This document shows, in pieces, positions 1 through 64,000 of a stretch of 64,000 nucleotides of DNA. Source of the stretch: Desulfonispora thiosulfatigenes DSM 11270 (GTDB taxonomy: Bacteria; Bacillota; Peptococcia; Peptococcales; Desulfonisporaceae). A program made the translations under genes and the position numbers. How positions within the stretch are numbered: the stretch's first letter is position 1; each line of letters begins with the position of its first letter. The stretch covers positions 248,001-312,000 of the forward strand of contig NZ_FWWT01000022.1 in NCBI RefSeq assembly GCF_900176035.1, written 5' to 3'. The notes under the pieces are model-generated. The model had not been told where the DNA came from, searched no databases, and worked only from the letters and a program-made list of their open reading frames with translations.

Positions 1-1017
1 CTACTTCTAGCAGCTTTAATGATATTTTTAGCTGATAATTACTTAGATGATTATAGTATACGTATTTTAAATTTATCAGCAATTTATGTTATTTTAGGTA
101 TTAGTTTAAATCTAATAAATGGATTTACAGGTTTATTTTCTTTAGGACATGCTGGTTTTATGGCGATCGGTGCTTATACAGTGGCTCTATTAACTATGTC
201 ACCAAGCACTAAAGAAATGAATTTTTATATGTACTCTATTTGGGAACCTTTAGCTAATATCCAGCTACCTTTATTTATTAGTTTAATTATTGCAGGAGTG
301 CTTGCTGCTTTTGTGGCACTATTAATTGGTTTACCTACTCTTAGATTAAGAGGAGATTATTTAGCAATAGCTACACTTGGTTTTGGAGAAATAATTAGGG
401 TTATTTTTACTAATACAACTACGATAACAAATGGTGCTTTGGGATTAAAAGGAATACCTATGCAAACAAATTTATGGTGGAACTGGGGACTTGCAATTTT
501 AGTTATCTTTATTATGAAAAATATTATTAATTCTAGCTTTGGAAAAGCTTTTAAAGCTATCAGAGATGATGAGATAGCTGCTGAAGCTATGGGAATTAAT
601 ATTTTTAAATATAAGGTTTTATCCTTTATGATAGGTGCTTTTTTTGCAGGTGTCGGAGGAGCATTACTTGCTATCTTGATTACCACGATAAATCCAATTA
701 TGTTTAGATTTTTACTTACCTTCCAAGTGTTAATGATAGTTGTAATTGGTGGGTTAGGTAGTATAACAGGTTCAGTAATTTCAGGCGTTTTAATTACTGT
801 GATGATGGAAGCTTTAAGGGTAGTTGAGCAACCTTTAAATTTAGGGTTTATGGTGATTCCAGGAATTCCAGGAATGAGGATGGTTATTTTTTCAATTATG
901 CTTTTAGCAGTTATCCTATTCTATAGAAAAGGAATTATGGGTACCAAAGAATTTAATTGGGACTGGGTAATCAGAAAGCTACATCTAGCAAAGGAGGAAG
1001 ATAGAAATGCAAAATAA
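1..1017 (+). CDS. livM: Branched-chain amino acid ABC transporter permease LivM (5' end missing)
   Basis: Second membrane permease of a high-affinity branched-chain amino acid importer. The frame is open to the window edge (codons read LLLAAL before the first ATG at 19), so the true start and first membrane segment lie upstream. About nine hydrophobic segments are visible. The family motifs NLINGFTGLFSLGHAGF near the start and RLRGDYLAIATLGFGEI in the middle (about residue 110) are LivM hallmarks; the latter is the permease loop that contacts the ATPases. It overlaps livG by 11 bases, so it is part of a liv operon whose livH and binding-protein genes should lie just upstream. Substrate specificity (Leu/Ile/Val versus other amides) cannot be read from sequence. 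Confidence 0.93.
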   Translation, partial: LLLAALMIFLADNYLDDYSIRILNLSAIYVILGISLNLINGFTGLFSLGHAGFMAIGAYTVALLTMSPSTKEMNFYMYSIWEPLANIQLPLFISLIIAGVLAAFVALLIGLPTLRLRGDYLAIATLGFGEIIRVIFTNTTTITNGALGLKGIPMQTNLWWNWGLAILVIFIMKNIINSSFGKAFKAIRDDEIAAEAMGINIFKYKVLSFMIGAFFAGVGGALLAILITTINPIMFRFLLTFQVLMIVVIGGLGSITGSVISGVLITVMMEALRVVEQPLNLGFMVIPGIPGMRMVIFSIMLLAVILFYRKGIMGTKEFNWDWVIRKLHLAKEEDRNAK

Positions 1018-1786
1018 AAGTATGCTAAAAACAGATAATTTAGTTATGCAATTTGGTGGACTAACTGCAGTTTCTGGTCTTTCTCTTGATGTAAAAGAAG
1101 GACAAATTGCAGGTTTAATAGGGCCTAATGGTGCCGGAAAAACAACTGCTTTTAATATGATCACAGGTGTTTATTCACCTACAAAAGGTCATGTGTATTT
1201 TAATAATGAAGATATTACTCCTTATAAACCTAACAAAATAACTAATTTAGGAGTAGCAAGAACCTTTCAAAATATAAGATTATTTTCCAGTATGAGTGTG
1301 TTAGAAAATGTAATAGTAGCTAAACATTTAAGAATGGGCGTTAATATTTTTGAGTCAATTATAATGTCTCCTAGTTATAAAAGAAAAGATAAACAAGCAT
1401 ATGATGAAGCGTATCAATTATTAAAAGAAGTACAATTAGAAGATGTAGCCCATGAACTTGCTACTTCCCTACCCTATGGTAAGCAACGAAGATTAGAGAT
1501 AGCTAGAGCCCTAGCTACAAATCCTAAACTGTTACTTTTAGATGAACCGGCAGCCGGAATGAATCCTCAAGAATCTATGGAATTGATGCATTTTATTAAA
1601 GAAATAAGAGATAAATTTAAATTAACTATCTTAATGATTGAACATCATATGAAAGTTGTAATGGGAATATGTGAAAATATAACAGTATTAGATCATGGAG
1701 TTACTATTGCAGTAGGTTCACCTAAAGAAATTCAAAGTAATCCTAAAGTTATTGAAGCTTATTTGGGGGTGGACATAGATGCTTAA
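1007..1786 (+). CDS. livG: Branched-chain amino acid ABC transporter ATP-binding protein LivG
   Basis: Cytoplasmic ATPase that powers the liv importer. Walker A GPNGAGKT lies at residues 39-46, the signature region LPYGKQRRLEIARAL near 155-168, and Walker B LLLLDEP with the DE pair near 179-180. The C-terminal extension ending in VIEAYLG is typical of LivG rather than LivF (family usual length about 255; here 259). ATG at 1007 is preceded by AAGGAGG at 991-997 and lies inside the end of livM, and its own 3' end overlaps livF by 8 bases, implying translational coupling across livM-livG-livF. Confidence 0.95.
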   Translation: MQNKSMLKTDNLVMQFGGLTAVSGLSLDVKEGQIAGLIGPNGAGKTTAFNMITGVYSPTKGHVYFNNEDITPYKPNKITNLGVARTFQNIRLFSSMSVLENVIVAKHLRMGVNIFESIIMSPSYKRKDKQAYDEAYQLLKEVQLEDVAHELATSLPYGKQRRLEIARALATNPKLLLLDEPAAGMNPQESMELMHFIKEIRDKFKLTILMIEHHMKVVMGICENITVLDHGVTIAVGSPKEIQSNPKVIEAYLGVDIDA

Positions 1787-2486
1787 ATTAGAAGACTTAA
1801 ATGTTTATTATGGTGGTATTCATGCATTAAAAGGCATAGACATGGAAGTAGAAGAAAATAAAATTGTTACATTAGTTGGTGCTAATGGAGCAGGTAAAAG
1901 CACTACTTTACGTACAATTAGTTCTTTAGTTAAACCTAAAAGCGGAAAAATAACCTTTAATGGTGAAGACATTACGAATTTAAAAACAACGGAAGTAGTT
2001 AAAAGAGGTATAACCCTTGTACCAGAAGGAAGAAGAGTATTTGCTAATTTATCAGTACTTGAAAATTTAAAATTAGGTGCTTTTTTAAGAAATGATAAAA
2101 GCGAGATTGAAAAAGATATTAAATATATTTATAGTTTGTTTCCAAGACTAGAAGAAAGGACAGAGCAAATGTCTGGAACATTATCTGGTGGTGAGCAACA
2201 AATGCTTGCTATAGGTAGGGCTCTTATGTCTAGACCAAAGGTATTAATGATGGATGAACCATCTCTTGGTCTAGCTCCTTTAATCGTAAAAGATGTATTT
2301 AATATAATTAAAGAAATAAATAAAGAAGGTATTACTGTTTTATTAATAGAGCAAAATGCTCAAGCAGCTTTAAAAATTGCTGATTATGCTTATGTTCTTG
2401 AAACCGGAAAAATAGTTTTAGAAGGTCCAGGAAAAGAGTTAGCTAGTAACGATGAGGTTAGAAAATCATATTTAGGTGAAAACTAA
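1779..2486 (+). CDS. livF: Branched-chain amino acid ABC transporter ATP-binding protein LivF
   Basis: Second ATPase of the liv importer, 235 residues as usual for LivF. Walker A GANGAGKST is at 34-42, the signature LSGGEQQMLAIGRAL starts near 134, and Walker B MMDEPSLGLAP is near 157-167. The sequence LVPEGRRVF, just after the Q-loop region, is characteristic of LivF. The ATG start overlaps the end of livG and is preceded by a GGGGGTGG ribosome site. It is the last liv gene; the following yqeG begins 63 bases later. Confidence 0.95.
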   Translation: MLKLEDLNVYYGGIHALKGIDMEVEENKIVTLVGANGAGKSTTLRTISSLVKPKSGKITFNGEDITNLKTTEVVKRGITLVPEGRRVFANLSVLENLKLGAFLRNDKSEIEKDIKYIYSLFPRLEERTEQMSGTLSGGEQQMLAIGRALMSRPKVLMMDEPSLGLAPLIVKDVFNIIKEINKEGITVLLIEQNAQAALKIADYAYVLETGKIVLEGPGKELASNDEVRKSYLGEN

Positions 2487-2549
2487 AGTATAAATATATT
2501 ATTGTACGAGAAAAATAGTAGGAGTCTTAGTGGTTTAGGAGGTAATTTC

Positions 2550-3038
2550 TTGTTATCATATTTTAAACCAGATTATTATGCACCCTCCCTATTTGAAATA
2601 CCTATTGATGATTTAAAAACTTATGGTATTAAAGGTTTAATTATTGATTTAGATAATACACTTACTAATTGGAATACTATTGAAATATCAAAAGAAGTTA
2701 CAGATTGGTTAGATAAGGTGCAAAAAAAGGGATTTAAGGTCTGTGTTGTTTCAAATAACAGTTTTGATCGAATAAATAATTCCCTGGAAGGTTTAGGTAT
2801 ACCCTTTGTTGCAAATGCTTTAAAACCAAGTAAAAAATCATTTGTAAAAGCCATGAAAATTATAGATACAAATATTAATAATACTGCTGTTATAGGTGAT
2901 CAACTTTTTACAGATATTTTTGGAGGAAAACGGGTAGGAATAACGACAGTCTTAGTACTACCAATAAGTAATAAAGAGTTTATTGGTACTAAATTTGTAA
3001 GACTTGTTGAAAAAATTATAATTAAAACTCTATATTAA
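2550..3038 (+). CDS. yqeG: YqeG-family HAD phosphatase
   Basis: Small haloacid-dehalogenase-type phosphatase of the YqeG (IIIA) family, 162 residues. The nucleophile motif DLDNT is at residues 33-37, VVSNN (motif II) near 66-70 and the acidic motif IGDQLFTDIFGG near 115-126. I chose the TTG at 2550 because AGGAGGT sits just before it and the protein then begins in the usual way (short leader, PDYYAPSLFEI); a longer frame back to 2502 lacks a ribosome site. YqeG homologues often neighbour aroE or yqeH in Firmicutes; the natural substrate is unknown. A terminator follows at once. Confidence 0.88.
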   Translation: MLSYFKPDYYAPSLFEIPIDDLKTYGIKGLIIDLDNTLTNWNTIEISKEVTDWLDKVQKKGFKVCVVSNNSFDRINNSLEGLGIPFVANALKPSKKSFVKAMKIIDTNINNTAVIGDQLFTDIFGGKRVGITTVLVLPISNKEFIGTKFVRLVEKIIIKTLY

Positions 3039-3343
3039 TCATTGCAGGTTTTAGTCTATTACTTTAGACAAAGCCTGTTTTTTGTAATATTTATGTCTAT
3101 ATTTGTAGAAAATACAATCTTTTTAAGAAAAGAAAAAAGAGGAAATAAGCTGTATGTATGGAAAATTTATACATGGATAATTATATGCAATTACATATAG
3201 GAGGTTTTTAATATTGTTAGTTATTTTCTTATAAAATATGGATAAAAAAATAGATAATGAATATTAATAGTAATGGATAGATACTAATAAGTTTGTATTA
3301 AGCTAAAACATAGGAGACATAAAATGAAGCAGGGGTGATGCAT
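3039..3343 (+). other. Gap of about 305 bases between yqeG and aroK
   Basis: Apart from the yqeG terminator I see no real gene. The region holds a small inverted repeat (TATATG, six bases, CATATA at 3182-3199) and a strong AGGAGG at about 3199-3204 followed by a TTG that opens only six codons (3214-3234). This could be a leader peptide or the remains of a lost gene. I could not define a convincing promoter for aroK here, although one is expected. Confidence 0.4.
3045..3083 (+). terminator. Rho-independent terminator after yqeG
   Basis: CAGGTTTTAGTCTA (from 3045) pairs with TAGACAAAGCCTG (to 3077) with one bulged A and G-U pairs, followed by a T-rich run. It closes the liv-yqeG unit. Confidence 0.75.
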
Positions 3344-3874
3344 ATGAATAATAAAGGTAATATAATCTTAATAGGTTTTATGGGAACTGGGAAAACAGCA
3401 GTTGGTAGACGGTTATCAAGTATTTTAAATATGGATTTTTTTGATACAGATCAAGAAATTGAGACTGTGACAGGAATGACAATAGAGCAAATTTTTAAAA
3501 AGCATGGAGAGACACGTTTTAGATCAGAAGAAAACTTAATGGTAAATAAATTAGCTAATAAAACTAATTGCATAATTGCTACTGGAGGAGGAATGGTTTT
3601 AGACCCTGTGAATATTGATATATTAAGAAATACAGGGGTATTAATATGTCTAAATGCAAGACCAGAAGTTATCCATGATAGAGTAAAAAGAAGAAATAAT
3701 AGGCCTCTTCTTAAAAAAGGAGATACATATCAAAATATTATAACCTTATTAAAAGAAAGGGAAGGATTATATAGTTGTTCAGATTATATAATTGACACTT
3801 CTGATTTGAATTTTGATGAAATAATAAATGAAATCTTAGAATTTCTTAAAGGACAAAGTAAAGCGCATGGTTAG
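3344..3874 (+). CDS. aroK: Shikimate kinase
   Basis: Phosphorylates shikimate at the 3-OH with ATP in aromatic amino acid synthesis. P-loop GFMGTGKT at residues 11-18, the shikimate-binding DTD at 34-36, FRSEE (Arg of the substrate site) at 59-63, GGGMV at 81-85 and lid Arg-rich RRNNRPLL near 116-123. I place the start at ATG 3344, seven bases after AGGGGTG; upstream in-frame GTG (3335) and ATG (3338) overlap that ribosome site. Length 176 is normal. In many Clostridia aroK is followed by aroQ, pepQ and efp; here those genes come 12 kb later, after a pilus locus and tldD/tldE. Confidence 0.94.
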   Translation: MNNKGNIILIGFMGTGKTAVGRRLSSILNMDFFDTDQEIETVTGMTIEQIFKKHGETRFRSEENLMVNKLANKTNCIIATGGGMVLDPVNIDILRNTGVLICLNARPEVIHDRVKRRNNRPLLKKGDTYQNIITLLKEREGLYSCSDYIIDTSDLNFDEIINEILEFLKGQSKAHG

Positions 3875-3908
3875 TTTTTAAAGTATAAAAATCTGAGGTG
3901 ATGATGCC

Positions 3909-5153
3909 TTGTACGCAAAAAGTAATCAGTATAATAATGAATCAAATAGTAAAAATGAAATAACCTCTGAGTTAGAAAACAGTATAACTTTAGAAGATAT
4001 GTCGATTATTTCGATTGTGAATGATATTATTTCTTCAGCTGTGAGAAAAGGCGCTAGTGATATACATATAGAGCCTACAGAAGAAGACTTAAAAATTAGG
4101 TTTAGAATAGATGGTATGTTACAGGAATATTTAGGACTTCCTAAAGAAAAAATATTGCCTTTGGTTTCGAGAATCAAACTAATTGGTCAAATGGATATAG
4201 CTGAGCGTCGTTTGCCTCAAGATGGTAGAGTACAGATTGAAGTAGAAGAAAATAAAATTGATCTAAGAATTTCTTCTTTGCCTACTATTTTTGGAGAAAA
4301 GTTATTAGTTAGGATTTTAGATAAAAGACAAGACTTATTACATATTAGTAAATTAGGTTTTTCTAAAATACAACTAGAAAGATTTAAAGAAATTATTAAT
4401 TATCCGTATGGTTTAATTTTAGTAACAGGACCTACTGGTAGTGGCAAAACGACGACCCTTTATGCAGCACTTAATTACATAGGTTCTATACACAAAAATA
4501 TAATTACAATTGAAGATCCTGTAGAGTATGTTTTAAAGGGGATAAATCAAGTTCAGTGTAATTTAAAGGCAGGCCTTGATTTTTCAAAAGGACTAAGGTC
4601 AATTGTCAGGCAAGATCCTGATATAATTATGATAGGTGAAATACGTGACCAGGAAACAGCCAAAATTTCTGTACGTTCTTCTAGTACAGGTCATTTGGTT
4701 TTTTCTACATTACATACAAATAACGCAACAAGTGCTTTAAATAGACTCGTTAATATGGGGGTAGAGTCTTTTTTAGTGGCATCGTCTGTGATGGCAGTTA
4801 TATCACAAAGGTTAGTAAGAAAAGTATGTCCTAGCTGTAAAGAAAGCTATATACCAGAAAAGACTTCACCAGAATTTATTTTTTTAAGTAAAAAACATAC
4901 TAAACACGAAATCAAGCTTGCTTATGCTACTGGATGTAGCGCATGTAACTATACAGGTTTTAAGGGAAGAATAGCAATTCAAGAAGTCTTTAAAGTTTCA
5001 GCAAATGAAAGAAAATTATTACTAAATGGAGCTGATGATGAAACAATTAAAAAATCTGCTCTTAATAACGGTTTAATTACTATGGAACAAGATGGAATCA
5101 CTAAAGCTTTAGAAGGTATCACTACCTTATCTGAAGTTATCAGAATAACTTAA
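3909..5153 (+). CDS. pilB: Type IV pilus/T2SS assembly ATPase PilB/GspE, short form lacking the N-terminal domain (locus 1)
   Basis: Hexameric motor that drives pilin polymerisation from the cytoplasmic face. Residues 30-110 form the N2-type domain (GASDIHIEP, RFRIDG), Walker A GPTGSGKTTT begins at 174, the Asp box ITIEDPVEY follows, Walker B IIMIGEIRD is near 234-242 and the His box STLHTN follows. A zinc tetracysteine site is intact (C307, C310, C343, C346). At 414 residues it is about 140 shorter than the second PilB at 39446: the MshEN-type N-terminal domain is absent. TTG start at 3909 sits 8 bases after GAGGTG. First gene of the locus-1 cluster, but a terminator separates it from pilC. 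Confidence 0.93.
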   Translation: MYAKSNQYNNESNSKNEITSELENSITLEDMSIISIVNDIISSAVRKGASDIHIEPTEEDLKIRFRIDGMLQEYLGLPKEKILPLVSRIKLIGQMDIAERRLPQDGRVQIEVEENKIDLRISSLPTIFGEKLLVRILDKRQDLLHISKLGFSKIQLERFKEIINYPYGLILVTGPTGSGKTTTLYAALNYIGSIHKNIITIEDPVEYVLKGINQVQCNLKAGLDFSKGLRSIVRQDPDIIMIGEIRDQETAKISVRSSSTGHLVFSTLHTNNATSALNRLVNMGVESFLVASSVMAVISQRLVRKVCPSCKESYIPEKTSPEFIFLSKKHTKHEIKLAYATGCSACNYTGFKGRIAIQEVFKVSANERKLLLNGADDETIKKSALNNGLITMEQDGITKALEGITTLSEVIRIT

Positions 5154-5180
5154 CTGTAAATCTAAATAATTAAAGTCTAG

Positions 5181-5214
5181 CCAGCCCAATAAACCTTTAG
5201 GGGCTGGTTTTCTT
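5181..5214 (+). terminator. Rho-independent terminator between locus-1 pilB and pilC
   Basis: CCAGCCC (5181-5187) pairs perfectly with GGGCTGG (5201-5207) across a 13-base loop and is followed by TTTTCTT. The GC-rich stem stands out in this AT-rich DNA. It lies inside what otherwise looks like one operon, so it should reduce read-through from pilB into pilC. Confidence 0.85.
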
Positions 5215-5275
5215 ATGTACAAATGAGATTAAATTTATGGACATATGGCAATAATTGATAATAGTGGTGATGCGA

Positions 5276-6508
5276 ATGCTGAATTTTAATTATAAAGCAA
5301 GAGATAAATATGGAAATTTAACTCGAGGAACTATTAAAGGAAATGATAAAAATAATGCTGTTTTACAATTACAGAAACTAGAATTATTTATTATCGAGAT
5401 AAAAAATGTTAAAGGTACTTTTAGTTTTAGAAATTTAAACGTAAATCTTAATTTCCTGAATTCTGAGCAGTTAAAGCTAAAAGAACTAGAGGTTTTTTGT
5501 AGACAATTAGCCTTTTTGTTATCTTCTGGAATTCCAATTTTAAAGGCCTTAGAAATAATTATTAATAATAAAACATCTAAGAGAATACATAAATTCACCA
5601 AAAATTTAATTAACCATTTACATCTTGGATTAAGTTTGGGTGATGCTTGTGCGTTAGAAAGTAAAAAGGTACCTCTTATAATGACGAATTTAATTACAGC
5701 TGGAGAAGTAGGAGGGTTTTTAGATGTTTCCCTAGAGCGACTGGCCGATCACTTTGAAAAAGAAATTAAAACAAGAAATACGATTAAGACAGCTTTAACT
5801 TATCCTATAATTATTTTCTTGATATCTATATTAGCTTTAAATATTATTTTTATTTTTGTTATACCTATTTTTGCAAATATATTGGGAAATATAGATGCAA
5901 ATCTTCCACTGGGAACAATTTTAGTCTTAAAGCTTAGTTTAATTTTGCGCAAATATTGGGCTGTTATCTGGATTTTAATGTTTAGTGTTATTTTTTTGAT
6001 ATACTATTTTGTTAAATCCATAAAGGGCAAAAAGTTTTTAGAACATTTAATCCTTAAAACTCCATTTTTAAATGAATTTAGTCAAAAAATAATAACTACT
6101 CGGTTTTGTCATATACTAGCTAAACTTTTAAACAGTGGAGTTGTCTTATTAAAGGCTTTAGAAATAGGGGAAAAAACTATAAATCATACTTTGTTTAAAA
6201 AAGAAATTATTTTAGCCCAAGAAAAAATACAAAAAGGAGTGAATTTATATGAAAGTTTGAAAACAAGTAAATGTATTCATCCATTAGGGTTACAAATGAT
6301 CGCTATCGGTGAAAGTTCTGGTGAGTTAGATGAGTTGTTATTTAAAGTAGGAACTAAGTTTGACCAAGAAATTGATTATACGGCTGAGAGATTACCTAAA
6401 TTAATTGAACCAATTCTATTGGTAATCCTAGGGGTTATTGTAGGTACTATAATTATTGGAGTTTTAATGCCCATGTTTAGTGCTATTAATCATTTAGGAG
6501 ATTATTAA
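5276..6508 (+). CDS. pilC: Type IV pilus/T2SS inner-membrane platform protein PilC/GspF (locus 1)
   Basis: Polytopic membrane protein that couples the ATPase to pilin assembly. The 410-residue product has the duplicated T2SSF domain: first copy with LEVFCRQLAFLLSSGIPILKAL near 75-100, second with ITTRFCHILAKLLNSGVVLLKAL near 275-300, each followed by hydrophobic segments (about 175-200, 225-250, 375-405). The GESSGELDELLFKVG motif near 345 is typical. I chose ATG 5276 after GGTGATG; in-frame codons back to 5255 lack a ribosome site. It starts a transcript-like run (gap of 24 bases to the pilin) downstream of a terminator. Confidence 0.92.
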   Translation: MLNFNYKARDKYGNLTRGTIKGNDKNNAVLQLQKLELFIIEIKNVKGTFSFRNLNVNLNFLNSEQLKLKELEVFCRQLAFLLSSGIPILKALEIIINNKTSKRIHKFTKNLINHLHLGLSLGDACALESKKVPLIMTNLITAGEVGGFLDVSLERLADHFEKEIKTRNTIKTALTYPIIIFLISILALNIIFIFVIPIFANILGNIDANLPLGTILVLKLSLILRKYWAVIWILMFSVIFLIYYFVKSIKGKKFLEHLILKTPFLNEFSQKIITTRFCHILAKLLNSGVVLLKALEIGEKTINHTLFKKEIILAQEKIQKGVNLYESLKTSKCIHPLGLQMIAIGESSGELDELLFKVGTKFDQEIDYTAERLPKLIEPILLVILGVIVGTIIIGVLMPMFSAINHLGDY

Positions 6509-6532
6509 AATTTATTTGGAGGTCTGTTAAAA

Positions 6533-6891
6533 TTGTTTTTACGTTTAATAAAACTTAAAAAAATCAAAAAGGTTTTACTTTAGTGGAATTATTAGTGGTA
6601 ATTGTAATTTTAGGATTATTAGCTTCTTTAACTATGTGGAATTTAGGAGACAAGGTAGAGGTTGCAAAAGAGGCTAAAGCAAAAGCAGATATTAAAATTA
6701 TCGAGACAGCAGTAGAATTATATAAAATGGATGAGGGTAAATATCCAGATAGCTTAGATAAATTAAAAAGTAAATATTTAAAAAGCATTCCTAATGATCC
6801 TTGGGATAATGATTATAAACTTGGAAAAGACGGCACAGTCGAAGCTAGTAAAACTGAAAATAGTGAAGATCCTAAAAAAGATAAGGAATAA
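6533..6891 (+). CDS. GspG-like major (pseudo)pilin of locus 1, frameshifted in its leader as read
   Basis: The body (QKGFTLVELLVVIVILGLLASL, then ETAVELYKMDEGKYPDSLDKL and NDPWDNDYKLG) is a class III prepilin of GspG/major pseudopilin type; DPW-x-N-x-Y is the T2SG signature. The leader starts at TTG 6533, 10 bases after GGAGG, and codes MFLRLIKLKK, but the run of seven A at 6557-6563 puts the rest out of frame. One more A joins leader and body into a normal prepilin of about 119 residues with cleavage at G|F. As read, the leader frame ends at 6583 and the body has no start before GTG 6583, which would delete the cleavage site. Could be assembly error, mutation or slippage. The C-terminal tail is highly charged. 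Confidence 0.8.
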
Positions 6892-6948
6892 AACTAATTA
6901 AAAAAACAGATAAATTTAAATTAACAGTATAGATAGCGAGGATTGGAA

Positions 6949-7578
6949 ATGATATATGTACTTATATTTATGACAGGGTTAGTTATGGGGAGAATTACAC
7001 TTTTTAGCCTAGATAAATTTTGGAATTGTAGTGTTAAAATATTAAATAAGTTTCCTTTACTAGAATTAAGCTCAGCTGTAATTTATCTAGGTATTTTTTA
7101 TCTATTTGGGATTAACTTAGCTGCAATTTTTTATAGTTTGTTATTTTCTAGCTTATTAGTAATTACTTTAACAGATTTAAAATACTATTTAATACCTAAT
7201 AGTATAGTATTCGGATTATTAATATTAGGACTAGCTTTTCATCTAACAACTAGACCGTTTAATTTCTTAAATGCAGCACTTTCATTTATTTTAGCAGGGG
7301 TATTCTTTTTAATTTTACAAATTTTTTCTGGAGGAGGGATGGGTGGGGGAGATATTAAACTAATCTCAATTTTAGGCCTATGGTTTGGATTTCCTGGGAT
7401 TGCTTTAATTATCTTTATTAGTGCCTTAATAGGTAGTGTAATTGGGATAATTTTGATTATGATGAAGTTTAAAAACCGAAAGCAAGGCCTGCCTTTTGGC
7501 CCTTTTATTGTATTTGCAACGTTAATTGTATTTTTAGTAGGTGATCAAATATGGGCTTTATATCTAAAAGCGTTCTAA
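6949..7578 (+). CDS. pilD: Prepilin peptidase, minimal form without the cysteine/methylase domain (locus 1)
   Basis: Membrane aspartyl protease that removes prepilin leaders. The two catalytic aspartates are visible: LTDLKYYLIPN (about residue 80) and the GxGD motif in GGGMGGGDIKL (about residue 136). At 209 residues it lacks the N-terminal zinc-binding CxxC...CxxC methyltransferase region that the second peptidase (44033) carries, so it may cleave without methylating. ATG 6949 is preceded by GAGG at 6938-6941. Its 3' end overlaps the next pseudopilin gene by 28 bases. In the archaeal/TadV sense it could be called a minimal type III signal peptidase, but the pilin neighbours favour PilD/GspO. 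Confidence 0.88.
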   Translation: MIYVLIFMTGLVMGRITLFSLDKFWNCSVKILNKFPLLELSSAVIYLGIFYLFGINLAAIFYSLLFSSLLVITLTDLKYYLIPNSIVFGLLILGLAFHLTTRPFNFLNAALSFILAGVFFLILQIFSGGGMGGGDIKLISILGLWFGFPGIALIIFISALIGSVIGIILIMMKFKNRKQGLPFGPFIVFATLIVFLVGDQIWALYLKAF

Positions 7579-8039
7579 AAAGACAAGATGGTTTTACTTT
7601 TCTTGAATTAATGATTGTTATCATTATTATTGGGTTGATTACAAGTCAAGTTTCTTTAAATGTTTCCAAACTTATTGCTAATTATAAATTAAAATCTATA
7701 GCACATGAGCTTATTTCAGATCTAAGATATGCTCAAGAAACGTCCATTACTCAGGAAGGTAAAACTAAAATAATTTTTAGTAAGGATGTTAGAAAAACAA
7801 GGTTAAGCGGGTATTATGTTCAGTCAGTAAAAAATAAAAATTTCATAACTGACAAACTAATTAAATTTCCACAAGATATTAAAATGGACTATGCTAAATT
7901 TGGGAATTATGGACAAATTTTATTTATTAGTAATGGTAAACCTAAGGCCAACGGAAAAGTAATTTTAAAAAATCAATATGGAGAAGAACTATATGTTTAT
8001 GTTTATAATAGGGGTAGATTTAGAATATCAACTATATGA
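7551..8039 (+). CDS. GspH/FimT-type minor pseudopilin (locus 1)
   Basis: Prepilin of 162 residues with leader MGFISKSVLKRQDG, cleavage motif DGFTFLE and a hydrophobic helix to about residue 38. The region ELISDLRYAQETSITQEG after the helix is the GspH/FimT signature, and the remainder looks like a beta-rich head ending in GRFRIS. Minor pseudopilins of this class sit at the tip of the pseudopilus and help start assembly. ATG 7551 follows GTAGGTGAT and lies inside the end of pilD. First of four consecutive minor pseudopilin genes. Confidence 0.85.
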   Translation: MGFISKSVLKRQDGFTFLELMIVIIIIGLITSQVSLNVSKLIANYKLKSIAHELISDLRYAQETSITQEGKTKIIFSKDVRKTRLSGYYVQSVKNKNFITDKLIKFPQDIKMDYAKFGNYGQILFISNGKPKANGKVILKNQYGEELYVYVYNRGRFRISTI

Positions 8040-8048
8040 GGTGTTTAA

Positions 8049-8405
8049 GTGAAAAGTCAAAACGGAATGACACTAATAGAAATCATGGTGGTAATGGTTA
8101 TTATTAGTATTGCTTTAATACCAATGATGCATATGTTTACTTTTAATTTTCAAACTCTAAGTACAAGTAAAGAGAAATATGAAGCTATTTTAAAAGCTCA
8201 AGAAATTTTAGAAAGAGAAAAAAACAATATTAACACTTTTGCATCTAATTTACAAAGTTCCGCTATTTACGTAAGAAAAGAAGATGGATTTATATCTGAA
8301 ATAACAGTTTCTCAAAAAGATATTTTATACACTATTGCGGTAAAAGTTTATAATGAAAATCAAAATGTTCAATTGATAACTAAAGTAGGTAATTATCATG
8401 AATAA
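8049..8405 (+). CDS. GspI/PilV-type minor pseudopilin (locus 1)
   Basis: Short prepilin (118 residues) with processing site NGMTLIEIMVVM at residues 5-16; the residue after the Gly is Met instead of Phe, as in many GspI/PilV proteins. After the helix comes KEKYEAILKAQEILERE, matching the A-x-x-x-A-Q-x-x-x-E pattern of GspI. The GTG start at 8049 is preceded by GAGGTG. It overlaps the next pseudopilin gene by 8 bases, consistent with coupled synthesis of the H-I-J-K-like tip subunits. Confidence 0.82.
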   Translation: MKSQNGMTLIEIMVVMVIISIALIPMMHMFTFNFQTLSTSKEKYEAILKAQEILEREKNNINTFASNLQSSAIYVRKEDGFISEITVSQKDILYTIAVKVYNENQNVQLITKVGNYHE

Positions 8406-8925
8406 TAAAGGTTTTACTTTGCTTGAAATAATGGTGGTGATATTGCTTATTACTTTTCTAACAACTGCTTTAGGAGGATTATTAGTAACAGGTGTACAGA
8501 CATTTACTAATTTTAAGAATCAAATTGAATTACAACAAAACCTCCGTTTTGCTTTATATAACCTTACCACTGAAATTAGAAAAGCTCGTCAGATATTAGA
8601 GATTAATGAAAAGATGATTAAGATAAAAACTCGTAATAATGAAACGTTCACTTATGAATTAGATAAAGACCCCCAGGCAACCGAACATCTCTATCAAATA
8701 TCAGGAAATAATTTATATCGTTTTAGTCCAAACTCAAAAGCCCCTATCGCTAATTTTATTGACAAAATAATATTTAAGCCTAAAGAAGGTTATCAAAACC
8801 TAGAAGATATTACCTATATTGATATTACTATTTTAGGTTTCATGCCTAGTGGGAAGAAAATAGAGCTTAATTCAGGAGTGCAATTAAAATGGAAAAGCTT
8901 TGGTTCTTTTGTAAAAGAAGGTTAA
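8398..8925 (+). CDS. GspJ/PilW-type minor pseudopilin (locus 1)
   Basis: Prepilin of 175 residues with very short leader MNNKG, then FTLLEIMVVILLITFLTTALGG. The post-helix region QIELQQNLRFALYNLTTEIRKARQI is typical of GspJ/PilW proteins. The globular part includes ITYIDITILGFMPSGKKIELNS, a beta-strand pattern common to this family. ATG 8398 lies inside the end of the preceding gene, and its end overlaps the next by 37 bases. Expected to act in the tip complex with its neighbours. Confidence 0.83.
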   Translation: MNNKGFTLLEIMVVILLITFLTTALGGLLVTGVQTFTNFKNQIELQQNLRFALYNLTTEIRKARQILEINEKMIKIKTRNNETFTYELDKDPQATEHLYQISGNNLYRFSPNSKAPIANFIDKIIFKPKEGYQNLEDITYIDITILGFMPSGKKIELNSGVQLKWKSFGSFVKEG

Positions 8926-9338
8926 ACCATCTATTAAAAGATGAGCAAGGATCTGCATTGGTATTTTCTCTATTTATTTTAATTATGCTTGGAATATGGG
9001 GAGGGGCTACTTTAACTTTAAGTACAAATGAGTATTATATCTCAAATAATTCATTAAAAGGGATACAGTCCTATTATCTAGCTGAAGCAGGTTTAGAGGA
9101 AGCATTAGTGAATATTAAAAATAATCCTACTTCATTTGAGAATTATACAAATACTTTGGAAACAGGCAATTATAAAGTTACATATGAACAAAATAGTGAA
9201 AATAATATCGTGAAAATTACCTCATTAGGTCAAGCGAAGGAAGGCAAAAAAGAATTAAATGCTAAAGTAGAAATAAATAAAACACTTACAGAAGAAAATG
9301 AGGCAGTTTATGAGGTGAAGTTAATAGATTGGTGGTAA
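8889..9338 (+). CDS. PilX-type minor pilin-like protein (locus 1)
   Basis: 149-residue protein whose N-terminus (DEQGSALVFSLFILIMLGIWGGATLTL) matches the PilX N-terminal pattern G-S-A-L-V rather than the standard GFTL prepilin site. The following SYYLAEAGLEEALVNIKNNP is the PilX/GspK-like A-E-A-G-L-x-x-A motif. It begins 37 bases inside the previous gene. Its position after H-, I- and J-like genes suggests it fills the GspK role. It is much smaller than the 771-residue PilX-like protein of the second locus. Confidence 0.8.
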   Translation: MEKLWFFCKRRLNHLLKDEQGSALVFSLFILIMLGIWGGATLTLSTNEYYISNNSLKGIQSYYLAEAGLEEALVNIKNNPTSFENYTNTLETGNYKVTYEQNSENNIVKITSLGQAKEGKKELNAKVEINKTLTEENEAVYEVKLIDWW

Positions 9339-9362
9339 TAAATTAATAAAGGAGTGTATAGA

Positions 9363-10223
9363 TTGTTTTTTAATCGAAAAAGATTGGCTCTTCATATTGA
9401 AGAAAATAAATTACATATAATAATTTATGCTTTAGTAAAAGGTAGTTATCAAATAGAAAAAACTCAAACGATTAATTATGACCGACAAGAATTATTGGAT
9501 TTTGTTGGGCAAAATCAGTTACAAAAAGCAAAGGTTCAAATTGTCTTAGGTGGTAAAGATGTAATAACACGTAGTATTACAATTCCGAGCATGCCAACTG
9601 AAGAAATTATCAAAACCTTGCGGTGGGAAATAATTAAATATATTCCTCTAAATTTAGAAGATTTAATCTATGATTATCAAATAGTTAATAAAGATAATAA
9701 CCAAAAGCAAGAAATAATACAGATTTTATTAGTGGCGATAAAAAAGCATATAATTGAACAACATTGTGATTTTATAGCTAATGTAGGTTTAGTTCCGTAT
9801 ATTGTAGATACAGAAGGAACAATATTTAAATATATCTTTAAATATTTAAAGAGTAAAAAAGAAAAGAATGCCTGCTTAATATTTTTAAATAATCAGCGAG
9901 GGATTTTTAGTTTTATTGTCAATAAGAAAGTCTTTTTTGTTCATAATTTTGAAATTAAAACTGAAATGACTAAAGAGATAGTGAATGAATATGAAGGAGT
10001 TTTAACCTTTTTAAAGAACCAATTCAATTTAGAAGATATACATAGAATATATTTATTTGGTAATCAAGCAAATGATCATATTTGTGATTTGTTTGAAAAG
10101 GAGCTTAAGCTTCATATTAGTAGAGGTGAATTGTCTATTGATAAAAGAATAATACTTCCTAATGTTGAGGAAAGTAAGGGTTTACCTTTATTTTCTTTAG
10201 GCTTATTATTAAGGGGGAGCTAA
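9363..10223 (+). CDS. pilM: PilM-like pilus assembly protein (locus 1)
   Basis: Cytoplasmic actin-fold (SHS2/FtsA-type) protein that binds the PilN N-terminus and links motor to membrane subcomplex. Recognisable features are LALHIEENKL at the N-terminus (first beta-strands), RSITIPSMPTEEIIKTLRWEIIKYIPLNLEDLIYDYQ near 75-110 (the PilM SHS2 signature) and IDxEG-like VDTEGTIFKYI near 140. TTG 9363 is chosen because AAAGGAG ends about 9 bases before it; GTG 9354 touches the ribosome site. The ATP-binding phosphate loops are weak compared with the second PilM (44803). Followed after 3 bases by pilN. Confidence 0.82.
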   Translation: MFFNRKRLALHIEENKLHIIIYALVKGSYQIEKTQTINYDRQELLDFVGQNQLQKAKVQIVLGGKDVITRSITIPSMPTEEIIKTLRWEIIKYIPLNLEDLIYDYQIVNKDNNQKQEIIQILLVAIKKHIIEQHCDFIANVGLVPYIVDTEGTIFKYIFKYLKSKKEKNACLIFLNNQRGIFSFIVNKKVFFVHNFEIKTEMTKEIVNEYEGVLTFLKNQFNLEDIHRIYLFGNQANDHICDLFEKELKLHISRGELSIDKRIILPNVEESKGLPLFSLGLLLRGS

Positions 10224-10226
10224 ATA

Positions 10227-10883
10227 ATGGATATTAATTTATTGCCTCCTAAATATAAAAGTAAACTTTCCTTGAGTAAAAAAGGTATTAAAAGAATATT
10301 AATATATCTTTCAATTTTTAGCATAATTATTATTGGAATAACTAGCTATAATTCTTATAAAACTGCACTCTTAAAAAAAGAAGCAATATTACAAAAAAAA
10401 TTAGCTAATTTAGAGCCTGGTTATAAAAGTATCACCGAATATGAAGAAAAGTTAGCAAACAATAATAAAGTTAAACAAATTACAGAGCACATCAATACCA
10501 ATAAGCAAGTATGGTCCAGTTTATTAGTGGATATTTCCGGTTGTTTAGAAAATGGAAGTTGGCTTAAGAGTTTAGATAAAAAAGATAATAAATTAATTAT
10601 TCAGGGAAACGCGGAAAATTTTAATCTTATTAGTACATATGCCATAAAACTTAGAGAACTTACCTGGTTTAAAAATGTAGATATAACCCTAGCAGAAGCA
10701 TTTAGTGATCCTAATGTAAGTACGTCAAATGGAAATAAACAGCAGGAAGATAACAAGCAAAATTTTTTTGCCTTAAAAGATAATAAAATAAAATTAAATG
10801 ATAATTTAGTAACATTCACTATAGAAGCTGAGTTAAAGAGACAGCTATCATTTTCAGATTCTCTAGAAGGAGGATCTAAATGA
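10227..10883 (+). CDS. pilN: PilN-like pilus assembly protein (locus 1)
   Basis: Bitopic inner-membrane protein that bridges PilM and PilO. It begins MDINLLPPKYK, the conserved INLLP motif that inserts into PilM, followed by one membrane segment (about residues 25-43), a coiled-coil-like stretch and a ferredoxin-like periplasmic part (SWLKSLDKKDNKLIIQGNAENF). 218 residues is slightly long; the extra length is a polar, Asn/Gln/Lys-rich insert near 165-185. Four-base ATGA overlap with pilO. Confidence 0.83.
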   Translation: MDINLLPPKYKSKLSLSKKGIKRILIYLSIFSIIIIGITSYNSYKTALLKKEAILQKKLANLEPGYKSITEYEEKLANNNKVKQITEHINTNKQVWSSLLVDISGCLENGSWLKSLDKKDNKLIIQGNAENFNLISTYAIKLRELTWFKNVDITLAEAFSDPNVSTSNGNKQQEDNKQNFFALKDNKIKLNDNLVTFTIEAELKRQLSFSDSLEGGSK

Positions 10884-11527
10884 TAAATTATTTAGCAGAA
10901 AAATTAAACATTCGTAAACCATTTTTATATTTACTGATTATATGTCTGCTAATATGCACTTATTTTATTCTAATAGAAGGTGAAATTAATTTTTTCGTTG
11001 AAAAGTATGCGCAGGTAAACTTTTTAGAGCAGGAAATTAAGTCCTTGGAGAAAAAAATTAAACCATTAGATCAGAGAAAATTAGAAAAAACACAAGAGGA
11101 AGTTGAGATACACAAAGAAAAGTATGAAATAGGGATACAATCACAACTTGTATTAGAACAGACGAATAAATATGCGCAAAGCGCTGGTCTTACTATTGCA
11201 GGATTTAAAACACATCAAAAAAATAATCAAGAGAATTTCAAAAGTAGGGTTTATGAATATATATTTACAGGACATTATGAAAATTTTATTAATTGGTTAA
11301 AATTAATGGAAAAAAGCTCGTATTACGTTAACTTAGAAAGATTACATATTTCTCCAGATGAATTTGAGGAGACAGACTTAGAAAATAAAAATTATGATCA
11401 AAGGTTACTTATAGTTGTATCAATTAATAATATCTCTCTAAATGAGTATAAGTGGGTAGAAAAAACTAATACTAGTTTTAGAAGGTATCCTTTTTATCCT
11501 AGTATTGTTCTTAAAGAAGAAGTATAA
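10880..11527 (+). CDS. pilO: PilO-like pilus assembly protein (locus 1)
   Basis: Bitopic membrane protein of 215 residues: short cytoplasmic start, one membrane segment near 16-32, a coiled coil (LEQEIKSLEKKIKPLDQRKLEKTQEE, about 48-80) and a C-terminal ferredoxin-like fold with YEYIFTGHYENFINWLKLMEKSSYYV, the usual PilO pattern. The ATG overlaps the pilN stop. It ends the pilus part of locus 1; tldD follows after 31 bases with no terminator seen, so tldD may be on the same transcript. Confidence 0.8.
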   Translation: MINYLAEKLNIRKPFLYLLIICLLICTYFILIEGEINFFVEKYAQVNFLEQEIKSLEKKIKPLDQRKLEKTQEEVEIHKEKYEIGIQSQLVLEQTNKYAQSAGLTIAGFKTHQKNNQENFKSRVYEYIFTGHYENFINWLKLMEKSSYYVNLERLHISPDEFEETDLENKNYDQRLLIVVSINNISLNEYKWVEKTNTSFRRYPFYPSIVLKEEV

Positions 11528-11558
11528 AACTAATAAATAAATTGGTAGAGGTGTTTAA

Positions 11559-12986
11559 ATGGATAAAAAATTATTAAAAGAAATTTTAGATGTTTCCTTA
11601 TCCAAAGGTGCTGATTTTGCAGAAATTTTTATCGAAGAAAAACAAACAACAGGAATTTCTTGTGAAGAAAAAAAAATAGAGCGAATCAATTCTGGTATGG
11701 ATATTGGAGCAGGTATAAGAGTTATTGCAGGTGAAAGCACAGCATATACATTTACAAATGAATTGACTAAAGAAAAATTGCTAGAAATAGCGGAAGTTGC
11801 CAGTAAAGTAGCAAAGGGAAGTAAGAAAAATACATCCTTAGATTTTACTGTTCCAAGTCCAGTAGTAGAATTTGATATTGAAATTAGGCCAGATCAAGTA
11901 AACATTGATGATAAGGTTGATAAAATTAAAATTTGTGATAGTGCTTGTCGCTCAGTTGATGAAAAAATAAAGCAGGTTTCAGTGGGTTATGGAGATGTTT
12001 TACAAAAGGTTACTATTGCTAATAGTAATGGTGTATTTGTAGAGGATGAGAGAATTAGAACTAGATTTGTTTGTAACGCTATTGCAAATGATGGAAAGAG
12101 TATTCAAACAGGATTTTCTTCCCTAGGTGGTACTAGAGGCTTTGAAATATTTAAGCATAATGATCCTAAGGATTTAGGTGTGGAAGCAGCTAATAGAGCT
12201 GTTTTAATGTTAAGCGCAGAGGGATCTCCAAGTGGTAAAATGCCAATAGTTATGGCAGCTGAAGCAGGAGGAACAATGGTTCATGAAGCTTGTGGTCATG
12301 GTTTAGAAGCAGATTTAGTACAAAAAGGACTATCTGTTTATGCTAATAAAAAAGGTGAAAAGGTTGCTTCTAGTGCGGTAACTGTAGTAGATGATGCGAC
12401 AATTGCTCATAAATACGGATCATATAGATATGATGATGAAGGAAATAAAGGACAAAAGAATGTTCTTATTAAAGATGGTATTTTAGAAAATTATATGTAT
12501 GATTATTTAACTGCAACTAAGGATAAGAGAGAAAGTACTGGTAATGGTCGACGACAGTCATATCAAGAAAGGCCAATTCCGAGAATGACAAATACATACA
12601 TTGCTAAAGGTAATGATGACCCTGAAAAGATAGTTAAATCAACTAAGCATGGTTTATTTGTCAAAAAAATGGGTGGTGGTCAAGTTAATACCACTAATGG
12701 AGATTATGTTTTTGATGTGGCAGAAGGATATTTAATAGAAAATGGAGAAATTACTAAGCCAGTTAAGGGTGCAACACTTACGGGAAATGGCCCAGAGACT
12801 TTGCAAATGATTGAAATGGTTGGAAATGATTTGGGTTATGCAATCGGTACATGTGGTAAAGAAGGGCAGGGGGTGCCTGTTTCGGATGCCCAACCTACTA
12901 TGAAAATAAAAGAATTAATAGTTGGTGGGACATTAGCAGCTACAGATAAACAAATCTCGAGGGATTTTAAAATTAAGCGTATATAA
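11559..12986 (+). CDS. tldD: Metalloprotease TldD
   Basis: Catalytic subunit of the TldD/TldE heterodimeric zinc protease, which degrades unfolded peptides and in some bacteria matures ribosomal peptides (microcin B17) or antitoxins. The zinc-binding HExxxH (HEACGH) is at residues 242-247 with the further Cys ligand candidate C432 in GTCGKEGQG. Other TldD blocks are GAGIRVI near 50 and ESTGNGRRQSYQERPIPRMTN. Length 475 is normal. ATG 11559 follows GAGGTG. A run of nine A inside the gene (11668-11676) is in frame. Its partner tldE lies at 14543 with an MFS exporter between them. Confidence 0.94.
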   Translation: MDKKLLKEILDVSLSKGADFAEIFIEEKQTTGISCEEKKIERINSGMDIGAGIRVIAGESTAYTFTNELTKEKLLEIAEVASKVAKGSKKNTSLDFTVPSPVVEFDIEIRPDQVNIDDKVDKIKICDSACRSVDEKIKQVSVGYGDVLQKVTIANSNGVFVEDERIRTRFVCNAIANDGKSIQTGFSSLGGTRGFEIFKHNDPKDLGVEAANRAVLMLSAEGSPSGKMPIVMAAEAGGTMVHEACGHGLEADLVQKGLSVYANKKGEKVASSAVTVVDDATIAHKYGSYRYDDEGNKGQKNVLIKDGILENYMYDYLTATKDKRESTGNGRRQSYQERPIPRMTNTYIAKGNDDPEKIVKSTKHGLFVKKMGGGQVNTTNGDYVFDVAEGYLIENGEITKPVKGATLTGNGPETLQMIEMVGNDLGYAIGTCGKEGQGVPVSDAQPTMKIKELIVGGTLAATDKQISRDFKIKRI

Positions 12987-13000
12987 ATAAAAGCTTAATT

Positions 13001-13023
13001 AGGGTTTTTATAACCCTTTTTCT
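13001..13023 (+). terminator. Rho-independent terminator after tldD
   Basis: AGGGTT (13001-13006) pairs with AACCCT (13012-13017), loop of five, followed by a T-run with one C. It should end transcripts coming from locus 1 and tldD. Confidence 0.8.
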
Positions 13024-13040
13024 TATTAGGGGGAAAGAAG

Positions 13041-14459
13041 TTGTTTGAAAATATTAAAAAATCATCAAATTATAAGTGGTATGTCTTTGCAAGTGTATCA
13101 ATAGGGACATTTATGTCAACTTTGGATGGTAGTATTGTAAATGTTGCTTTACCTAGTATTGCCGATGAATTTCAGGCAGATTTAAAATTAATTCAATGGA
13201 TACCTCTTTCATATTTATTAATTATAACAAGTTGCCTATTGTTTTTTGGTAAAATAGCCGATACCTTAGGAAAAACTAAAGTATTTAGCTGGGGTTTCAT
13301 TGGATTTATGTTAGGATCAACTTTATGTGCATTTTCTCCCAATATATATATATTAATTATTTCTAGGGTTTTCCAAGGAATTGGAGCTGCTATGATTATG
13401 GCCAATAGTTCTGGTATTATCATTGATGTATTCCCTCCTAGCGAAAGGGGGAAGGCACTAGGAACTGTTGGTACTATAGTTGCCCTAGGCAGCATGACCG
13501 GTCCGCCCTTGGGAGGATTATTAACAGGTATGGTTGGCTGGTCAAGTATTTTTTTAATCAATATACCTATAGGGATATTTGGACTTTTAGGAAGTATTTA
13601 TTTATTACCTAAAGAAAAGGTAAATAAATTTAAAAGTTTTGATTTTCTTGGAGCATTTTTATGGGCAATAGGTATAGTTAGTTTAATTTATGGTTTATCA
13701 TTAATTGAAGAATTAGGTATTACAACAAAGGTAATAACATATATTGCTGTCGGTGTATTGGGGTTATTATTATTTATAAAGATAGAATTTAAAAATAACG
13801 ATCCTTTGTTAGACTTAGAGTTATTTAAGGATCCAATTTTCACCACGGGAAATATTGCAGGACTTTTATCTTTTGTGGCTATGTTTTTTGCTAATTTATT
13901 TATGCCCTTTTACTTTCAAGAAGTAAAAGGTATTGAGGCTAATCATGTTGGGTTATTAATGATGGCATTCCCACTTTCTATGGCCTTTATAGCCCCACTT
14001 AGCGGGACTTTATCTGATAAATTTGGTTATCGTATTTTAACAACTACGGGTATGGGTCTTATGGCCTTAAATTTATTTGCTCTTTCTAAAATTTCAGCTA
14101 CTTCTCCTACACCTTTAATTGTATTTGCTTTTGGGGTTTTTGGAGTTTGTATGGGACTATTTCAATCTCCAAATAATAGTTCAGTTATGGGAGTAGTTCC
14201 TAAACCAAAACTTGGAATAGCAGGTGGTATTTTAGCTACAATGAGAAACCTAGGTATGGTTTTAGGTATAGCCTTATCTGTAACATTATTTTCTTATCGT
14301 CAAAAATTCTATCTGGATTTACAAGTACAAGAAAAGTTTGCAAATGCTTTAGGCGATACATTTTTCTTTGCTGGATTTATCGCTTTAATAGGTTTAGTTT
14401 TATCTTTTACGAGAGCAAAGGAAACAAAAAAGATAAAAGTTAATGTTAAAGGCTCATAA
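13041..14459 (+). CDS. MFS transporter, DHA2 (EmrB/QacA-like) drug or metabolite exporter
   Basis: Membrane exporter of 472 residues with about 14 predicted membrane segments. The DHA2 motif D1 (LDGSIVNVALPSIA) is at about residues 28-41, motif A GKIADTLGKTKVF near 69-81 and motif C GxxxGPPLGG in GSMTGPPLGGLL near 151-162. TTG 13041 follows AGGGGGAAAG. Typical substrates are drugs, lipophilic ions or peptides; specificity cannot be read. Its place between tldD and tldE is unusual. No accompanying regulator gene is seen. Confidence 0.88.
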   Translation: MFENIKKSSNYKWYVFASVSIGTFMSTLDGSIVNVALPSIADEFQADLKLIQWIPLSYLLIITSCLLFFGKIADTLGKTKVFSWGFIGFMLGSTLCAFSPNIYILIISRVFQGIGAAMIMANSSGIIIDVFPPSERGKALGTVGTIVALGSMTGPPLGGLLTGMVGWSSIFLINIPIGIFGLLGSIYLLPKEKVNKFKSFDFLGAFLWAIGIVSLIYGLSLIEELGITTKVITYIAVGVLGLLLFIKIEFKNNDPLLDLELFKDPIFTTGNIAGLLSFVAMFFANLFMPFYFQEVKGIEANHVGLLMMAFPLSMAFIAPLSGTLSDKFGYRILTTTGMGLMALNLFALSKISATSPTPLIVFAFGVFGVCMGLFQSPNNSSVMGVVPKPKLGIAGGILATMRNLGMVLGIALSVTLFSYRQKFYLDLQVQEKFANALGDTFFFAGFIALIGLVLSFTRAKETKKIKVNVKGS

Positions 14460-14542
14460 ATGTTTAAAAAAACAAATAAGTAGGGATATTTCTTTTGAAA
14501 AGTTTAATAATAAAGATACAGGTTATTTTTGGAGGTGAATAA

Positions 14543-15889
14543 ATGCATAAAAATGATTTTTTGAATTTAGGAAATAGTATTGTACAAAAAGCCCTAAAAC
14601 ATGGTGCTGATTTTGCAGAAGTTTTTATATCAAGATCTAAAGATTTAAATATAATGGTATCTAATCAAGAGATTAATAATATTAAAGAAGCTGAAGAACG
14701 AGGCTTAGGTTTAAGAGTTTTTAAAAATAATTGTTTAGGTTTTGCTTATACATCTGATTTAAATAGCACTTCTTTAGATAGAACTATCTTAAATGCTATC
14801 GCAAATGCGGGCAAAACTGAAAAGGATGAATTTTTAACCTTAGCTCCTAAATATGATTCTTATGCTAATTTAAATTTATATGATGAAAAGATCTTTAATA
14901 GATCAATTGATGAAAAAATAGATATAGCTAAGGAAATTGAAAGTTTCTCTAAAAAATATGATAAAAGAATTAAATTAACTGAAAGATCTTCTTATGAAGA
15001 TTCACTATATGAAATTTGTATTATTAATTCATTAGGCCTTGAAGCTTATTATGAAGGTTCTTATTGTGGTGGATATGCTTTAGTTGTTGGTGAGGAAAAA
15101 GGTGAAAGTCAAACAGGTTTTGGCATGAAATATTCCCTAAATTATGAAGACCTTGATCCAAAAAAGATTGGTGAAGAAGCAGCAATGAGGGCAGTACGAC
15201 TTTTAGGTGCACAGACAATGAAATCACAAAATGCTAGTTTAGTTTTAGAACCATATATGGCTACTAATTTTTTAGGTATTATTGCACCAGCATTTTTAGC
15301 AGATTATGTTCATAAAGGAAAATCCTTTTTAGAAAATAAATTAAATACTAAAATTGCAAGTGAATTAATTAGTATAATTGACGATGGCTCGTTACCAGGT
15401 AAAATTGTTTCCTCACCTTTTGACAGTGAAGGGGTTCCAACTTCTGAAACTATTTTAGTTAAAGATGGAAACCTTACAGGATATTTACACAATTTATATA
15501 CAGCAAAAAAAGAAGGAATTAAGTCAACTGGTAATGCAAGTAGAGGCTCTTATCGAGGTTCACCAGAAGTAGGAACAACAAATTTCTATATAGGAGCTGG
15601 TAAGACACCGGTTAAAGAATTAATTAAAAATACTGATAAAGGTTTATTTGTAACTGATGTTATGGGTATGCATACAGCAAATCCAATAACAGGTGACTTT
15701 TCTTTAGGAGCTTCTGGAATATGGATAGAAAAAGGAGAATTTATTAAACCGGTGCGTGGTATTGCTATAGCAGGAAATTTAAAAGACTTATTATTAAATG
15801 TATCTGATGTAGGCAGTGATTTAACCTTCTTTGTAGGAAAAGGATCCCCGACGCTTAAAATAAATAATATTAGTATTAGTGGAAGTTAA
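14543..15889 (+). CDS. tldE: TldE/PmbA family protein
   Basis: Non-catalytic partner of TldD; together they form the protease chamber. 448 residues, normal. Family features include GADFAEVFISR near 20, GLGLRVFKNNCLGFAYTSD near 52-70, GVPTSETILVKDGNLTGYLHNLYTAKKEG and TGNASRGSYRGSPEVGTTNFYIGAG. The HExxxH of TldD is absent, as expected. ATG 14543 follows GGAGGTG. It is separated from tldD by the exporter, whereas the two genes are usually adjacent in Clostridia. Confidence 0.93.
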   Translation: MHKNDFLNLGNSIVQKALKHGADFAEVFISRSKDLNIMVSNQEINNIKEAEERGLGLRVFKNNCLGFAYTSDLNSTSLDRTILNAIANAGKTEKDEFLTLAPKYDSYANLNLYDEKIFNRSIDEKIDIAKEIESFSKKYDKRIKLTERSSYEDSLYEICIINSLGLEAYYEGSYCGGYALVVGEEKGESQTGFGMKYSLNYEDLDPKKIGEEAAMRAVRLLGAQTMKSQNASLVLEPYMATNFLGIIAPAFLADYVHKGKSFLENKLNTKIASELISIIDDGSLPGKIVSSPFDSEGVPTSETILVKDGNLTGYLHNLYTAKKEGIKSTGNASRGSYRGSPEVGTTNFYIGAGKTPVKELIKNTDKGLFVTDVMGMHTANPITGDFSLGASGIWIEKGEFIKPVRGIAIAGNLKDLLLNVSDVGSDLTFFVGKGSPTLKINNISISGS

Positions 15890-15939
15890 AACTGTTCAAA
15901 TAAGTTTTGTTGTGTTAATATTTTTCCAGGGGTGTAGAA

Positions 15940-16383
15940 GTGAATATAATTATCTTAGAAGGGCCTAATTTAAATCTATTAGGGACACGAAAACCAGAAG
16001 TTTATGGCAACAAAACTTTGCATGATAATCATATGTATTTAGAATCCATAGCTAAGGAATTAAATTGTAAAATATATTTTAAACAATCTAATCATGAAGG
16101 AGCTTTGATTGATGCTATTCATGAATCTAGGAATAAATATGATTTTATTATTATTAATGCAGGTGCTTACACCCATACTAGCATAGCAATAAGAGATGCA
16201 ATAGAAGCGGTAGAAGTGCCTTGCATTGAAGTACATATAAGTAATATTTATGCTAGAGAAGATTTTCGTCACATTTCATTATTAGCTCCCGTTTGTGTGG
16301 GGCAAATATGTGGCTTAGGTTATTTAGGTTATGAGATGGCTTTAAGATATATAAATTTACAATTAGGAAAGGAAATAAAATGA
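15940..16383 (+). CDS. aroQ: 3-dehydroquinate dehydratase, type II
   Basis: Dehydrates 3-dehydroquinate in the shikimate pathway. Type II signature at the N-terminus: ILEGPNLNLLGTRKPEVYG, with the catalytic Tyr in the EVYG loop; further blocks FKQSNHEGALIDAIHES, IINAGAYTHTSIAIRDAI (catalytic His region) and EVHISNIYAREDFRH. 147 residues is normal. GTG 15940 follows AGGGGTG. Overlaps the following peptidase gene by 4 bases (ATGA). Confidence 0.96.
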   Translation: MNIIILEGPNLNLLGTRKPEVYGNKTLHDNHMYLESIAKELNCKIYFKQSNHEGALIDAIHESRNKYDFIIINAGAYTHTSIAIRDAIEAVEVPCIEVHISNIYAREDFRHISLLAPVCVGQICGLGYLGYEMALRYINLQLGKEIK

Positions 16384-17450
16384 TAGAAAATAGAATCGCT
16401 GCTTTTCGAAGATTGTTAGAAAAACAAGGTTTGGATAGTTTTATTGTTTTAAATCCTGCAAATAGATTTTACTTAAGTGGGTTTAAAGGAACAGCGGGTG
16501 TATTATTAATAACGCTCAAGGAATGTTTTTTAATAACAGATTTTAGATATATAGAGCAAGCAAAACAAGAAGCAAGTAGTTATCAAGTTATCAAATATGA
16601 ACTATCTATTAATGCAACAGTAAATGAAATTGCTCAAAAGCTACATATAAAGAAAATGGGATTTGAAGAAGATTATATAACATATAGTCAATATAATAAT
16701 TTACATAATGAACTTATACAAATCAGTTTAATTGCGACAAATCAAGTTACAGAAGAAATTCGTATGATTAAAGATAATGAAGAAATCAATAATATAAGAA
16801 AAGCAGCAGCTATTGCAGATGAAGCATTTACTCATATTCTAAATATCATAGCTCCTGGAAAAAAAGAAACAGAAATAGGATTAGAACTTGAATACTATAT
16901 GCTTTCTAAGGGAGCAAGTAAAACTTCTTTTCAAACAATAGTGGCATCAGGTGTGCGTTCAGCACTACCTCATGGGACCGCTACAGAAAAGATAATTGAA
17001 AAAGGTGACTTTGTTACAATGGATTTTGGTTGTATCTACAATCAATATTGTTCAGATATGACTAGAACTATCGTTGTTGGAACCCCGTCTACAAAACAAA
17101 AAGAAATTTATAATATAGTTTTAAAAGCTCAAGATTTAGCCTTAGAAGCCTTAAAAGCAAATTGCAAAACAAAAGACATAGATGCTTTAAGTAGAGGGTA
17201 TATACACGAAAAAGGTTATGGAGATAATTTTGGACATGGTTTAGGACATAGTTTAGGTTTGGACGTTCATGAAAAGCCAAGTTTATCTCCCAAAGACAGT
17301 AATATACTAAAAAATAACATGATAGTTACTGTTGAACCTGGAATTTATATTCCAGGTTGGGGTGGAGTAAGAATTGAAGATTTAGTTGTTGTAAATGAGA
17401 CAGGAATAGAAAACTTGACTCACTCACCTAAAGATTTGATAATTTTATAG
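16380..17450 (+). CDS. pepQ: M24 family Xaa-Pro dipeptidase/aminopeptidase
   Basis: Cytoplasmic di-metal peptidase of the creatinase fold that cleaves bonds before proline. N-terminal creatinase domain (residues 1-125), then catalytic M24 domain. Metal ligands are visible: first Asp in TMDFGCIYNQY, second in YCSDMTRTIVVG, the His in FGHGLGHSLGLDVHE, the Glu in TVEPGIYIPG and the last Glu in VRIEDLVV. 356 residues is typical of the aroQ-linked Firmicute form. Starts inside the aroQ stop and is followed by efp, the standard order in Firmicutes. PepP versus PepQ specificity is not resolved. Confidence 0.92.
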   Translation: MIENRIAAFRRLLEKQGLDSFIVLNPANRFYLSGFKGTAGVLLITLKECFLITDFRYIEQAKQEASSYQVIKYELSINATVNEIAQKLHIKKMGFEEDYITYSQYNNLHNELIQISLIATNQVTEEIRMIKDNEEINNIRKAAAIADEAFTHILNIIAPGKKETEIGLELEYYMLSKGASKTSFQTIVASGVRSALPHGTATEKIIEKGDFVTMDFGCIYNQYCSDMTRTIVVGTPSTKQKEIYNIVLKAQDLALEALKANCKTKDIDALSRGYIHEKGYGDNFGHGLGHSLGLDVHEKPSLSPKDSNILKNNMIVTVEPGIYIPGWGGVRIEDLVVVNETGIENLTHSPKDLIIL

Positions 17451-17470
17451 CATAGTGGAGGTAGATAAGC

Positions 17471-18028
17471 ATGTTATCAACAAGTGATTTTAAAACAGGA
17501 GTAACCGTAGAATTAAATGGACAACCTTGCCAAATTATAGACTTTCAACACGTTAAGCCAGGTAAAGGTGCAGCTTTTGTAAGAGCAAAAATACGTAATC
17601 TTAGATCAGGTTCTACATCTGAACAAACATTTAGAGCGGGAGAAAAAGTTCCTAAAGCTATTTTAGACAGAAGAGAAATGCAATATTTATATAATGATGG
17701 TGAATTTTATATTTTTATGGACAATGAATCTTTTGAACAAATTTCTTTAACACAAGATCAGCTAGATGGTGGAGAATTATTTTTAAAAGAAAATATGGAT
17801 TGTTCTATTTTGATTTATGGAGAAGAAGTATTAGGAGTAGATTTACCTAATACTGTTAACTTAGAAGTTATAGAAACTGAGCCAGGTATTAAAGGTGATA
17901 CAGCTTCAGGTGGATCAAAACCAGCTACAATGGAAACTGGCTGCGTGGTACATGTACCATTTTTCATTAATGTTGGTGATATTTTAAAAATAGATACTAG
18001 AACTAAAGAATATGTAGAACGTGCATAA
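17471..18028 (+). CDS. efp: Translation elongation factor P
   Basis: Rescues ribosomes stalled at polyproline. 185 residues, three beta-barrel domains; the tip loop [14 protein letters not shown] places the modifiable position at K32. C-terminal block [16 protein letters not shown] is highly conserved. No epmA-like modification gene is seen nearby, as expected for Firmicutes where the tip lysine is handled differently. ATG 17471 is preceded by GGAGGT. Followed by an 18-base AT-only palindrome (about 18030-18047) without a T-tail. Confidence 0.97.
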
Positions 18029-18090
18029 GTTTATTTTTAAAAATAAAGGTAATACTATTAAAGTGTTAGATTTGAAGGGAGGTTTTTAAT

Positions 18091-18483
18091 TTGACTGATT
18101 TACAAAGTAGTATTTCATATTTGCGTGGATTAGCTGATGGTATGGATCTTTCTGAAAACTCAAAAGAAGGAAAAATTATCATGGGCATTCTAAAGGTATT
18201 AGAAGATATGTCTGATTCTATTTTAGACATCGAGGATAGTCAAGATGATTTAGAACATTATATTGAAACCATTGATGAGGATTTAAATGATTTAGAAGTA
18301 GACTACTATGGTGATGAAGATTGCGATTGTGGTTGTGAGTGTGACGATGATTACTTAGAAGTAGAATGCCCAATTTGTCATGATTCAGTGTGTATTGATT
18401 CCAATATTTTAGATGATGACTCTAAGATATCAGACTTAAGTTGTCCTAATTGCGATGAATCTATTTTTGATGCTGAAGAATAA
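18091..18483 (+). CDS. CD1247-type small acidic zinc-ribbon protein
   Basis: Uncharacterised family found next to efp and spoIIIA in Clostridia. 130 residues: an N-terminal helical part (SISYLRGLADGMDL, EGKIIMGILKVLEDMSDSILDIE), a very acidic middle, then a cysteine cluster (DCDCGCECDDD) and a C-terminal zinc ribbon with CPIC and CPNC pairs. The acidic DCGCEC insert could bind metal, which is inference only. TTG 18091 follows GGAGG. Function is unknown; conserved linkage with spoIIIA suggests but does not prove a role in sporulation. Confidence 0.8.
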   Translation: MTDLQSSISYLRGLADGMDLSENSKEGKIIMGILKVLEDMSDSILDIEDSQDDLEHYIETIDEDLNDLEVDYYGDEDCDCGCECDDDYLEVECPICHDSVCIDSNILDDDSKISDLSCPNCDESIFDAEE

Positions 18484-18504
18484 AAAACTTAAATTTGAAT
18501 TTTT

Positions 18505-18544
18505 AAAAGTCCTAAGATTATTTTTTAATCTTAGGACTTTTTTT
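18505..18544 (+). terminator. Strong Rho-independent terminator before spoIIIA
   Basis: AAAAGTCCTAAGATTA pairs with TAATCTTAGGACTTTT as a near-perfect 16-bp hairpin with a T-rich tail. Isolates the aroQ-efp unit from the sporulation operon. Confidence 0.92.
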
Positions 18545-18590
18545 GTCATAAAGTAGGATAAGCTTCATATTAATTAATGAGGTGGATGTA

Positions 18591-19622
18591 ATGACGAATA
18601 TAAAAATTATTAAGAAAGAAACAAGCAGTCCTTTACAAAAAAATGTACTCACAGAAATACTACCTTTTTTTCCGCAAAACATAAGAGATTTAGTTTTAAA
18701 AATACCTGATTATATGATAGCTAAAATTGAAGAAATAAGAATTAGATTAAATCGTCCTTTAGTTATTGTAACAGAAAAAGATAACTTTGCTATTAATCAT
18801 AAAGAAATTACAAAAAATTTAGAACAAGGATATTTTATAACTCAAGCTGATATTAATAAAATTTTACATTTAATTAGTCAAAGTTCAATTTATGCCTGGG
18901 AAGAAGAATTTAAAAGAGGATACATAACTTTAAAAGGTGGACATAGAGTAGGTATAACGGGAAAAGCAGTTTTAAATAATGGAATGATAAAAACTTTAAA
19001 AGATATTTCAGGTTTAAATTTTCGTATAGCTAAAGAAATATTAGGAGCAGCTACTAAAATTTTACCTTATATTATTAAATCACCTACTGAAATAGAACAC
19101 ACACTTATTGTATCTCCTCCAAGATGTGGAAAAACAACATTATTAAGAGACATAGTAAGACAACTCAGCATGGGTATTTCAAAGCTGAATTTTTTAGGTG
19201 TAAACGTAGGACTAGTTGATGAAAGATCAGAGATAGCGGGTAGTTATAATGGTGACCCTCAATATAATGTAGGTTTTAGGACAGATATTTTAGATGGATG
19301 TCCAAAAGCACAAGGTATGCTGATGCTAATTAGATCAATGTCACCTCAAGTAATTGTTACTGATGAAATAGGTACAAGAGAAGATGTACTAGCCATGGAA
19401 GAAGTATTAAATTCAGGAATAAATTTATTAACTACAGTGCATGGTGCAGATATTAATGAAATAAAAAGAAGACCAAATCTTAATATGATTTTAAATAGTC
19501 GAATTTTTACAAGAATAATTATTTTAAGTCGTTCAAGAGGTGTGGGTACAGTAGAGGATATTCTGGATGGCTATACATATAAATCTTTGCTTTTAAAAAA
19601 TGTAGGTGAAAGGAACGGTTAG
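18591..19622 (+). CDS. spoIIIAA: Stage III sporulation protein AA (ATPase)
   Basis: AAA/secretion-type ATPase of the mother-cell side of the SpoIIIA-SpoIIQ channel (feeding tube) needed for sigma-G activity in the forespore. P-loop PPRCGKTTLL is near residues 174-183, DERSEIAG near 209, Walker B-like VIVTDEIGTREDV near 260 and TTVHG after it. 343 residues from ATG 18591, which is preceded by GAGGTGG; an in-frame GTG at 18582 overlaps that site. Starts the eight-gene operon, with only one base between it and spoIIIAB. Confidence 0.95.
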   Translation: MTNIKIIKKETSSPLQKNVLTEILPFFPQNIRDLVLKIPDYMIAKIEEIRIRLNRPLVIVTEKDNFAINHKEITKNLEQGYFITQADINKILHLISQSSIYAWEEEFKRGYITLKGGHRVGITGKAVLNNGMIKTLKDISGLNFRIAKEILGAATKILPYIIKSPTEIEHTLIVSPPRCGKTTLLRDIVRQLSMGISKLNFLGVNVGLVDERSEIAGSYNGDPQYNVGFRTDILDGCPKAQGMLMLIRSMSPQVIVTDEIGTREDVLAMEEVLNSGINLLTTVHGADINEIKRRPNLNMILNSRIFTRIIILSRSRGVGTVEDILDGYTYKSLLLKNVGERNG

Positions 19623-19623
19623 T

Positions 19624-20142
19624 ATGTTGAAAATCCTGGGTTCAATTTTTCTTATAATGGGCTTTGGAGTAATTGGACTAGTTGTAGCTAGAAATTTATC
19701 TTTAAGGCCACTCGAGCTTAGACAAGTTCAAAATGGTTTGAAAATGTTAGAAACAGAAATTTTATATGGTTTGACTCCTTTACCAGAAGCATTATCAAGA
19801 GTTTCAAATCAAATTAGTTTTCCGATAAATAAATTATTTTCACAGTCATCTAATTATTTAAAAAATGGAGAAGGATTAACAGCTGGAGAAGCCTGGGAAA
19901 TTTCATTAAATGAATTAGAACAAGAAAGTAGTTTGTTAGCAGAAGATATTGAGATATTAATCAGCTTTGGAAAAGGTCTAGGTGGTTCAGATCGTGACGA
20001 ACAAACAAAACATTTGAAATTAGTTCAAGACCATTTAAAAAACGCAGAATTTAAGGCTGAGAAAATAAAAGAAACAAATCAAAAGGTATATAAATATTTA
20101 GGTTTTAGTTTTGGAGCAGTAATTGCGTTGATTTTAGTTTAA
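19624..20142 (+). CDS. spoIIIAB: Stage III sporulation protein AB
   Basis: Membrane protein resembling a GspF-type platform domain, partner of SpoIIIAA. 172 residues from ATG 19624 (AAAGGAA upstream); the longer frame back to GTG 19606 overlaps spoIIIAA and would put a charged leader before the natural MLKILGSI start. N-terminal membrane segment (residues 3-23), helical bundle region with RPLELRQVQNGLKMLETEILYG, then a C-terminal membrane segment (LGFSFGAVIALILV). Matches family length. Confidence 0.93.
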   Translation: MLKILGSIFLIMGFGVIGLVVARNLSLRPLELRQVQNGLKMLETEILYGLTPLPEALSRVSNQISFPINKLFSQSSNYLKNGEGLTAGEAWEISLNELEQESSLLAEDIEILISFGKGLGGSDRDEQTKHLKLVQDHLKNAEFKAEKIKETNQKVYKYLGFSFGAVIALILV

Positions 20143-20173
20143 AAAGTTAAAAGTTGAATAGGAGGGAATTTAA

Positions 20174-20371
20174 TTGGACGTAACTATTATTTTTAAAATT
20201 GCGGGAATTGGGATTTTAACAGCTGTTCTTCATAGTGTACTCAAATCCTTTGGCAAAGAAGATCAAGCGCAATTAGCTACATTAGCTGGACTTACAATAG
20301 TTCTATATATGGTCATAAGATTATTAGCAAATTTATTTGATTATGTTCGTTCTGTATTCTCTTTATATTAA
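20174..20371 (+). CDS. spoIIIAC: Stage III sporulation protein AC
   Basis: Small 65-residue membrane protein with two hydrophobic helices and the family block HSVLKSFGKEDQAQLATLAGL between them. Part of the SpoIIIA channel complex. TTG 20174 follows GGAGGG. Size and order (AB-AC-AD) match Bacillus and Clostridium. Confidence 0.94.
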   Translation: MDVTIIFKIAGIGILTAVLHSVLKSFGKEDQAQLATLAGLTIVLYMVIRLLANLFDYVRSVFSLY

Positions 20372-20385
20372 AAAGAGGTGTCTCT

Positions 20386-20772
20386 ATGGAAATTTTGCAA
20401 ATTATAGGCATAGCTTTAATAACAGTTGTATTTTATCTTGTCTTAAAAGAAAGAAATAGTGAATTTGCCCTTCAGCTCACTATTGCATTTGGAACTATTG
20501 TTTTTTTACTGATGATAAGCAAAATTCAAGCAATATTACAAGTTTTTGGTGATTTAGCTATTAAAGCAAATGTAAATATGTTTTTTCTTAATACAATTTT
20601 TAAAATAATAGGAATAGCTTATATAGCTGAATTTGGATCACAAATATGTAGGGATGCAGGTAGTAGTTCAATTGCAGGAAAGATAGAATTTGCAGCAAAG
20701 ATTATCATCCTTACCTTAGCCATTCCAATAATAGTGGCAATATTAGAGAGTGTTATTAAGCTAATTCCATAA
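20386..20772 (+). CDS. spoIIIAD: Stage III sporulation protein AD
   Basis: 128-residue protein with three to four membrane helices, related to SpoIIIAC. Family motifs VLKERNSEFALQLTIAFGTIVF near 20-42 and IAYIAEFGSQICRDAGSSSIAGKIE near 75-100 are clear. ATG 20386 follows AGAGGTG. Component of the mother cell-forespore channel. Confidence 0.95.
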   Translation: MEILQIIGIALITVVFYLVLKERNSEFALQLTIAFGTIVFLLMISKIQAILQVFGDLAIKANVNMFFLNTIFKIIGIAYIAEFGSQICRDAGSSSIAGKIEFAAKIIILTLAIPIIVAILESVIKLIP

Positions 20773-20784
20773 GGCGGTATGATT

Positions 20785-21963
20785 ATGAAAAGAGTAGCAA
20801 TTATTATACTATTTCTCATTTTTATGAATATATTGACGCAAGGGATAGCACTAGCAAGTGAGGAGAAGGATATTCAAGAAATCACAGAAAATCAATTAGA
20901 TCTTTTAGATTTAACAGAAGTTGATCGTTTTACTAATCACATAAATGAAGAAATATCATCGTTCATACCAAATTTTTCAGTACACCAATTTATCCAAGAT
21001 TTAAAAGAAGGTAAAGTAGATTTAAGTTTTAAAGACATCATTAATAATACTTTTAAATTTTTGTTTAAGGAAATTGGCGTCAATCTAGCCCTTATGGGAA
21101 AGTTAATAGTACTTGCTGTATTATGTTCTGTACTATCAAATCTGCATAATGCTTTTGAAAAAGGCACCATAGCTAAATTAGCATACGCTGTAAGTTTTTT
21201 AGTTTTAATTACATTTATGATTAGCTCGTTTCAATATACAATCGAAATTGGAAAAGATGCCGTTCAAAATATGGTTACATTTATGCAAGCTTTAATGCCT
21301 ATACTTTTAACTTTATTAGCTTCCCTAGGAGCATTTACCTCAACGGCCATATTGCATCCTTTTATTTTTATCACGATAGCTTCTCTAAGTACTTTATATA
21401 AAACAGTTATTTTCCCATTAATACTCTTAGGCGCAGTATTAAGCATTATTAATAATATTTCATCTGAATTCAAAATAACAAGATTATCAAGTTTATTAAA
21501 TCAAGTAATAGTTTTCTTTTTAGGCTTAACCTTTACCCTATTTATAGGCGTTTTGAGTGTCCAAGGTGTAGGGGGAGCTATAGCAGATGGAGTATCCTTA
21601 AGAACGGCAAAATATATGACGGGTGCTTTTATTCCAGTAGTAGGTAGTATGTTTTCAGATGTACTAGAAGCTGTAATTGGTGGTTCTCTATTACTAAAAA
21701 ATGCGATAGGTATTATGGGATTATTAATTATTGTAGTTATTTCTTTATTCCCAGCAATTAAAATATTTGCCATTATTATTATTTATAAAGTATCTTCAGC
21801 AATAATACAACCTTTAGGAAATTCTCAAATTTCAGATACTTTAGATAGTATGGCGGGCAGTTTATTATTAGTTTTTGCTTCTGTAGCCACGGTAGCTTTA
21901 ATGTTTTTTCTCACTATCATAATAGTCGTCACAACGGCAAATATCACAGTCATGCTCAGGTAG
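20785..21963 (+). CDS. spoIIIAE: Stage III sporulation protein AE
   Basis: Largest membrane subunit of the SpoIIIA complex, 392 residues. Signal-like N-terminus MKRVAIIILFLIFMNILTQGIALA, a soluble segment to about residue 90, then seven or so hydrophobic helices. Family blocks include FMQALMPILLTLLASLGAFTS, LLNQVIVFFLGLTFTLFIGVLSVQG and VSLRTAKYMTGAFIPVVGSMFSD. I choose ATG 20785 because AAGGCGG ends seven bases before it; ATG 20779 is also possible. Confidence 0.94.
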   Translation: MKRVAIIILFLIFMNILTQGIALASEEKDIQEITENQLDLLDLTEVDRFTNHINEEISSFIPNFSVHQFIQDLKEGKVDLSFKDIINNTFKFLFKEIGVNLALMGKLIVLAVLCSVLSNLHNAFEKGTIAKLAYAVSFLVLITFMISSFQYTIEIGKDAVQNMVTFMQALMPILLTLLASLGAFTSTAILHPFIFITIASLSTLYKTVIFPLILLGAVLSIINNISSEFKITRLSSLLNQVIVFFLGLTFTLFIGVLSVQGVGGAIADGVSLRTAKYMTGAFIPVVGSMFSDVLEAVIGGSLLLKNAIGIMGLLIIVVISLFPAIKIFAIIIIYKVSSAIIQPLGNSQISDTLDSMAGSLLLVFASVATVALMFFLTIIIVVTTANITVMLR

Positions 21964-21973
21964 GGGTGAAAAA

Positions 21974-22597
21974 ATGAGCAGTTTAAATGAAATAATCCGT
22001 AATATAGCTGTTATAGTTTTATTGACCACTTTTTTAGATATGTTGTTACCTAATACCAATTTGAGAAAATTCATAAAAGTAATAATGGGCTTATTTATTA
22101 TGGTGACAATTTTAAACCCAATTATAAGTATTTTCACAAATAGCGAAAGCTTATCAGCTTGGAACTTTTCGCTTCCTGAAAATGAAGATATAAATACAGT
22201 TTTAGCAGAAGGTGAAAAAATGTCTTTAGCGCAAAATTCAGAGGCAACCAGAGAATACAACTATAGAATAGAAAAACAAATCGAGGCCTTAGTGCATTTA
22301 ATTCCGGAAGTAAGCCGTGTTAATTGTCAAGCTATACTTAAATCTACTGAAGATTTAAAAAATATGGGGAAGCTTGAAAAGGTTGATTTAGAAATATTTC
22401 TAGGTGGTGTAGATCAAGCTGATCAAGATTTACTAGTAGAACCTGTAAAAATCGAGTTTAATAAATCCCTAGAAAAAGAGGAGCCAAAAATTAATAACGA
22501 AGGTTTAAGAGCAAAAGTAATAAATCTTGTGTCTAATTATTATAGTATCAATGAAGAACAGATTTATATTGAATTTAATAGTGAGGAGGAAAGTTAA
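21974..22597 (+). CDS. spoIIIAF: Stage III sporulation protein AF
   Basis: 207-residue protein with two N-terminal membrane helices (residues about 8-28 and 36-54) and a soluble domain with the EscJ/PrgK-like ring-building pattern EALVHLIPEVSRVNCQAILKST. RKFIKVIMGLFIMVTILNPI is diagnostic of the family. The stop codon overlaps the spoIIIAG start (TAATG), showing coupling. ATG 21974 follows AGGGGTG. Confidence 0.92.
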   Translation: MSSLNEIIRNIAVIVLLTTFLDMLLPNTNLRKFIKVIMGLFIMVTILNPIISIFTNSESLSAWNFSLPENEDINTVLAEGEKMSLAQNSEATREYNYRIEKQIEALVHLIPEVSRVNCQAILKSTEDLKNMGKLEKVDLEIFLGGVDQADQDLLVEPVKIEFNKSLEKEEPKINNEGLRAKVINLVSNYYSINEEQIYIEFNSEEES

Positions 22598-23229
22598 TGG
22601 GAGACTTTTTTAAAACGCTATTTCCTGAGGATAAAAGTAAAAATCCAGTTAAAATTACAGCAAAACAAAAAAAGATAGTCATAAGCTTAGTTTTTATGTC
22701 CTTAATAGGAATTTTCTTAATGACGCTACAAAGTCCAAAGAATAATTTAAACCCAGAACAAAATCAGCTTGGTATGGATGCAGCTACTACTGAAGTAAAA
22801 ACTAATAATAACAGTCAAAATGATCTAGGTAAAGCAGAGTTAGATTTAGAACAAAGGCTAAATAATATTTTAAGTATGATTGATGGAGCAGGTGATGTAT
22901 CTTCCACAATTACCTTAGAATCAGGATTAGAATACGAATATGCAGTAAATACAAAAACTGGCCAAACAAAAATACATGAAAATGCAAAGGATGGAAGCAA
23001 TCGAGTTACTGATGAGGCGCAAGAAGATAGTCAATTAGTAATGAAAACTGGAGCTCAAGGAAAAAATGATGCAGTAGTAATTAAAGAAAAAAGACCTCAA
23101 ATTTCTGGCGTGATCGTTGTAGCAGAAGGTGCGAAGGATCTTGCAATTAAAGAAGAGCTTAATAGTGCAGTGCAAACCTTGTTAAATGTCCCAGCTCATA
23201 GAGTAATGATATTACCAAAAGGAAGGTAG
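22597..23229 (+). CDS. spoIIIAG: Stage III sporulation protein AG
   Basis: Ring-forming membrane protein of the SpoIIIA channel, 210 residues: one membrane helix near 27-43, a polar linker, and a C-terminal ring-building motif. The segment LEQRLNNILSMIDGAGDVSSTITLESG, then PQISGVIVVAEGAKDLAIKEELNSAVQTLLNVPAHRV, is the family signature. Overlaps spoIIIAF by one base and is followed by spoIIIAH after nine. Confidence 0.94.
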   Translation: MGDFFKTLFPEDKSKNPVKITAKQKKIVISLVFMSLIGIFLMTLQSPKNNLNPEQNQLGMDAATTEVKTNNNSQNDLGKAELDLEQRLNNILSMIDGAGDVSSTITLESGLEYEYAVNTKTGQTKIHENAKDGSNRVTDEAQEDSQLVMKTGAQGKNDAVVIKEKRPQISGVIVVAEGAKDLAIKEELNSAVQTLLNVPAHRVMILPKGR

Positions 23230-23238
23230 GGATTTAAA

Positions 23239-23895
23239 ATGATGTTTTTAATTAAAATTCGTAATGTAATGATAGTTACTTTAGTAATCTTAGGGTGTTC
23301 ATTCATGTATATGGGTATGTCAGGTTTTGCAGATAAATATAAGCTCGCATTAGATGATTCTATTATTGAAGAGTTAAATGAAACTACTCAAGTAGTTGCT
23401 AAAGGCAATAAAGAAAAAGATCAAATCGAAAGTAAAGAAAAAGACCAAACTCCAAATAAAGATCAAGATAAACAAAAGGGCGGAGATGGTGAAAAGGTAA
23501 TCCAAGATGACCAAACTACCGTTAAACAAAGCATTATAGAAAAAAACAGTGAGTTCTTTGTTGATTTTCGAATTAAAAGAGAAAAAGATCATGCCTCACA
23601 AATAGAAGTATTGCGAGAAATAGTAGACAATCCAAACTCATCTGCAGAAATAAGAACAAAAGCACAAGAAGAATTATTAGTGGTTTCAAAAGATATTTCT
23701 TTAGAATCCAAGATAGAAAATTTATTTAAAGCAAAAGAATATAAAGAAGCAGTGGCAGTAGTACAAAATGAAACAGCAACAATTATAATTAAAGCAGACA
23801 CTTTAAAAGAAACGGATGTTAGTAAATTAGGAGATTTGGTTATCAAAGCTACTGGATTTACCTTAGATAACATTTCGATTATTCCTAAAAAATAA
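23239..23895 (+). CDS. spoIIIAH: Stage III sporulation protein AH
   Basis: Mother-cell membrane protein whose ring domain contacts forespore SpoIIQ across the septum. 218 residues: membrane helix at about 9-28, a Lys/Asp/Gln-rich linker with repeated KEKDQ/KDQDK (residues about 54-78), and a C-terminal EscJ-like domain (FFVDFRIKREKDHASQIEVLREIVDN, then AVVQNETATIIIKADTLKETDVSKLGDLVIKATG). The low-complexity linker is longer than I would expect. Ends the spoIIIA operon; no terminator seen before the next promoter. Confidence 0.93.
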   Translation: MMFLIKIRNVMIVTLVILGCSFMYMGMSGFADKYKLALDDSIIEELNETTQVVAKGNKEKDQIESKEKDQTPNKDQDKQKGGDGEKVIQDDQTTVKQSIIEKNSEFFVDFRIKREKDHASQIEVLREIVDNPNSSAEIRTKAQEELLVVSKDISLESKIENLFKAKEYKEAVAVVQNETATIIIKADTLKETDVSKLGDLVIKATGFTLDNISIIPKK

Positions 23896-23910
23896 TAAAT
23901 TGCTTTAATG

Positions 23911-23939
23911 TTGGTTTGTTGAGCTCCTTTTGGTATAAT
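23911..23939 (+). promoter_or_regulatory. Sigma-A-type promoter for the asp23 operon
   Basis: TTGGTT, 17-base spacer and TATAAT, with an extended -10 (TGG before TATAAT). It lies between spoIIIAH and the Asp23 gene, about 37 bases before its start. Confidence 0.7.
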
Positions 23940-23975
23940 TAAAAAATATATGAAACATGTGTGGGGGTGTGGGTT

Positions 23976-24389
23976 TTGGGCAATAATGTAAACATGACTA
24001 ATTTAAATACATCAAATCTAAATGAATTAGGCTCTGTAAAGATTGCTGATGATGTAGTTGCAATTATTGCAGGCTTAGCTGCTACAGAAGTTAGAGGCGT
24101 TGCTGGTATGAGCGGAGGAGTTTCTGCTGGAATAGCAGAAATGCTAGGTCGTAAAAATTTAGCAAAAGGCGTTAAAGTAGAGGTAGGTGAAAAAGAAGCA
24201 GCTGTTGATTTATTTGTTATTGTTGAATTTGGAGCAAAGATTCCTGAGGTAGCTCAATTAATTCAGCAAAAGGTAAGAGAAGCAATAGAAGCAATGACCG
24301 GTTTAATTGCAGTAGAAATAAATATTCATATCCAAGGTGTAGCTTTTGAAAAGCAAGAAATAGAAGATAAAGAAATAAGAGTGCGTTAA
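23976..24389 (+). CDS. Asp23/Gls24 family envelope stress protein
   Basis: 137 residues from TTG 23976, six bases after GGGGGTG; in-frame GTG 23961 overlaps that site. The Asp23 domain is clear: GSVKIADDVVAIIAGLAATEVRGVAGMSGG, then VKVEVGEKEAAVDLFVIVEFGAKIPEVAQLIQQKVREAIEAMTGL. Asp23 proteins are abundant, membrane-associated through AmaP, and linked to cell-envelope homeostasis. The amaP and DUF2273 genes follow, a standard trio, and nusB comes after, as in many Clostridia. Confidence 0.93.
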   Translation: MGNNVNMTNLNTSNLNELGSVKIADDVVAIIAGLAATEVRGVAGMSGGVSAGIAEMLGRKNLAKGVKVEVGEKEAAVDLFVIVEFGAKIPEVAQLIQQKVREAIEAMTGLIAVEINIHIQGVAFEKQEIEDKEIRVR

Positions 24390-24431
24390 TTTTAGGTAGT
24401 CTATTTTAGACTTCCTAAAATTATTTTCTTT
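24388..24431 (+). terminator. Hairpin with T-rich tail between asp23 and amaP
   Basis: A 16-bp stem (24388-24403 with 24407-24422) carries a single T-T mismatch and a three-base loop, then ATTTTCTTTT. It may end or weaken the asp23 transcript, giving Asp23 in excess over its membrane anchor. Confidence 0.7.
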
Positions 24432-24441
24432 TGTACTCTTA

Positions 24442-24460
24442 TTTAGACAAGCTGTCTAAA
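24442..24460. repeat. Perfect 8-bp inverted repeat before amaP
   Basis: TTTAGACA, three bases, TGTCTAAA, about 20 bases before the amaP start. Could be an operator or a weak RNA hairpin; no regulator is assigned. Confidence 0.5.
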
Positions 24461-24479
24461 GTAAGGGGGATTAGGTATT

Positions 24480-25010
24480 ATGCATTCAAAAACATATAGA
24501 GTTTTATTCGCGCTTATTTTAATAATTCTAGGGGCATTAGTTTCTGGGGTGCTATTTGGGTGGACTAGCCCTTTGGATTACATAAATAATAGTTTATTAC
24601 ATAGTAATGATAAAGTAATACTTGGATTTATAGCACTTTTTAGTATAGTAATTGGTTTTAGCATCTTAAGAGGTTCATTTAAACAAAAGATTTCTACGCA
24701 AACTAATATAATTGAAACAAAACTTGGAGAAATCAAAATTACTATTAAAGCGTTAGAAAACATGACTGAAAAAATTGCCAAAAAAATAGTAGGTATTAAA
24801 GAAGCTAAAACAAAAATTAAAAGTACTCCTAATGGTATTGCTGTTTTTATTGAAATAAGTGTAACATCTGATGTAAACATACCGGAAATAACTACTGAAA
24901 CTCAAAATAAAATAAATGAATATTTTTTAAATCAAGCAGGAATACAAGTTGAAGAAGTACGTATATTAGTTTCTGATTTAGCAAAAGATGTGAAATCCCG
25001 TGTAGAGTAA
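24480..25010 (+). CDS. amaP: Alkaline shock response membrane anchor protein AmaP
   Basis: 176 residues with two N-terminal membrane helices (about 8-28 and 43-60) and a soluble C-terminal Asp23-like domain (ITIKALENMTEKIAKKIVGIKEAKTKI, later NIPEITTETQNKINEYFLNQAGIQVEEVRILVSD). AmaP tethers Asp23 to the membrane. ATG 24480 follows AGGGGGA. Gene order asp23-amaP-DUF2273 supports the call. Confidence 0.9.
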   Translation: MHSKTYRVLFALILIILGALVSGVLFGWTSPLDYINNSLLHSNDKVILGFIALFSIVIGFSILRGSFKQKISTQTNIIETKLGEIKITIKALENMTEKIAKKIVGIKEAKTKIKSTPNGIAVFIEISVTSDVNIPEITTETQNKINEYFLNQAGIQVEEVRILVSDLAKDVKSRVE

Positions 25011-25030
25011 ATGGTAGGGGGGTAATAAAG

Positions 25031-25252
25031 TTGTTAGAAAAAATATTAGATGAAGTGCTTACCCATCACAAAGGAAAATTTTTTGGGATTTTGATTGGTT
25101 TGTTGTTTAGCGTACTTGTAATTAGCGTAGGCTTATTAGAAACCATTTTTATTGCTGTATGTATTTATATAGGTTTTGTTGTTGGTAAAAGAGTAGATCA
25201 AAATGAAAGTTTTTATTCTATAATTGATAAAGTTTTTAGAGAAAGACATTAG
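25031..25252 (+). CDS. DUF2273 small membrane protein
   Basis: 73 residues, two membrane helices (about 18-36 and 38-55) with [48 protein letters not shown]2273 proteins occur with Asp23 and AmaP; role unknown, possibly part of the same envelope assembly. TTG 25031 follows a G-rich ribosome site (GGGGGG). Twelve bases separate it from nusB. Confidence 0.88.
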
Positions 25253-25263
25253 GAGGCCATAAT

Positions 25264-25683
25264 TTGAAACGACGTGTAGCAAGAGAAAAATCATTACAGG
25301 CTTTATATCAAGTTGATGTGACAAAAGAAAATATACAAGAGGTTATCACCCAAAGATTAGAAGATGAAACTATAGATGAAAAGGCTAAAGAATTTATAGT
25401 TAATATAATCGAAGGCACGGTAGCTCATACTGAGGAAATTGACAAAATTATCAAAAACTATGCCGTGGACTGGACTATTGAACGGATGTCAATAGTTGAT
25501 AGAAACATCCTTAGAATAGCAATCTATGAAATGAATTATTCTAAAATGACCCCTATCAAGGTTATCTTAAATGAAGCCATAGAACTTGCAAAGATTTTTG
25601 GTTCAGACAAATCTCCAAAATTCATTAATGGTGTTTTAGGAAAAATTAAAGAAGATTTTGGTGTAGAAGACGAAGATAAGTAG
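25264..25683 (+). CDS. nusB: Transcription antitermination factor NusB
   Basis: RNA-binding partner of NusE (S10) in antitermination of rRNA operons. 139 residues; [16 protein letters not shown] at the N-terminus and [22 protein letters not shown] and [29 protein letters not shown] in the body are diagnostic. TTG 25264 follows AGGAGG. Last gene of the asp23 group. Confidence 0.95.
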
Positions 25684-25698
25684 ATATAAGAATTTCCT

Positions 25699-25727
25699 TT
25701 GGTTTATATTTATTTTAGTGATAAAAT
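25699..25727 (+). promoter_or_regulatory. Sigma-A-type promoter ahead of nfnAB
   Basis: TTGGTT, 17-base spacer, TAAAAT, with extended -10 TGA directly before TAAAAT. The -35 and spacing match the asp23 promoter. Confidence 0.6.
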
Positions 25728-25747
25728 AGATTGTATGTTTGTGTTAG

Positions 25748-25770
25748 AGGCGTAAAATTACGCCTTTTTT
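25748..25770 (+). terminator. Terminator or attenuator between nusB and nfnA
   Basis: AGGCGTAA pairs perfectly with TTACGCCT across a two-base loop, followed by a T-run. It lies after the nusB stop but also about 20 bases downstream of the predicted nfn promoter, so it may end the nusB transcript, attenuate nfnAB, or both. Confidence 0.8.
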
Positions 25771-25805
25771 ACTATAAAGGATTATCAAAAGGAGGAAAAA
25801 TAAAA

Positions 25806-26651
25806 ATGTTCAAAATAGTTGATCATGAACAATTTGCGGATAATTTATTTTTATTTAAAATAGAGGCTCCGAGGTTAGCTAAAAAAGCAAAGGCGGGACA
25901 ATTTGTAATTTTACGTGCTTTTGAAAATGGTGAAAGAATACCACTAACAATTGCTGATTATGATAGAGAAAAGGGCACAATTGATATAATATTTCAAACA
26001 GTAGGTAAAACTACAAAAAAACTTGGTTTACTAAAAACTGGAGATGAAATACTAGATTTAGTAGGACCTCTAGGAGAACCAACTGAAATTGAAAACTTTG
26101 GAACATCTGTTGTAGTAGGTGGTGGAGTTGGTATAGCACCTATTTATCCGATTGCTCGTTCATTAAAAGAAGCAGGAAATAAGGTAATTTCAATAATTGG
26201 TGCAAGAACTAAAGATATAGTATTTTGGGTAGATAAGTTAAAAGCAGTTAGCGATGAAGTCTTAATTGCCACTGATGATGGTAGTCTTGGTACTAAAGGA
26301 TTTGTAACAGATTTGTTGCGTGGTAAAATGGATAGCGAGCAAATCGACAGAGTGTGGGCTATTGGACCTATGATTATGATGCGTGCAGTAGCAGAAGTAA
26401 CCAGACCTGAAAAAATTAAAACAATAGTTAGTTTAAATCCTATTATGGTTGATGGAACAGGCATGTGTGGTGCTTGCAGGGTTTTAGTAGGAGATGAAAC
26501 TAAATTTGCTTGTGTGGATGGACCAGAATTTGATGCTCATTTAGTAGACTTTAATTTAGCTATGAGAAGAGCTTGTTATTATAAAGAAGAAGAACAAACA
26601 GCACAAACTAGTGGTTGTAATAATAATGGAGGTGGATGTCAATGTCAATAA
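25806..26651 (+). CDS. nfnA: NADH-dependent NADPH:ferredoxin transhydrogenase subunit NfnA
   Basis: Electron-bifurcating NfnAB links NADH, NADPH and ferredoxin pools in anaerobes. 281 residues: FAD-binding barrel (RIPLTIADYD near 47), NAD-binding fold (VVVGGGVGIAPIYPIARSL near 103) and a C-terminal [2Fe-2S] site with D216, C221, C224 and C236, whose 5-3-12 spacing agrees with the Asp/Cys ligation reported for NfnA. ATG 25806 follows AGGAGG. An upstream in-frame extension to 25731 crosses the terminator and is rejected. The C-terminal tail is Cys/Gly/Asn-rich. A sulfide dehydrogenase/SudB role is the alternative. Confidence 0.92.
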   Translation: MFKIVDHEQFADNLFLFKIEAPRLAKKAKAGQFVILRAFENGERIPLTIADYDREKGTIDIIFQTVGKTTKKLGLLKTGDEILDLVGPLGEPTEIENFGTSVVVGGGVGIAPIYPIARSLKEAGNKVISIIGARTKDIVFWVDKLKAVSDEVLIATDDGSLGTKGFVTDLLRGKMDSEQIDRVWAIGPMIMMRAVAEVTRPEKIKTIVSLNPIMVDGTGMCGACRVLVGDETKFACVDGPEFDAHLVDFNLAMRRACYYKEEEQTAQTSGCNNNGGGCQCQ

Positions 26652-28033
26652 AAGCTCCTCGTAATCCTATGCCTTCACAGGACGCTATTGAAAGAAAAAC
26701 AAACTTTAAAGAAGTTGCTCTAGGGTATGACAAAGAAACTGCTATAAATGAAGCAAAAAGATGCTTACAATGTAAAAAACCTATGTGTATGCAAGGTTGT
26801 CCTGTTGAGGTAGATATTCCTGATTTTATTGGTGCTATTGCTGAAGAAAATTTCGAGCAAGCAGCAAAAATCATTAAAAATAAAAATAATCTTCCAGCTG
26901 TCTGTGGTCGTGTTTGTCCGCAAGAGAGTCAGTGCGAACAAAAATGTATTTTAGGTATCAAAGGTGAACCAGTTGCTATTGGACGTTTAGAAAGATTTAT
27001 TGCCGACTGGGAAGCAGCTGAGGAAGGAAAAGAAACTATTCAAACTTCATGTAATAATAAAAAAGTAGCTGTTATTGGGGCTGGTCCTTCAGGTTTAACT
27101 TGTGCAGGAGACCTAGCAAAATTAGGCTATGATGTAACAGTTTTTGAAGCTTTACACACACCTGGTGGTGTTTTAATGTATGGTATCCCAGAGTTTCGTT
27201 TACCTAAAACAGTTGTAAAAAGAGAAATTGATTATATCAGAGATTTAGGCGTAAAAATTGAAACGAATAGTGTAATGGGGAAAATTGGTACTGTTGATGA
27301 GTTAATGAATGAAGAAGGATTTTCTGCAGTTTATATTGCTACAGGTGCAGGATTACCACACTTCATGAATATTCCAGGAGAAAATTTAAATGGCGTATAT
27401 TCAGCTAATGAATTTTTAACTCGTACAAATTTAATGGCTGCTTATAATTTTCCAAACTTTGATACACCAATAAAGGTTGGTGAAAAGGTTGCCGTAATAG
27501 GAGCGGGTAATGTAGCTATGGACTCTGCTCGTACAGCTTTAAGATTAGGGGCTAAGGAATCTATCATTGTTTATCGTCGTTCTAAAAATGAAATACCAGC
27601 AAGATTAGAAGAATTAGAACATGCTGAAGAAGAAGGCGTACAATTATTTTTATTAACAAGCCCAATATCTATCAATGGTGATGAAAATGGTCAGGTAAAA
27701 TCAATGACCTGTCTAAAATATGAATTAGGTGAACCTGATAGCTCAGGTAGATGTAGACCTATTGCTATCGAAGGTTCTGAATTTGAAATGGAAATTGATA
27801 CAGTAATTATGGCAATTGGTCAAGGACCTAACCCATTAGTAGCAAATAGCACACCAGGATTAGATTTAACAAAAAGAGGAAACATTATTGCAGATGAAGA
27901 AACAGGCTTAACTTCTAAAGATGGTGTCTTTGCTGGTGGAGATATAGTTACAGGTGCAGCTACAGTTATTCTTGCTATGGGAGCAGGTAAAAAAGCGGCT
28001 AGAGCAATACATGATTATTTAGAAAATAAATAG
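26642..28033 (+). CDS. nfnB: NADPH:ferredoxin transhydrogenase subunit NfnB (GltD-like)
   Basis: 463-residue flavoprotein. N-terminal [4Fe-4S] motifs CLQCKKPMCMQGCPV near 40-54 and VCGRVCPQESQCEQKC near 87-102; FAD site VIGAGPSGLTCAGDLAKLGY near 144; NADPH site VIGAGNVAMDSARTALRLG near 283; FAGGDIVTGAATVILAMGAGKKAARAIHDY at the C-terminus. It resembles the glutamate synthase small subunit, but nfnA is directly upstream (10-base overlap) and no gltB is seen, so NfnB is preferred. ATG 26642 lies six bases after GGAGGTGG; ATG 26636 is also possible. Confidence 0.92.
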   Translation: MSIKAPRNPMPSQDAIERKTNFKEVALGYDKETAINEAKRCLQCKKPMCMQGCPVEVDIPDFIGAIAEENFEQAAKIIKNKNNLPAVCGRVCPQESQCEQKCILGIKGEPVAIGRLERFIADWEAAEEGKETIQTSCNNKKVAVIGAGPSGLTCAGDLAKLGYDVTVFEALHTPGGVLMYGIPEFRLPKTVVKREIDYIRDLGVKIETNSVMGKIGTVDELMNEEGFSAVYIATGAGLPHFMNIPGENLNGVYSANEFLTRTNLMAAYNFPNFDTPIKVGEKVAVIGAGNVAMDSARTALRLGAKESIIVYRRSKNEIPARLEELEHAEEEGVQLFLLTSPISINGDENGQVKSMTCLKYELGEPDSSGRCRPIAIEGSEFEMEIDTVIMAIGQGPNPLVANSTPGLDLTKRGNIIADEETGLTSKDGVFAGGDIVTGAATVILAMGAGKKAARAIHDYLENK

Positions 28034-28049
28034 TATTTAGGTGAATAAT

Positions 28050-29270
28050 ATGTTTTCAAGAAATGTTACATTTTCTGTGAGCAAATTAAATCAATATATA
28101 AAGAATCTCCTTAGTGGAGATTCTTTATTATCTTCTGTATGGGTTTATGGTGAAATTTCAAATTTCAAGTTACATATTTCTGGTCACATGTATTTCACAT
28201 TAAAAGATAAAGATAGTATAATTAAATGTGTTATGTTTAAAGGTAATAGTAAAAAACTAAAATTTTCGCCCGAGCATGGAATGCAGGTTTTAGCATTAGG
28301 TTACGTATCTTTATATGAACAAACGGGTCAATATCAACTATATGTAGAGGATTTAATTATCCATGGTGCAGGTGAACTTAACCTTAAATATGAACAATTA
28401 AAAAACAAATTAACAAAAGAAGGATTATTTGATATTGAGCAAAAGCGAGATTTACCTAGGATGCCTAAAAAAGTAGGGGTTGTAACGTCTTTAACGGGTG
28501 CTGTAATCAAAGATATAATTAGTATTATACATAGACGAAGTCCCATGACTGAAATCCTCATAGCTCCAGCTATGGTACAAGGTGTTGAAGCACCTACCTC
28601 AATTATAACTGCCCTAGATAATCTTTATGATAAAGATGTTGATGTTATTATTGTAGGTCGAGGTGGGGGATCCTTAGAAGAATTATGGTGTTTTAATAAT
28701 GAACAAGTAGTAAGAAAAGTTAGTGAAAGTCCGGTACCTATAATAAGTGCAGTTGGTCATGAAACTGATTTTAGCTTAACAGATTTTGCAGCTGACTTAA
28801 GAGCTGCTACCCCTTCTATGGCAGCGGAACTTGTCGTTCCAACTGTTAAGGAATTAAAGGATAAAGTAGATTTTTATCATACAAGATTAAATCAAGTGCT
28901 TTTCGAAAATCTTGAATATAAAAAACAAGAACTTAGTGGTATTACAAATGAGCTACAATTATTAAACCCTTTAAATAAAATACTTGTTGCTAAAGAAAAA
29001 ATAGATAATATGCATTTAAGAATAAATACCATTATGGAAAATAAATACAAATCTCAAAAACAAATACTAGATTTATTAATAGAAAAGCTTGATTCTTTAA
29101 GCCCATTAAAAACTCTAGCGAGAGGATACTGTATTTGTCTTGACGATAAAGCAAATGTTGTTAAATCAATACATAAGGTAAACCTAAAAAAACAAGTTAA
29201 ATTACTTTTAAATGATGGTCAATTAATTTGCAATGTTGTAGAAAAAAAGGATGATATTTATGACAGTTAA
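28050..29270 (+). CDS. xseA: Exodeoxyribonuclease VII large subunit
   Basis: Single-strand DNA exonuclease subunit, 406 residues. N-terminal OB-fold (VWVYGEISNFKLHISGHMYFTLKD), catalytic domain with KVGVVTSLTGAVIKDIISIIHRRSP, DVIIVGRGGGSLEELWCFN and ISAVGHETDFSLTDFAADLRAATPSMAAEL, then a coiled-coil stalk that holds XseB. ATG 28050 follows TTAGGTGA. Overlaps xseB by 11 bases. Confidence 0.96.
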   Translation: MFSRNVTFSVSKLNQYIKNLLSGDSLLSSVWVYGEISNFKLHISGHMYFTLKDKDSIIKCVMFKGNSKKLKFSPEHGMQVLALGYVSLYEQTGQYQLYVEDLIIHGAGELNLKYEQLKNKLTKEGLFDIEQKRDLPRMPKKVGVVTSLTGAVIKDIISIIHRRSPMTEILIAPAMVQGVEAPTSIITALDNLYDKDVDVIIVGRGGGSLEELWCFNNEQVVRKVSESPVPIISAVGHETDFSLTDFAADLRAATPSMAAELVVPTVKELKDKVDFYHTRLNQVLFENLEYKKQELSGITNELQLLNPLNKILVAKEKIDNMHLRINTIMENKYKSQKQILDLLIEKLDSLSPLKTLARGYCICLDDKANVVKSIHKVNLKKQVKLLLNDGQLICNVVEKKDDIYDS

Positions 29271-29481
29271 AATTAATTATGAAGAAAATATCGCTCAAAT
29301 AGAAAAGATACTAGGCCAATTAGATAAAGGTGAGTTATCCTTAGATAATTCTATTGAGCTTTTTGGTAAAGGAATTAAGTTGATAAATAGTTGTAATGAT
29401 TATTTAAATAAATGCGAAAAAAAGATAAAGGTATTACAGGAAAATGAGGAAGTAGAATGGAGTGAAGAGACAAATGAATAG
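29260..29481 (+). CDS. xseB: Exodeoxyribonuclease VII small subunit
   Basis: 73-residue helical subunit that wraps the XseA stalk. YEENIAQIEKILGQLDKGELSLDNSIELFGKGIKLINSCNDYLNKCEKKI matches the family. Starts inside xseA (ATG 29260 after AAAGGATGAT) and its end overlaps ispA by 8 bases, so xseA-xseB-ispA are coupled. Confidence 0.94.
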   Translation: MTVKINYEENIAQIEKILGQLDKGELSLDNSIELFGKGIKLINSCNDYLNKCEKKIKVLQENEEVEWSEETNE

Positions 29482-30370
29482 TTTAGATTTAAAAGAGTAT
29501 TTAGCGCAAAAAGGTAAATACGTAGAAGAAAATTTAAATAACATACTTGTTTCTAAAGAGATCTATCCTAAAGAGATTCATGAAGCTATGAATTATAGCG
29601 TAATGGCAGGAGGAAAAAGATTAAGACCTATTTTATGCCTAGCTGCTGCAGATGCTGTGGGTGGAAATTCAGAGGAATTAATTGATGTTGCTTGTGCTTT
29701 AGAAATAATTCATACTTATTCTTTAATACATGATGATTTACCTTGTATGGATAATGATGATTTAAGAAGAGGAAAACCAACTAATCATATTGTTTTTGGT
29801 GAGGCCATAGCTTTATTAGCTGGAGATGGACTTTTAACCTATGCTTTTGAAGTTTTAAGTAAAGCGGGACTTAAATCTAATAATGCTGAAAATTATTTAA
29901 GGGTTATTCATGAAATTTCTGGGGCAGTAGGAACTATGGGAATGATAGGTGGGCAGGTTGTAGATATTCAATCTGAAAATATGGAGATAGATTTAAAAAC
30001 ACTAGAATATATACATAAATGTAAAACTGCTGCATTAATTAAAACTTCAGTGAGGGCAGGAGCCATCCTAGGAGGAGGAACAAAAGAGCAAATTGATGCT
30101 TTAACAACTTATGCCGAAAACTTAGGTCTTGCTTTTCAAATAACTGATGATTTATTAGATGTTTTTGGTGATGAAACAATAGTAGGCAAAAATATAGGAA
30201 GTGATGATAAAAATAATAAAGCAACATTTCCTAAATTACTTGGGATAGATAAAACTAAGGAAATTGCACAAGCTACAGTAGAGCAGGCGATTGATGCTTT
30301 AAAAATGTTTGACACTAATTCAGCTCCTTTAAAAGAGCTAGCTAAATACTTATTAGTTAGGAAAAATTAA
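29474..30370 (+). CDS. ispA: Farnesyl diphosphate synthase / polyprenyl synthetase
   Basis: Condenses isopentenyl diphosphate onto DMAPP/GPP to make FPP for undecaprenyl and quinone lipids. 298 residues, with the first aspartate-rich motif DDLPCMDND near 85-93 (with the AEIIH-like ALEIIHTYSLIHDD), GGQVVDI and the second motif DDLLDVFGD near 225. GGKRLRPIL is near 46. ATG 29474 inside xseB is preferred; a GTG at 29462 is less likely. Usual xseA-xseB-ispA-dxs order. Confidence 0.94.
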   Translation: MNSLDLKEYLAQKGKYVEENLNNILVSKEIYPKEIHEAMNYSVMAGGKRLRPILCLAAADAVGGNSEELIDVACALEIIHTYSLIHDDLPCMDNDDLRRGKPTNHIVFGEAIALLAGDGLLTYAFEVLSKAGLKSNNAENYLRVIHEISGAVGTMGMIGGQVVDIQSENMEIDLKTLEYIHKCKTAALIKTSVRAGAILGGGTKEQIDALTTYAENLGLAFQITDDLLDVFGDETIVGKNIGSDDKNNKATFPKLLGIDKTKEIAQATVEQAIDALKMFDTNSAPLKELAKYLLVRKN

Positions 30371-30386
30371 ACAAGGGAGAAATATA

Positions 30387-30827
30387 GTGAGTATACTAGA
30401 AGGAATATTTAGTAATAATGTATTAAAGGTCATTTTAATAGCCTGGGCTCTTGCTCAAGTCTTAAAAGTTATAATAATTTTATTTACTAAAAAAAGATTA
30501 AACCTTAATCTTTTAATTAGTTCGGGGGGAATGCCTAGTTCTCATTCCGCTTTTTCAACATCTTTAGCTGTAAGTGTAGGTAAACTTATGGGCTTTGAAT
30601 CTCCTGAATTTGCTATTTGCTTTGCTTTTGCAATGGTTGTCATGTATGATGCTGCAGGAGTACGTAGAGCAGCAGGAAAACAAGCAAAAATATTAAATAG
30701 TATAATAGAAGATTTTTATTACGATTCTCATTTTAATAAAGATAGATTAAAAGAGTTATTAGGACATACTCCTATTGAAGTTTTTGCAGGTGCATTGCTA
30801 GGAATTTTAGTTGCATATTTATTTTGA
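30387..30827 (+). CDS. Divergent PAP2 family (DUF212/YuiD-like) membrane protein
   Basis: 146-residue membrane protein of the divergent acid phosphatase/vanadium haloperoxidase-related family. The SSGGMPSSHSAFSTSLAVSVG block (about 47-67) and MYDAAGVRRAAGKQAKILN (about 84-102) are diagnostic; four to five helices. Its frequent location between ispA and dxs suggests isoprenoid phosphate metabolism, which is inference. GTG 30387 follows AAGGGAG. Confidence 0.88.
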   Translation: MSILEGIFSNNVLKVILIAWALAQVLKVIIILFTKKRLNLNLLISSGGMPSSHSAFSTSLAVSVGKLMGFESPEFAICFAFAMVVMYDAAGVRRAAGKQAKILNSIIEDFYYDSHFNKDRLKELLGHTPIEVFAGALLGILVAYLF

Positions 30828-30838
30828 TTTTTAATAGT

Positions 30839-30867
30839 TTGAAATTAAAATTAACTTTTGTTAAAAT
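30839..30867 (+). promoter_or_regulatory. Sigma-A-type promoter for dxs
   Basis: TTGAAA, 17-base spacer, TAAAAT, with extended -10 TGT. It lies in the 99-base gap after the DUF212 gene, so dxs may have its own transcript. Confidence 0.65.
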
Positions 30868-30926
30868 AATCTGGATATAGTGAACGAGCATTTTATATCC
30901 AAAAACTAATGGAGTAGGTGACGAAC

Positions 30927-32846
30927 TTGTCTTTATTAGATAAGATAGATCTGCCAAAGGATCTTAAAAAATTGACTGATACTGAAATTATAGAGTTGGC
31001 ACAAGAAATTAGAGAGTATATTGTTGATGTTGTATCTACTACAGGAGGTCATTTGGCCCCGAATTTAGGTGTGGTCGAACTAACTTTAGCTTTACATACT
31101 GTCTTTTCTACTCCTAAAGATAAAATCGTGTGGGATGTAGGTCACCAAGCCTATGTGCATAAAATTTTAACTGGTCGTTTAAAAGAGTTTAAATCTTTAC
31201 GTGAATATAATGGGTTATCTGGCTTTCCAAAACGTAGTGAAAGTGAACATGACTTTTTTGATACTGGGCATAGTAGTAATTCTATCTCTGTTGCTTTAGG
31301 CCTTGCAAAAGCAAGAGATTTAAAAAAAGAAAATAGTAATATTATCTCTGTCATAGGTGATGGTGCAATGACCGGGGGTATGGCCTTTGAAGCTTTAAAT
31401 AATGCAGGAGCATTAGAAAAGAAAATGATAGTTATTTTAAATGATAACAAAATGTCAATTTCTAATAATGTTGGTGCTATGTCTGCTTATTTAAATAGAG
31501 TAAGATTAGATCCCCTTTATACAAAACGTAAAGAAGATATTGAATATATGCTGAAAAAATTCCCTGCTATTGGGAACAAAATGATTAAAGTAGCAGATAG
31601 AATAAAAGATAGCTTTAGATATTTATTAGTACCGGGTATGCTTTTTGAAGAACTGGGTTTTAAATATTTTGGTCCAGTAGATGGGCACGATTATAATGCA
31701 TTAAAAACAGCACTTAATAATGCAGCCCTCATAAATAAGCCTGTTTTAGTTCATGTTATTACAGAAAAGGGAAGAGGTTATTTACCTGCACAGATGAATC
31801 CTGATAAGTTTCATGGTACAGGTTCTTTTGATGTCAAAACGGGTAAAACTAGAGGATCTTCTACCACACCATCTTATACTAAAATTTTTGGCGATACATT
31901 AGTTCAAATAGCAAAAAAAGACTTTAAGATAGTAGCTGTTACTGCTGCTATGGCTGATGGCACAGGAACGAGTAATTTTGCAAAAGAATTCCCAACACGT
32001 TTTTTTGACGTAGGGATAGCTGAACAACATGCAGTGACGATGTCGTCTGCCTTAGCATTAGAAGGGTTTAAACCCGTAGTAGCTATCTATGATACCTTTT
32101 TACAAAGGGCGTATGATCAAATAATACACGATGTTTGTATGCAAAATTCACATGTAATCTTTGCAATTGATAGAGCAGGTCTTGTAGGTCAAGATGGACC
32201 TACGCATCATGGTGTTTTTGATTTTGCTTTTTTAAGACATATTCCAAATATGGTAATTATGGCTCCTAAAGATGAAAATGAATTAAGGCATATGCTTTTT
32301 ACAGCAACTTCTCATAATGGACCTATTGCAATTAGATATCCTAGAGGTAACGGTTTAGGTGTTCCTTTAGACGCAGAATTAAAAAATTTACCAATAGGAA
32401 AATCAGAAATAATTGAAGAAGGTACTGATTTAACTTTATTAGCTATCGGAAGTATGGTTTCCGTAGCCCTTGAAGTTGCCCATAAATTAAAAGATAAATG
32501 TGGTTTAAAATGCACTGTAATTAATGCTAGATTTGTAAAACCTCTTGATGAAGAAACTATCATAAATGCGTGTAAACATACTAAAGGCTTAGTTACCTTA
32601 GAAGAACATTCCCTGCAGGGAGGTTTTGGTAGCGCTGTATTAGAGCTTCTTTCAGATAATCAAATACATATAAATACTTTAAGAATAGGGTTAGAGGATA
32701 AATTTACTCCACATGGAGCTGTAAAAGTATTAAAAGAAGAATATGGATTACAAGCTGATTCAATAGTCGAAAAGGTTATAAATAAATTTAAAGAAAAAAA
32801 CAGTATTTTAAATAAGTTTGCAATTAATTTTTCTGGGAGAAAATAA
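30927..32846 (+). CDS. dxs: 1-deoxy-D-xylulose-5-phosphate synthase
   Basis: Thiamine diphosphate enzyme making DXP from pyruvate and glyceraldehyde-3-phosphate, first step of the MEP isoprenoid pathway. 639 residues. Visible are VWDVGHQAYVHK (substrate/TPP His, near 70), the TPP motif GDGAMTGGMAFEALNNAG near 147-164 with NDNKMSIS, GPVDGHD near 254, and the central DVGIAEQHAVTMSSALALEG block. TTG 30927, eleven bases after GGAGTAGGTG, gives the usual SLLDKI start; GTG 30918 overlaps the ribosome site. Two bases from tlyA. Confidence 0.95.
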   Translation: MSLLDKIDLPKDLKKLTDTEIIELAQEIREYIVDVVSTTGGHLAPNLGVVELTLALHTVFSTPKDKIVWDVGHQAYVHKILTGRLKEFKSLREYNGLSGFPKRSESEHDFFDTGHSSNSISVALGLAKARDLKKENSNIISVIGDGAMTGGMAFEALNNAGALEKKMIVILNDNKMSISNNVGAMSAYLNRVRLDPLYTKRKEDIEYMLKKFPAIGNKMIKVADRIKDSFRYLLVPGMLFEELGFKYFGPVDGHDYNALKTALNNAALINKPVLVHVITEKGRGYLPAQMNPDKFHGTGSFDVKTGKTRGSSTTPSYTKIFGDTLVQIAKKDFKIVAVTAAMADGTGTSNFAKEFPTRFFDVGIAEQHAVTMSSALALEGFKPVVAIYDTFLQRAYDQIIHDVCMQNSHVIFAIDRAGLVGQDGPTHHGVFDFAFLRHIPNMVIMAPKDENELRHMLFTATSHNGPIAIRYPRGNGLGVPLDAELKNLPIGKSEIIEEGTDLTLLAIGSMVSVALEVAHKLKDKCGLKCTVINARFVKPLDEETIINACKHTKGLVTLEEHSLQGGFGSAVLELLSDNQIHINTLRIGLEDKFTPHGAVKVLKEEYGLQADSIVEKVINKFKEKNSILNKFAINFSGRK

Positions 32847-32847
32847 G

Positions 32848-33648
32848 ATGGAAAAACTTAGATTAGATGTAGCTATTGTTAATAGAGGTCTTGCTAAAAG
32901 TAGGGAAAAAGCCAAGGCCTTAATAATGGCTGGAAAAGTATTAGTAAACGAACAAAAGATAGATAAGTCAGGGACAAATATAAAAAGTGATGCAGTTATT
33001 CGTATTTTAGGTACTGATAATCCTTTTGTTAGTAGAGGTGGACTTAAGCTAAAAAAGGCTATGGAATCCTTCTCTCTTGATTTAGAGGGTGTAGTAATGG
33101 CAGATATTGGTGCCTCAACTGGTGGTTTTACGGATTGCTCATTACAAAAGGGTGCAATAAAGGTCTATGCAGTAGATGTAGGTTATGGACAATTAGATTG
33201 GAAACTTCGTACTGATCCTAGAGTTATTAATATGGAAAGAACAAATGCTAGATACTTAACTCCTGAAATTTTAGGAGAAAAGGTGGATTTTGTTTCTATA
33301 GATGTATCTTTTATTTCTTTAGACAAAATATTACCAGCAGTAAACGAAATTTTAAAAGATACTGGTGAGGTAATTGCATTAATTAAACCTCAGTTTGAAG
33401 CAGGGAAAGATAGGATAGGAAAAAAAGGGGTAGTAAGGGATCCTGAAATACATATAGATGTAATTAAAAATATTTTTGAATTAGCAAAAGAACTGAATTT
33501 TGGAATAAAAGGATTAACTTATTCGCCAGTTAAAGGTCCTGAGGGTAATATTGAGTATCTTTTATGGCTAAATAAAAAAGATGAACTTGCAGAAATAGTT
33601 ATAGAAGATGTGGTAAAAGAGGCTCACAAAAATTTAAAAACAAATTAA
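32848..33648 (+). CDS. tlyA: TlyA family rRNA methyltransferase / hemolysin-like protein
   Basis: 266 residues: N-terminal S4 RNA-binding domain (RLDVAIVNRGLAKSREKAKALIMAGKVLVN, residues 4-33), then an FtsJ-type SAM domain (MADIGASTGGFTDCSLQKGA near 85-104, VDVGYGQLDWKLRTDPRV, and VSFISLDKILP). Family members 2'-O-methylate rRNA in actinobacteria; the activity of the Firmicute form (YqxC) is less certain. ATG 32848 is preceded by GGGAGA. Standard dxs-tlyA-nadK-argR-recN order. Confidence 0.92.
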   Translation: MEKLRLDVAIVNRGLAKSREKAKALIMAGKVLVNEQKIDKSGTNIKSDAVIRILGTDNPFVSRGGLKLKKAMESFSLDLEGVVMADIGASTGGFTDCSLQKGAIKVYAVDVGYGQLDWKLRTDPRVINMERTNARYLTPEILGEKVDFVSIDVSFISLDKILPAVNEILKDTGEVIALIKPQFEAGKDRIGKKGVVRDPEIHIDVIKNIFELAKELNFGIKGLTYSPVKGPEGNIEYLLWLNKKDELAEIVIEDVVKEAHKNLKTN

Positions 33649-33650
33649 TT

Positions 33651-33750
33651 ATACTTCCTATGATAAAATACTTGGATAGAGGTGAATAAATTGTATGATA
33701 CGATTAATTTTATCCTGGGTATAATATTTAGGAAGTATTTTATTTTATCA
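33651..33750. repeat. Two crossed 10-bp inverted repeats between tlyA and nadK
   Basis: ATACTTCCTA (33651-33660) is the exact reverse complement of 33729-33738, and TGATAAAATA (33661-33670) of 33741-33750. The arms lie in the order 1-2-1'-2', so both can pair only in a pseudoknot-like arrangement or as alternatives. A TGATAAAAT extended -10-like element lies in arm 2. Confidence 0.5.
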
Positions 33751-33756
33751 TTATAG
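33691..33756 (+). CDS. Candidate 21-codon small protein or leader before nadK
   Basis: TTG 33691 is spaced six bases after GAGGTG, a ribosome site as good as those of real genes here, and opens a 21-codon frame coding a hydrophobic peptide (MYDTINFILGIIFRKYFILSL) that stops 14 bases before nadK. It lies within the crossed inverted repeats, so it may be a leader peptide, a small membrane protein or chance. No homologue recognised. Confidence 0.3.
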   Translation: MYDTINFILGIIFRKYFILSL

Positions 33757-33770
33757 ATTAGGAGAAATAT

Positions 33771-34649
33771 ATGATCAAAATCAAACATGTTGGGTTGATT
33801 ATTAATTACTATAAAAAGCAACCCATAGCTTTAGCTAATGAAATTATAGAGTGGTTTGAACAAAGGGATATCAAAGTATATATACCAAGTGAAGAATCAA
33901 CACAATTAGATATACCTATAAACATATCTGATAGCGAGATATGTTCGAAAGTTGATTGTATTTTAGTATTAGGTGGAGATGGCACCTTATTAAGAGCAGC
34001 TAGATTTTCAGCAGGGTATAATATCCCTATTCTAGGGATTAACTTAGGTAGATTAGGTTTTCTGACAGAAATAGAAGTTAATGAAATATATGACTACTTA
34101 GAAAAACTAACTAAAGGTTTATACTCCCTTGAAAAAAGATCAATGTTATTAGCCTCTGTAAAAAGAAATGATGAAATCATTCATGAAAGTTTTGCATTAA
34201 ATGATATTGTAATTAATAAAGGTTGTTTTGCACGCCTAATAACACTAAGTGTTTTTTTAGAAGAAGAATTTATCGCTGAATATTCAGGTGATGGAACTAT
34301 TATATCTTCTCCAACAGGCTCAACTGCTTACTCTTTATCTGCAGGAGGTCCACTTGTATATCCTAAATTAGATGTTAATATAATTACTCCTATTTGTCCG
34401 CATTCCCTCTATGCTAGACCAATTGTAATACCACCAAATGATGTTATCAGGGTCGTAGTTAGGGCAGTAATGGCAGATGCTAAGTTAAATGCAGATGGAC
34501 AAAGTACCTTTCAGTTATTAAATGATGATGAAGTATTAATAACAAAAGCAAAGTACTATACAAATTTAATTAAATTTAAAGAAAGAAGTTTTTTTGGAAT
34601 TGTGCGAGAAAAACTTAAAATAATAGATGGTGGAAATAACTATGAGTAG
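33771..34649 (+). CDS. nadK: NAD kinase
   Basis: Phosphorylates NAD to NADP. 292 residues; the catalytic GGDGTLL is near residues 67-73, followed by LGINLGRLGFLTEI, then NDIVINKG and SGDGTIISSPTGSTAYSLSAGGPLVYP, all NAD kinase hallmarks. ATG 33771 follows AGGAGA. Its 3' end overlaps argR by 8 bases. Confidence 0.95.
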   Translation: MIKIKHVGLIINYYKKQPIALANEIIEWFEQRDIKVYIPSEESTQLDIPINISDSEICSKVDCILVLGGDGTLLRAARFSAGYNIPILGINLGRLGFLTEIEVNEIYDYLEKLTKGLYSLEKRSMLLASVKRNDEIIHESFALNDIVINKGCFARLITLSVFLEEEFIAEYSGDGTIISSPTGSTAYSLSAGGPLVYPKLDVNIITPICPHSLYARPIVIPPNDVIRVVVRAVMADAKLNADGQSTFQLLNDDEVLITKAKYYTNLIKFKERSFFGIVREKLKIIDGGNNYE

Positions 34650-35103
34650 TATGAAATCTAGGCGCCAAAAAAAGGTATTAGATATAATCAAAGATAAAAT
34701 TATTAGCACGCAGGAAGAACTAGCAGAATCACTAAGAGAAGAAGGATTAAATGTTACCCAAGCAACTGTATCAAGAGATATCAAGGAACTTGGTTTAATT
34801 AAAGTAGCAATCGGAAATGATATGTATAAATATGCTTTTCCAATTGAACAAATTTCTGTGTCGGAAAAAAGGTTAAAATTCATGTTTCAAGAATTTGTCT
34901 CTAGTATAGATTTTAGCGAAAACATGATAGTAATCAGAACCCCACCGGGTAATGCACAAACTGTTGCATCCCTAATTGATGGTACAAATATGGAAGAAAT
35001 AATTGGAACTATAGCGGGAGATGATACTATTTTGCTAATTATTAAACCTAAGGAATCAGTTGCTGAAATTATTGATTACTTCAATAATTTATTAGTTAAT
35101 TGA
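34642..35103 (+). CDS. argR: Arginine repressor ArgR/AhrC
   Basis: Hexameric arginine-dependent regulator. 153 residues: winged helix-turn-helix (KVLDIIKDKIISTQEELAESL, then NVTQATVSRDIKELGLIKV near 37-55) and C-terminal arginine-binding domain with TPPGNAQTVASLIDGTNMEEIIGTIAGDDTILLI. ATG 34642 follows GGTGGA; the frame back to 34627 overlaps nadK. In Bacillus the same gene (ahrC) precedes recN. Confidence 0.94.
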   Translation: MSSMKSRRQKKVLDIIKDKIISTQEELAESLREEGLNVTQATVSRDIKELGLIKVAIGNDMYKYAFPIEQISVSEKRLKFMFQEFVSSIDFSENMIVIRTPPGNAQTVASLIDGTNMEEIIGTIAGDDTILLIIKPKESVAEIIDYFNNLLVN

Positions 35104-35121
35104 TGATACAGGAGGTAAGTT

Positions 35122-36787
35122 ATGCTTTTAGAATTAAGTATAAGAAATTTTGCCTTAATTGATCAATTAGACTTAAGATTTGATGAGCACCTTAATGTTT
35201 TAACAGGAGAAACTGGAGCAGGTAAATCAATTATTATTGATGCAGTTTCTCTTTTACTTGGGGCAAGAGCACAAAGCCATTTTATTCGAGTAAATCAAGA
35301 AAAAGCAATGGTTGAAGGGTCTTTTTATGTTCCAGTAGGACACCCAGTTGAAAATGTGTTAAATGAATTAGGTCATGAAGTAGATGAAGAAAGACTTGTG
35401 ATCCTAGCTAGAGAAATTCACTTAAATGGAAAAAATGTTAGCCGCTTAAATAATAGGGTTATAAATTTGACTACTTTAAAAAAAGTCGGACCTGAATTAA
35501 TAAATATATACGGACAGCATGATTTTCAAACTCTTTCAGAAGAAAAAATGCATTTGCATTTAATAGACTTACTCGGTGATAAGAGTTTTAAAAAAGATCT
35601 TGATAATCTGCAGGATTTATATAAAAATTGGCAAGAAGATGTAAAAAAAATCCTTAAATTAAAAGAAAAGATTAATGACAAAAATCAAAGAGTAGATTTT
35701 TTGAAATTTCAAGCCCAAGAAATTGGTGCCTTGAATTTAACGGAAAATGAAGACATAGAAATCGAAAATGAACTTAATTTATTAAAAAATCATGAAAAAA
35801 TCGTTTCAGTAGCAGATAATAGTTTTAATCTCTTATATGGCCAAAACTCAGCATATGATCAAATAAGTAAAGCAATTGATGCTGTTTCAAGCTTAAAAGA
35901 TATTGACCAAGAATTTGAAAATATTTTGAGCGATTTAAAAAATGCACAAATTAGTGTTGAAGAAAGTGCCAGAGTTTTAAAAGGCTATTCTGACAACTTT
36001 GATTATGACTTAAATCGCAAAAATTTCCTCGAAGAAAGATATTTTGAAATTAATAAATTAAAAAAGAAATATGGGAATACTATAAATGAAATTTTAGAAT
36101 ATTTAAATACAGCTAAACAAGAAATTGACGAAATTGAAAATAGTGAATTTTTTATAAAGGAACTAGAAGATAAAGAAAAAAATCATATTCTATCTACTTA
36201 GCTCTTGCTGAAAGGATTTCAGAAAACAGAAAAACAATAGCTGCAAATTTAGAAAAGAATTTAACCTATAAATTAAAAGATTTAGCAATGGAAAATACAA
36301 AATTTAAAGTATCATTTGAAAAAAAGAAGGAAATGCAAAAGGTATAGATAATCTAGAATTTTTAATTTCACCAAATCCTGGGCAACCCTTAAAGTCTGTC
36401 TCTAAAATTGCCTCAGGTGGCGAAATGTCACGAATAATGCTAGCTCTAAAAGTCATCTTAGCAAAAGTTGATTCTATTAATACTTTAATTTTTGATGAAA
36501 TAGATGCTGGAATAGGCGGAAATATACTGGTCAAGGTTGCCGATACCTTATCTTCCTTAGCTACTGATTGTCAGGTAATATGTGTAACTCACTCACCACA
36601 AATTGCAAGTTGTGCCCATAAACATTGGTTAATCAGCAAAAAAATTATAGAAAATAAAACTATAACGGATATTAATGAACTTGCTGAAAATGAAAGAATA
36701 GACGAGTTAGCTCGCATGCTAGGTGGTAGTGATCAAGTCACTAAAAGTCATGCTTTAGAATTACGAAAAAAAGTAATTAGTAAATAA
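35122..36787 (+). pseudogene. recN: DNA repair protein RecN, interrupted by two frameshifts as read
   Basis: SMC-like ATPase for double-strand break repair. Part 1 (35122 to about 36182) has Walker A GETGAGKS at 29-36 and YGQHDFQTLSEEK; part 2 (36183 to about 36325) codes YLALAERISENRKTIAANLEK; part 3 has VSKIASGGEMSRIMLALKVI, LIFDEIDAGIGG and TDCQVICVTHSPQIAS. Each junction falls in seven A (36176-36182 and 36319-36325), and one extra A at each gives a continuous protein of about 555 residues, normal for RecN. All catalytic motifs are intact, which argues against an old pseudogene and for sequencing error, recent mutation or slippage. Confidence 0.85.
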
Positions 36788-36902
36788 TCTTGTTAAAACA
36801 TATAGTTAAAAATTAATTATTCAGTAAATTGTAGAAATTATTAAATTATTAAATACATAAAAACGTGATAAAAGGTTACCCTAAACGTAAAGGAAAAGCA
36901 CG

Positions 36903-36934
36903 GGGGGCAAAAGGATGTGAAATATAGTGCCCCC
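36903..36934 (+). promoter_or_regulatory. GC-rich hairpin enclosing the spoIVB ribosome site and start codon
   Basis: GGGGGCA (36903-36909) pairs with TGCCCCC (36928-36934). The loop contains AAAGGATGTGA, the likely ribosome site, and the GTG start (36927-36929) is partly in the stem. A seven-bp stem with five G-C pairs is unusual in this DNA and could limit spoIVB translation. Confidence 0.5.
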
Positions 36935-38234
36935 AAAAAACAAAAGACCTTTACTTTTATGTTTTGCCTATTTGTTGATAGCATCTATGTTTGCACTACC
37001 CATTAATGGTTATTTATCTATTCCAAAAGAACAAATAATAGCAGTTGGAGATAATCCCTCCGTAAGCACTTTATTTCCAAAAAAATTACAGGATAACTTT
37101 AGTTTGAAAATTAAAAATAATCAAAACAACCTTAATAATAAGGCAGTCTTGTCTTCAAATCAAAAAAACTCCATTGCAAATGTACCAGGTAAATTTGATA
37201 TGAGTCTAATGTTATTTGGATTAATTCCCATAAAAAATATTAGCGTCAGTGTTGTGCCTGATATGAAATTATACCCAGGAGGTCAGGCAGTTGGAGTTTT
37301 ATTAAGAACTAAAGGAGTTCTTACAGTTGGATTTTCTCCTGTAATTGATAAAAATAATAAATCTAGATCGCCAGCTGAAGATGCAGGAATCGATATTGGA
37401 GATAGCATTGTCGCTGTAAATGAAAAAACAATAACAACAGATGAAGAATTAGCAAAGCTAATAAATGATTTTGGAACAAACAATGAAAAAATAGTTTTAA
37501 CCATAAAAAAAGAAAATATCTATGTAAAGAAAACAATTAAGCCGATAAAATGTTATCAAACGAACACTTATCGTATAGGCTTATTAGTAAAAGATAATGC
37601 TGGTGGAGTAGGTACTTTGACCTTTTATGATCCTAATACTAAAAAATATGGAGCATTAGGTCATATGATTTCAGATGTAGATACTAACAAACAAATAGTC
37701 ATCAAACAAGGAAAGTTAATAAAAGCACACATTGAAGGCATTCGTGCTGGCAAAAGAGGTTACCCAGGGGAAAAAGTTGGAACTTTTATAAAAAATTCAG
37801 ATTTAGGAAATATAGAAGTAAATAGTTACTGTGGAATTTTTGGTGAAATGGACAAAAATCTTGCTACAAATATAAGTGAGCCTTTACCAGTTGGCTTTTC
37901 ACATCAAATTGAGACAGGACCAGCTGAAATTTATACAGTACTTTCAGGTGAAAAAGTAGAAAAATTTTCAATTAACGTTGATAAGGTTATGTTAGGAAAA
38001 AATGATGGCAAAGAAATGGTTATTAGAATAACTGATCCTAAATTACTTGGGATTACAGGTGGAATTATTCAAGGAATGAGTGGTTCACCGATAGTGCAAA
38101 ATGGTAAAATAATAGGAGCCGTAACCCATGTTTTTATAAATGATCCTACTAGAGGATATGGAGTTTTTATTGAAGACATGTTAATGGAAGCAGGTATCTT
38201 AGATAAAAATGAGGAAACTAAACTTGGGGCTTAA
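36927..38234 (+). CDS. spoIVB: SpoIVB serine peptidase
   Basis: Forespore-secreted protease that triggers pro-sigma-K processing by cleaving SpoIVFA. 435 residues: signal-anchor LLLCFAYLLIASMFALPI, PDZ domain about 115-205 (PAEDAGIDIGDSIVAVN), then the SpoIVB peptidase domain with H246 (GALGHMI), S387 (GMSGSPI) and D406 (FINDPTRGYG). GTG 36927 starts it; the ribosome site lies in a hairpin loop. Position between recN and spo0A is conserved in endospore formers. Confidence 0.95.
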   Translation: MPPKNKRPLLLCFAYLLIASMFALPINGYLSIPKEQIIAVGDNPSVSTLFPKKLQDNFSLKIKNNQNNLNNKAVLSSNQKNSIANVPGKFDMSLMLFGLIPIKNISVSVVPDMKLYPGGQAVGVLLRTKGVLTVGFSPVIDKNNKSRSPAEDAGIDIGDSIVAVNEKTITTDEELAKLINDFGTNNEKIVLTIKKENIYVKKTIKPIKCYQTNTYRIGLLVKDNAGGVGTLTFYDPNTKKYGALGHMISDVDTNKQIVIKQGKLIKAHIEGIRAGKRGYPGEKVGTFIKNSDLGNIEVNSYCGIFGEMDKNLATNISEPLPVGFSHQIETGPAEIYTVLSGEKVEKFSINVDKVMLGKNDGKEMVIRITDPKLLGITGGIIQGMSGSPIVQNGKIIGAVTHVFINDPTRGYGVFIEDMLMEAGILDKNEETKLGA

Positions 38235-38257
38235 TTGCCTCAAGTTTTTCTTTTTCT
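38220..38257 (+). terminator. Rho-independent terminator overlapping the spoIVB stop
   Basis: AACTTGGGGC (38221-38230) pairs with GCCTCAAGTT (38237-38246) with one G-U pair and a six-base loop, followed by TTTTCTTTTTCT. The stop codon lies in the loop. Confidence 0.85.
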
Positions 38258-38285
38258 CAAAAATATTAAAAACTAAAAAGAATTT

Positions 38286-38292
38286 TGACGAA
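38286..38292 (+). promoter_or_regulatory. Candidate Spo0A box upstream of spo0A
   Basis: TGACGAA fits the TGNCGAA 0A-box pattern, about 130 bases before spo0A. Confidence 0.4.
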
Positions 38293-38351
38293 TAAACAAG
38301 GTGTGGCAAGAAAAAGTTCGAAACTTTATCTTTATAAGCTTCCAAAAGATT

Positions 38352-38379
38352 GAAGGAGATTTATTGGTCTTTGTCGAAA
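38352..38379 (+). promoter_or_regulatory. Sigma-H-type promoter overlapped by a Spo0A box, for spo0A
   Basis: GAAGGAGAT fits the sigma-H -35 RNAGGAWWW at 8 of 9 positions; after 12 bases GTCGAAA fits -10 RNNGAAT at all but the last. A perfect 0A box TGTCGAA (38372-38378) covers the -10, implying autoregulation, as known for the Bacillus spo0A sporulation promoter. Confidence 0.5.
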
Positions 38380-38419
38380 ATAGTTCAGCAGGATAAAGTT
38401 AATAGGAGGCGTTTTAATT

Positions 38420-39205
38420 TTGGAATTAACTAAATTACTTATTGCAGATGACAACAAAGATTTTTGTGAAATATTAAGCGATTTTTTTTCGGAGGATCAA
38501 AACATAGAGATTGTTGGAATCGCAAATAATGGCGTTGAGGCAATAGATAAAATAAAGGAACTAAATCCAGATGTAGTAGTTTTAGATATAATTATGCCCC
38601 ATTTAGATGGAATTGGCGTTTTAGAAAAATTAGCTTTAGAATCAAAAAGACCAAATATAATTATGTTAACAGCTTTTGGTCAAGAAGCTATGACCCAAAG
38701 AGCTGTTGAATTAGGTGCGAATTATTATTTACTTAAACCTTTTGATTTAGATGTATTAGGAAATAGAATTAAAGAGCTAGGAAAAGGTTATAAAAAAGTA
38801 AAACTACAAAGACCAGCAGAAAGTACTGGAGAAAAAGAGCAAAAGGGCATCAAAAACCTAGATATTGAGGTTACTAATATCATTCATCAAATGGGTGTAC
38901 CTGCCCACATTAAAGGTTATCAATACTTAAGAGATGCAATTATGTATGTTGTTGATGATTTAAACCTTTTAGGTGCTATCACAAAAGAGTTATATCCGAT
39001 GATTGCTAATAAGTATGAAACCACTCCAAGTAGAGTTGAAAGGGCTATTCGTCATGCCATCGAACTTGCCTGGGATAGAGGCAATGTAGAGCTTATGAAC
39101 AGATTCTTTGGCTATACTATTAATTTAGACAGAGGTAAGCCTACTAACTCAGAGTTTATCGCAATGCTTGCTGATAAGCTAAGACTTGAATATTTGGTAA
39201 GTTAA
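38420..39205 (+). CDS. spo0A: Sporulation master regulator Spo0A
   Basis: Response regulator that starts sporulation. 261 residues: receiver domain with acidic pair D10/D11, phospho-acceptor D56 ([13 protein letters not shown]), T84 and K106; C-terminal DNA-binding domain with [24 protein letters not shown] and the recognition region [25 protein letters not shown] 38420 follows AGGAGG. Followed by a strong terminator, so it is probably monocistronic. Confidence 0.97.
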
Positions 39206-39249
39206 AAAAAATTCACCTCGTTGATTATAATCAATTAGGTGAATTTTTC
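39206..39249 (+). terminator. Strong terminator after spo0A
   Basis: AAATTCACCT pairs with AGGTGAATTT, enclosing a second palindrome TTGATTATAATCAA, followed by T. A long composite hairpin directly after the stop. Confidence 0.88.
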
Positions 39250-39264
39250 ACCTATTATAAATAC

Positions 39265-39293
39265 TTGAAATAATAGTTAAATTAGGATAAAAT
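39265..39293 (+). promoter_or_regulatory. Sigma-A-type promoter of the second pilus operon
   Basis: TTGAAA, exactly 17 bases, TAAAAT. The expected start near 39300 lies just before the riboswitch aptamer. Confidence 0.75.
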
Positions 39294-39314
39294 CAAATCA
39301 AAAAACAATTTATC

Positions 39315-39386
39315 TGTTGGGCAAATGATTCATGACTGTGTTTGGACGCCGATGTCATGTTGATGCAGTGGCGTAACCGACTAACA
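39315..39386 (+). promoter_or_regulatory. Cyclic di-GMP-II riboswitch aptamer
   Basis: The aptamer aligns with the class II c-di-GMP riboswitch as I recall it from Clostridium acetobutylicum. Conserved parts: AATGAT after P1; TTTGG followed by a stem (ACGCC with GGCGT, about 39346-39350 and 39370-39374) around a 19-base insert of identical length (hairpin TGTCA/TGATG-type, then CAGT), then AACCGA at 39375-39380. P1 is TGTTGG (39315-39320) with CTAACA (39381-39386). Class I (GEMM) was tested and does not fit. It precedes a pilus operon, as in Clostridioides difficile where a class II element controls pilA1. Confidence 0.85.
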
Positions 39387-39414
39387 ATGATCTATTTATT
39401 GTTGGTCTTTATTT
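39379..39414 (+). terminator. Riboswitch-controlled terminator
   Basis: GACTAACAAT (39379-39388) pairs with ATTGTTGGTC (39398-39407), followed by TTTATTT. Its 5' arm contains the whole 3' strand of aptamer P1, so P1 and terminator exclude each other: ligand binding should favour read-through (ON switch). Confidence 0.85.
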
Positions 39415-39445
39415 GTGTTAAGGTACTATTTCCAAGGGAGGCACT

Positions 39446-41122
39446 ATGGAAAAGAGGAAAAGGCTAGGAGATTTACTAGTATCTGCAGGATTAATCTTAC
39501 CCGAACAACTTCAGGATGCCATTAAGCTACAAAAAAATACAGGCAAAAAACTTGGAGAAATTTTAGTTGATGAAAACATTATAGATGAAAAAGATATAAT
39601 AAAAACCTTAGAAGTACAGCTAGGAATACCCTATATTAATTTAGAAAGGTATTACATAAATCCAGAAGTACCTAGATTAATAAATGAAAACTTAGCAAGA
39701 AGATATCTGCTCGTACCTGTTAAAAAAAGTAATAATAAATTAACGGTCGTTATGGCTGATCCCTTAAATATATTTGCCATAGACGATGTAAGTATCGCTA
39801 CTGGTTTAGAGGTTATTATTGCTATTTCATCTAAACAAGAAATCTTAAATGCTATAGATTATTATTATGGAACGGAAAGTGCGGAAAAAGCAGTTGCAGA
39901 TTTTAAAAATCAGTATGATATTGATAACTTAACTGATATAAATGATGAAGTTTTAAGCGAAATAAATAATGCCCCTGTTGTTAGATTAGTTAATTCTATT
40001 ATTAAACAGGCCATTAAAACTAAAGCAAGTGATATACATATAGAGCCTTATGAGAAAAATGTCAGAGTTCGTTTTCGGATAGACGGACAATTACAAGAAA
40101 TAATGGCGCCGGAAAAATCCACCCATTCTCCAATAATTACGAGAATTAAAATAATGGGAAAAATGAATATTGCAGAAAAAAGAGTACCTCAAGATGGCCG
40201 TCTAGAAACTAATGTAGACGGAAGGGACATAGATTTGCGTATTTCAACCTTGCCTACCTCATATGGTGAAAAGGTTGTAATGAGGCTATTAGATAGAAGT
40301 ACTTTTTTAATGTCTAAAAGTAAGATAGGTTTCTCTGATCAAAACTTAGAAATTTTCAATCGTATCATACAAAAGCCTAGTGGAATTATTTTAGTAACTG
40401 GCCCCACAGGTAGCGGAAAAACTACAACTTTATATTCAATTTTAAGAGAATTAAATAGCGAACAAAAAAACATAGTTACCGTAGAAGATCCAATTGAATA
40501 TAATTTAGAGGGTATAAATCAAGTACAAGTAAATCTTAAAGCAAATTTAACCTTTGCAAATGTCTTAAGATCAATATTAAGGCAAGACCCGGATATCATT
40601 ATGATTGGGGAAATAAGAGACGAAAAAACAGCTCAGATTGCAATTAGAGCCGCTATTACAGGTCATCTTGTATTAAGTACTATGCATACCAATGATTCAC
40701 CCTCAACCGTTGTACGTTTAGTAGATATGGGAATAAGACCCTATTTAGTTTCATCTTCTGTTTTTGGTGTTATCTCTCAAAGGTTAGTACGTAAAATATG
40801 TCCAGAATGTAAAAAATCTTATTTTCCAGATGAAATTGAGAGAAAATTACTAAGTATAGATGAAAAAACGCCTTTATATAAAGGAGAAGGTTGTAGTTAC
40901 TGTAATTATACAGGATATAAAGGGCGCACAGCAGTTCATGAAATAATGGCTGTTAATAAAGAAATAAGACTCGAAATTGATCAAAATAAAAGTATAGACC
41001 TTTTAAAACAAACTGCTATAGAGCAGGGCATGATTCCTCTTAAAGAAAATTGTATTCAATTAGTTTTAGAAGGTATAACTACAGTCGAAGAATTAATCAA
41101 CGTATCTTATAACTTGGATTAG
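39446..41122 (+). CDS. pilB: Type IV pilus assembly ATPase PilB with MshEN domain (locus 2)
   Basis: Full-length extension motor, 558 residues. The N-terminus has the two MshEN motifs of the c-di-GMP-binding type: RLGDLLVSAGLI...EQL...AI..LQ (about 6-29) and KLGEILVDENII...D....LEVQLGIP (about 34-58). Then the N2 domain (KASDIHIEPYEKNVRVRFRIDG), Walker A GPTGSGKTTT at 319, Walker B IIMIGEIRD, His box STMHTND and the zinc site C452/C455/C483/C486. ATG 39446 after AGGGAGG. First gene after the riboswitch. Confidence 0.96.
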   Translation: MEKRKRLGDLLVSAGLILPEQLQDAIKLQKNTGKKLGEILVDENIIDEKDIIKTLEVQLGIPYINLERYYINPEVPRLINENLARRYLLVPVKKSNNKLTVVMADPLNIFAIDDVSIATGLEVIIAISSKQEILNAIDYYYGTESAEKAVADFKNQYDIDNLTDINDEVLSEINNAPVVRLVNSIIKQAIKTKASDIHIEPYEKNVRVRFRIDGQLQEIMAPEKSTHSPIITRIKIMGKMNIAEKRVPQDGRLETNVDGRDIDLRISTLPTSYGEKVVMRLLDRSTFLMSKSKIGFSDQNLEIFNRIIQKPSGIILVTGPTGSGKTTTLYSILRELNSEQKNIVTVEDPIEYNLEGINQVQVNLKANLTFANVLRSILRQDPDIIMIGEIRDEKTAQIAIRAAITGHLVLSTMHTNDSPSTVVRLVDMGIRPYLVSSSVFGVISQRLVRKICPECKKSYFPDEIERKLLSIDEKTPLYKGEGCSYCNYTGYKGRTAVHEIMAVNKEIRLEIDQNKSIDLLKQTAIEQGMIPLKENCIQLVLEGITTVEELINVSYNLD

Positions 41123-41132
41123 GAGAAAAATT

Positions 41133-42189
41133 ATGCTTATACTGGACTTATTAAGACAAAGTGTTGAAAAAAAATGCGTCTGATCTGCATATAACTGTGG
41201 GTATTCCACCAATTTTAAGGGTTAGTGGTAGTCTTCATAAAATAAATGATAGACCTTTATCTCCCCAAGATACAGATAATTTTGTGCAAGAATTACTTAA
41301 TGAAAATCAACTTTTAACATTAAGAGAAAATGGAGAACTAGATTTATCCTTTTCAGCTGCAGGACTTGGAAGGTTTAGGATAAATATTTATAGGCAAAGA
41401 GGTAGTTATAGTTTAGCTATCAGAACCGTTGCCTTAAATATTCCTTCAATTGATGATTTAGGGTTTCCACCGATATTAAAAGAACTTGCTATGAAACAAA
41501 GAGGACTTATTTTAGTTACAGGACCAACGGGAAGTGGGAAATCAACAACGCTAGCTTCTATGATTGATTATATTAATACAAAAAGAAGCTGTCATATCCT
41601 TACCTTAGAAGATCCAATTGAATATCTTCATAAACATAATAAAAGTATAGTTAATCAAAGAGAAATTGGTAATGATTCAAAGAGTTTTTCTAATGCCTTG
41701 CGTTCTGCTTTAAGACAAGATCCTGATGTCATTTTAGTTGGTGAGATGCGTGATTTAGAAACAATTAGTATTGCTATTACTGCAGCTGAGACAGGTCACT
41801 TAGTACTTTCTACTTTACATACTGTAGGTGCAGCAAAAACAATTGATAGAATCATAGATATATTTCCTTCTAATCAGCAACAACAAATTAAAGTTCAGCT
41901 TTCAAGTGTTTTAGAAGGCATTATTTCTCAGCAACTATTAGAAAAGGTTGGAGTACAAGAAAGAGTAGCAGCCTTAGAAATCATGGTTGCAAACTCGGCC
42001 ATTAGAAATCAAATACGTGAAGGAAAAACACATCAATTACAAACAAATATTCAAACTGGGAGAAAGTTTGGCATGAACACCATGGATAATGCAATTTTAG
42101 AACTTTATAATCAAGGATTAGTAGATCGTAAAACTGCCCTTACTTTCGCCGTAGATCGAGACAGTTTAAACAAATTAATGGGAATATAA
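41133..42189 (+). CDS. pilT: Type IV pilus retraction ATPase PilT, frameshifted near its start as read
   Basis: Depolymerising motor for twitching. ATG 41133 follows AGGAG and codes MLILDLLRQSVEK, then a run of eight A (41167-41174) leads to a stop; with seven A the frame continues into NASDLHITVGIPPILRVSG and the whole PilT body, about 351 residues, normal. Walker A GPTGSGKS is near residue 130, Walker B VILVGEMRDLETI and STLHTVGA follow, and the PilT C-terminal ALEIMVANSAIRNQIREGKTHQL is intact. As read, the only intact frame would start at GTG 41161 without a ribosome site. Possibly homopolymer error; if real, it could switch retraction off. Confidence 0.88.
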
Positions 42190-42221
42190 TGAATTTACAT
42201 ATTAATTAAGGGGTTGAATCG

Positions 42222-43433
42222 ATGCCCACTTTTAAATATAAGGCTATAAATAAAAATGGTGAAAAAATACAAGATAATTATACCGCAAAGACAAAAGTCG
42301 AAGTTTTAACGATGCTTAGGCAAAACAATTATCAACCTATTAGTATTGAAGAAATTATCGAAGGACAACATACATTATCTTTAAACTTTATGAATAAAGT
42401 AAAGACAAAAGATATCTCTATTTTTTGTCGCCAATTTTATACTATGCTAAATGCAGGGATAACAGTTTTGAATTGTTTAGACACATTAAAAACGCAAACT
42501 GAAAACAAGAAATTACGTAGTGTAATTAACCAAATATATGAAGATGTTCAAAAGGGATTAACATTTTCAGAATCTATCCGTAAATATAATGATACATTTC
42601 CAGATTTATTAATTAACATGGTTGAAGCAGGAGAAGTTAGTGGAACCTTGGATATTATCATGGAACGTATGGCAGTACACTTTGAAAAAGAAAATAAAAT
42701 TAATAATAAAGTAAAGGGTGCGATGATGTATCCCCTAATTCTAAGTATTGTCTCTATTTTAGTAGTAGTTTTTTTATTAATTTTTATTATGCCTACTTTT
42801 GTGGGTATGTTTGAAGGAAGTGGAGTAGAGCTCCCGCTTCCTACGAGAATATTACTTTCAATTAGTGAAACTATTCAAACTTATTGGTATATCCTTGTAG
42901 CTTTCTTGATTGCACTAGTTTTCTTAGTGAAAAGATATATTACTACGGATAAAGGACATTTTTTCGTTGACCACCTTAAGTTTAAAATTCCTGTTTTAAA
43001 AGACTTAACCCAAAAAGTAGTTACTTCTAGGTTTACGAGAACCTTATCGACTTTATTAACAAGTGGTATACCCTTAATTCAAGCTTTAGAAATAGTAGCC
43101 AAGATTGTGGGTAATGTTGTCGCAGAAAAAGGAATTTTAAATGCAAAAGAAGAGGTACGCAAAGGAGTAGATTTAGCTACTCCGATTAAACAAATAGGGA
43201 TTTTCCCTCCGATGTTAGACAACATGATTCATATTGGTGAGGAATCAGGAGCTTTAGACGACGTCCTTGAAAAAACGGCTAATTTTTATGATGATGAAGT
43301 TGAAACATCCTTGCAAAAAATGACCACTTTATTAGAACCTTTAATGATTATCCTGATGGCTTTAGTCATTGGTGCAATTGTTATAGCCATGGTTTTACCA
43401 ATGTTCAAAATGATGGAAACTGTAAACACCTAA
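42222..43433 (+). CDS. pilC: Type IV pilus platform protein PilC (locus 2)
   Basis: 403-residue membrane protein with two T2SSF domains: DISIFCRQFYTMLNAGITVLNCLDTL near 65-90 and VVTSRFTRTLSTLLTSGIPLIQALEIV near 268-295. MVEAGEVSGTLDIIMERMA and MIHIGEESGALDDVLEKTA are the paired helix signatures; hydrophobic segments near 168-195, 220-240 and 370-395. N-terminus FKYKAINKNGEKI is typical. ATG 42222 follows AAGGGG. Connects PilB/PilT to the pilin. Confidence 0.95.
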   Translation: MPTFKYKAINKNGEKIQDNYTAKTKVEVLTMLRQNNYQPISIEEIIEGQHTLSLNFMNKVKTKDISIFCRQFYTMLNAGITVLNCLDTLKTQTENKKLRSVINQIYEDVQKGLTFSESIRKYNDTFPDLLINMVEAGEVSGTLDIIMERMAVHFEKENKINNKVKGAMMYPLILSIVSILVVVFLLIFIMPTFVGMFEGSGVELPLPTRILLSISETIQTYWYILVAFLIALVFLVKRYITTDKGHFFVDHLKFKIPVLKDLTQKVVTSRFTRTLSTLLTSGIPLIQALEIVAKIVGNVVAEKGILNAKEEVRKGVDLATPIKQIGIFPPMLDNMIHIGEESGALDDVLEKTANFYDDEVETSLQKMTTLLEPLMIILMALVIGAIVIAMVLPMFKMMETVNT

Positions 43434-43540
43434 TATCCAGCACCAGAAACTAAAAAACTATGACAAAGGGGGAGTAAATTACCACTAAAAGCGAAGCTAG
43501 GTTAGTAAATAAATATAATTATTTTAAAGGGGGAAACAAC

Positions 43541-43984
43541 ATGATGAATAAGCAACTTACAAAAAAAATTAAGAACAAAAAAGGTTTTACCTTAGTAGAA
43601 TTAATTGTCGTAATTGCGGTCCTAGGTATTATCGCAGCTATAGCCGTACCGAACTACTTGGGGATTCAGAAAGAAGCAAGAATTAAATCGGACTCTTCGA
43701 CCGCAGCTTCAATTGTCAAGGCAGCAAGATTACAGCATTCGGTAGATGAAAAAGTAGTAACTGGTTTAAAAGATGCTACCACTCCTGGTACTAATCCATT
43801 AAAAGTAGAATATTTTGACGGAACTAAAACACCGCAATCAGGTGGAACATTTGAATTATCATATAACTCCGATGGAAAGTACGAAGTTAAATGGACTTCA
43901 GATGCAACCAAAGGTGATGGTAAAACCTATACCTATATCGAAGGAGCAGATAAAGCAACTACCCCTCCTCCTTCAAATGGTTGA
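43541..43984 (+). CDS. pilA: Major type IV pilin PilA (locus 2)
   Basis: Prepilin of 147 residues. Leader MMNKQLTKKIKNKKG is rich in lysine, cleavage at G|F in KKGFTLVELIVVIAVLGIIAAIAVPNYLG with the essential Glu5, then a helical stem and a beta-rich, Thr/Gly/Lys-rich head ending in PPPSNG. ATG 43541 (or 43544) follows AAAGGGGG, the strongest ribosome site in the operon, in keeping with an abundant subunit. The 107-base gap before it contains a second AAAGGGGG without a usable frame. No cysteine pair is seen in the head. Confidence 0.93.
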   Translation: MMNKQLTKKIKNKKGFTLVELIVVIAVLGIIAAIAVPNYLGIQKEARIKSDSSTAASIVKAARLQHSVDEKVVTGLKDATTPGTNPLKVEYFDGTKTPQSGGTFELSYNSDGKYEVKWTSDATKGDGKTYTYIEGADKATTPPPSNG

Positions 43985-44032
43985 TAATTACTACCCTAAA
44001 CCTAATACCTAACCACCCTGAAAGGAGAAGCT

Positions 44033-44785
44033 ATGATTTACTTTGTGTTTTTTATTGGACTATTAATTGGCTCATTTTTAAATGTATGTATTTATCGTCT
44101 TCCACATCATGAATCCATAGCTTTTCCGCCTTCTCATTGCACGCGGTGTGAGACTAATTTACGGCCAGGGGATTTAGTGCCCGTACTTAGTTATTTATTG
44201 GCTAGGGGTAAATGTCGGTATTGTGGAGAAAAGATTTCTCTACAATATCCTGTGATTGAACTACTTAATGCCATACTTTATATTTTATTTTTCCTAAAGT
44301 ATGGCTTTACAATTATTTTCTTAAAATATGCAATTTTAGCAAGTTTGCTGTTAGTTATTGCAGTTATTGATTACCACTTGCAAATTATACCTGATGAATG
44401 TAACCTTTTTGGTCTCATTGTATCAGGTGCTTTTATTATATTTTATAATTTTTCGTATACTTCCCTAATTGATGCAATATTTGGTCTTTTATTAGGTGGA
44501 GGGATATTTTTAGTAATAGCTCTTGTTTCCAAAGGTGGTATGGGGGGCGGAGATATTAAGTTAATGGGAGTTTTAGGACTAGCCTTAGGGGTTAAAGATA
44601 TTCTTTTAATTACATTTTTATCTTTTATTATTGGGGCAGTTTTTTCCCTTTTCTTGCTAGGTTTTAAACTTAAAAAGCGTAAAGATCCAATTGCATTTGG
44701 TCCTTTTATTAGTGTTGCAGCTCTTATTACAATGCTGTATGGCACAAATATTATAAAATGGTATCTACACTTGATTTTAGGGTAA
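44033..44785 (+). CDS. pilD: Prepilin peptidase PilD, full-length (locus 2)
   Basis: Bifunctional leader peptidase and N-methyltransferase, 250 residues. N-terminal zinc-type cysteines CTRC (about residue 36-39) and CRYC (about 61-64), membrane helices, catalytic aspartates in AVIDYHLQIIPDE and the GxGD motif GGMGGGDIKLMG. ATG 44033 follows AAAGGAG. It could process pilins of both loci; the locus-1 peptidase lacks the cysteine domain. Confidence 0.95.
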   Translation: MIYFVFFIGLLIGSFLNVCIYRLPHHESIAFPPSHCTRCETNLRPGDLVPVLSYLLARGKCRYCGEKISLQYPVIELLNAILYILFFLKYGFTIIFLKYAILASLLLVIAVIDYHLQIIPDECNLFGLIVSGAFIIFYNFSYTSLIDAIFGLLLGGGIFLVIALVSKGGMGGGDIKLMGVLGLALGVKDILLITFLSFIIGAVFSLFLLGFKLKKRKDPIAFGPFISVAALITMLYGTNIIKWYLHLILG

Positions 44786-44802
44786 ATAGTGAGGTGAAAA
44801 GT

Positions 44803-45864
44803 TTGTTTGCTAAAAAAACAATTTCCATAGAAATAGGAACAGCTACCACAAAAGTCGTAATTGGAAAATCTAGAAAAAATAATATAAACATAGAACAAGT
44901 TTGGAAAATTCCTACTCCAGTAGATACTTTTGATGATGGCGAAATAGTTAATCTTAATGTAATGATTGAAACCTTAGATAAATTTTTGGATGAAAATAAA
45001 ATTAAGTTAAAAGAAGTAGTTTTTACCCTGCAAAGCACAAAAGCGATAACCAGGGAAATTATTATTCCCTATGTTAAGAAAGAAGAAGACTTAACCCAGA
45101 TGGTTCAGCTAGAAATAGAACAGTATTTACCCATTAGATTAGAAGATTACATAATTGAGTATAGAATATTAGAAGAACTAATTACTGAAGAATCCAAAAA
45201 CTTAGTGATTTTAATTGTAGCCTTACCTAAAAATATAGTAGAAGGGTATTTGAATTTAACAGAGGTTTTAAAATTAAAGCCTATTTCATTAGATATTAAT
45301 GCTACTGCAGTCACTAAATTTTCACCCGAAGAACTTGTCAAAAACAATGAAAATACTGACCTAGATAAAACCGTAGCTCTTTTAGATTGTGGATATGAAT
45401 ATCTTAATCTTACCATCATTGAAAACGGAATTATGCGATTTACCAGATTGTTAAATTATGGCGGAAAAGATATTGATATGAGTTTAGCTAATGTTTTTAA
45501 CCTTTCTTTACAAGAAGCAGAAGAAAGAAAGCTTGAATATGCAGATTTAACAGACACTGTTTTTGTAAATGATTCTCAAAATATGGTCAACGAGAATATA
45601 AAGACAAGTATTGATACCTGGATTCAAGAAATTCAAAAAGTATTTCGCTTTTATTCAAGTCGTAAAGTAGGTAACAAAATAGATGAAATTTATTTATATG
45701 GAGGTAGTTCAAATATTCCAGGTATGCCTGAGTACCTAGATAAAATGATGAATATACCTACATTTAAAATTAATAAAGTACATAATGTTAATTTAGATAA
45801 TTTACCTGGAGAAATAGTTGTAGGGGATTACTTAAATGCCATAGCATCCCTGAAAGGAAGGTAA
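44803..45864 (+). CDS. pilM: PilM actin-like pilus assembly protein (locus 2)
   Basis: 353 residues. Actin-fold ATP-binding motifs are well preserved: IEIGTATTKVVIG (phosphate 1, about 8-20), ALLDCGYEYLNLTII (phosphate 2) and YLYGGSSNIPGM (adenosine). The SHS2-type region REIIIPYVKKEEDLTQMVQLEIEQYLPIRLEDYIIEYR fits PilM. TTG 44803 follows GAGGTG; the frame extends back to 44758 inside pilD but without a ribosome site there. Confidence 0.93.
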   Translation: MFAKKTISIEIGTATTKVVIGKSRKNNINIEQVWKIPTPVDTFDDGEIVNLNVMIETLDKFLDENKIKLKEVVFTLQSTKAITREIIIPYVKKEEDLTQMVQLEIEQYLPIRLEDYIIEYRILEELITEESKNLVILIVALPKNIVEGYLNLTEVLKLKPISLDINATAVTKFSPEELVKNNENTDLDKTVALLDCGYEYLNLTIIENGIMRFTRLLNYGGKDIDMSLANVFNLSLQEAEERKLEYADLTDTVFVNDSQNMVNENIKTSIDTWIQEIQKVFRFYSSRKVGNKIDEIYLYGGSSNIPGMPEYLDKMMNIPTFKINKVHNVNLDNLPGEIVVGDYLNAIASLKGR

Positions 45865-45873
45865 GCATAAAAT

Positions 45874-46461
45874 ATGCGTGATATTAACTTTTTTTCGTAT
45901 TATATAGATAGAAAAGGATCTTCAAAGAAAAAACTATATATTTTAATAAGTACGCTAGCAATATTTATTTTATTTACAGGTATAACAACAACTCAAATTT
46001 TAAAAGCAAATCACCTAGAAAAAAAAATTAATCTTGTTCAAGCTGAATTAAGTAATCCAGAAATGCTAAAAAAGGCCAAAGAAATTGAAAAGAAAAAAGA
46101 AAAAGTAGACCTATTACGAAAGCACTATAATATAGTGAAAAAAATTAATCAACAAATAGTTGAAGTGGACAAATTTCATAGTCATCAGTTAGAAGTAATA
46201 GCAGATTCTTTGCCCCAACAATCATTTATAAAGGATATTTCTGTAGATAACGAGACAATTAAAATTCAAGGCATAGCTACTAATAATATTGCAGTAGCTG
46301 AGTTAGAACATAATTTGAAGAAAACACTCTTATTTGATGATGTTCATGTTGACATTATTAATGATGAAAGTGCAAGTGAAGAAATGACGAGTGCAGGAAA
46401 TAAGCAGTTTAACCTTATATGTACTTTTTTTAAGGATGTGAATAATGGTGAAACTAACTAA
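45874..46461 (+). CDS. pilN: PilN pilus assembly protein (locus 2)
   Basis: 195-residue bitopic protein. N-terminal RDINFFSYYIDRKG is a variant of the INLLP PilM-binding motif; membrane segment near 23-42, coiled coil (KKINLVQAELSNPEMLKKAKEIEKKKEKVDLL), then the PilN fold with IADSLPQQSFIKDISVDNETIKIQGIATNN. Overlaps pilO by 17 bases. Confidence 0.87.
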   Translation: MRDINFFSYYIDRKGSSKKKLYILISTLAIFILFTGITTTQILKANHLEKKINLVQAELSNPEMLKKAKEIEKKKEKVDLLRKHYNIVKKINQQIVEVDKFHSHQLEVIADSLPQQSFIKDISVDNETIKIQGIATNNIAVAELEHNLKKTLLFDDVHVDIINDESASEEMTSAGNKQFNLICTFFKDVNNGETN

Positions 46462-47665
46462 TCGTGAAAAAAATCTCTTAATTTTTTTAGCCGTAATTAT
46501 AATATGTACTGCTTATTACCAATTTATCTTTGTACCTTTATATACTAAAGTAACCGACAAAAGTGAAGAATTAGAATTATTAGAAGAAAAATTAAATATA
46601 TATCAAGAATTAATCGCTTCTAAAAAACTTGTAGATAAAGAATATAAAGTTGCTAATTTAAAAGATCAAAAGGCTAGTGAGAAATTCCTACCTTTTATCA
46701 GACAAGAAAGGTTAATCTTAGATATAGATCAAATGATTAAAGAAACTAATATACAAGTATCAAGCATAGATTTTTCTAAGATAGAAACAAAAAATATCAG
46801 AGAAAAAACAGATTCAAAGCCTGAAGAAAAAAAATCCAACTTACTTAAAGATATGAATGACTCCTATTTTCAGAGAAAAGATATTAAAAACAAAGAGGAA
46901 CCTAAAAACGAGGAAAATAAAGAAGTCGTTCCTGTAGAACAAATTAAACTTTCCCTCAGTTTCACGGGAACATATAATCAAATCCTGGATTTTATTAAGA
47001 AACTTGAGGGTTTTGATAAAAAGATTCTCCTAGAAAGCCTAAAAATAGGTCAATCGGATGTTTTTACAGAAAATCTTTCTGCTAATATTGCGATAAATTT
47101 TTACGCAATACCTAAATTACAAATTGAAGAAGAATATTACAAATGGGAAATAAATAATACATATGGAAAAGATAATCCTTTTAAAGCAATAGCAGGATAT
47201 TCTAAACCACAAGCAGAGGTAACAAATGGTACAATTAAAGCCCTTGCCAGCGATTTTATTATAAATGTTAATCCAATAACCTCTGATTTGCCTTCAGTAG
47301 TCATGAGTAAATCAAAAGATGCAAGCATGCAAACTTATGTTTTTGCTGATAATCCTGATTATGAAAATGTAACTTTTCAAGTTTTTCAAAAAGACAATAA
47401 GTATTTTTATAAATATAAAACACGCTTAGACAGTTATCCCAAAGACTTTGATTCTAGTCAAGTAGAATTTAAGCCAGTAAATGGCGAAGTAGTTCTACGT
47501 ATCTATACGCAAAACAGGGTAAATGAAAAAGATAATAACGGTATTAATTTATCCCTTAGCAATAAGTCTGATTTAAATTTAAGAGTAATAGTTAATGGGG
47601 ATGATACACAAAAGCCAAGAATCAAGATCCAGCACAAAGAAGGAAATGTTAGCTTAGAAAAATAG
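46445..47665 (+). CDS. pilO: PilO-like protein with a large C-terminal extension (locus 2)
   Basis: 406 residues, about twice a usual PilO. One membrane segment (about 10-28), coiled coil 35-75, a PilO-type region (KFLPFIRQERLILDIDQMIKETNIQVSSIDF), a charged Lys/Glu insert (about 120-160), then LSLSFTGTYNQILDFIKKLEGFDKKILLESLKI, the PilO ferredoxin-like core. The last 170 residues (from about 232) form a separate, unrecognised beta-rich domain. Exposed outside the membrane, it might contact the cell wall or minor pilins (inference). Confidence 0.83.
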   Translation: MVKLTNREKNLLIFLAVIIICTAYYQFIFVPLYTKVTDKSEELELLEEKLNIYQELIASKKLVDKEYKVANLKDQKASEKFLPFIRQERLILDIDQMIKETNIQVSSIDFSKIETKNIREKTDSKPEEKKSNLLKDMNDSYFQRKDIKNKEEPKNEENKEVVPVEQIKLSLSFTGTYNQILDFIKKLEGFDKKILLESLKIGQSDVFTENLSANIAINFYAIPKLQIEEEYYKWEINNTYGKDNPFKAIAGYSKPQAEVTNGTIKALASDFIINVNPITSDLPSVVMSKSKDASMQTYVFADNPDYENVTFQVFQKDNKYFYKYKTRLDSYPKDFDSSQVEFKPVNGEVVLRIYTQNRVNEKDNNGINLSLSNKSDLNLRVIVNGDDTQKPRIKIQHKEGNVSLEK

Positions 47666-47680
47666 GCTGGAGGAATTGAT

Positions 47681-48340
47681 ATGTTTAAAGACATCAAAAA
47701 TTCACAAGGTATAACCTTAATCGAAATTATTTTAAGCTTAGCAATTTTAGGAATAATTATTTATCCTATTTCAACTTTATTCATAACTAGCATTAATAGT
47801 AATATCGCTGCCAGAGATTATTTGACTGCTACTCAATTAGCTCAAAAATATATGGAAAAGGTAGTAGCTGATCCTACTTATTATATGAATATGACAGAAA
47901 AAAAGACGACAGAAATAGAAGGAGATCTACAGGTTATAGTCTATGAGCCGACGGAAGTTAGTAAGGGATATGATTTCCATGATTCTGGTATTAGTGCAAC
48001 TAAAACAATTAATGCATCTAATATAAGCGATGGATACAAGATTGTGTTTGATAATTCTAATATAGAAAGTACTAAAATAATTTGTGATGCTAATACAATA
48101 AAAACAATAAGTATAGCTAATGATTCGGATCAATTAGCAAAAATTTACATGATTTACCCTAAAGGCAATACAAATAGAGTTTTTATTAATATACTAAAAG
48201 GTAAAGTAGCTATATTTGAAAATCTAGAAGAGTTAGATTCAATAAATGAGAATAAAAATACTGTCTATAAACTTAAAGTTCAAGTGAAAAAAGATGATAC
48301 GATGTTAACAGAACTTGTAAGACTAAAAACTATAGATTAG
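47681..48340 (+). CDS. Minor prepilin, PilV/GspI-like (locus 2)
   Basis: 219-residue prepilin with processing site QGITLIEIILSLAILGIIIYPIS (Gly then Ile), a stem with NIAARDYLTATQLAQKYMEKVV similar to PilV/GspI, and a beta-rich head. The head (about 60-219) is larger than in locus 1 and not recognised further. ATG 47681 follows GGAGG. First of three minor-pilin-like genes preceding the vWA gene. Confidence 0.82.
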   Translation: MFKDIKNSQGITLIEIILSLAILGIIIYPISTLFITSINSNIAARDYLTATQLAQKYMEKVVADPTYYMNMTEKKTTEIEGDLQVIVYEPTEVSKGYDFHDSGISATKTINASNISDGYKIVFDNSNIESTKIICDANTIKTISIANDSDQLAKIYMIYPKGNTNRVFINILKGKVAIFENLEELDSINENKNTVYKLKVQVKKDDTMLTELVRLKTID

Positions 48341-48350
48341 GGGGCCCTGG

Positions 48351-50666
48351 ATGCTTAAAAAAATATTTAAATCAAATACAGGCTCTACCCTTGTCCTTGT
48401 TTTATTTTTCTTATCTATTTTAAGTATGTTAGGTATTACCATTTTATCAGTGAGTACAGTAAATTTAAAAATGAAAGTCGTTGATAAAAATGCTAAAAAC
48501 TCCTTATATCTAGCAGAGTCAGGACTGCAAGAAGCATATGCTGAAATAGGAAAAGTTATCGAAAAAGGAATTGACGTTGGAAATGAAAAAGTAGATGAAA
48601 AATTAAACGAATTCATCGAAGAAGAAAAGAAAAAAGAGGAAGAAAGTAGAGAAAAAGCTGCTTTAGATCCAGAAAATAAAATCGAGATATATGAAAGTCC
48701 TTACCTTACCGACGAAGGTTTTATTGACCAAGAAAGATTAGAAAAAGATAAAAAAAATACAATGATAAATTGGTTTAGGGAGGGGTACACAACATCTGTA
48801 AACGAAAAATTAGAAGGAACTATTTTAAATGGAAAAAATTACAATATAGTTGATAAGGATATTGATTCTTCTAATGCACAAGTAAGTATTATTGAGCCTA
48901 TTAGTCTCTATCAAATAATTAACCAAGAATCAGAGGATTCAGAAAAGGAACCTGATGCAGAAGAATCAAAAGATAAAATAGAAAATGAGATAGTTGATGA
49001 AAAAATCAAGGAATATCGTAACTATCAAATCACCTTATTATCCGAATTTACACATAAAGAAATAGAAAAGGATGTTAGAGCAACTTTTATCCTTAAAGTT
49101 CCTGATTACCGCGCGGCTTATTTTTCGGATTATACAGTAGTACAATTAGATGAAAATATTTTATGGAAAAAATCTCTTACCACCGAAAAAAATATTTTTG
49201 TAGAAGATGATAATGTAACAATTAAGGGTGATATTTATGCTTATGGCACAGCAGAAAATGGAAGTACAAAAGGTGGCATTATAGTTGGTAATGAGGGTAA
49301 GGGAGTAAATTTAAGTGTTTATAATGGTCAAGTAGCCACCAATGAATATCTCCTTACTAATGATAGTAATTCTTCGATTACCCTAAATAATGGAGATCTC
49401 TACTGTAAGATTTTAGAGATTCCCGAGAAAACAAAAAATTGTGCAGTTACAATAGACAAAGGAACGGTTAATACACTTGACGATATTGAATTAAATGGGG
49501 AAAATGCTAAGATCGTAATAAATGGTAGTTATTTTGGTTTTACTGAAGGAAGTAACAGTAGCCACCATGAAGAAAGTAGTAGTATTGTAATTAACAGCCC
49601 TGACCTTGGCAGTGGCACTTCTTTAAAAATTACTGGCGAAGAGATACCTGGTTATGATACTGAGACCAGTCAATTAGTTGGAAATGATTATTATTCTGAA
49701 AAATATAATGATAAAAATAATAAAATTTTTGGTTATGGAATTATCATTGGAGGCACAGGATATATTAGTGAATTAAAGGATGAGCTGGATCAAAAATATG
49801 ATTATCAAACAGGTGAAAGTGTATGTATTAAAGGAAATTATGTTGCTTATACGCAGTATTTAAAAGACCTGACTCGAAAAGGAAAATTCCATCCTGATAA
49901 TATTATAATTAATTATTTTCCGCCCTTGTTTTTAGCGAATAAATATTTCTTATCTGGTGGCACTGAAGAATTATATACTGTTGTTGATAAGAGTGAATAT
50001 TTTCAGCATTATAAAAACGATTATTATGGCTTAAATCTTAATTTAGGCAGTGAAAATGGTTTACAACTTGAAAACGTTAGACACTCTACTGGAGTATATA
50101 TTAGTAAAAATAATATTTTTTCAAGTAAATATAACAATGATATAGCATCAATATTTACAGAAAAGAACGAAGACTATCAATATTATGTAAACAAAATGAG
50201 TGATCCTCAGGTCGTAACTTTATCTAACGAGGGAAGAGTTTTTAACGGATTAGGTACGAGGACAATGATAACAGATCAATTTGCCTTTACAAATAATATT
50301 ATAATTAATGAAGCTAATGAATTGATTAGGATAAATAATAGCCCTGATATATCTATTACAATTAATGAAGATATTAAAAAAGGGATAATTATTACTAAAG
50401 GTGATGTTTATATTAAGGGAAAAGTCAATTTTCGTGGAACTATTGTAGCTGAAGGAAATATATATTTTCAAGATAAAGGAGCAAAAAAAATTACTCATGA
50501 TGAAAATTATCTTCGTCAAACAATAAGCAAAAATGAAACCTTACGAGACCAGTTTAAAAATAATGGCAAAACTCAAAGTTTTGTAACTGACTCAAAACTA
50601 GGCGTAGATGAAACAGGTTCTTATCTAAAGTTTAGTAAGTTAATTGATATAGCATGGAAAAGATAG
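48351..50666 (+). CDS. Giant PilX-like minor pilin with beta-helix-like body (locus 2)
   Basis: 771 residues. N-terminus NTGSTLVLVLFFLSILSMLGITILSVS followed by NSLYLAESGLQEAYAEI is a PilX N-terminal domain. Then a Glu/Lys-rich coiled coil (about 75-110), and from about 280 a long series of short strands with Asn/Gly turns (VTIKGDIYAYG, GGIIVGNEG, ITLNNGDLYCK, KIVINGSYFGF) recurring near the end (GIIITKGDVYIKGKVNFRGTIVAEGNIYFQ), suggestive of a right-handed beta-helix. Typical PilX is under 200 residues. Probably a tip or surface-exposed subunit; the function is inferred. Confidence 0.8.
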   Translation: MLKKIFKSNTGSTLVLVLFFLSILSMLGITILSVSTVNLKMKVVDKNAKNSLYLAESGLQEAYAEIGKVIEKGIDVGNEKVDEKLNEFIEEEKKKEEESREKAALDPENKIEIYESPYLTDEGFIDQERLEKDKKNTMINWFREGYTTSVNEKLEGTILNGKNYNIVDKDIDSSNAQVSIIEPISLYQIINQESEDSEKEPDAEESKDKIENEIVDEKIKEYRNYQITLLSEFTHKEIEKDVRATFILKVPDYRAAYFSDYTVVQLDENILWKKSLTTEKNIFVEDDNVTIKGDIYAYGTAENGSTKGGIIVGNEGKGVNLSVYNGQVATNEYLLTNDSNSSITLNNGDLYCKILEIPEKTKNCAVTIDKGTVNTLDDIELNGENAKIVINGSYFGFTEGSNSSHHEESSSIVINSPDLGSGTSLKITGEEIPGYDTETSQLVGNDYYSEKYNDKNNKIFGYGIIIGGTGYISELKDELDQKYDYQTGESVCIKGNYVAYTQYLKDLTRKGKFHPDNIIINYFPPLFLANKYFLSGGTEELYTVVDKSEYFQHYKNDYYGLNLNLGSENGLQLENVRHSTGVYISKNNIFSSKYNNDIASIFTEKNEDYQYYVNKMSDPQVVTLSNEGRVFNGLGTRTMITDQFAFTNNIIINEANELIRINNSPDISITINEDIKKGIIITKGDVYIKGKVNFRGTIVAEGNIYFQDKGAKKITHDENYLRQTISKNETLRDQFKNNGKTQSFVTDSKLGVDETGSYLKFSKLIDIAWKR

Positions 50667-50686
50667 CTTTAAGGAGTGCTTAATAT

Positions 50687-51205
50687 ATGATAAATACTCA
50701 TAAAATTAAAGGTTTTACCCTTTTAGAACTGATACTTACTTTAGCACTTACTGGAACGGTGACACTTGCTATCTTTTCGTTTTTTCTTTCTAGTTACCAA
50801 ACATTTAGTATGTCAAATGATCAAATCGAAGTTCAGAACCAAGCCCAAATTGCAATAAGTAAATTTATTGAACCCATTATGTGGGCAACAGAAATAGCCG
50901 ATATAAATTCAGAAAATAGCAATTTAGAATTTATAGAATTAGAAAAACTAACCTTAAAAACGGGTGATGAATATAACCAATTTGTTTTTGATAAAGCTCA
51001 AAAAAAGTTAATGTATGCAGTGAATCAAAATCAAAACCACCTTTCTCCCACGGTTTATGCGACTAATATTATTTCAGTACAGTACAAAGAACTAAAAGAT
51101 AAACATAATAATATTATAGGACTAGGTATTAAGGTAGTTAGTGAAGTAAAGGAATCAAAAGTAGAGATTGAAAATGAAATTTATTTTAGAAATAAAATTA
51201 AATAA
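50687..51205 (+). CDS. Minor prepilin, PilW/GspJ-like (locus 2)
   Basis: 172-residue prepilin: leader MINTHKIKG, then FTLLELILTLALTGTVTLAIFSFFLSSYQTF. NDQIEVQNQAQIAISKFIEPIMWATEI matches the PilW/GspJ post-helix pattern. The head ends in IENEIYFRNKIK. Between the giant PilX-like protein and the vWA protein, so the three may form a tip complex. Confidence 0.83.
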   Translation: MINTHKIKGFTLLELILTLALTGTVTLAIFSFFLSSYQTFSMSNDQIEVQNQAQIAISKFIEPIMWATEIADINSENSNLEFIELEKLTLKTGDEYNQFVFDKAQKKLMYAVNQNQNHLSPTVYATNIISVQYKELKDKHNNIIGLGIKVVSEVKESKVEIENEIYFRNKIK

Positions 51206-51220
51206 AAGGGGAGGAAAAAA

Positions 51221-53773
51221 ATGAATAAGAGTAAGAGAGTTTTTTTAAAGACAATAGCTTTTACTTTAACATGTTTTATGCTCTTAAGTAGCTTTACCCC
51301 GATTTTAACAAGTGCAGCTGAAGCTACTCTAGGTAAAGCACCAATTAGTTTATTACGACAAGTAGATAATAAAAATAATGCTGTAAAAAAAGGTGAAGAA
51401 TTTACTATCGATTATAAGATCCAGCCCCAACCTATTCAAGCTTCTCAAATTATCCCTGAATCGTATTTGCAAGATAAAGAAATTGTGCTGGTTATGGATA
51501 CATCAGGGAGTATGGGTAAAGATGAAAATGATAAAAGCAAGAACAAGATTATATTCAATAATAAATCCGAGTATAAAATTGACGTAATGAAATTAGTTGC
51601 TCAAAACTTTGTTAGTAAATTTAAAGATGATAATCGGGTAAAAATTGCCCTAGTTCCATATTCAAGTAAAGCTAAAGATGTAACCTTTGACAATCAAAAT
51701 TTTGCGGAAATGTCAAATATTAACACTTTGATGGGTGAGATTAATAAATTAGAGTCTGTTGGAGGTACTAATATAGGAGATGGATTACGCAAAGCTTACT
51801 ATAAGTTTGAAAGTTCAGAGAAGAATACACGTAAATATATTATTTTAATGACAGATGGAGAACCTACCTTTTATTCATATACATCATGGTATTTGGACTG
51901 GTTCAAACGTGTATATAAATACTATTTAGGTAAAAATTCTTCGTATTATATTAATTCTCATAACGATTCTTCTAACGGTAAAGAATATGCCCGTAAAGTT
52001 GCACAGGATTTAATAAAAGAAGGACAGCACTCTATTAATTCCTTTATGATTGCATTTAGTAATGATGCAGATGGTACAGAACTTAAAAACATTGCTACTA
52101 GTGCTGGTGGAACTTTTATAAAAGCAGTAGATGGTAATGCCTTAGATGAAGTATATCAACAACTAGCTGATGAAATTAATAGTGATTTACCTATACATGG
52201 TGTAAAGTTTGCTGAAACAATACCTGATAGTTTTAGTATTATTAATGTATCAGAAGGTTTAGAAATAAATGGTCAAGAAGTAACTGGAAATATAGGCAGT
52301 ATATCTTATAAACTAAATGATGATAAAAGCTTTTTTGAAGCTGAACCAATTGAGTTTTCGATTACTTTAAAGGCTAAGACCATAGGCGAATTTCCTTTAA
52401 AAGTTAATTCTTTCACTTATAAAGATTTAGATGGTACAAATGAAATAAAAGCTTTTTCAACCTTAATCATTAATGTATATGAAACTGATCCCCCAGAAAT
52501 TATAGCAGTAATAGAGGATCACCCAACTGAATCGTCTAAGTATAAGTTAACTGTTTCTGTAGATGAAGCAGCAACTATCAAAGTATTAAATGATACAAAA
52601 GAAATTAAGACTTTTACAACTAAAGGAAAAGAGGAATTTTCTCTAGATTTCCTTAAAAATTCAATTACCAAAGACAAAGATTATCTAACCATAAAAGCAA
52701 CGGATAATTCCTCAAATGTAACGACGGAAACAGTTCCACTTATTTATTTATCTTTAGAGAGTAGGGATTATTTTAATCCTAATAAACAAATAAATGAAAG
52801 ACCTGTAAAAATAAATTTACGAACAGAAAACAATTCGACAATTACTTCAATAAGAGCAAATAATAAGGAAATTATCAAAAACCAATATACTGATCAAGGT
52901 AAATATAAAACACCCAATGAAACTATGTTTAAAGATGGGATTAATACTGTGCAAGTAATAGTTACTAATGAGCATGGAAATATGGCAAGTTTAAGCTTTA
53001 ATCCTAGTCTTGATGCAATTGCCCCTAATTTAACAGCAAAATACACTGACGATTATAGTAAGTTACAAGTAAGTGTTAACCCAGAAGAAAAGATTATCTT
53101 TACTAGTGTGGAAGTAGATTTAAACAATGATGGTGTAATAACGGATGGTAGTAAAAACCAAGGAGACCAAGTTGCATTGAATGAGATATTTACTCAACCT
53201 GTTATAGAAGAAAATGATACAACTTTTACCATTGACTTAAAACCTGAATGGCACGGTAAAGAAATCATAGTTAAGGCAAAAGATAGTGCAGGTAATATTG
53301 GTGCTACTAATGCAAAAAATATTAGTACTATCCTAGATCACTGCCTAGTACTTCTTAAAAATAATAAAATTCAAAAATTAGATAAAGATAAGCTAGATAT
53401 TGTTAATAATTTTGAAACAAAAGTGGGTGTTTTATTCAGCTCGAATTTACTTGTACCACAAAAAATGACCTTAATCTTAGATAAAGAGAATAAAGCTAAA
53501 CTTGATTTAAAAGAAGTGACTATTTATAATGTAAGCGGAAATATGATATCTGCTCCTGAAAAAATTCATTTCACTAAAAATGGTAATAAATACGATATTA
53601 ATATACCAAATCGTGAATTTGCACCAGAATATCTTCTTATTTATAACATTACTCCAAACCTTTCAAGTAATGAAGTTGCCGAAAAAGGTGTTTCTATTAT
53701 TAATACTGTAGAGCTAAATGGACAAAGCAGTACTATAAATTTAAACATTAAAAAGCAACCACAAATTAAATAA
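51221..53773 (+). CDS. Secreted von Willebrand factor A-domain protein, candidate pilus-tip adhesin
   Basis: 850 residues with signal peptide (cleavage near SAAEA, about 31-36). The vWA domain (about 86-320) has a complete MIDAS: D93-x-S95-x-S97 in MDTSGSMG, the Thr in GGTNIGDGL and the Asp in LMTDGEP. A beta-rich region follows (about 325-420), then Ig-like segments (TDPPEII, KATDNSSNV). At D633 a DxNxDGxITD loop (DLNNDGVITD) looks like a calcium-binding site. No LPXTG or membrane anchor at the C-terminus (ends KKQPQIK). vWA plus a DxNxDG loop recalls PilY1. Last gene of the pilus operon, followed by a terminator. Confidence 0.82.
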   Translation: MNKSKRVFLKTIAFTLTCFMLLSSFTPILTSAAEATLGKAPISLLRQVDNKNNAVKKGEEFTIDYKIQPQPIQASQIIPESYLQDKEIVLVMDTSGSMGKDENDKSKNKIIFNNKSEYKIDVMKLVAQNFVSKFKDDNRVKIALVPYSSKAKDVTFDNQNFAEMSNINTLMGEINKLESVGGTNIGDGLRKAYYKFESSEKNTRKYIILMTDGEPTFYSYTSWYLDWFKRVYKYYLGKNSSYYINSHNDSSNGKEYARKVAQDLIKEGQHSINSFMIAFSNDADGTELKNIATSAGGTFIKAVDGNALDEVYQQLADEINSDLPIHGVKFAETIPDSFSIINVSEGLEINGQEVTGNIGSISYKLNDDKSFFEAEPIEFSITLKAKTIGEFPLKVNSFTYKDLDGTNEIKAFSTLIINVYETDPPEIIAVIEDHPTESSKYKLTVSVDEAATIKVLNDTKEIKTFTTKGKEEFSLDFLKNSITKDKDYLTIKATDNSSNVTTETVPLIYLSLESRDYFNPNKQINERPVKINLRTENNSTITSIRANNKEIIKNQYTDQGKYKTPNETMFKDGINTVQVIVTNEHGNMASLSFNPSLDAIAPNLTAKYTDDYSKLQVSVNPEEKIIFTSVEVDLNNDGVITDGSKNQGDQVALNEIFTQPVIEENDTTFTIDLKPEWHGKEIIVKAKDSAGNIGATNAKNISTILDHCLVLLKNNKIQKLDKDKLDIVNNFETKVGVLFSSNLLVPQKMTLILDKENKAKLDLKEVTIYNVSGNMISAPEKIHFTKNGNKYDINIPNREFAPEYLLIYNITPNLSSNEVAEKGVSIINTVELNGQSSTINLNIKKQPQIK

Positions 53774-53790
53774 ATTATAACAAAATTTTA

Positions 53791-53836
53791 ATTCTATCTT
53801 ATCTACTTTTTAAGTATTTAAGATAGGATTTTTTTT
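53791..53836 (+). terminator. Terminator of the second pilus operon
   Basis: ATTCTATCTTA pairs with TAAGATAGGAT (one G-U pair), loop of 17, followed by a run of T. It closes the 14 kb unit that began at the riboswitch. Confidence 0.85.
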
Positions 53837-53911
53837 AATTCATTATTTTAAGTATGATAGCTAGTGATTTATACCATACTATTTGTGAGTATAAATTTTG
53901 AGGTGTGACTT

Positions 53912-54901
53912 ATGCTAATAAAAGGTTCAGTAGTTATCGATAAAAAAACCAAAAATTTAGTGAAGAGAATACTTCCAGGTCAAATTGCGATAATTAGTCA
54001 TCGGGATTTAGATGAAATTGCTGCTGAGTCCTTAGTGGAAGCACGAGTAAAAGCTGTTTTAAACACAGATAATTCTTTATCAGAACTTTATACAAATGGG
54101 GGACCAAAAATTCTCTTAGCAGCTGGAATCCCACACATAGATTGTCTTGGTAATAATCTTATATCTCACTTAGCTGAGGGAGATGAAATTACGATTAAAG
54201 GTAATTTGATTTTTATAAATCATGATGTATTTGCTAAGGGAAGATTAATTACTGATAAAAATTTAACTCAAAATATGAAGATTGCACAAGAAAACTCTAA
54301 TGAACAATTATGTAAATTTTTAAATAATACTTTATATTATGCTGTGAAAGAAAAAGATATATTTTTAAGCGAATTAGAATATCCCACGATAAGGACAAAT
54401 ATTAAAGGTAAACAGGTAGTTGTGGTAATCAGAGGAAAAGGGTATAAAAATGATTTATTATCCATGAAAGAATATATCAAGGAAAATCGACCCCTTTTAA
54501 TTGGTGTTGATGGTGGCGCCGATGCTATTTTAGAAATTGGTCTTAAACCAGATTTAATTGTAGGTGATATGGATAGCGTTAGCGATGAGGCACTATGCCT
54601 TAATTGTGAGCGCATAGTACATGCTTATACTAATGGCAGTGCTCCAGGAATACAAAGATTAAAAGCACTAGGCCTAGACTATATTACCTTTGCTGCCCCA
54701 GGAACAAGTGAGGATATAGCGATGCTTTTAGCTTACGAAAAAGGAGCTGAAAAGATTATTGCTATTGGAACACATACAAATATGATAGATTTTATGGAAA
54801 AAGGGCGTAATGGGATGGGGAGTACATTTTTAGTAAGATTAAAGATAGGAAATAAATTAATTGATGCTAAAGGCTTTAGTACAATCTTAAATCCGGTTTA
54901 A
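53912..54901 (+). CDS. steA: SteA-like putative cytokinetic ring protein
   Basis: 329 residues of the SteA family, with a thiamin pyrophosphokinase-like catalytic fold: LIGVDGGADAILEIGLKPDLIVGDMDSVSDEAL (about 195-227) and YITFAAPGTSEDIAMLLAYEKGAEKIIAIG. N-terminal ILPGQIAIISHRDLDEIAAESLVEARVKAVLN is diagnostic. Family members usually carry a C-terminal membrane region that is not evident here; the frame stops at NPV directly before the next ribosome site. In actinobacteria SteA acts with SteB in cell separation; the Firmicute role is less known. Neighbours are envelope genes. Confidence 0.85.
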   Translation: MLIKGSVVIDKKTKNLVKRILPGQIAIISHRDLDEIAAESLVEARVKAVLNTDNSLSELYTNGGPKILLAAGIPHIDCLGNNLISHLAEGDEITIKGNLIFINHDVFAKGRLITDKNLTQNMKIAQENSNEQLCKFLNNTLYYAVKEKDIFLSELEYPTIRTNIKGKQVVVVIRGKGYKNDLLSMKEYIKENRPLLIGVDGGADAILEIGLKPDLIVGDMDSVSDEALCLNCERIVHAYTNGSAPGIQRLKALGLDYITFAAPGTSEDIAMLLAYEKGAEKIIAIGTHTNMIDFMEKGRNGMGSTFLVRLKIGNKLIDAKGFSTILNPV

Positions 54902-54920
54902 AAAAAAGGAAGGGTTATTT

Positions 54921-55598
54921 GTGGAATCTAAAAATATTTCAGCATTAGTTCCAGCATTTAATGAAGAAAAAAACATCAAGGACACTATCTTAGCTTTGAA
55001 AAAAATAGAGGCTATTACAGAAATTATCGTAATTGATGATGGATCTAAAGATAGGACAAAGGAAATCGCGCAAGGTTTAGATATTAAAGTTATTTCTCAA
55101 CCTACTAATTTAGGAAAAGGGGATGCTATTAATACAGGATCAAGATATGTTAATGGAAAGTATGTTGCCCTTGTAGATGCCGATTTAGGAAAAAGCGCAG
55201 AGGATATTAATTTATTAATTACCCCAATAATTAATAATAAGGCCGATATCAGTGTCGCAATATTTCCACCTGCAAAAAGAAAAGGGGGTTTTGGCTTAGT
55301 TAAAAAGCTTGCGACCTTTGGATTAAAGGTTAGAACTAAGCAAGTGTTTAAAGCCCCTTTATCAGGTCAGAGAGTTATGTCTAAGGATACACTATTAGAC
55401 TTAGTTCCTTTTTCACCTAGATTTGGTTTAGAGGTTGAAATGACTATAAAATCAGCAAAAAAGGGATATAAGATTATAGAGGTAGAAACTAATTTATCAC
55501 ATGCTGAAACAGGTCGGGATTTATCAGGGATAATACATAGGGGAAAGCAATTTAAAGATGTATTTATATCTATTTTAATAAAGGGTTGGAAAAAATGA
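54921..55598 (+). CDS. Family 2 glycosyltransferase
   Basis: 225-residue GT-A enzyme of the dolichyl-phosphate-sugar synthase-like type. VPAFNEEKNI near 11-20, VIDDGSKDRT near 38-47, NLGKGDAINTGSRYV near 65 and the metal-binding VDADLGKSAEDI near 89-98 are visible. No membrane anchor. GTG 54921 follows AAGGAAGGG. It overlaps the MraY-like gene by 4 bases, so the two probably act together in making a lipid-linked sugar. Confidence 0.88.
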   Translation: MESKNISALVPAFNEEKNIKDTILALKKIEAITEIIVIDDGSKDRTKEIAQGLDIKVISQPTNLGKGDAINTGSRYVNGKYVALVDADLGKSAEDINLLITPIINNKADISVAIFPPAKRKGGFGLVKKLATFGLKVRTKQVFKAPLSGQRVMSKDTLLDLVPFSPRFGLEVEMTIKSAKKGYKIIEVETNLSHAETGRDLSGIIHRGKQFKDVFISILIKGWKK

Positions 55599-56401
55599 AA
55601 ATATTTCTAATTTATTTGTTAGCTTTTATACTTACTAAAATAAGTTCCGTATTTATTGCAAATATGTTAATTAGATGCGGTGCAGTTCGTGCTAACTTTG
55701 AAGGTAAAGATATTCCAGTAGGAATGGGTTTAACCTTGTTTTTAGGAATAATTCCATCTTATTTATTAATTAATCAGTTTAGCCTAAATAATATGGATAT
55801 AAATTATTTAACTTTATTTATTTTAACAGTCACAGTTTTAGTAGGATTTATTGATGATATTATTGGTGAAACAAAGGTTAAAGGATTAAAAGGTCATTTA
55901 AAACTTTTTTTTACGGAAGGTACCTTAACTACGGGCGCTTTAAAGGCTTTTGTAATTTCTCTTGTTAGTTTATTTTATAGCTTAAAAGTATCCGAAAGCT
56001 TTGTATTATTTATTCTAAACCTTTTCATTTTAATCTTAACTACGAATAGTTTTAATTTGTTAGATTTAAGACCAGGACGAGCTATCAAGGTATATTTACT
56101 TATTGCTGCTATAATTTTAATTAATTACCCCTTAAACCAGCCACTTCTATTGGTATTTCTTTTTGCTTTAATAGCTTATTTTCCTTTAGATTTAAAGCAA
56201 AGAGCTATGCTTGGTGATACTGGTTCAAATTTACTGGGGATTTCGTGTGGAATTAGCCTTATTTTAAACTTTAATTTATCAATAAAGATGGTAATCTTAG
56301 CCTTTTTAATAATATTACACGTTTACACAGAAAAAAAATCTTTAAGCGTTTTAATCGAAAAAAATTCTGTATTACGCTTTCTAGACAATCTTGGAAGATA
56401 A
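55595..56401 (+). CDS. MraY/WecA-like phospho-sugar transferase homologue
   Basis: 268-residue polytopic protein (about nine helices) of the glycosyltransferase 4 family. Key motifs: FIDDIIGE near 90-97 (the DDxxG-type aspartates), TNSFNLLDLRPGRAIK (variant of NAxNLxDGxDGLA) and AMLGDTGSNLLGISCG near 208. The middle motif deviates from MraY (RPGR in place of DGLD), so substrate may differ. ATG 55595 within the end of the glycosyltransferase gene; 17 residues upstream in frame lack a ribosome site. Probably not the main MraY, which usually sits in the dcw cluster. Confidence 0.8.
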   Translation: MKIFLIYLLAFILTKISSVFIANMLIRCGAVRANFEGKDIPVGMGLTLFLGIIPSYLLINQFSLNNMDINYLTLFILTVTVLVGFIDDIIGETKVKGLKGHLKLFFTEGTLTTGALKAFVISLVSLFYSLKVSESFVLFILNLFILILTTNSFNLLDLRPGRAIKVYLLIAAIILINYPLNQPLLLVFLFALIAYFPLDLKQRAMLGDTGSNLLGISCGISLILNFNLSIKMVILAFLIILHVYTEKKSLSVLIEKNSVLRFLDNLGR

Positions 56402-56431
56402 TTAGTATAAACATATTTATATTTAATTGAA

Positions 56432-56447
56432 ACTATTATATAATAGT
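56432..56447. repeat. Perfect 16-bp palindrome upstream of ilvE
   Basis: ACTATTAT followed directly by ATAATAGT, about 50 bases before the ilvE start, in very AT-rich DNA with TATAAT- and TATACT-like elements around it. Could be an operator site. Confidence 0.45.
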
Positions 56448-56494
56448 ATTAAAAATCAATTGTATTATACTATATTGTTATAGGAGGAATAGTA

Positions 56495-57559
56495 ATGCAA
56501 GAACTTAAAATTATAAAAAGCACTACGCTTAAAGATAAACCTGAACAGGTAGGAGATTTTGGCACGATATTCACAGACCATATGTTTGTACTTGATTATG
56601 AAGAGGGTAAAGGATGGCATAATCCTGTAATAGAACCATATCAACCTATGCTTGTAGATCCAGCATCTGCAATATTACATTATGGTCAAGGTATATTTGA
56701 AGGTATGAAAGCTTATAAGACAAATGATGGACTAGTACAACTATTTAGACCTAGAGATAATTTCTTGCGTTTAAATAGATCTGCAGAGAGATTATGTATA
56801 CCTCAGATTGATGTGGATTTTGTCTTAGAGTGTTTAAATAAATTAATCGAATTAGAATCTGAATGGATTCCCACTAAGGAAGGAACTTCTTTATATATAA
56901 GGCCATACATCGTAGCAACGGAGTCTTTCTTAGGGGTTAGACCATCTCATAAATATAAATTATTTATAATTTTATCCCCAGTTGGAGCTTATTATCCAGA
57001 AGGATTAAAGCCAGTTAAAATTTTAGTGGAAGATAAATTTGTAAGAGCAGTAGCTGGAGGTTTAGGAGAAGCTAAAACTATGGCTAATTATGCTGCTAGT
57101 TTATTAGCTGCTCAAGAAGCTAAGAGTAAAGGATTTTCTCAAGTATTATGGTTAGATGGTGTAAACCTTAAATATGTTGAAGAAGTAGGTACAATGAATA
57201 TTTTCTTTAAGATTAATGGGGAAATTATTACGCCTGCTTTAAATGGAAGTATTTTACCAGGGATAACTAGAGATTCAGTAATTAAGGTATTAAAAAGTTG
57301 GGGATTAACTGTAAATGAAAGAAAAATTTCTATAGATGAAGTAGTGGAAGCTTTCGATAATGAATTATTAGAAGAAGCATTTGGTACTGGTACAGCTGCT
57401 GTTATCTCTCCAGTAGGTATCCTTCAATATAAAGATAAAAAAATGGAGCTAAAAGATTTTGAATCTGATAGTATCGCTCATAAATTATATGATTTTATTA
57501 CGAAGTTACAATATGGAAAAGAAAATGATACTTTTGATTGGATTAAAAGTCTATCATAA
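56495..57559 (+). CDS. ilvE: Branched-chain amino acid aminotransferase
   Basis: PLP enzyme interconverting Leu/Ile/Val and their 2-oxo acids. 354 residues of the longer (group II BCAT) form. ILHYGQGIFEGMKAYK near 66-81, RPYIVATESFLGVRPS near 132, the PLP lysine K194 in GEAKTMANYAASL, LWLDGVNLKYVEEVGTMN and the phosphate-binding GTGTAAVISPVG. ATG 56495 follows AGGAGG. Stands alone; may link with the liv transporter at the window start in amino acid use (inference). Confidence 0.95.
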   Translation: MQELKIIKSTTLKDKPEQVGDFGTIFTDHMFVLDYEEGKGWHNPVIEPYQPMLVDPASAILHYGQGIFEGMKAYKTNDGLVQLFRPRDNFLRLNRSAERLCIPQIDVDFVLECLNKLIELESEWIPTKEGTSLYIRPYIVATESFLGVRPSHKYKLFIILSPVGAYYPEGLKPVKILVEDKFVRAVAGGLGEAKTMANYAASLLAAQEAKSKGFSQVLWLDGVNLKYVEEVGTMNIFFKINGEIITPALNGSILPGITRDSVIKVLKSWGLTVNERKISIDEVVEAFDNELLEEAFGTGTAAVISPVGILQYKDKKMELKDFESDSIAHKLYDFITKLQYGKENDTFDWIKSLS

Positions 57560-57570
57560 TATTCGTATTG

Positions 57571-57599
57571 TTGTTTATGTTAGGAAATCTATGTATAAT
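57571..57599 (+). promoter_or_regulatory. Sigma-A-type promoter for the NSS transporter gene
   Basis: TTGTTT, 17-base spacer, TATAAT, 40 bases before the gene start. Confidence 0.65.
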
Positions 57600-57638
57600 T
57601 GATATTGTTGTTTTAAACTTACCTAAGGGGGATCGAAT

Positions 57639-59021
57639 TTGAGCAAGAATATTAATTATACTAAACGTGAAAGTTGGGGCTCTAGTTTTGGTTTTATTAT
57701 GGCTGCTGCAGGCTCAGCTGTAGGACTAGGAAACATATGGAAGTTTCCATACGTTGCTGGAGAAAGTGGAGGAGCAGTATTTTTATTTATCTACTTAATC
57801 TGTGCCCTTTTACTAGGATTTACAGTAATGTTATGTGAACATGCTTTAGGTAGAAATTCTCAGCAAGATGCTGTAGGAACCTTTAAAAAAATAGCACCAG
57901 GTAAAAAATGGTGGTTAGTTGGGGCTATTGGAGTTTTAGCTTCCTTTATAATTCTATCTTTTTATTCTGTGGTTGCTGGGTGGACTTTAGCTTATATTTT
58001 TAAGTCTGTGATTGGCAGTTTAGCTGGACTACAATTAACTGAATATAGTGGTTTTTTTAGTAATTTTATTAGTAATCCGGTAGAGCCAATTATTTGGCAA
58101 AGTATATTTATGATTATCACTGTAATTATTGTTGTAGCAGGTGTTCAATCTGGAATAGAAAAATGGAGTAAAGTCTTAATGCCAGCTCTATTTGCAATTC
58201 TCCTTTTAATCATAGTTAGAAGTTTAACTTTAGAAGGTTCTATGGAAGGTGTTAAATTCTTTTTAAGTCCGGATTTTTCAAAAATAAATAGTACTGTAGT
58301 ATTATCTGCCTTAGGGCAAGCTTTTTTCTCTTTAAGTTTAGGTGTTGGCGCAATGATAACTTATGGTAGTTATTTAAATAAAAGATCTAATATTCCTTCG
58401 GCTGCCTTTATGATAATTGCTTTAGGTATATTAGTTGCTGTTTTAGCAGGACTTGCTATATTTCCAGCAGTTTTTGCAACTGGTATGAGTCCTAGCGGTG
58501 GCCCTGGCCTTATTTTTATGGTTTTACCAGCTGTATTTTCTAAAATGCCTTTTGGACACTTTTTTGAAATAATCTTTTTTATACTTTTAAGCATAGCTGC
58601 TTTAACTTCTGCTATATCACTTTTAGAAGTTTTAGTTGCCTTTATTAAAGATCAATTAAAGTGGACACGAAAAAAGGCTGCAATAATTAGCGGAGTACTT
58701 GCATTTATCTGGGGAATTCCCTCTTCCTTGTCACAAGGGATTTGGAGTGAATTTTTATTTAAACTTCCGGGTCAAAAACCCAAAGTGTTTTTTGATTTAA
58801 TGGACTTTTTTGCTTCAAATATACTTATGCCAATTGGGGGCATTTGTGTATGTATATTTACAGCGTATATTTGGAAAACCAATAATGCTATAACAGAGCT
58901 AAGCAATAATGGCAAATATAGATATTCTTGGTTACCTCTATGGGGCTTTTTAGTTAAATATATCGCGCCAATAGTTATTTTCCTTGTTTTGTTACAGGGC
59001 CTTGGAATTTTAAAATCATAA
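57639..59021 (+). CDS. Sodium-dependent (NSS/SNF family) transporter
   Basis: 460-residue sodium symporter of the neurotransmitter:sodium family, about 11-12 helices. Signature WGSSFGFIMAAAGSAVGLGNIWKFPYVAGESGGAVFLFIYL at residues 9-49 contains the unwound TM1 sodium/substrate region. FFSLSLGVGAMITYGSYLNKRSNI matches TM6-TM7. Prokaryotic members (LeuT, TnaT, MhsT) import amino acids. TTG 57639 follows AAGGGGGA. Located directly after ilvE, but with its own promoter. Confidence 0.92.
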   Translation: MSKNINYTKRESWGSSFGFIMAAAGSAVGLGNIWKFPYVAGESGGAVFLFIYLICALLLGFTVMLCEHALGRNSQQDAVGTFKKIAPGKKWWLVGAIGVLASFIILSFYSVVAGWTLAYIFKSVIGSLAGLQLTEYSGFFSNFISNPVEPIIWQSIFMIITVIIVVAGVQSGIEKWSKVLMPALFAILLLIIVRSLTLEGSMEGVKFFLSPDFSKINSTVVLSALGQAFFSLSLGVGAMITYGSYLNKRSNIPSAAFMIIALGILVAVLAGLAIFPAVFATGMSPSGGPGLIFMVLPAVFSKMPFGHFFEIIFFILLSIAALTSAISLLEVLVAFIKDQLKWTRKKAAIISGVLAFIWGIPSSLSQGIWSEFLFKLPGQKPKVFFDLMDFFASNILMPIGGICVCIFTAYIWKTNNAITELSNNGKYRYSWLPLWGFLVKYIAPIVIFLVLLQGLGILKS

Positions 59022-59027
59022 ACTATA

Positions 59028-59054
59028 ATTTCGCACCTAAGGTGCGATTTTTTT
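59028..59054 (+). terminator. Terminator after the NSS transporter
   Basis: TCGCACC (59031-59037) pairs with GGTGCGA (59041-59047), three-base loop, followed by seven T. Confidence 0.92.
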
Positions 59055-59124
59055 ATTAGTTGGTATTAACTTGGCTATTTCATAATACATATAGAATAAT
59101 ATCAAACTAAAAAGGTAACTAATC

Positions 59125-59457
59125 ATGAATCAATTCTATAAGCCCCTTTCTTTTAATAAGTACAAACTAGGTACAATAAATGAATTCTTAGATTTAAGGG
59201 TTAATAATTATTTTAGATTGTTAAAAATAATAGAAGGAATTTTTGGTAAACCCAATTATGAATTAAAAGTAGATAAAGAAAAAATAGAAGGTTGGTTTTT
59301 AACCAATAAGAAAGAAGAATTAATTATTGAGTTTTCACCTGTAGAAGGAACTATTAAGGTTTATTGTAACGAAAAAAATAAGATCACAGAAAGCTTTCTA
59401 AAATGGTTAGAAAAAAGTAAAATATTTGTAATTAAAGAGGAGCGAAATATTAAGTAA
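59125..59457 (+). CDS. Hypothetical 110-residue protein
   Basis: Not recognised. ATG 59125 follows AAAGGT. The product is basic and soluble-looking, with alternating Lys/Glu, no signal peptide and no membrane helix; a central part LELKVDKEKIEGWFLTNKKEELIIEFSPVEGTIKVYC-like (about 48-82) suggests a small alpha/beta fold. It sits alone between a terminator and a 213-base gap. Codon use is like that of its neighbours, so it is probably a real gene. Confidence 0.6.
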   Translation: MNQFYKPLSFNKYKLGTINEFLDLRVNNYFRLLKIIEGIFGKPNYELKVDKEKIEGWFLTNKKEELIIEFSPVEGTIKVYCNEKNKITESFLKWLEKSKIFVIKEERNIK

Positions 59458-59670
59458 ATTTAAAGCAGCAAAATTAATAAGGGATAAAAGAGTATCATAA
59501 AGGATTAGTAAAGTATGAAAATTGTTTAGATTAGTATAATTTATTAGTAATATAGAAATTGATATAGAAAAATATTGTTTTTTTATTTACAATAGGGTTA
59601 AATGGTAATCAAAGGAGGTTCAATAATAAAAATATTCATAATATTATCATATCTGAAAGGGTGATATTTC

Positions 59671-60810
59671 ATTTTAAGATTACGTAGTATTAAAGGACCT
59701 TTTGTATCACTGTTATTAATCGTATTTTTATTTTGCATTTTTCAGAACATATCTTTCGCGTCTGAAAGTCCTAAGCATATACTTATTAATAGTAAAGTAA
59801 TTCAGTTTACTCAAAAAGAAGAAAAGCCAGTTATTAAAAATGATCGTACATATGTACCACTTAGAATCATTAGTGAAAATTTAGGCGCTGAGGTTAATTG
59901 GTTTGACAATCAAGTCTTTATTCAAAAGTCTAAAAAATTAGATTTAGCTAATGTTCCACCTAATACCTCTGGCAAAATAAGAATATTAATTGATAATCAA
60001 GTTATTAATATTACCGATAAAGATGGACAGGTTTACATAAGCGAAAAAGGACGTACAATGATTCCTTTACGAATTGTAGCAGAAAATTTAGATTGTGATG
60101 TTCTTTTTGATAAAGGAGTTATTGCTTTAACAACTAAAAAAGCAGAACCGCAGGATGAACCTAAAGAAGAACCCAAAGAAGAGCCAAAAGAACCAATTAA
60201 AGAAGAAAGTAAAACTGAAATTATTTCAATTAAGGGTCCGGCAATAGCAACATCTGAACAGTTGAAAAGATTAGTTAAAAGAGAAGAAGATAGAATGAAA
60301 GTTAAAATGGAAAGTCAAGGTAGACCATTTGAGCCATTTCCAGATGTTGTAGATCTTTATCTTGAAATTGGGAAAGAGTATGGTATACGTGGTGACTTAG
60401 CATACTGCCAGGCTTTAAAGGAAACAGGATACTTCCAATTTACAGGACAGGTACAACCTTTTCAAAATAATTATTGTGGATTATGGGCTACAGGAAGCCC
60501 ATTAACAGGTGAGGAAACTTTAAAAGGTAAAGACACAATGGACATAAATAAAGTTCAGTTTTTAAAAGGTTATCATGGACTTACCTTTAAAAAGCCTGAG
60601 TACGGAGTAGAAGCACACATCCAGCATCTTTATGCATATGTAACAAAAGATGATCTACCAAAAGGTAAAGAGCTGCTAGATCCTCGGTTTAGCTATGTAA
60701 ATAGAGGAGTAGCAACTAATTGGAATGATTTAAATGGAAGATGGGCAGTTCCTGGAGTTGGTTATGGGGAAAGTATTATTGATGATTATTGGAAAAAAGC
60801 ATTTAAATAA
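59671..60810 (+). CDS. Secreted protein with copper-amine-oxidase-N (stalk) domain and C-terminal glucosaminidase-type domain; start codon unclear
   Basis: The frame is open from just after a stop at 59662-59664 and codes an evident signal peptide (PFVSLLLIVFLFCIFQNISFA), two CuAO-N-type repeats (NDRTYVPLRIISENLGAEVNW and EKGRTMIPLRIVAENLDCDV), a Pro/Glu/Lys linker with DEPKEEPKEEPKEP repeats, and a C-terminal region of the GH73/Mur-type (GIRGDLAYCQALKETGYFQF, NNYCGLWATG, GVEAHIQHLYAYV, DPRFSYVNRGVA). Stop to end gives about 379 residues. There is no ATG, GTG or TTG before 60058 in this frame; AAGGGTGAT at 59658-59666 points to ATT 59671 or TTA 59674 (a TTG with one change). Probably a wall-active enzyme. 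Confidence 0.7.
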   Translation: MLRLRSIKGPFVSLLLIVFLFCIFQNISFASESPKHILINSKVIQFTQKEEKPVIKNDRTYVPLRIISENLGAEVNWFDNQVFIQKSKKLDLANVPPNTSGKIRILIDNQVINITDKDGQVYISEKGRTMIPLRIVAENLDCDVLFDKGVIALTTKKAEPQDEPKEEPKEEPKEPIKEESKTEIISIKGPAIATSEQLKRLVKREEDRMKVKMESQGRPFEPFPDVVDLYLEIGKEYGIRGDLAYCQALKETGYFQFTGQVQPFQNNYCGLWATGSPLTGEETLKGKDTMDINKVQFLKGYHGLTFKKPEYGVEAHIQHLYAYVTKDDLPKGKELLDPRFSYVNRGVATNWNDLNGRWAVPGVGYGESIIDDYWKKAFK

Positions 60811-60822
60811 GCATTATTTATT

Positions 60823-60857
60823 AAACTTGGTAAATTAAATTTTGCCAAGTTTTTTTT
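60823..60857 (+). terminator. Terminator before the spoIIA operon
   Basis: AAACTTGG (60823-60830) pairs with CCAAGTTT (60845-60852), AT-rich inner part, followed by a T-run. Confidence 0.85.
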
Positions 60858-60888
60858 GTACAAACCATGTAGACAAAGAAACAAGTAA

Positions 60889-60895
60889 TTCGACA
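60889..60895 (-). promoter_or_regulatory. Spo0A box upstream of spoIIAA
   Basis: TTCGACA, the exact reverse complement of the 0A box TGTCGAA, 20 bases before the sigma-H -35 element, inside an AGTAAT/ATTACT inverted repeat. Confidence 0.6.
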
Positions 60896-60914
60896 TTACT
60901 TTTTACAATTATTG

Positions 60915-60941
60915 GAAGGAATTGCATTATCTTTAGAGAAT
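60915..60941 (+). promoter_or_regulatory. Sigma-H promoter of the spoIIA operon
   Basis: GAAGGAATT fits RNAGGAWWW exactly and, after 11 bases, AGAGAAT fits RNNGAAT exactly. The spoIIA operon is sigma-H and Spo0A dependent in Bacillus. Confidence 0.75.
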
Positions 60942-60975
60942 AATATAGCATGTAGAAAATAAGGAGGAGTTAGAC

Positions 60976-61314
60976 TTGATAGCGATTAAAATTAAAAAAA
61001 ATAGTTTAATTGTAAAGGTAAGTGGCGAATTAGATTTAGTTGTAGCTAAGGAATTTAGTGAATCTGTCGATAAAGTGTTACAGAATAAACCGATAAAGAG
61101 TTTAATTTTAGATTTATCAATGGTTAGTTTTATTGATAGTTCAGGATTAGGTGCTATTTTAGGAAGGTACAAGATTATTCAGCAACAAGGGGGAAAGATG
61201 TCCATTTTTGGAGCTATACCTTCAGTATATAGAATATTAGAATTATCTGGAATAATGAAAATAATCCCTGTTTTAACTTCTGAAGAATATGGATTAGAAA
61301 GGAAGGAGGCATAA
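60976..61314 (+). CDS. spoIIAA: Anti-sigma F factor antagonist SpoIIAA
   Basis: STAS-domain protein that frees sigma-F by binding SpoIIAB. 112 residues; SFIDSSGLGAILGRYKII contains the phosphorylatable serine (S55/S56). N-terminal LIVKVSGELDLVVAKEF is typical. TTG 60976 follows AAGGAGG. Operon spoIIAA-spoIIAB-sigF, with 5- and 10-base gaps. The SpoIIE phosphatase gene is not in the window. Confidence 0.96.
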   Translation: MIAIKIKKNSLIVKVSGELDLVVAKEFSESVDKVLQNKPIKSLILDLSMVSFIDSSGLGAILGRYKIIQQQGGKMSIFGAIPSVYRILELSGIMKIIPVLTSEEYGLERKEA

Positions 61315-61319
61315 GTAAA

Positions 61320-61775
61320 ATGACTGAAAAAACAATGAATCATGTAAAAATAGAATTTTCGAGTTTACCTGAAAACGTATCTTTAGCGAGGGTATTAATT
61401 GCAAGTTTAGTAGCTCAAATTGATACTACTTTAAATGATTTAGAAGAAGTAAAGGTTGCTGTTTCAGAGGCTGTGTCCAATTCCATTATTCATGGTTACC
61501 AAAATAAGCCTGATGGAATGGTAAAGCTAGAGGTATTTATCAAAGATGGAATATTAGACATTACAATTGAAGACTCTGGTATAGGTATAGAAAATGTGGA
61601 GGAAGCAATGACTCCAATGTTTTCAACTATTCCGGAAAGAATGGGACTTGGTTTTGCTTTCATGAAATCATTTATGGACTCTGTTAGTGTAAATTCAAGC
61701 TTAGATCAAGGCACAAAAGTAAGTTTAAGAAAAAAAATAATAAGCGATAGTTCATGCGCCTTAATGGCTAAGTAA
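61320..61775 (+). CDS. spoIIAB: Anti-sigma F factor SpoIIAB
   Basis: Serine kinase and anti-sigma factor, 151 residues. GHKL motifs: N box EAVSNSIIHGYQNKPDG near 47-63, G1 box ITIEDSGIGIENVEEAM near 80-96 and G2 box RMGLGFAFMKSFMD near 105-118. N-terminus VKIEFSSLPENVSLARVLIASLVAQID is typical. ATG 61320 follows GGAAGGAGG. Confidence 0.96.
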   Translation: MTEKTMNHVKIEFSSLPENVSLARVLIASLVAQIDTTLNDLEEVKVAVSEAVSNSIIHGYQNKPDGMVKLEVFIKDGILDITIEDSGIGIENVEEAMTPMFSTIPERMGLGFAFMKSFMDSVSVNSSLDQGTKVSLRKKIISDSSCALMAK

Positions 61776-61785
61776 GGAATAATAT

Positions 61786-62562
61786 ATGAATACACGACTG
61801 TCTGAGATGAATTTACCGAGATTCCCAGTACTTAAAGATGATGAAATGAAAATGCTAATAGCAAAGGCTCAAAGTGGAGATGAATACGCAAGAGACAGAT
61901 TAGTAAATTGTAATTTACGTCTTGTTTTTAATATGGTACAAAGATTTTTTAATAGGGGATATGAAAGTGAAGATTTGTTTCAGATCGGTACTATTGGTTT
62001 AATAAAGGCTATAGACAAATTTGATTCTAGTTATAATGTCAAATTTTCAACTTATGCTGTTCCTATGATAGTTGGAGAAATTCGCAGATTTCTAAGGGAC
62101 GATAGTACAATTAAAGTAAGCCGATCTTATAAGGAAATTTCGTATAAAGTACATAAATGTCGAGAGGAATTAACTGCTAAATTAAACAGAGACCCTAAAA
62201 TTAGTGAAATAGCAGAAGTATTAGATTTAAAGATTGAAGATATAGTAACTGCCTTAGATGCTGTGCAGTCCCCTACTTCAATTCACGAAACTTTGTATCA
62301 AGATGATGGTGACCCAATTTATGTTTTAGATCAATTATCAGATGAAAAAACATCGGGTGAACAATGGTTTGATCAAATCATTTTAAATGAAGTCCTGACA
62401 AGTCTTCCTATCAAAGAAAGACAAATATTAGTTTTGCGATTTTTAAAAGACAAAACTCAAAATGAAGTTGCTAAAATTGTTGGTTTGTCACAGGTTCAAG
62501 TTTCCCGTATTGAAAGACAAGCTTTAAAGGCAATTAGAGAACGGATGGATACAGGAAGCTAA
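61786..62562 (+). CDS. sigF: RNA polymerase sporulation sigma factor SigF
   Basis: First forespore-specific sigma factor. 258 residues; region 2 (LVNCNLRLVFNMVQRFFNRGYESEDLFQIGTIGLIKAIDKFD and KFSTYAVPMIVGEIRRFLRDD), region 3 (VSRSYKEISYKVHKCREEL) and region 4 with helix-turn-helix DKTQNEVAKIVGLSQVQVSRIERQALKAIRERM. Distinguished from sigma-G by its spoIIA neighbours. ATG 61786 follows AAGGAA. Confidence 0.96.
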   Translation: MNTRLSEMNLPRFPVLKDDEMKMLIAKAQSGDEYARDRLVNCNLRLVFNMVQRFFNRGYESEDLFQIGTIGLIKAIDKFDSSYNVKFSTYAVPMIVGEIRRFLRDDSTIKVSRSYKEISYKVHKCREELTAKLNRDPKISEIAEVLDLKIEDIVTALDAVQSPTSIHETLYQDDGDPIYVLDQLSDEKTSGEQWFDQIILNEVLTSLPIKERQILVLRFLKDKTQNEVAKIVGLSQVQVSRIERQALKAIRERMDTGS

Positions 62563-62603
62563 TTTGAAAATATGTGCAGTCTTTCTAATAGAAAATAATT
62601 TTT

Positions 62604-62625
62604 AGGGCTTAATAGCCCTTTTTTT
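62604..62625 (+). terminator. Terminator after sigF
   Basis: AGGGCT (62604-62609) pairs with AGCCCT (62614-62619), four-base loop, then seven T. Confidence 0.88.
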
Positions 62626-62728
62626 AATGCAAAAATAGAATGTTGATAATAGTTAAAGCAAGACAGGAATATGTATATATTTCCCAGGTAATATTGAAAT
62701 AGAGGGGTTTTTTTAAAAAATCATTATG

Positions 62729-62737
62729 TGTTATAAT
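62729..62737 (+). promoter_or_regulatory. Extended -10 element, likely promoter for miaB
   Basis: TGT followed by TATAAT; the -35 region at the right distance is only a T-run. About 98 bases before miaB. Confidence 0.4.
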
Positions 62738-62834
62738 GAAAATTAGTATATATTTAAGTACTTGTTAAATTATAAAATAAGTTTATCGGTAGATATTGTA
62801 TATTTAATCTGGTAATAGATTTGGAGGTTCAGTA

Positions 62835-64000
62835 ATGCAAAACGGTAATAATTTTGAAATTGAAGAACACGCACAAACTTATTATATTCAAACTTTTGGC
62901 TGTCAAATGAATGAAAGAGATACAGAAATTTTAGCAGGAATGCTCGAACAGTTATCATATAGTCCTAGTGCTAGTATAGAAAAGGCCGATATTATTTTAA
63001 TTAATACATGTTGTATCCGAGAAAAGGCAGAAAGTAAGGCGCTTAGTCAAATTGGGGAGTTAAAAAAATTTAAAAATAATAACCCTCATTTAATTATCGG
63101 GGTATGTGGTTGTATGGCTCAGCAAGAAGAGAAGGCCAAAGAAATTATGCGTTCATTACCTTATGTAGACTTTATTTTAGGTACTCATAATATTCATGAA
63201 CTTCCTGATGTGGTTAAAAAAATATGGGCAGAAAAACAAAACTATGTTTTAGTGTGGGACCAAGAAAAAGAGATAATTGAGAACTTGCCATATAAAAACA
63301 AATTTTCTTACAAAGCTTTAGTCAATATAACCTATGGTTGTAATAATTTTTGCACATATTGTATAGTTCCCTATGTTAGAGGCAGAGAAAGAAGCAGACA
63401 ATCAGAGTATATTTTAAAAGAAATAAGAGATATGGTTAATGATGGAGTAGTTGAGATAATGCTACTTGGGCAAAATGTAAACTCTTATGGCAAAGATTTT
63501 ACAGAGATTGAGTATGATTTTTCAGATTTAATTAGTGATATAAATGAAATAGAAGGTTTAAAAAGAATTAGATATATGACCTCGCATCCTCGTGACTTTA
63601 ATTTAAAATTAATTAAAACAATCGCTAAATGTGAAAAGGTTTGTCAGCATTTTCATTTACCAGTACAAGCAGGTAGTGATAAAATTTTAGCAAAGATGAA
63701 TAGAGGTTATACACAAGAGACTTATCTAAAATTAGTGGATAATATTAGAAAGTTCAATCCTAATGCTACAATAACTACAGATATAATAGTAGGATTTCCC
63801 GGCGAAACAGATGAGGATTTCCTGGAAACTTTAAATTTAGTTAAAAAGGTAAAATTTGATAGTGCATATACTTTTGTATATTCACCACGAAAAGGAACAC
63901 CAGCTGCAAATTTCCCAGATCAAATACCATTAGCTATAAAAAAAGAACGATTACAAACCTTAAATCAAATAATCAACGAACACAGTAGAGAAAAAAGTGA
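62835..64000 (+). CDS. miaB: tRNA-2-methylthio-N6-dimethylallyladenosine synthase MiaB (3' end missing)
   Basis: Radical SAM methylthiotransferase acting on i6A37 of tRNAs. The first 388 codons are present and run off the window. UPF0004 domain: YYIQTFGCQMNERDTE, with cluster cysteines in FGCQMN, INTCCIREKAE and GVCGCMAQQE; radical SAM motif CNNFCTYC with IVPYVRGRERSR; later FHLPVQAGSDKILAKMNRGYT and TTDIIVGFPGETDEDF. The C-terminal TRAM domain lies beyond the edge. ATG 62835 follows GGAGG. MiaB rather than MtaB/RimO because of the VPYVRGRERSR segment. Confidence 0.95.
   Translation, partial: MQNGNNFEIEEHAQTYYIQTFGCQMNERDTEILAGMLEQLSYSPSASIEKADIILINTCCIREKAESKALSQIGELKKFKNNNPHLIIGVCGCMAQQEEKAKEIMRSLPYVDFILGTHNIHELPDVVKKIWAEKQNYVLVWDQEKEIIENLPYKNKFSYKALVNITYGCNNFCTYCIVPYVRGRERSRQSEYILKEIRDMVNDGVVEIMLLGQNVNSYGKDFTEIEYDFSDLISDINEIEGLKRIRYMTSHPRDFNLKLIKTIAKCEKVCQHFHLPVQAGSDKILAKMNRGYTQETYLKLVDNIRKFNPNATITTDIIVGFPGETDEDFLETLNLVKKVKFDSAYTFVYSPRKGTPAANFPDQIPLAIKKERLQTLNQIINEHSREKS

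Follow-up and report, generated by a model that had tools for sequence, protein, structure and literature searches.

All four class II c-di-GMP riboswitches of C. difficile are ON switches (PMC6200980). One of them, Cdi-2-4 of Clostridioides difficile, lies in the 5′ UTR of type IV pilus genes, terminates transcription without ligand and, with ligand, reads through into the major pilin gene pilA1, its first gene, and partly into the downstream pilB operon (PMC6366702). On riboswitches heading clostridial pilB operons, or occurring in Fusibacter, we found no literature beyond C. difficile. Here we analysed a stretch of 64,000 nt from Desulfonispora thiosulfatigenes DSM 11270 (GCF_900176035.1, NZ_FWWT01000022.1, positions 248,001–312,000 of the forward strand), hereafter the window, to which coordinates refer unless another locus is named. 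Like Cdi-2-4, the window has type IV pilus genes whose 5′ UTR carries what is very likely a class II aptamer, and by analogy the same logic of termination without ligand and read-through with ligand is predicted for it. Unlike Cdi-2-4, the first gene is pilB, the motors, pilins and a vWA protein stand in one uninterrupted unit, and the aptamer is of a sub-type with an A-U pair in helix P2 and scores below the Rfam cut-off. The initial annotation had set this locus against the pilA1 switch of C. difficile; the pilA1 ON switch stands as precedent, but the contrast is less sharp than was drawn, because of the partial read-through of Cdi-2-4 into the pilB operon. The mechanism is already known from C. 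difficile pilA1 and is used repeatedly, and the window is a further instance of it. We put the probability at about 0.8 that positions 39310–39407 form a transcriptional ON riboswitch of c-di-GMP class II, gating read-through into a 12-gene pil unit.

The leader between spo0A and pilB

Between the end of spo0A (39205) and the start of pilB (39446), the spo0A terminator, a promoter-like site, the class II aptamer and an intrinsic terminator follow one another on the forward strand. The spo0A terminator (39206–39250; stem AAAATTCACCT/AGGTGAATTTT, fold −18.5 kcal/mol) divides spo0A from the pil unit, and we rejected a connection of the riboswitch with spo0A because of this strong terminator and because spo0A and steA are adjacent in other genomes, which suggests an insertion. 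The sigma-70-type promoter candidate TTGAAA-17-TAAAAT named in the initial annotation is present at 39265–39293, but as a promoter call it is weak by itself, since the stretch is AT-rich and similar sites are frequent in shuffles (five promoter-like sites in the pattern scan versus 2.3 expected). The ribosome-binding site of pilB, read from the sequence, is AAGGGAGG at 39434–39441.

The aptamer occupies 39310–39391 on the forward strand. When 301 bases were searched against the 4227 Rfam families, this segment aligned to the full length of the RF01786 covariance model (1–84 of 84) with 40.1 bits and E 1.6e-7, and our own model R1 gave it 51.1 bits. It is the only RF01786 match in the 2.4-Mb genome of the organism (E 2.9e-7); a second class II match there with our model R2 (G000:C12:5689-5781, 33 bits) was rejected, being inside a coding ORF and without an RF01786 match. 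The motifs AATGAT, TTTGG, CAGT and AACCGA, by which the element had been recognized initially, are all found in the leader, together with a pseudoknot strand ACGCC and its partner GGCGT. Thus the Rfam search that had been proposed as a check returned a significant match, under the gathering score of 53.5 bits, a value set by curators that marks no biological property; for the same reason an Rfam scan of the whole 64-kb window at gathering thresholds gave no match at all. Pseudoknots contribute nothing to covariance-model scores. Hence the shortfall is explained by the unscored pseudoknot and by P2 pairs of the A-U sub-type, and the low score would fit a real sub-type in which pseudoknot and P2 pairs are off consensus yet compensated.

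The predicted helices can be followed along the sequence. P1 is formed by TGTTGG (39315–39320) with 39381–39386 and has only 6 bp, one of them G-U; P2 by GCA (39321–39323) with TGC (39364–39366), its inner pair being A-U where class II elements mostly have C-G; and P3 by CATGAC (39331–39336) with GTCATG (39354–39359). The pseudoknot joins the P3 loop (ACGCC, 39346–39350) to the segment before AACCG (GGCGT, 39370–39374) by five Watson-Crick pairs. In an alignment of 44 distinct class II sequences, 99.5% of the pseudoknot cells are paired; four of the five pairs show double changes, and the covariation score is 0.707 versus 0.244 when shuffled and at most 0.149 when slid. Moreover, when P2, P3, pseudoknot and terminator helix are taken together, seven pilB leaders are 97.5% paired with 10 pairs changed on both sides, against at most 50% paired and at most five such pairs in slid controls. 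Such compensatory changes across relatives support the predicted pseudoknot, P2 and P3. The inner P2 pair is A-U in all of the seven first-found pilB leaders and in none of 39 other aligned rows; among 73 distinct class II sequences it is A-U in 14 and C-G in 50. This signature is not restricted to pilB leaders, because three near-identical class II elements away from pil genes in one genome (L172–L174 of G391) also carry it. These are possibly dispersed or duplicated copies, and one pseudoknot pair is broken in L174.

The overlapping terminator and the unit behind it

An intrinsic terminator of 12 bp with a 5-nt loop (39379–39407, forward strand; ΔG −12.7) is followed by TTTATTTG, and its helix covaries in seven loci. 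Its 5′ arm (39379–39390) holds the entire 3′ strand of P1, as the initial annotation had noticed, and overlaps the last 13 nt of the aptamer. Two terminator-like sites were seen in the pattern scan versus 0.1 expected, and an equally good overlapping terminator arose in none of 200 dinucleotide-shuffled downstream tails of the window. The overlap is present in all seven pilB leaders so compared, shuffled tails being as good in 0/200 cases for six of them and in 5/200 for L030. Because the P1 3′ strand is common to both structures, the aptamer and the terminator exclude each other, in keeping with what had been claimed for them and with the conservation of the overlap in relatives, and read-through with ligand is predicted. 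Folding without ligand or pseudoknot energy gave −32.5 kcal/mol for the terminator form and −19.5 kcal/mol with P1 forced, so that the terminator form is favoured without ligand, as would be expected of an ON switch that needs it.

The genes behind the leader, all on the forward strand, are pilB, the assembly ATPase with an N-terminal MshEN-type motif (39446–41122; PF00437, PF05157), pilT, the retraction ATPase (41161–42189; PF00437), pilC, the platform protein (42222–43433; PF00482), a pilA-type major pilin (43541–43984; PF07963), the prepilin peptidase pilD (44033–44785; PF06750, PF01478), pilM (44758–45864; PF11104), pilN (45874–46461; PF05137) and a pilO-like gene (46445–47665), the last named from its position after pilN and from tblastn matches to the corresponding position of related loci, with no Pfam match. 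They continue with a minor pilin (47681–48340; PF07963), a PilX-like large pilus protein (48351–50666; DUF2572, PF10833), a further minor pilin (50687–51205; PF07963, slightly under the cut-off) and, as last gene, a vWA-domain surface protein and putative adhesin (51221–53773; PF00092), and a terminator with a T tail (53790–53830; ΔG −14.6) closes the unit. Intergenic gaps are between −28 and 107 nt, and terminator scans found no other convincing terminator between that of the riboswitch and 53790–53830; hence the 12 pilus genes are taken as one unit, and the placing of the riboswitch at the head of a complete type IV pilus operon held up. ON control of the whole unit is likely, and the gap of 107 nt between pilC and pilA could hide an internal promoter or a processing site.

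In the mechanism that we propose, the transcript would begin ∼10 nt upstream of the aptamer. At low c-di-GMP, 39379–39390 would pair with 39396–39407 and the polymerase would stop before pilB, and c-di-GMP bound to the pseudoknotted core would hold P1 together and block the terminator, letting the polymerase read into the 14.3-kb unit that encodes assembly and retraction ATPases, platform, pilins, prepilin peptidase, PilMNO and the vWA surface protein. We infer c-di-GMP binding by the aptamer and the direction of switching from the homology and the overlap. The ligand may also act a second time, on the PilB motor, since PilB carries an MshEN-type motif. The MshEN receptor is described by two 24-residue motifs RLGxx(L/V/I)2xxG(L/V/I)2xxxxLxxxLxxQ with a 5-residue spacer (PMC5013675). 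PilB of the window begins with RLGDLLVSAGLILPEQLQDAIKLQ then KLGEILVDENIIDEKDIIKTLEVQ, and the Pfam MshEN match itself covers residues 59–146; motif I matches except for a conservative change, I in place of the last L, the spacer is 5, and in motif II the R is replaced by K and the turn G by N, the latter change being also found in L015, L019, L020 and L049. From this resemblance, PilB may bind c-di-GMP.

Sixteen GGDEF domains are encoded in the genome, which also has four class I c-di-GMP riboswitches, at least two of the four (L139, 4748–4831; L141, 4179–4261) directly upstream of methyl-accepting chemotaxis proteins. A ZMP/ZTP riboswitch (L176, 2140–2224 of contig C12, 62.6 bits) lies 3′ of a dipeptidase-like gene. 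The window itself holds a second type IV pilus or type II secretion-like operon (3335–11527), with a shikimate kinase-like gene, an ATPase without MshEN that groups with same-order genomes in the PilB tree, a platform protein, a peptidase, pilins and PilM/N/O-like genes, in which neither the Rfam gathering scan of the window nor the search with our own model R1 found c-di-GMP elements.

Alternative readings of the leader

The leader might also hold a decayed class II element, of which fold and terminator persist and c-di-GMP binding is weakened or abolished, leaving a mainly constitutive attenuation of the pil operon. The departures from consensus speak for this: position 39340 is G, with A in 69 and G in two of 72 other distinct sequences, 39351 is G with T in 68 of the 72, one base of the P1-P2 linker is missing relative to the closest relatives, and the window, with the second-lowest Rfam score of the pilB leaders, is alone among the closest seven in having G at 39340 and in lacking the linker base. 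These departures could lower ligand affinity. However, the window retains 19 of the 21 columns in which at least 88% of the 72 other sequences agree, no pair of the pseudoknot, P2 or P3 is broken, P1 keeps its complementarity to the terminator arm, and the G at 39340 recurs in those two other sequences. Moreover, the missing linker base could be an assembly error, because recN, 3 kb upstream, has frame breaks. We therefore consider decay unlikely, and full ligand responsiveness in D. thiosulfatigenes only probable, because the aptamer departs from consensus. The recN gene itself (35122–36787) is spread over three frames with two frame changes at about 36170–36330, which are either assembly errors or the marks of a decayed gene.

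A switch acting mainly on translation, or on both levels, would work through the unfolded P1 5′ strand pairing with the CCAAGGGAGG region near the pilB ribosome-binding site, and the minimum-energy fold of 39300–39440 does pair part of this strand with sequence just before and within that site. Such complementarity is absent from the leaders of relatives (e.g. L010), whereas the overlapping terminator is conserved and covarying, which makes this reading quite improbable. Chance resemblance, with AT-rich hairpins and a terminator but no aptamer, would agree with a score under the curated cut-off, yet it has against it the E-value, the five-pair pseudoknot outside covariance-model scoring and the homologous elements that occupy this position in 15 other loci, and we give it almost no credence. 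A more speculative thought, to which we would assign little weight, is that elements of the pilB-leader sub-type (A-U in P2 and, here, G at the otherwise near-invariant A of 39340) prefer a different ligand, such as another cyclic dinucleotide, or bind with altered affinity, and that they have travelled with pilus operons as mobile cassettes gated by the signal. The transcriptional ON switch for c-di-GMP is the reading that we prefer.

Relatives of the switch and origin of the operon

A protein-based scan of named genomes together with a survey of 398 genomes of the phylum gave 15 further Bacillota loci in which a class II element immediately precedes pilB; such an arrangement can hardly be called rare. 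With the window these make 16 loci, the others being in a Marinisporobacter MAG (L010), Thermotalea (L015), Anaerosolibacter (L021), Ca. Petromonas (L030), a MAG named Epulonipiscium (L049), L011 and nine further genomes. Position and pseudoknot architecture are the same in the 15 as in the window. Eight of the 16 elements are under the Rfam cut-off (besides the window, L011 with 50.3 bits, L030 with 42.7, L049 with 51.9, L148, L150 and L151 with 47.1 and L159 with 38.5). A detector demanding at least 6 pairs recovered, in 12 of the 16, a terminator that overlaps the 3′ end of the aptamer, and with that demand none in L145, L146, L159 and L170; in several distant leaders the terminator, unlike that of the window, is shorter and on an AACCGGC core. 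In L170 (G217) a dense tRNA gene array lies immediately upstream of the riboswitch-pilB unit.

Other pil loci vary this theme. In Tepidibacter (L019, L020) a class II element with overlapping terminator is inside the pil locus, as in the window, but between pilC and a pilin rather than at the operon head, which recalls C. difficile. In Fusibacter and relatives (L023, L027, L028, L032–L034; about 4734–4949), pilB is preceded by class I elements (GEMM, RF01051), with the same operon position and ligand as in the window and a terminator overlapping the aptamer 3′ end by 10–12 nt, but with an aptamer fold unrelated to class II; the aptamer class has apparently been exchanged at one operon. In two same-order genomes, class I elements (L091, G006:C24:5633-5721; L092, G013:C65:8464-8551) stand just 3′ of pilB, before the next gene, and may be internal control points inside the pil operon.

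In the PilB tree the window groups with L010, L011 and L012 (support 100/98), away from the PilBs of its own class. Identities to L010/L011 are 69–71% for PilB, 77–80% for PilT (80% to that of L010) and 72–74% for PilC, against at most about 59%, 63% and 53%, respectively, to own-class genomes, and for Spo0A the relation is reversed, with 68–76% to its own order and class and 44–60% to others. Moreover, spo0A is followed directly by steA in two own-class genomes and in the Thermotalea and Tepidibacter genomes, and precisely this interval is occupied, in the window, by the riboswitch and its pil unit. Because the PilB tree conflicts with Spo0A and spo0A and steA are adjacent elsewhere, we infer that riboswitch and operon probably arrived together, as one unit, by horizontal transfer into the spo0A-steA interval. 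GC content does not differ between the pil unit and its flanks, so composition argues neither for nor against transfer.

Thus in D. thiosulfatigenes a whole type IV pilus machine, with the motors for both extension and retraction, stands under one predicted c-di-GMP-gated terminator, which default annotation would miss. Because half of the 16 class II elements in pilB leaders score below the cut-off, control of Gram-positive pili by c-di-GMP is underestimated. At one and the same position, related operons have an aptamer of either class I or class II, and the operon has seemingly moved between orders together with its switch; this suggests that the link to c-di-GMP has been conserved, and not any one RNA.
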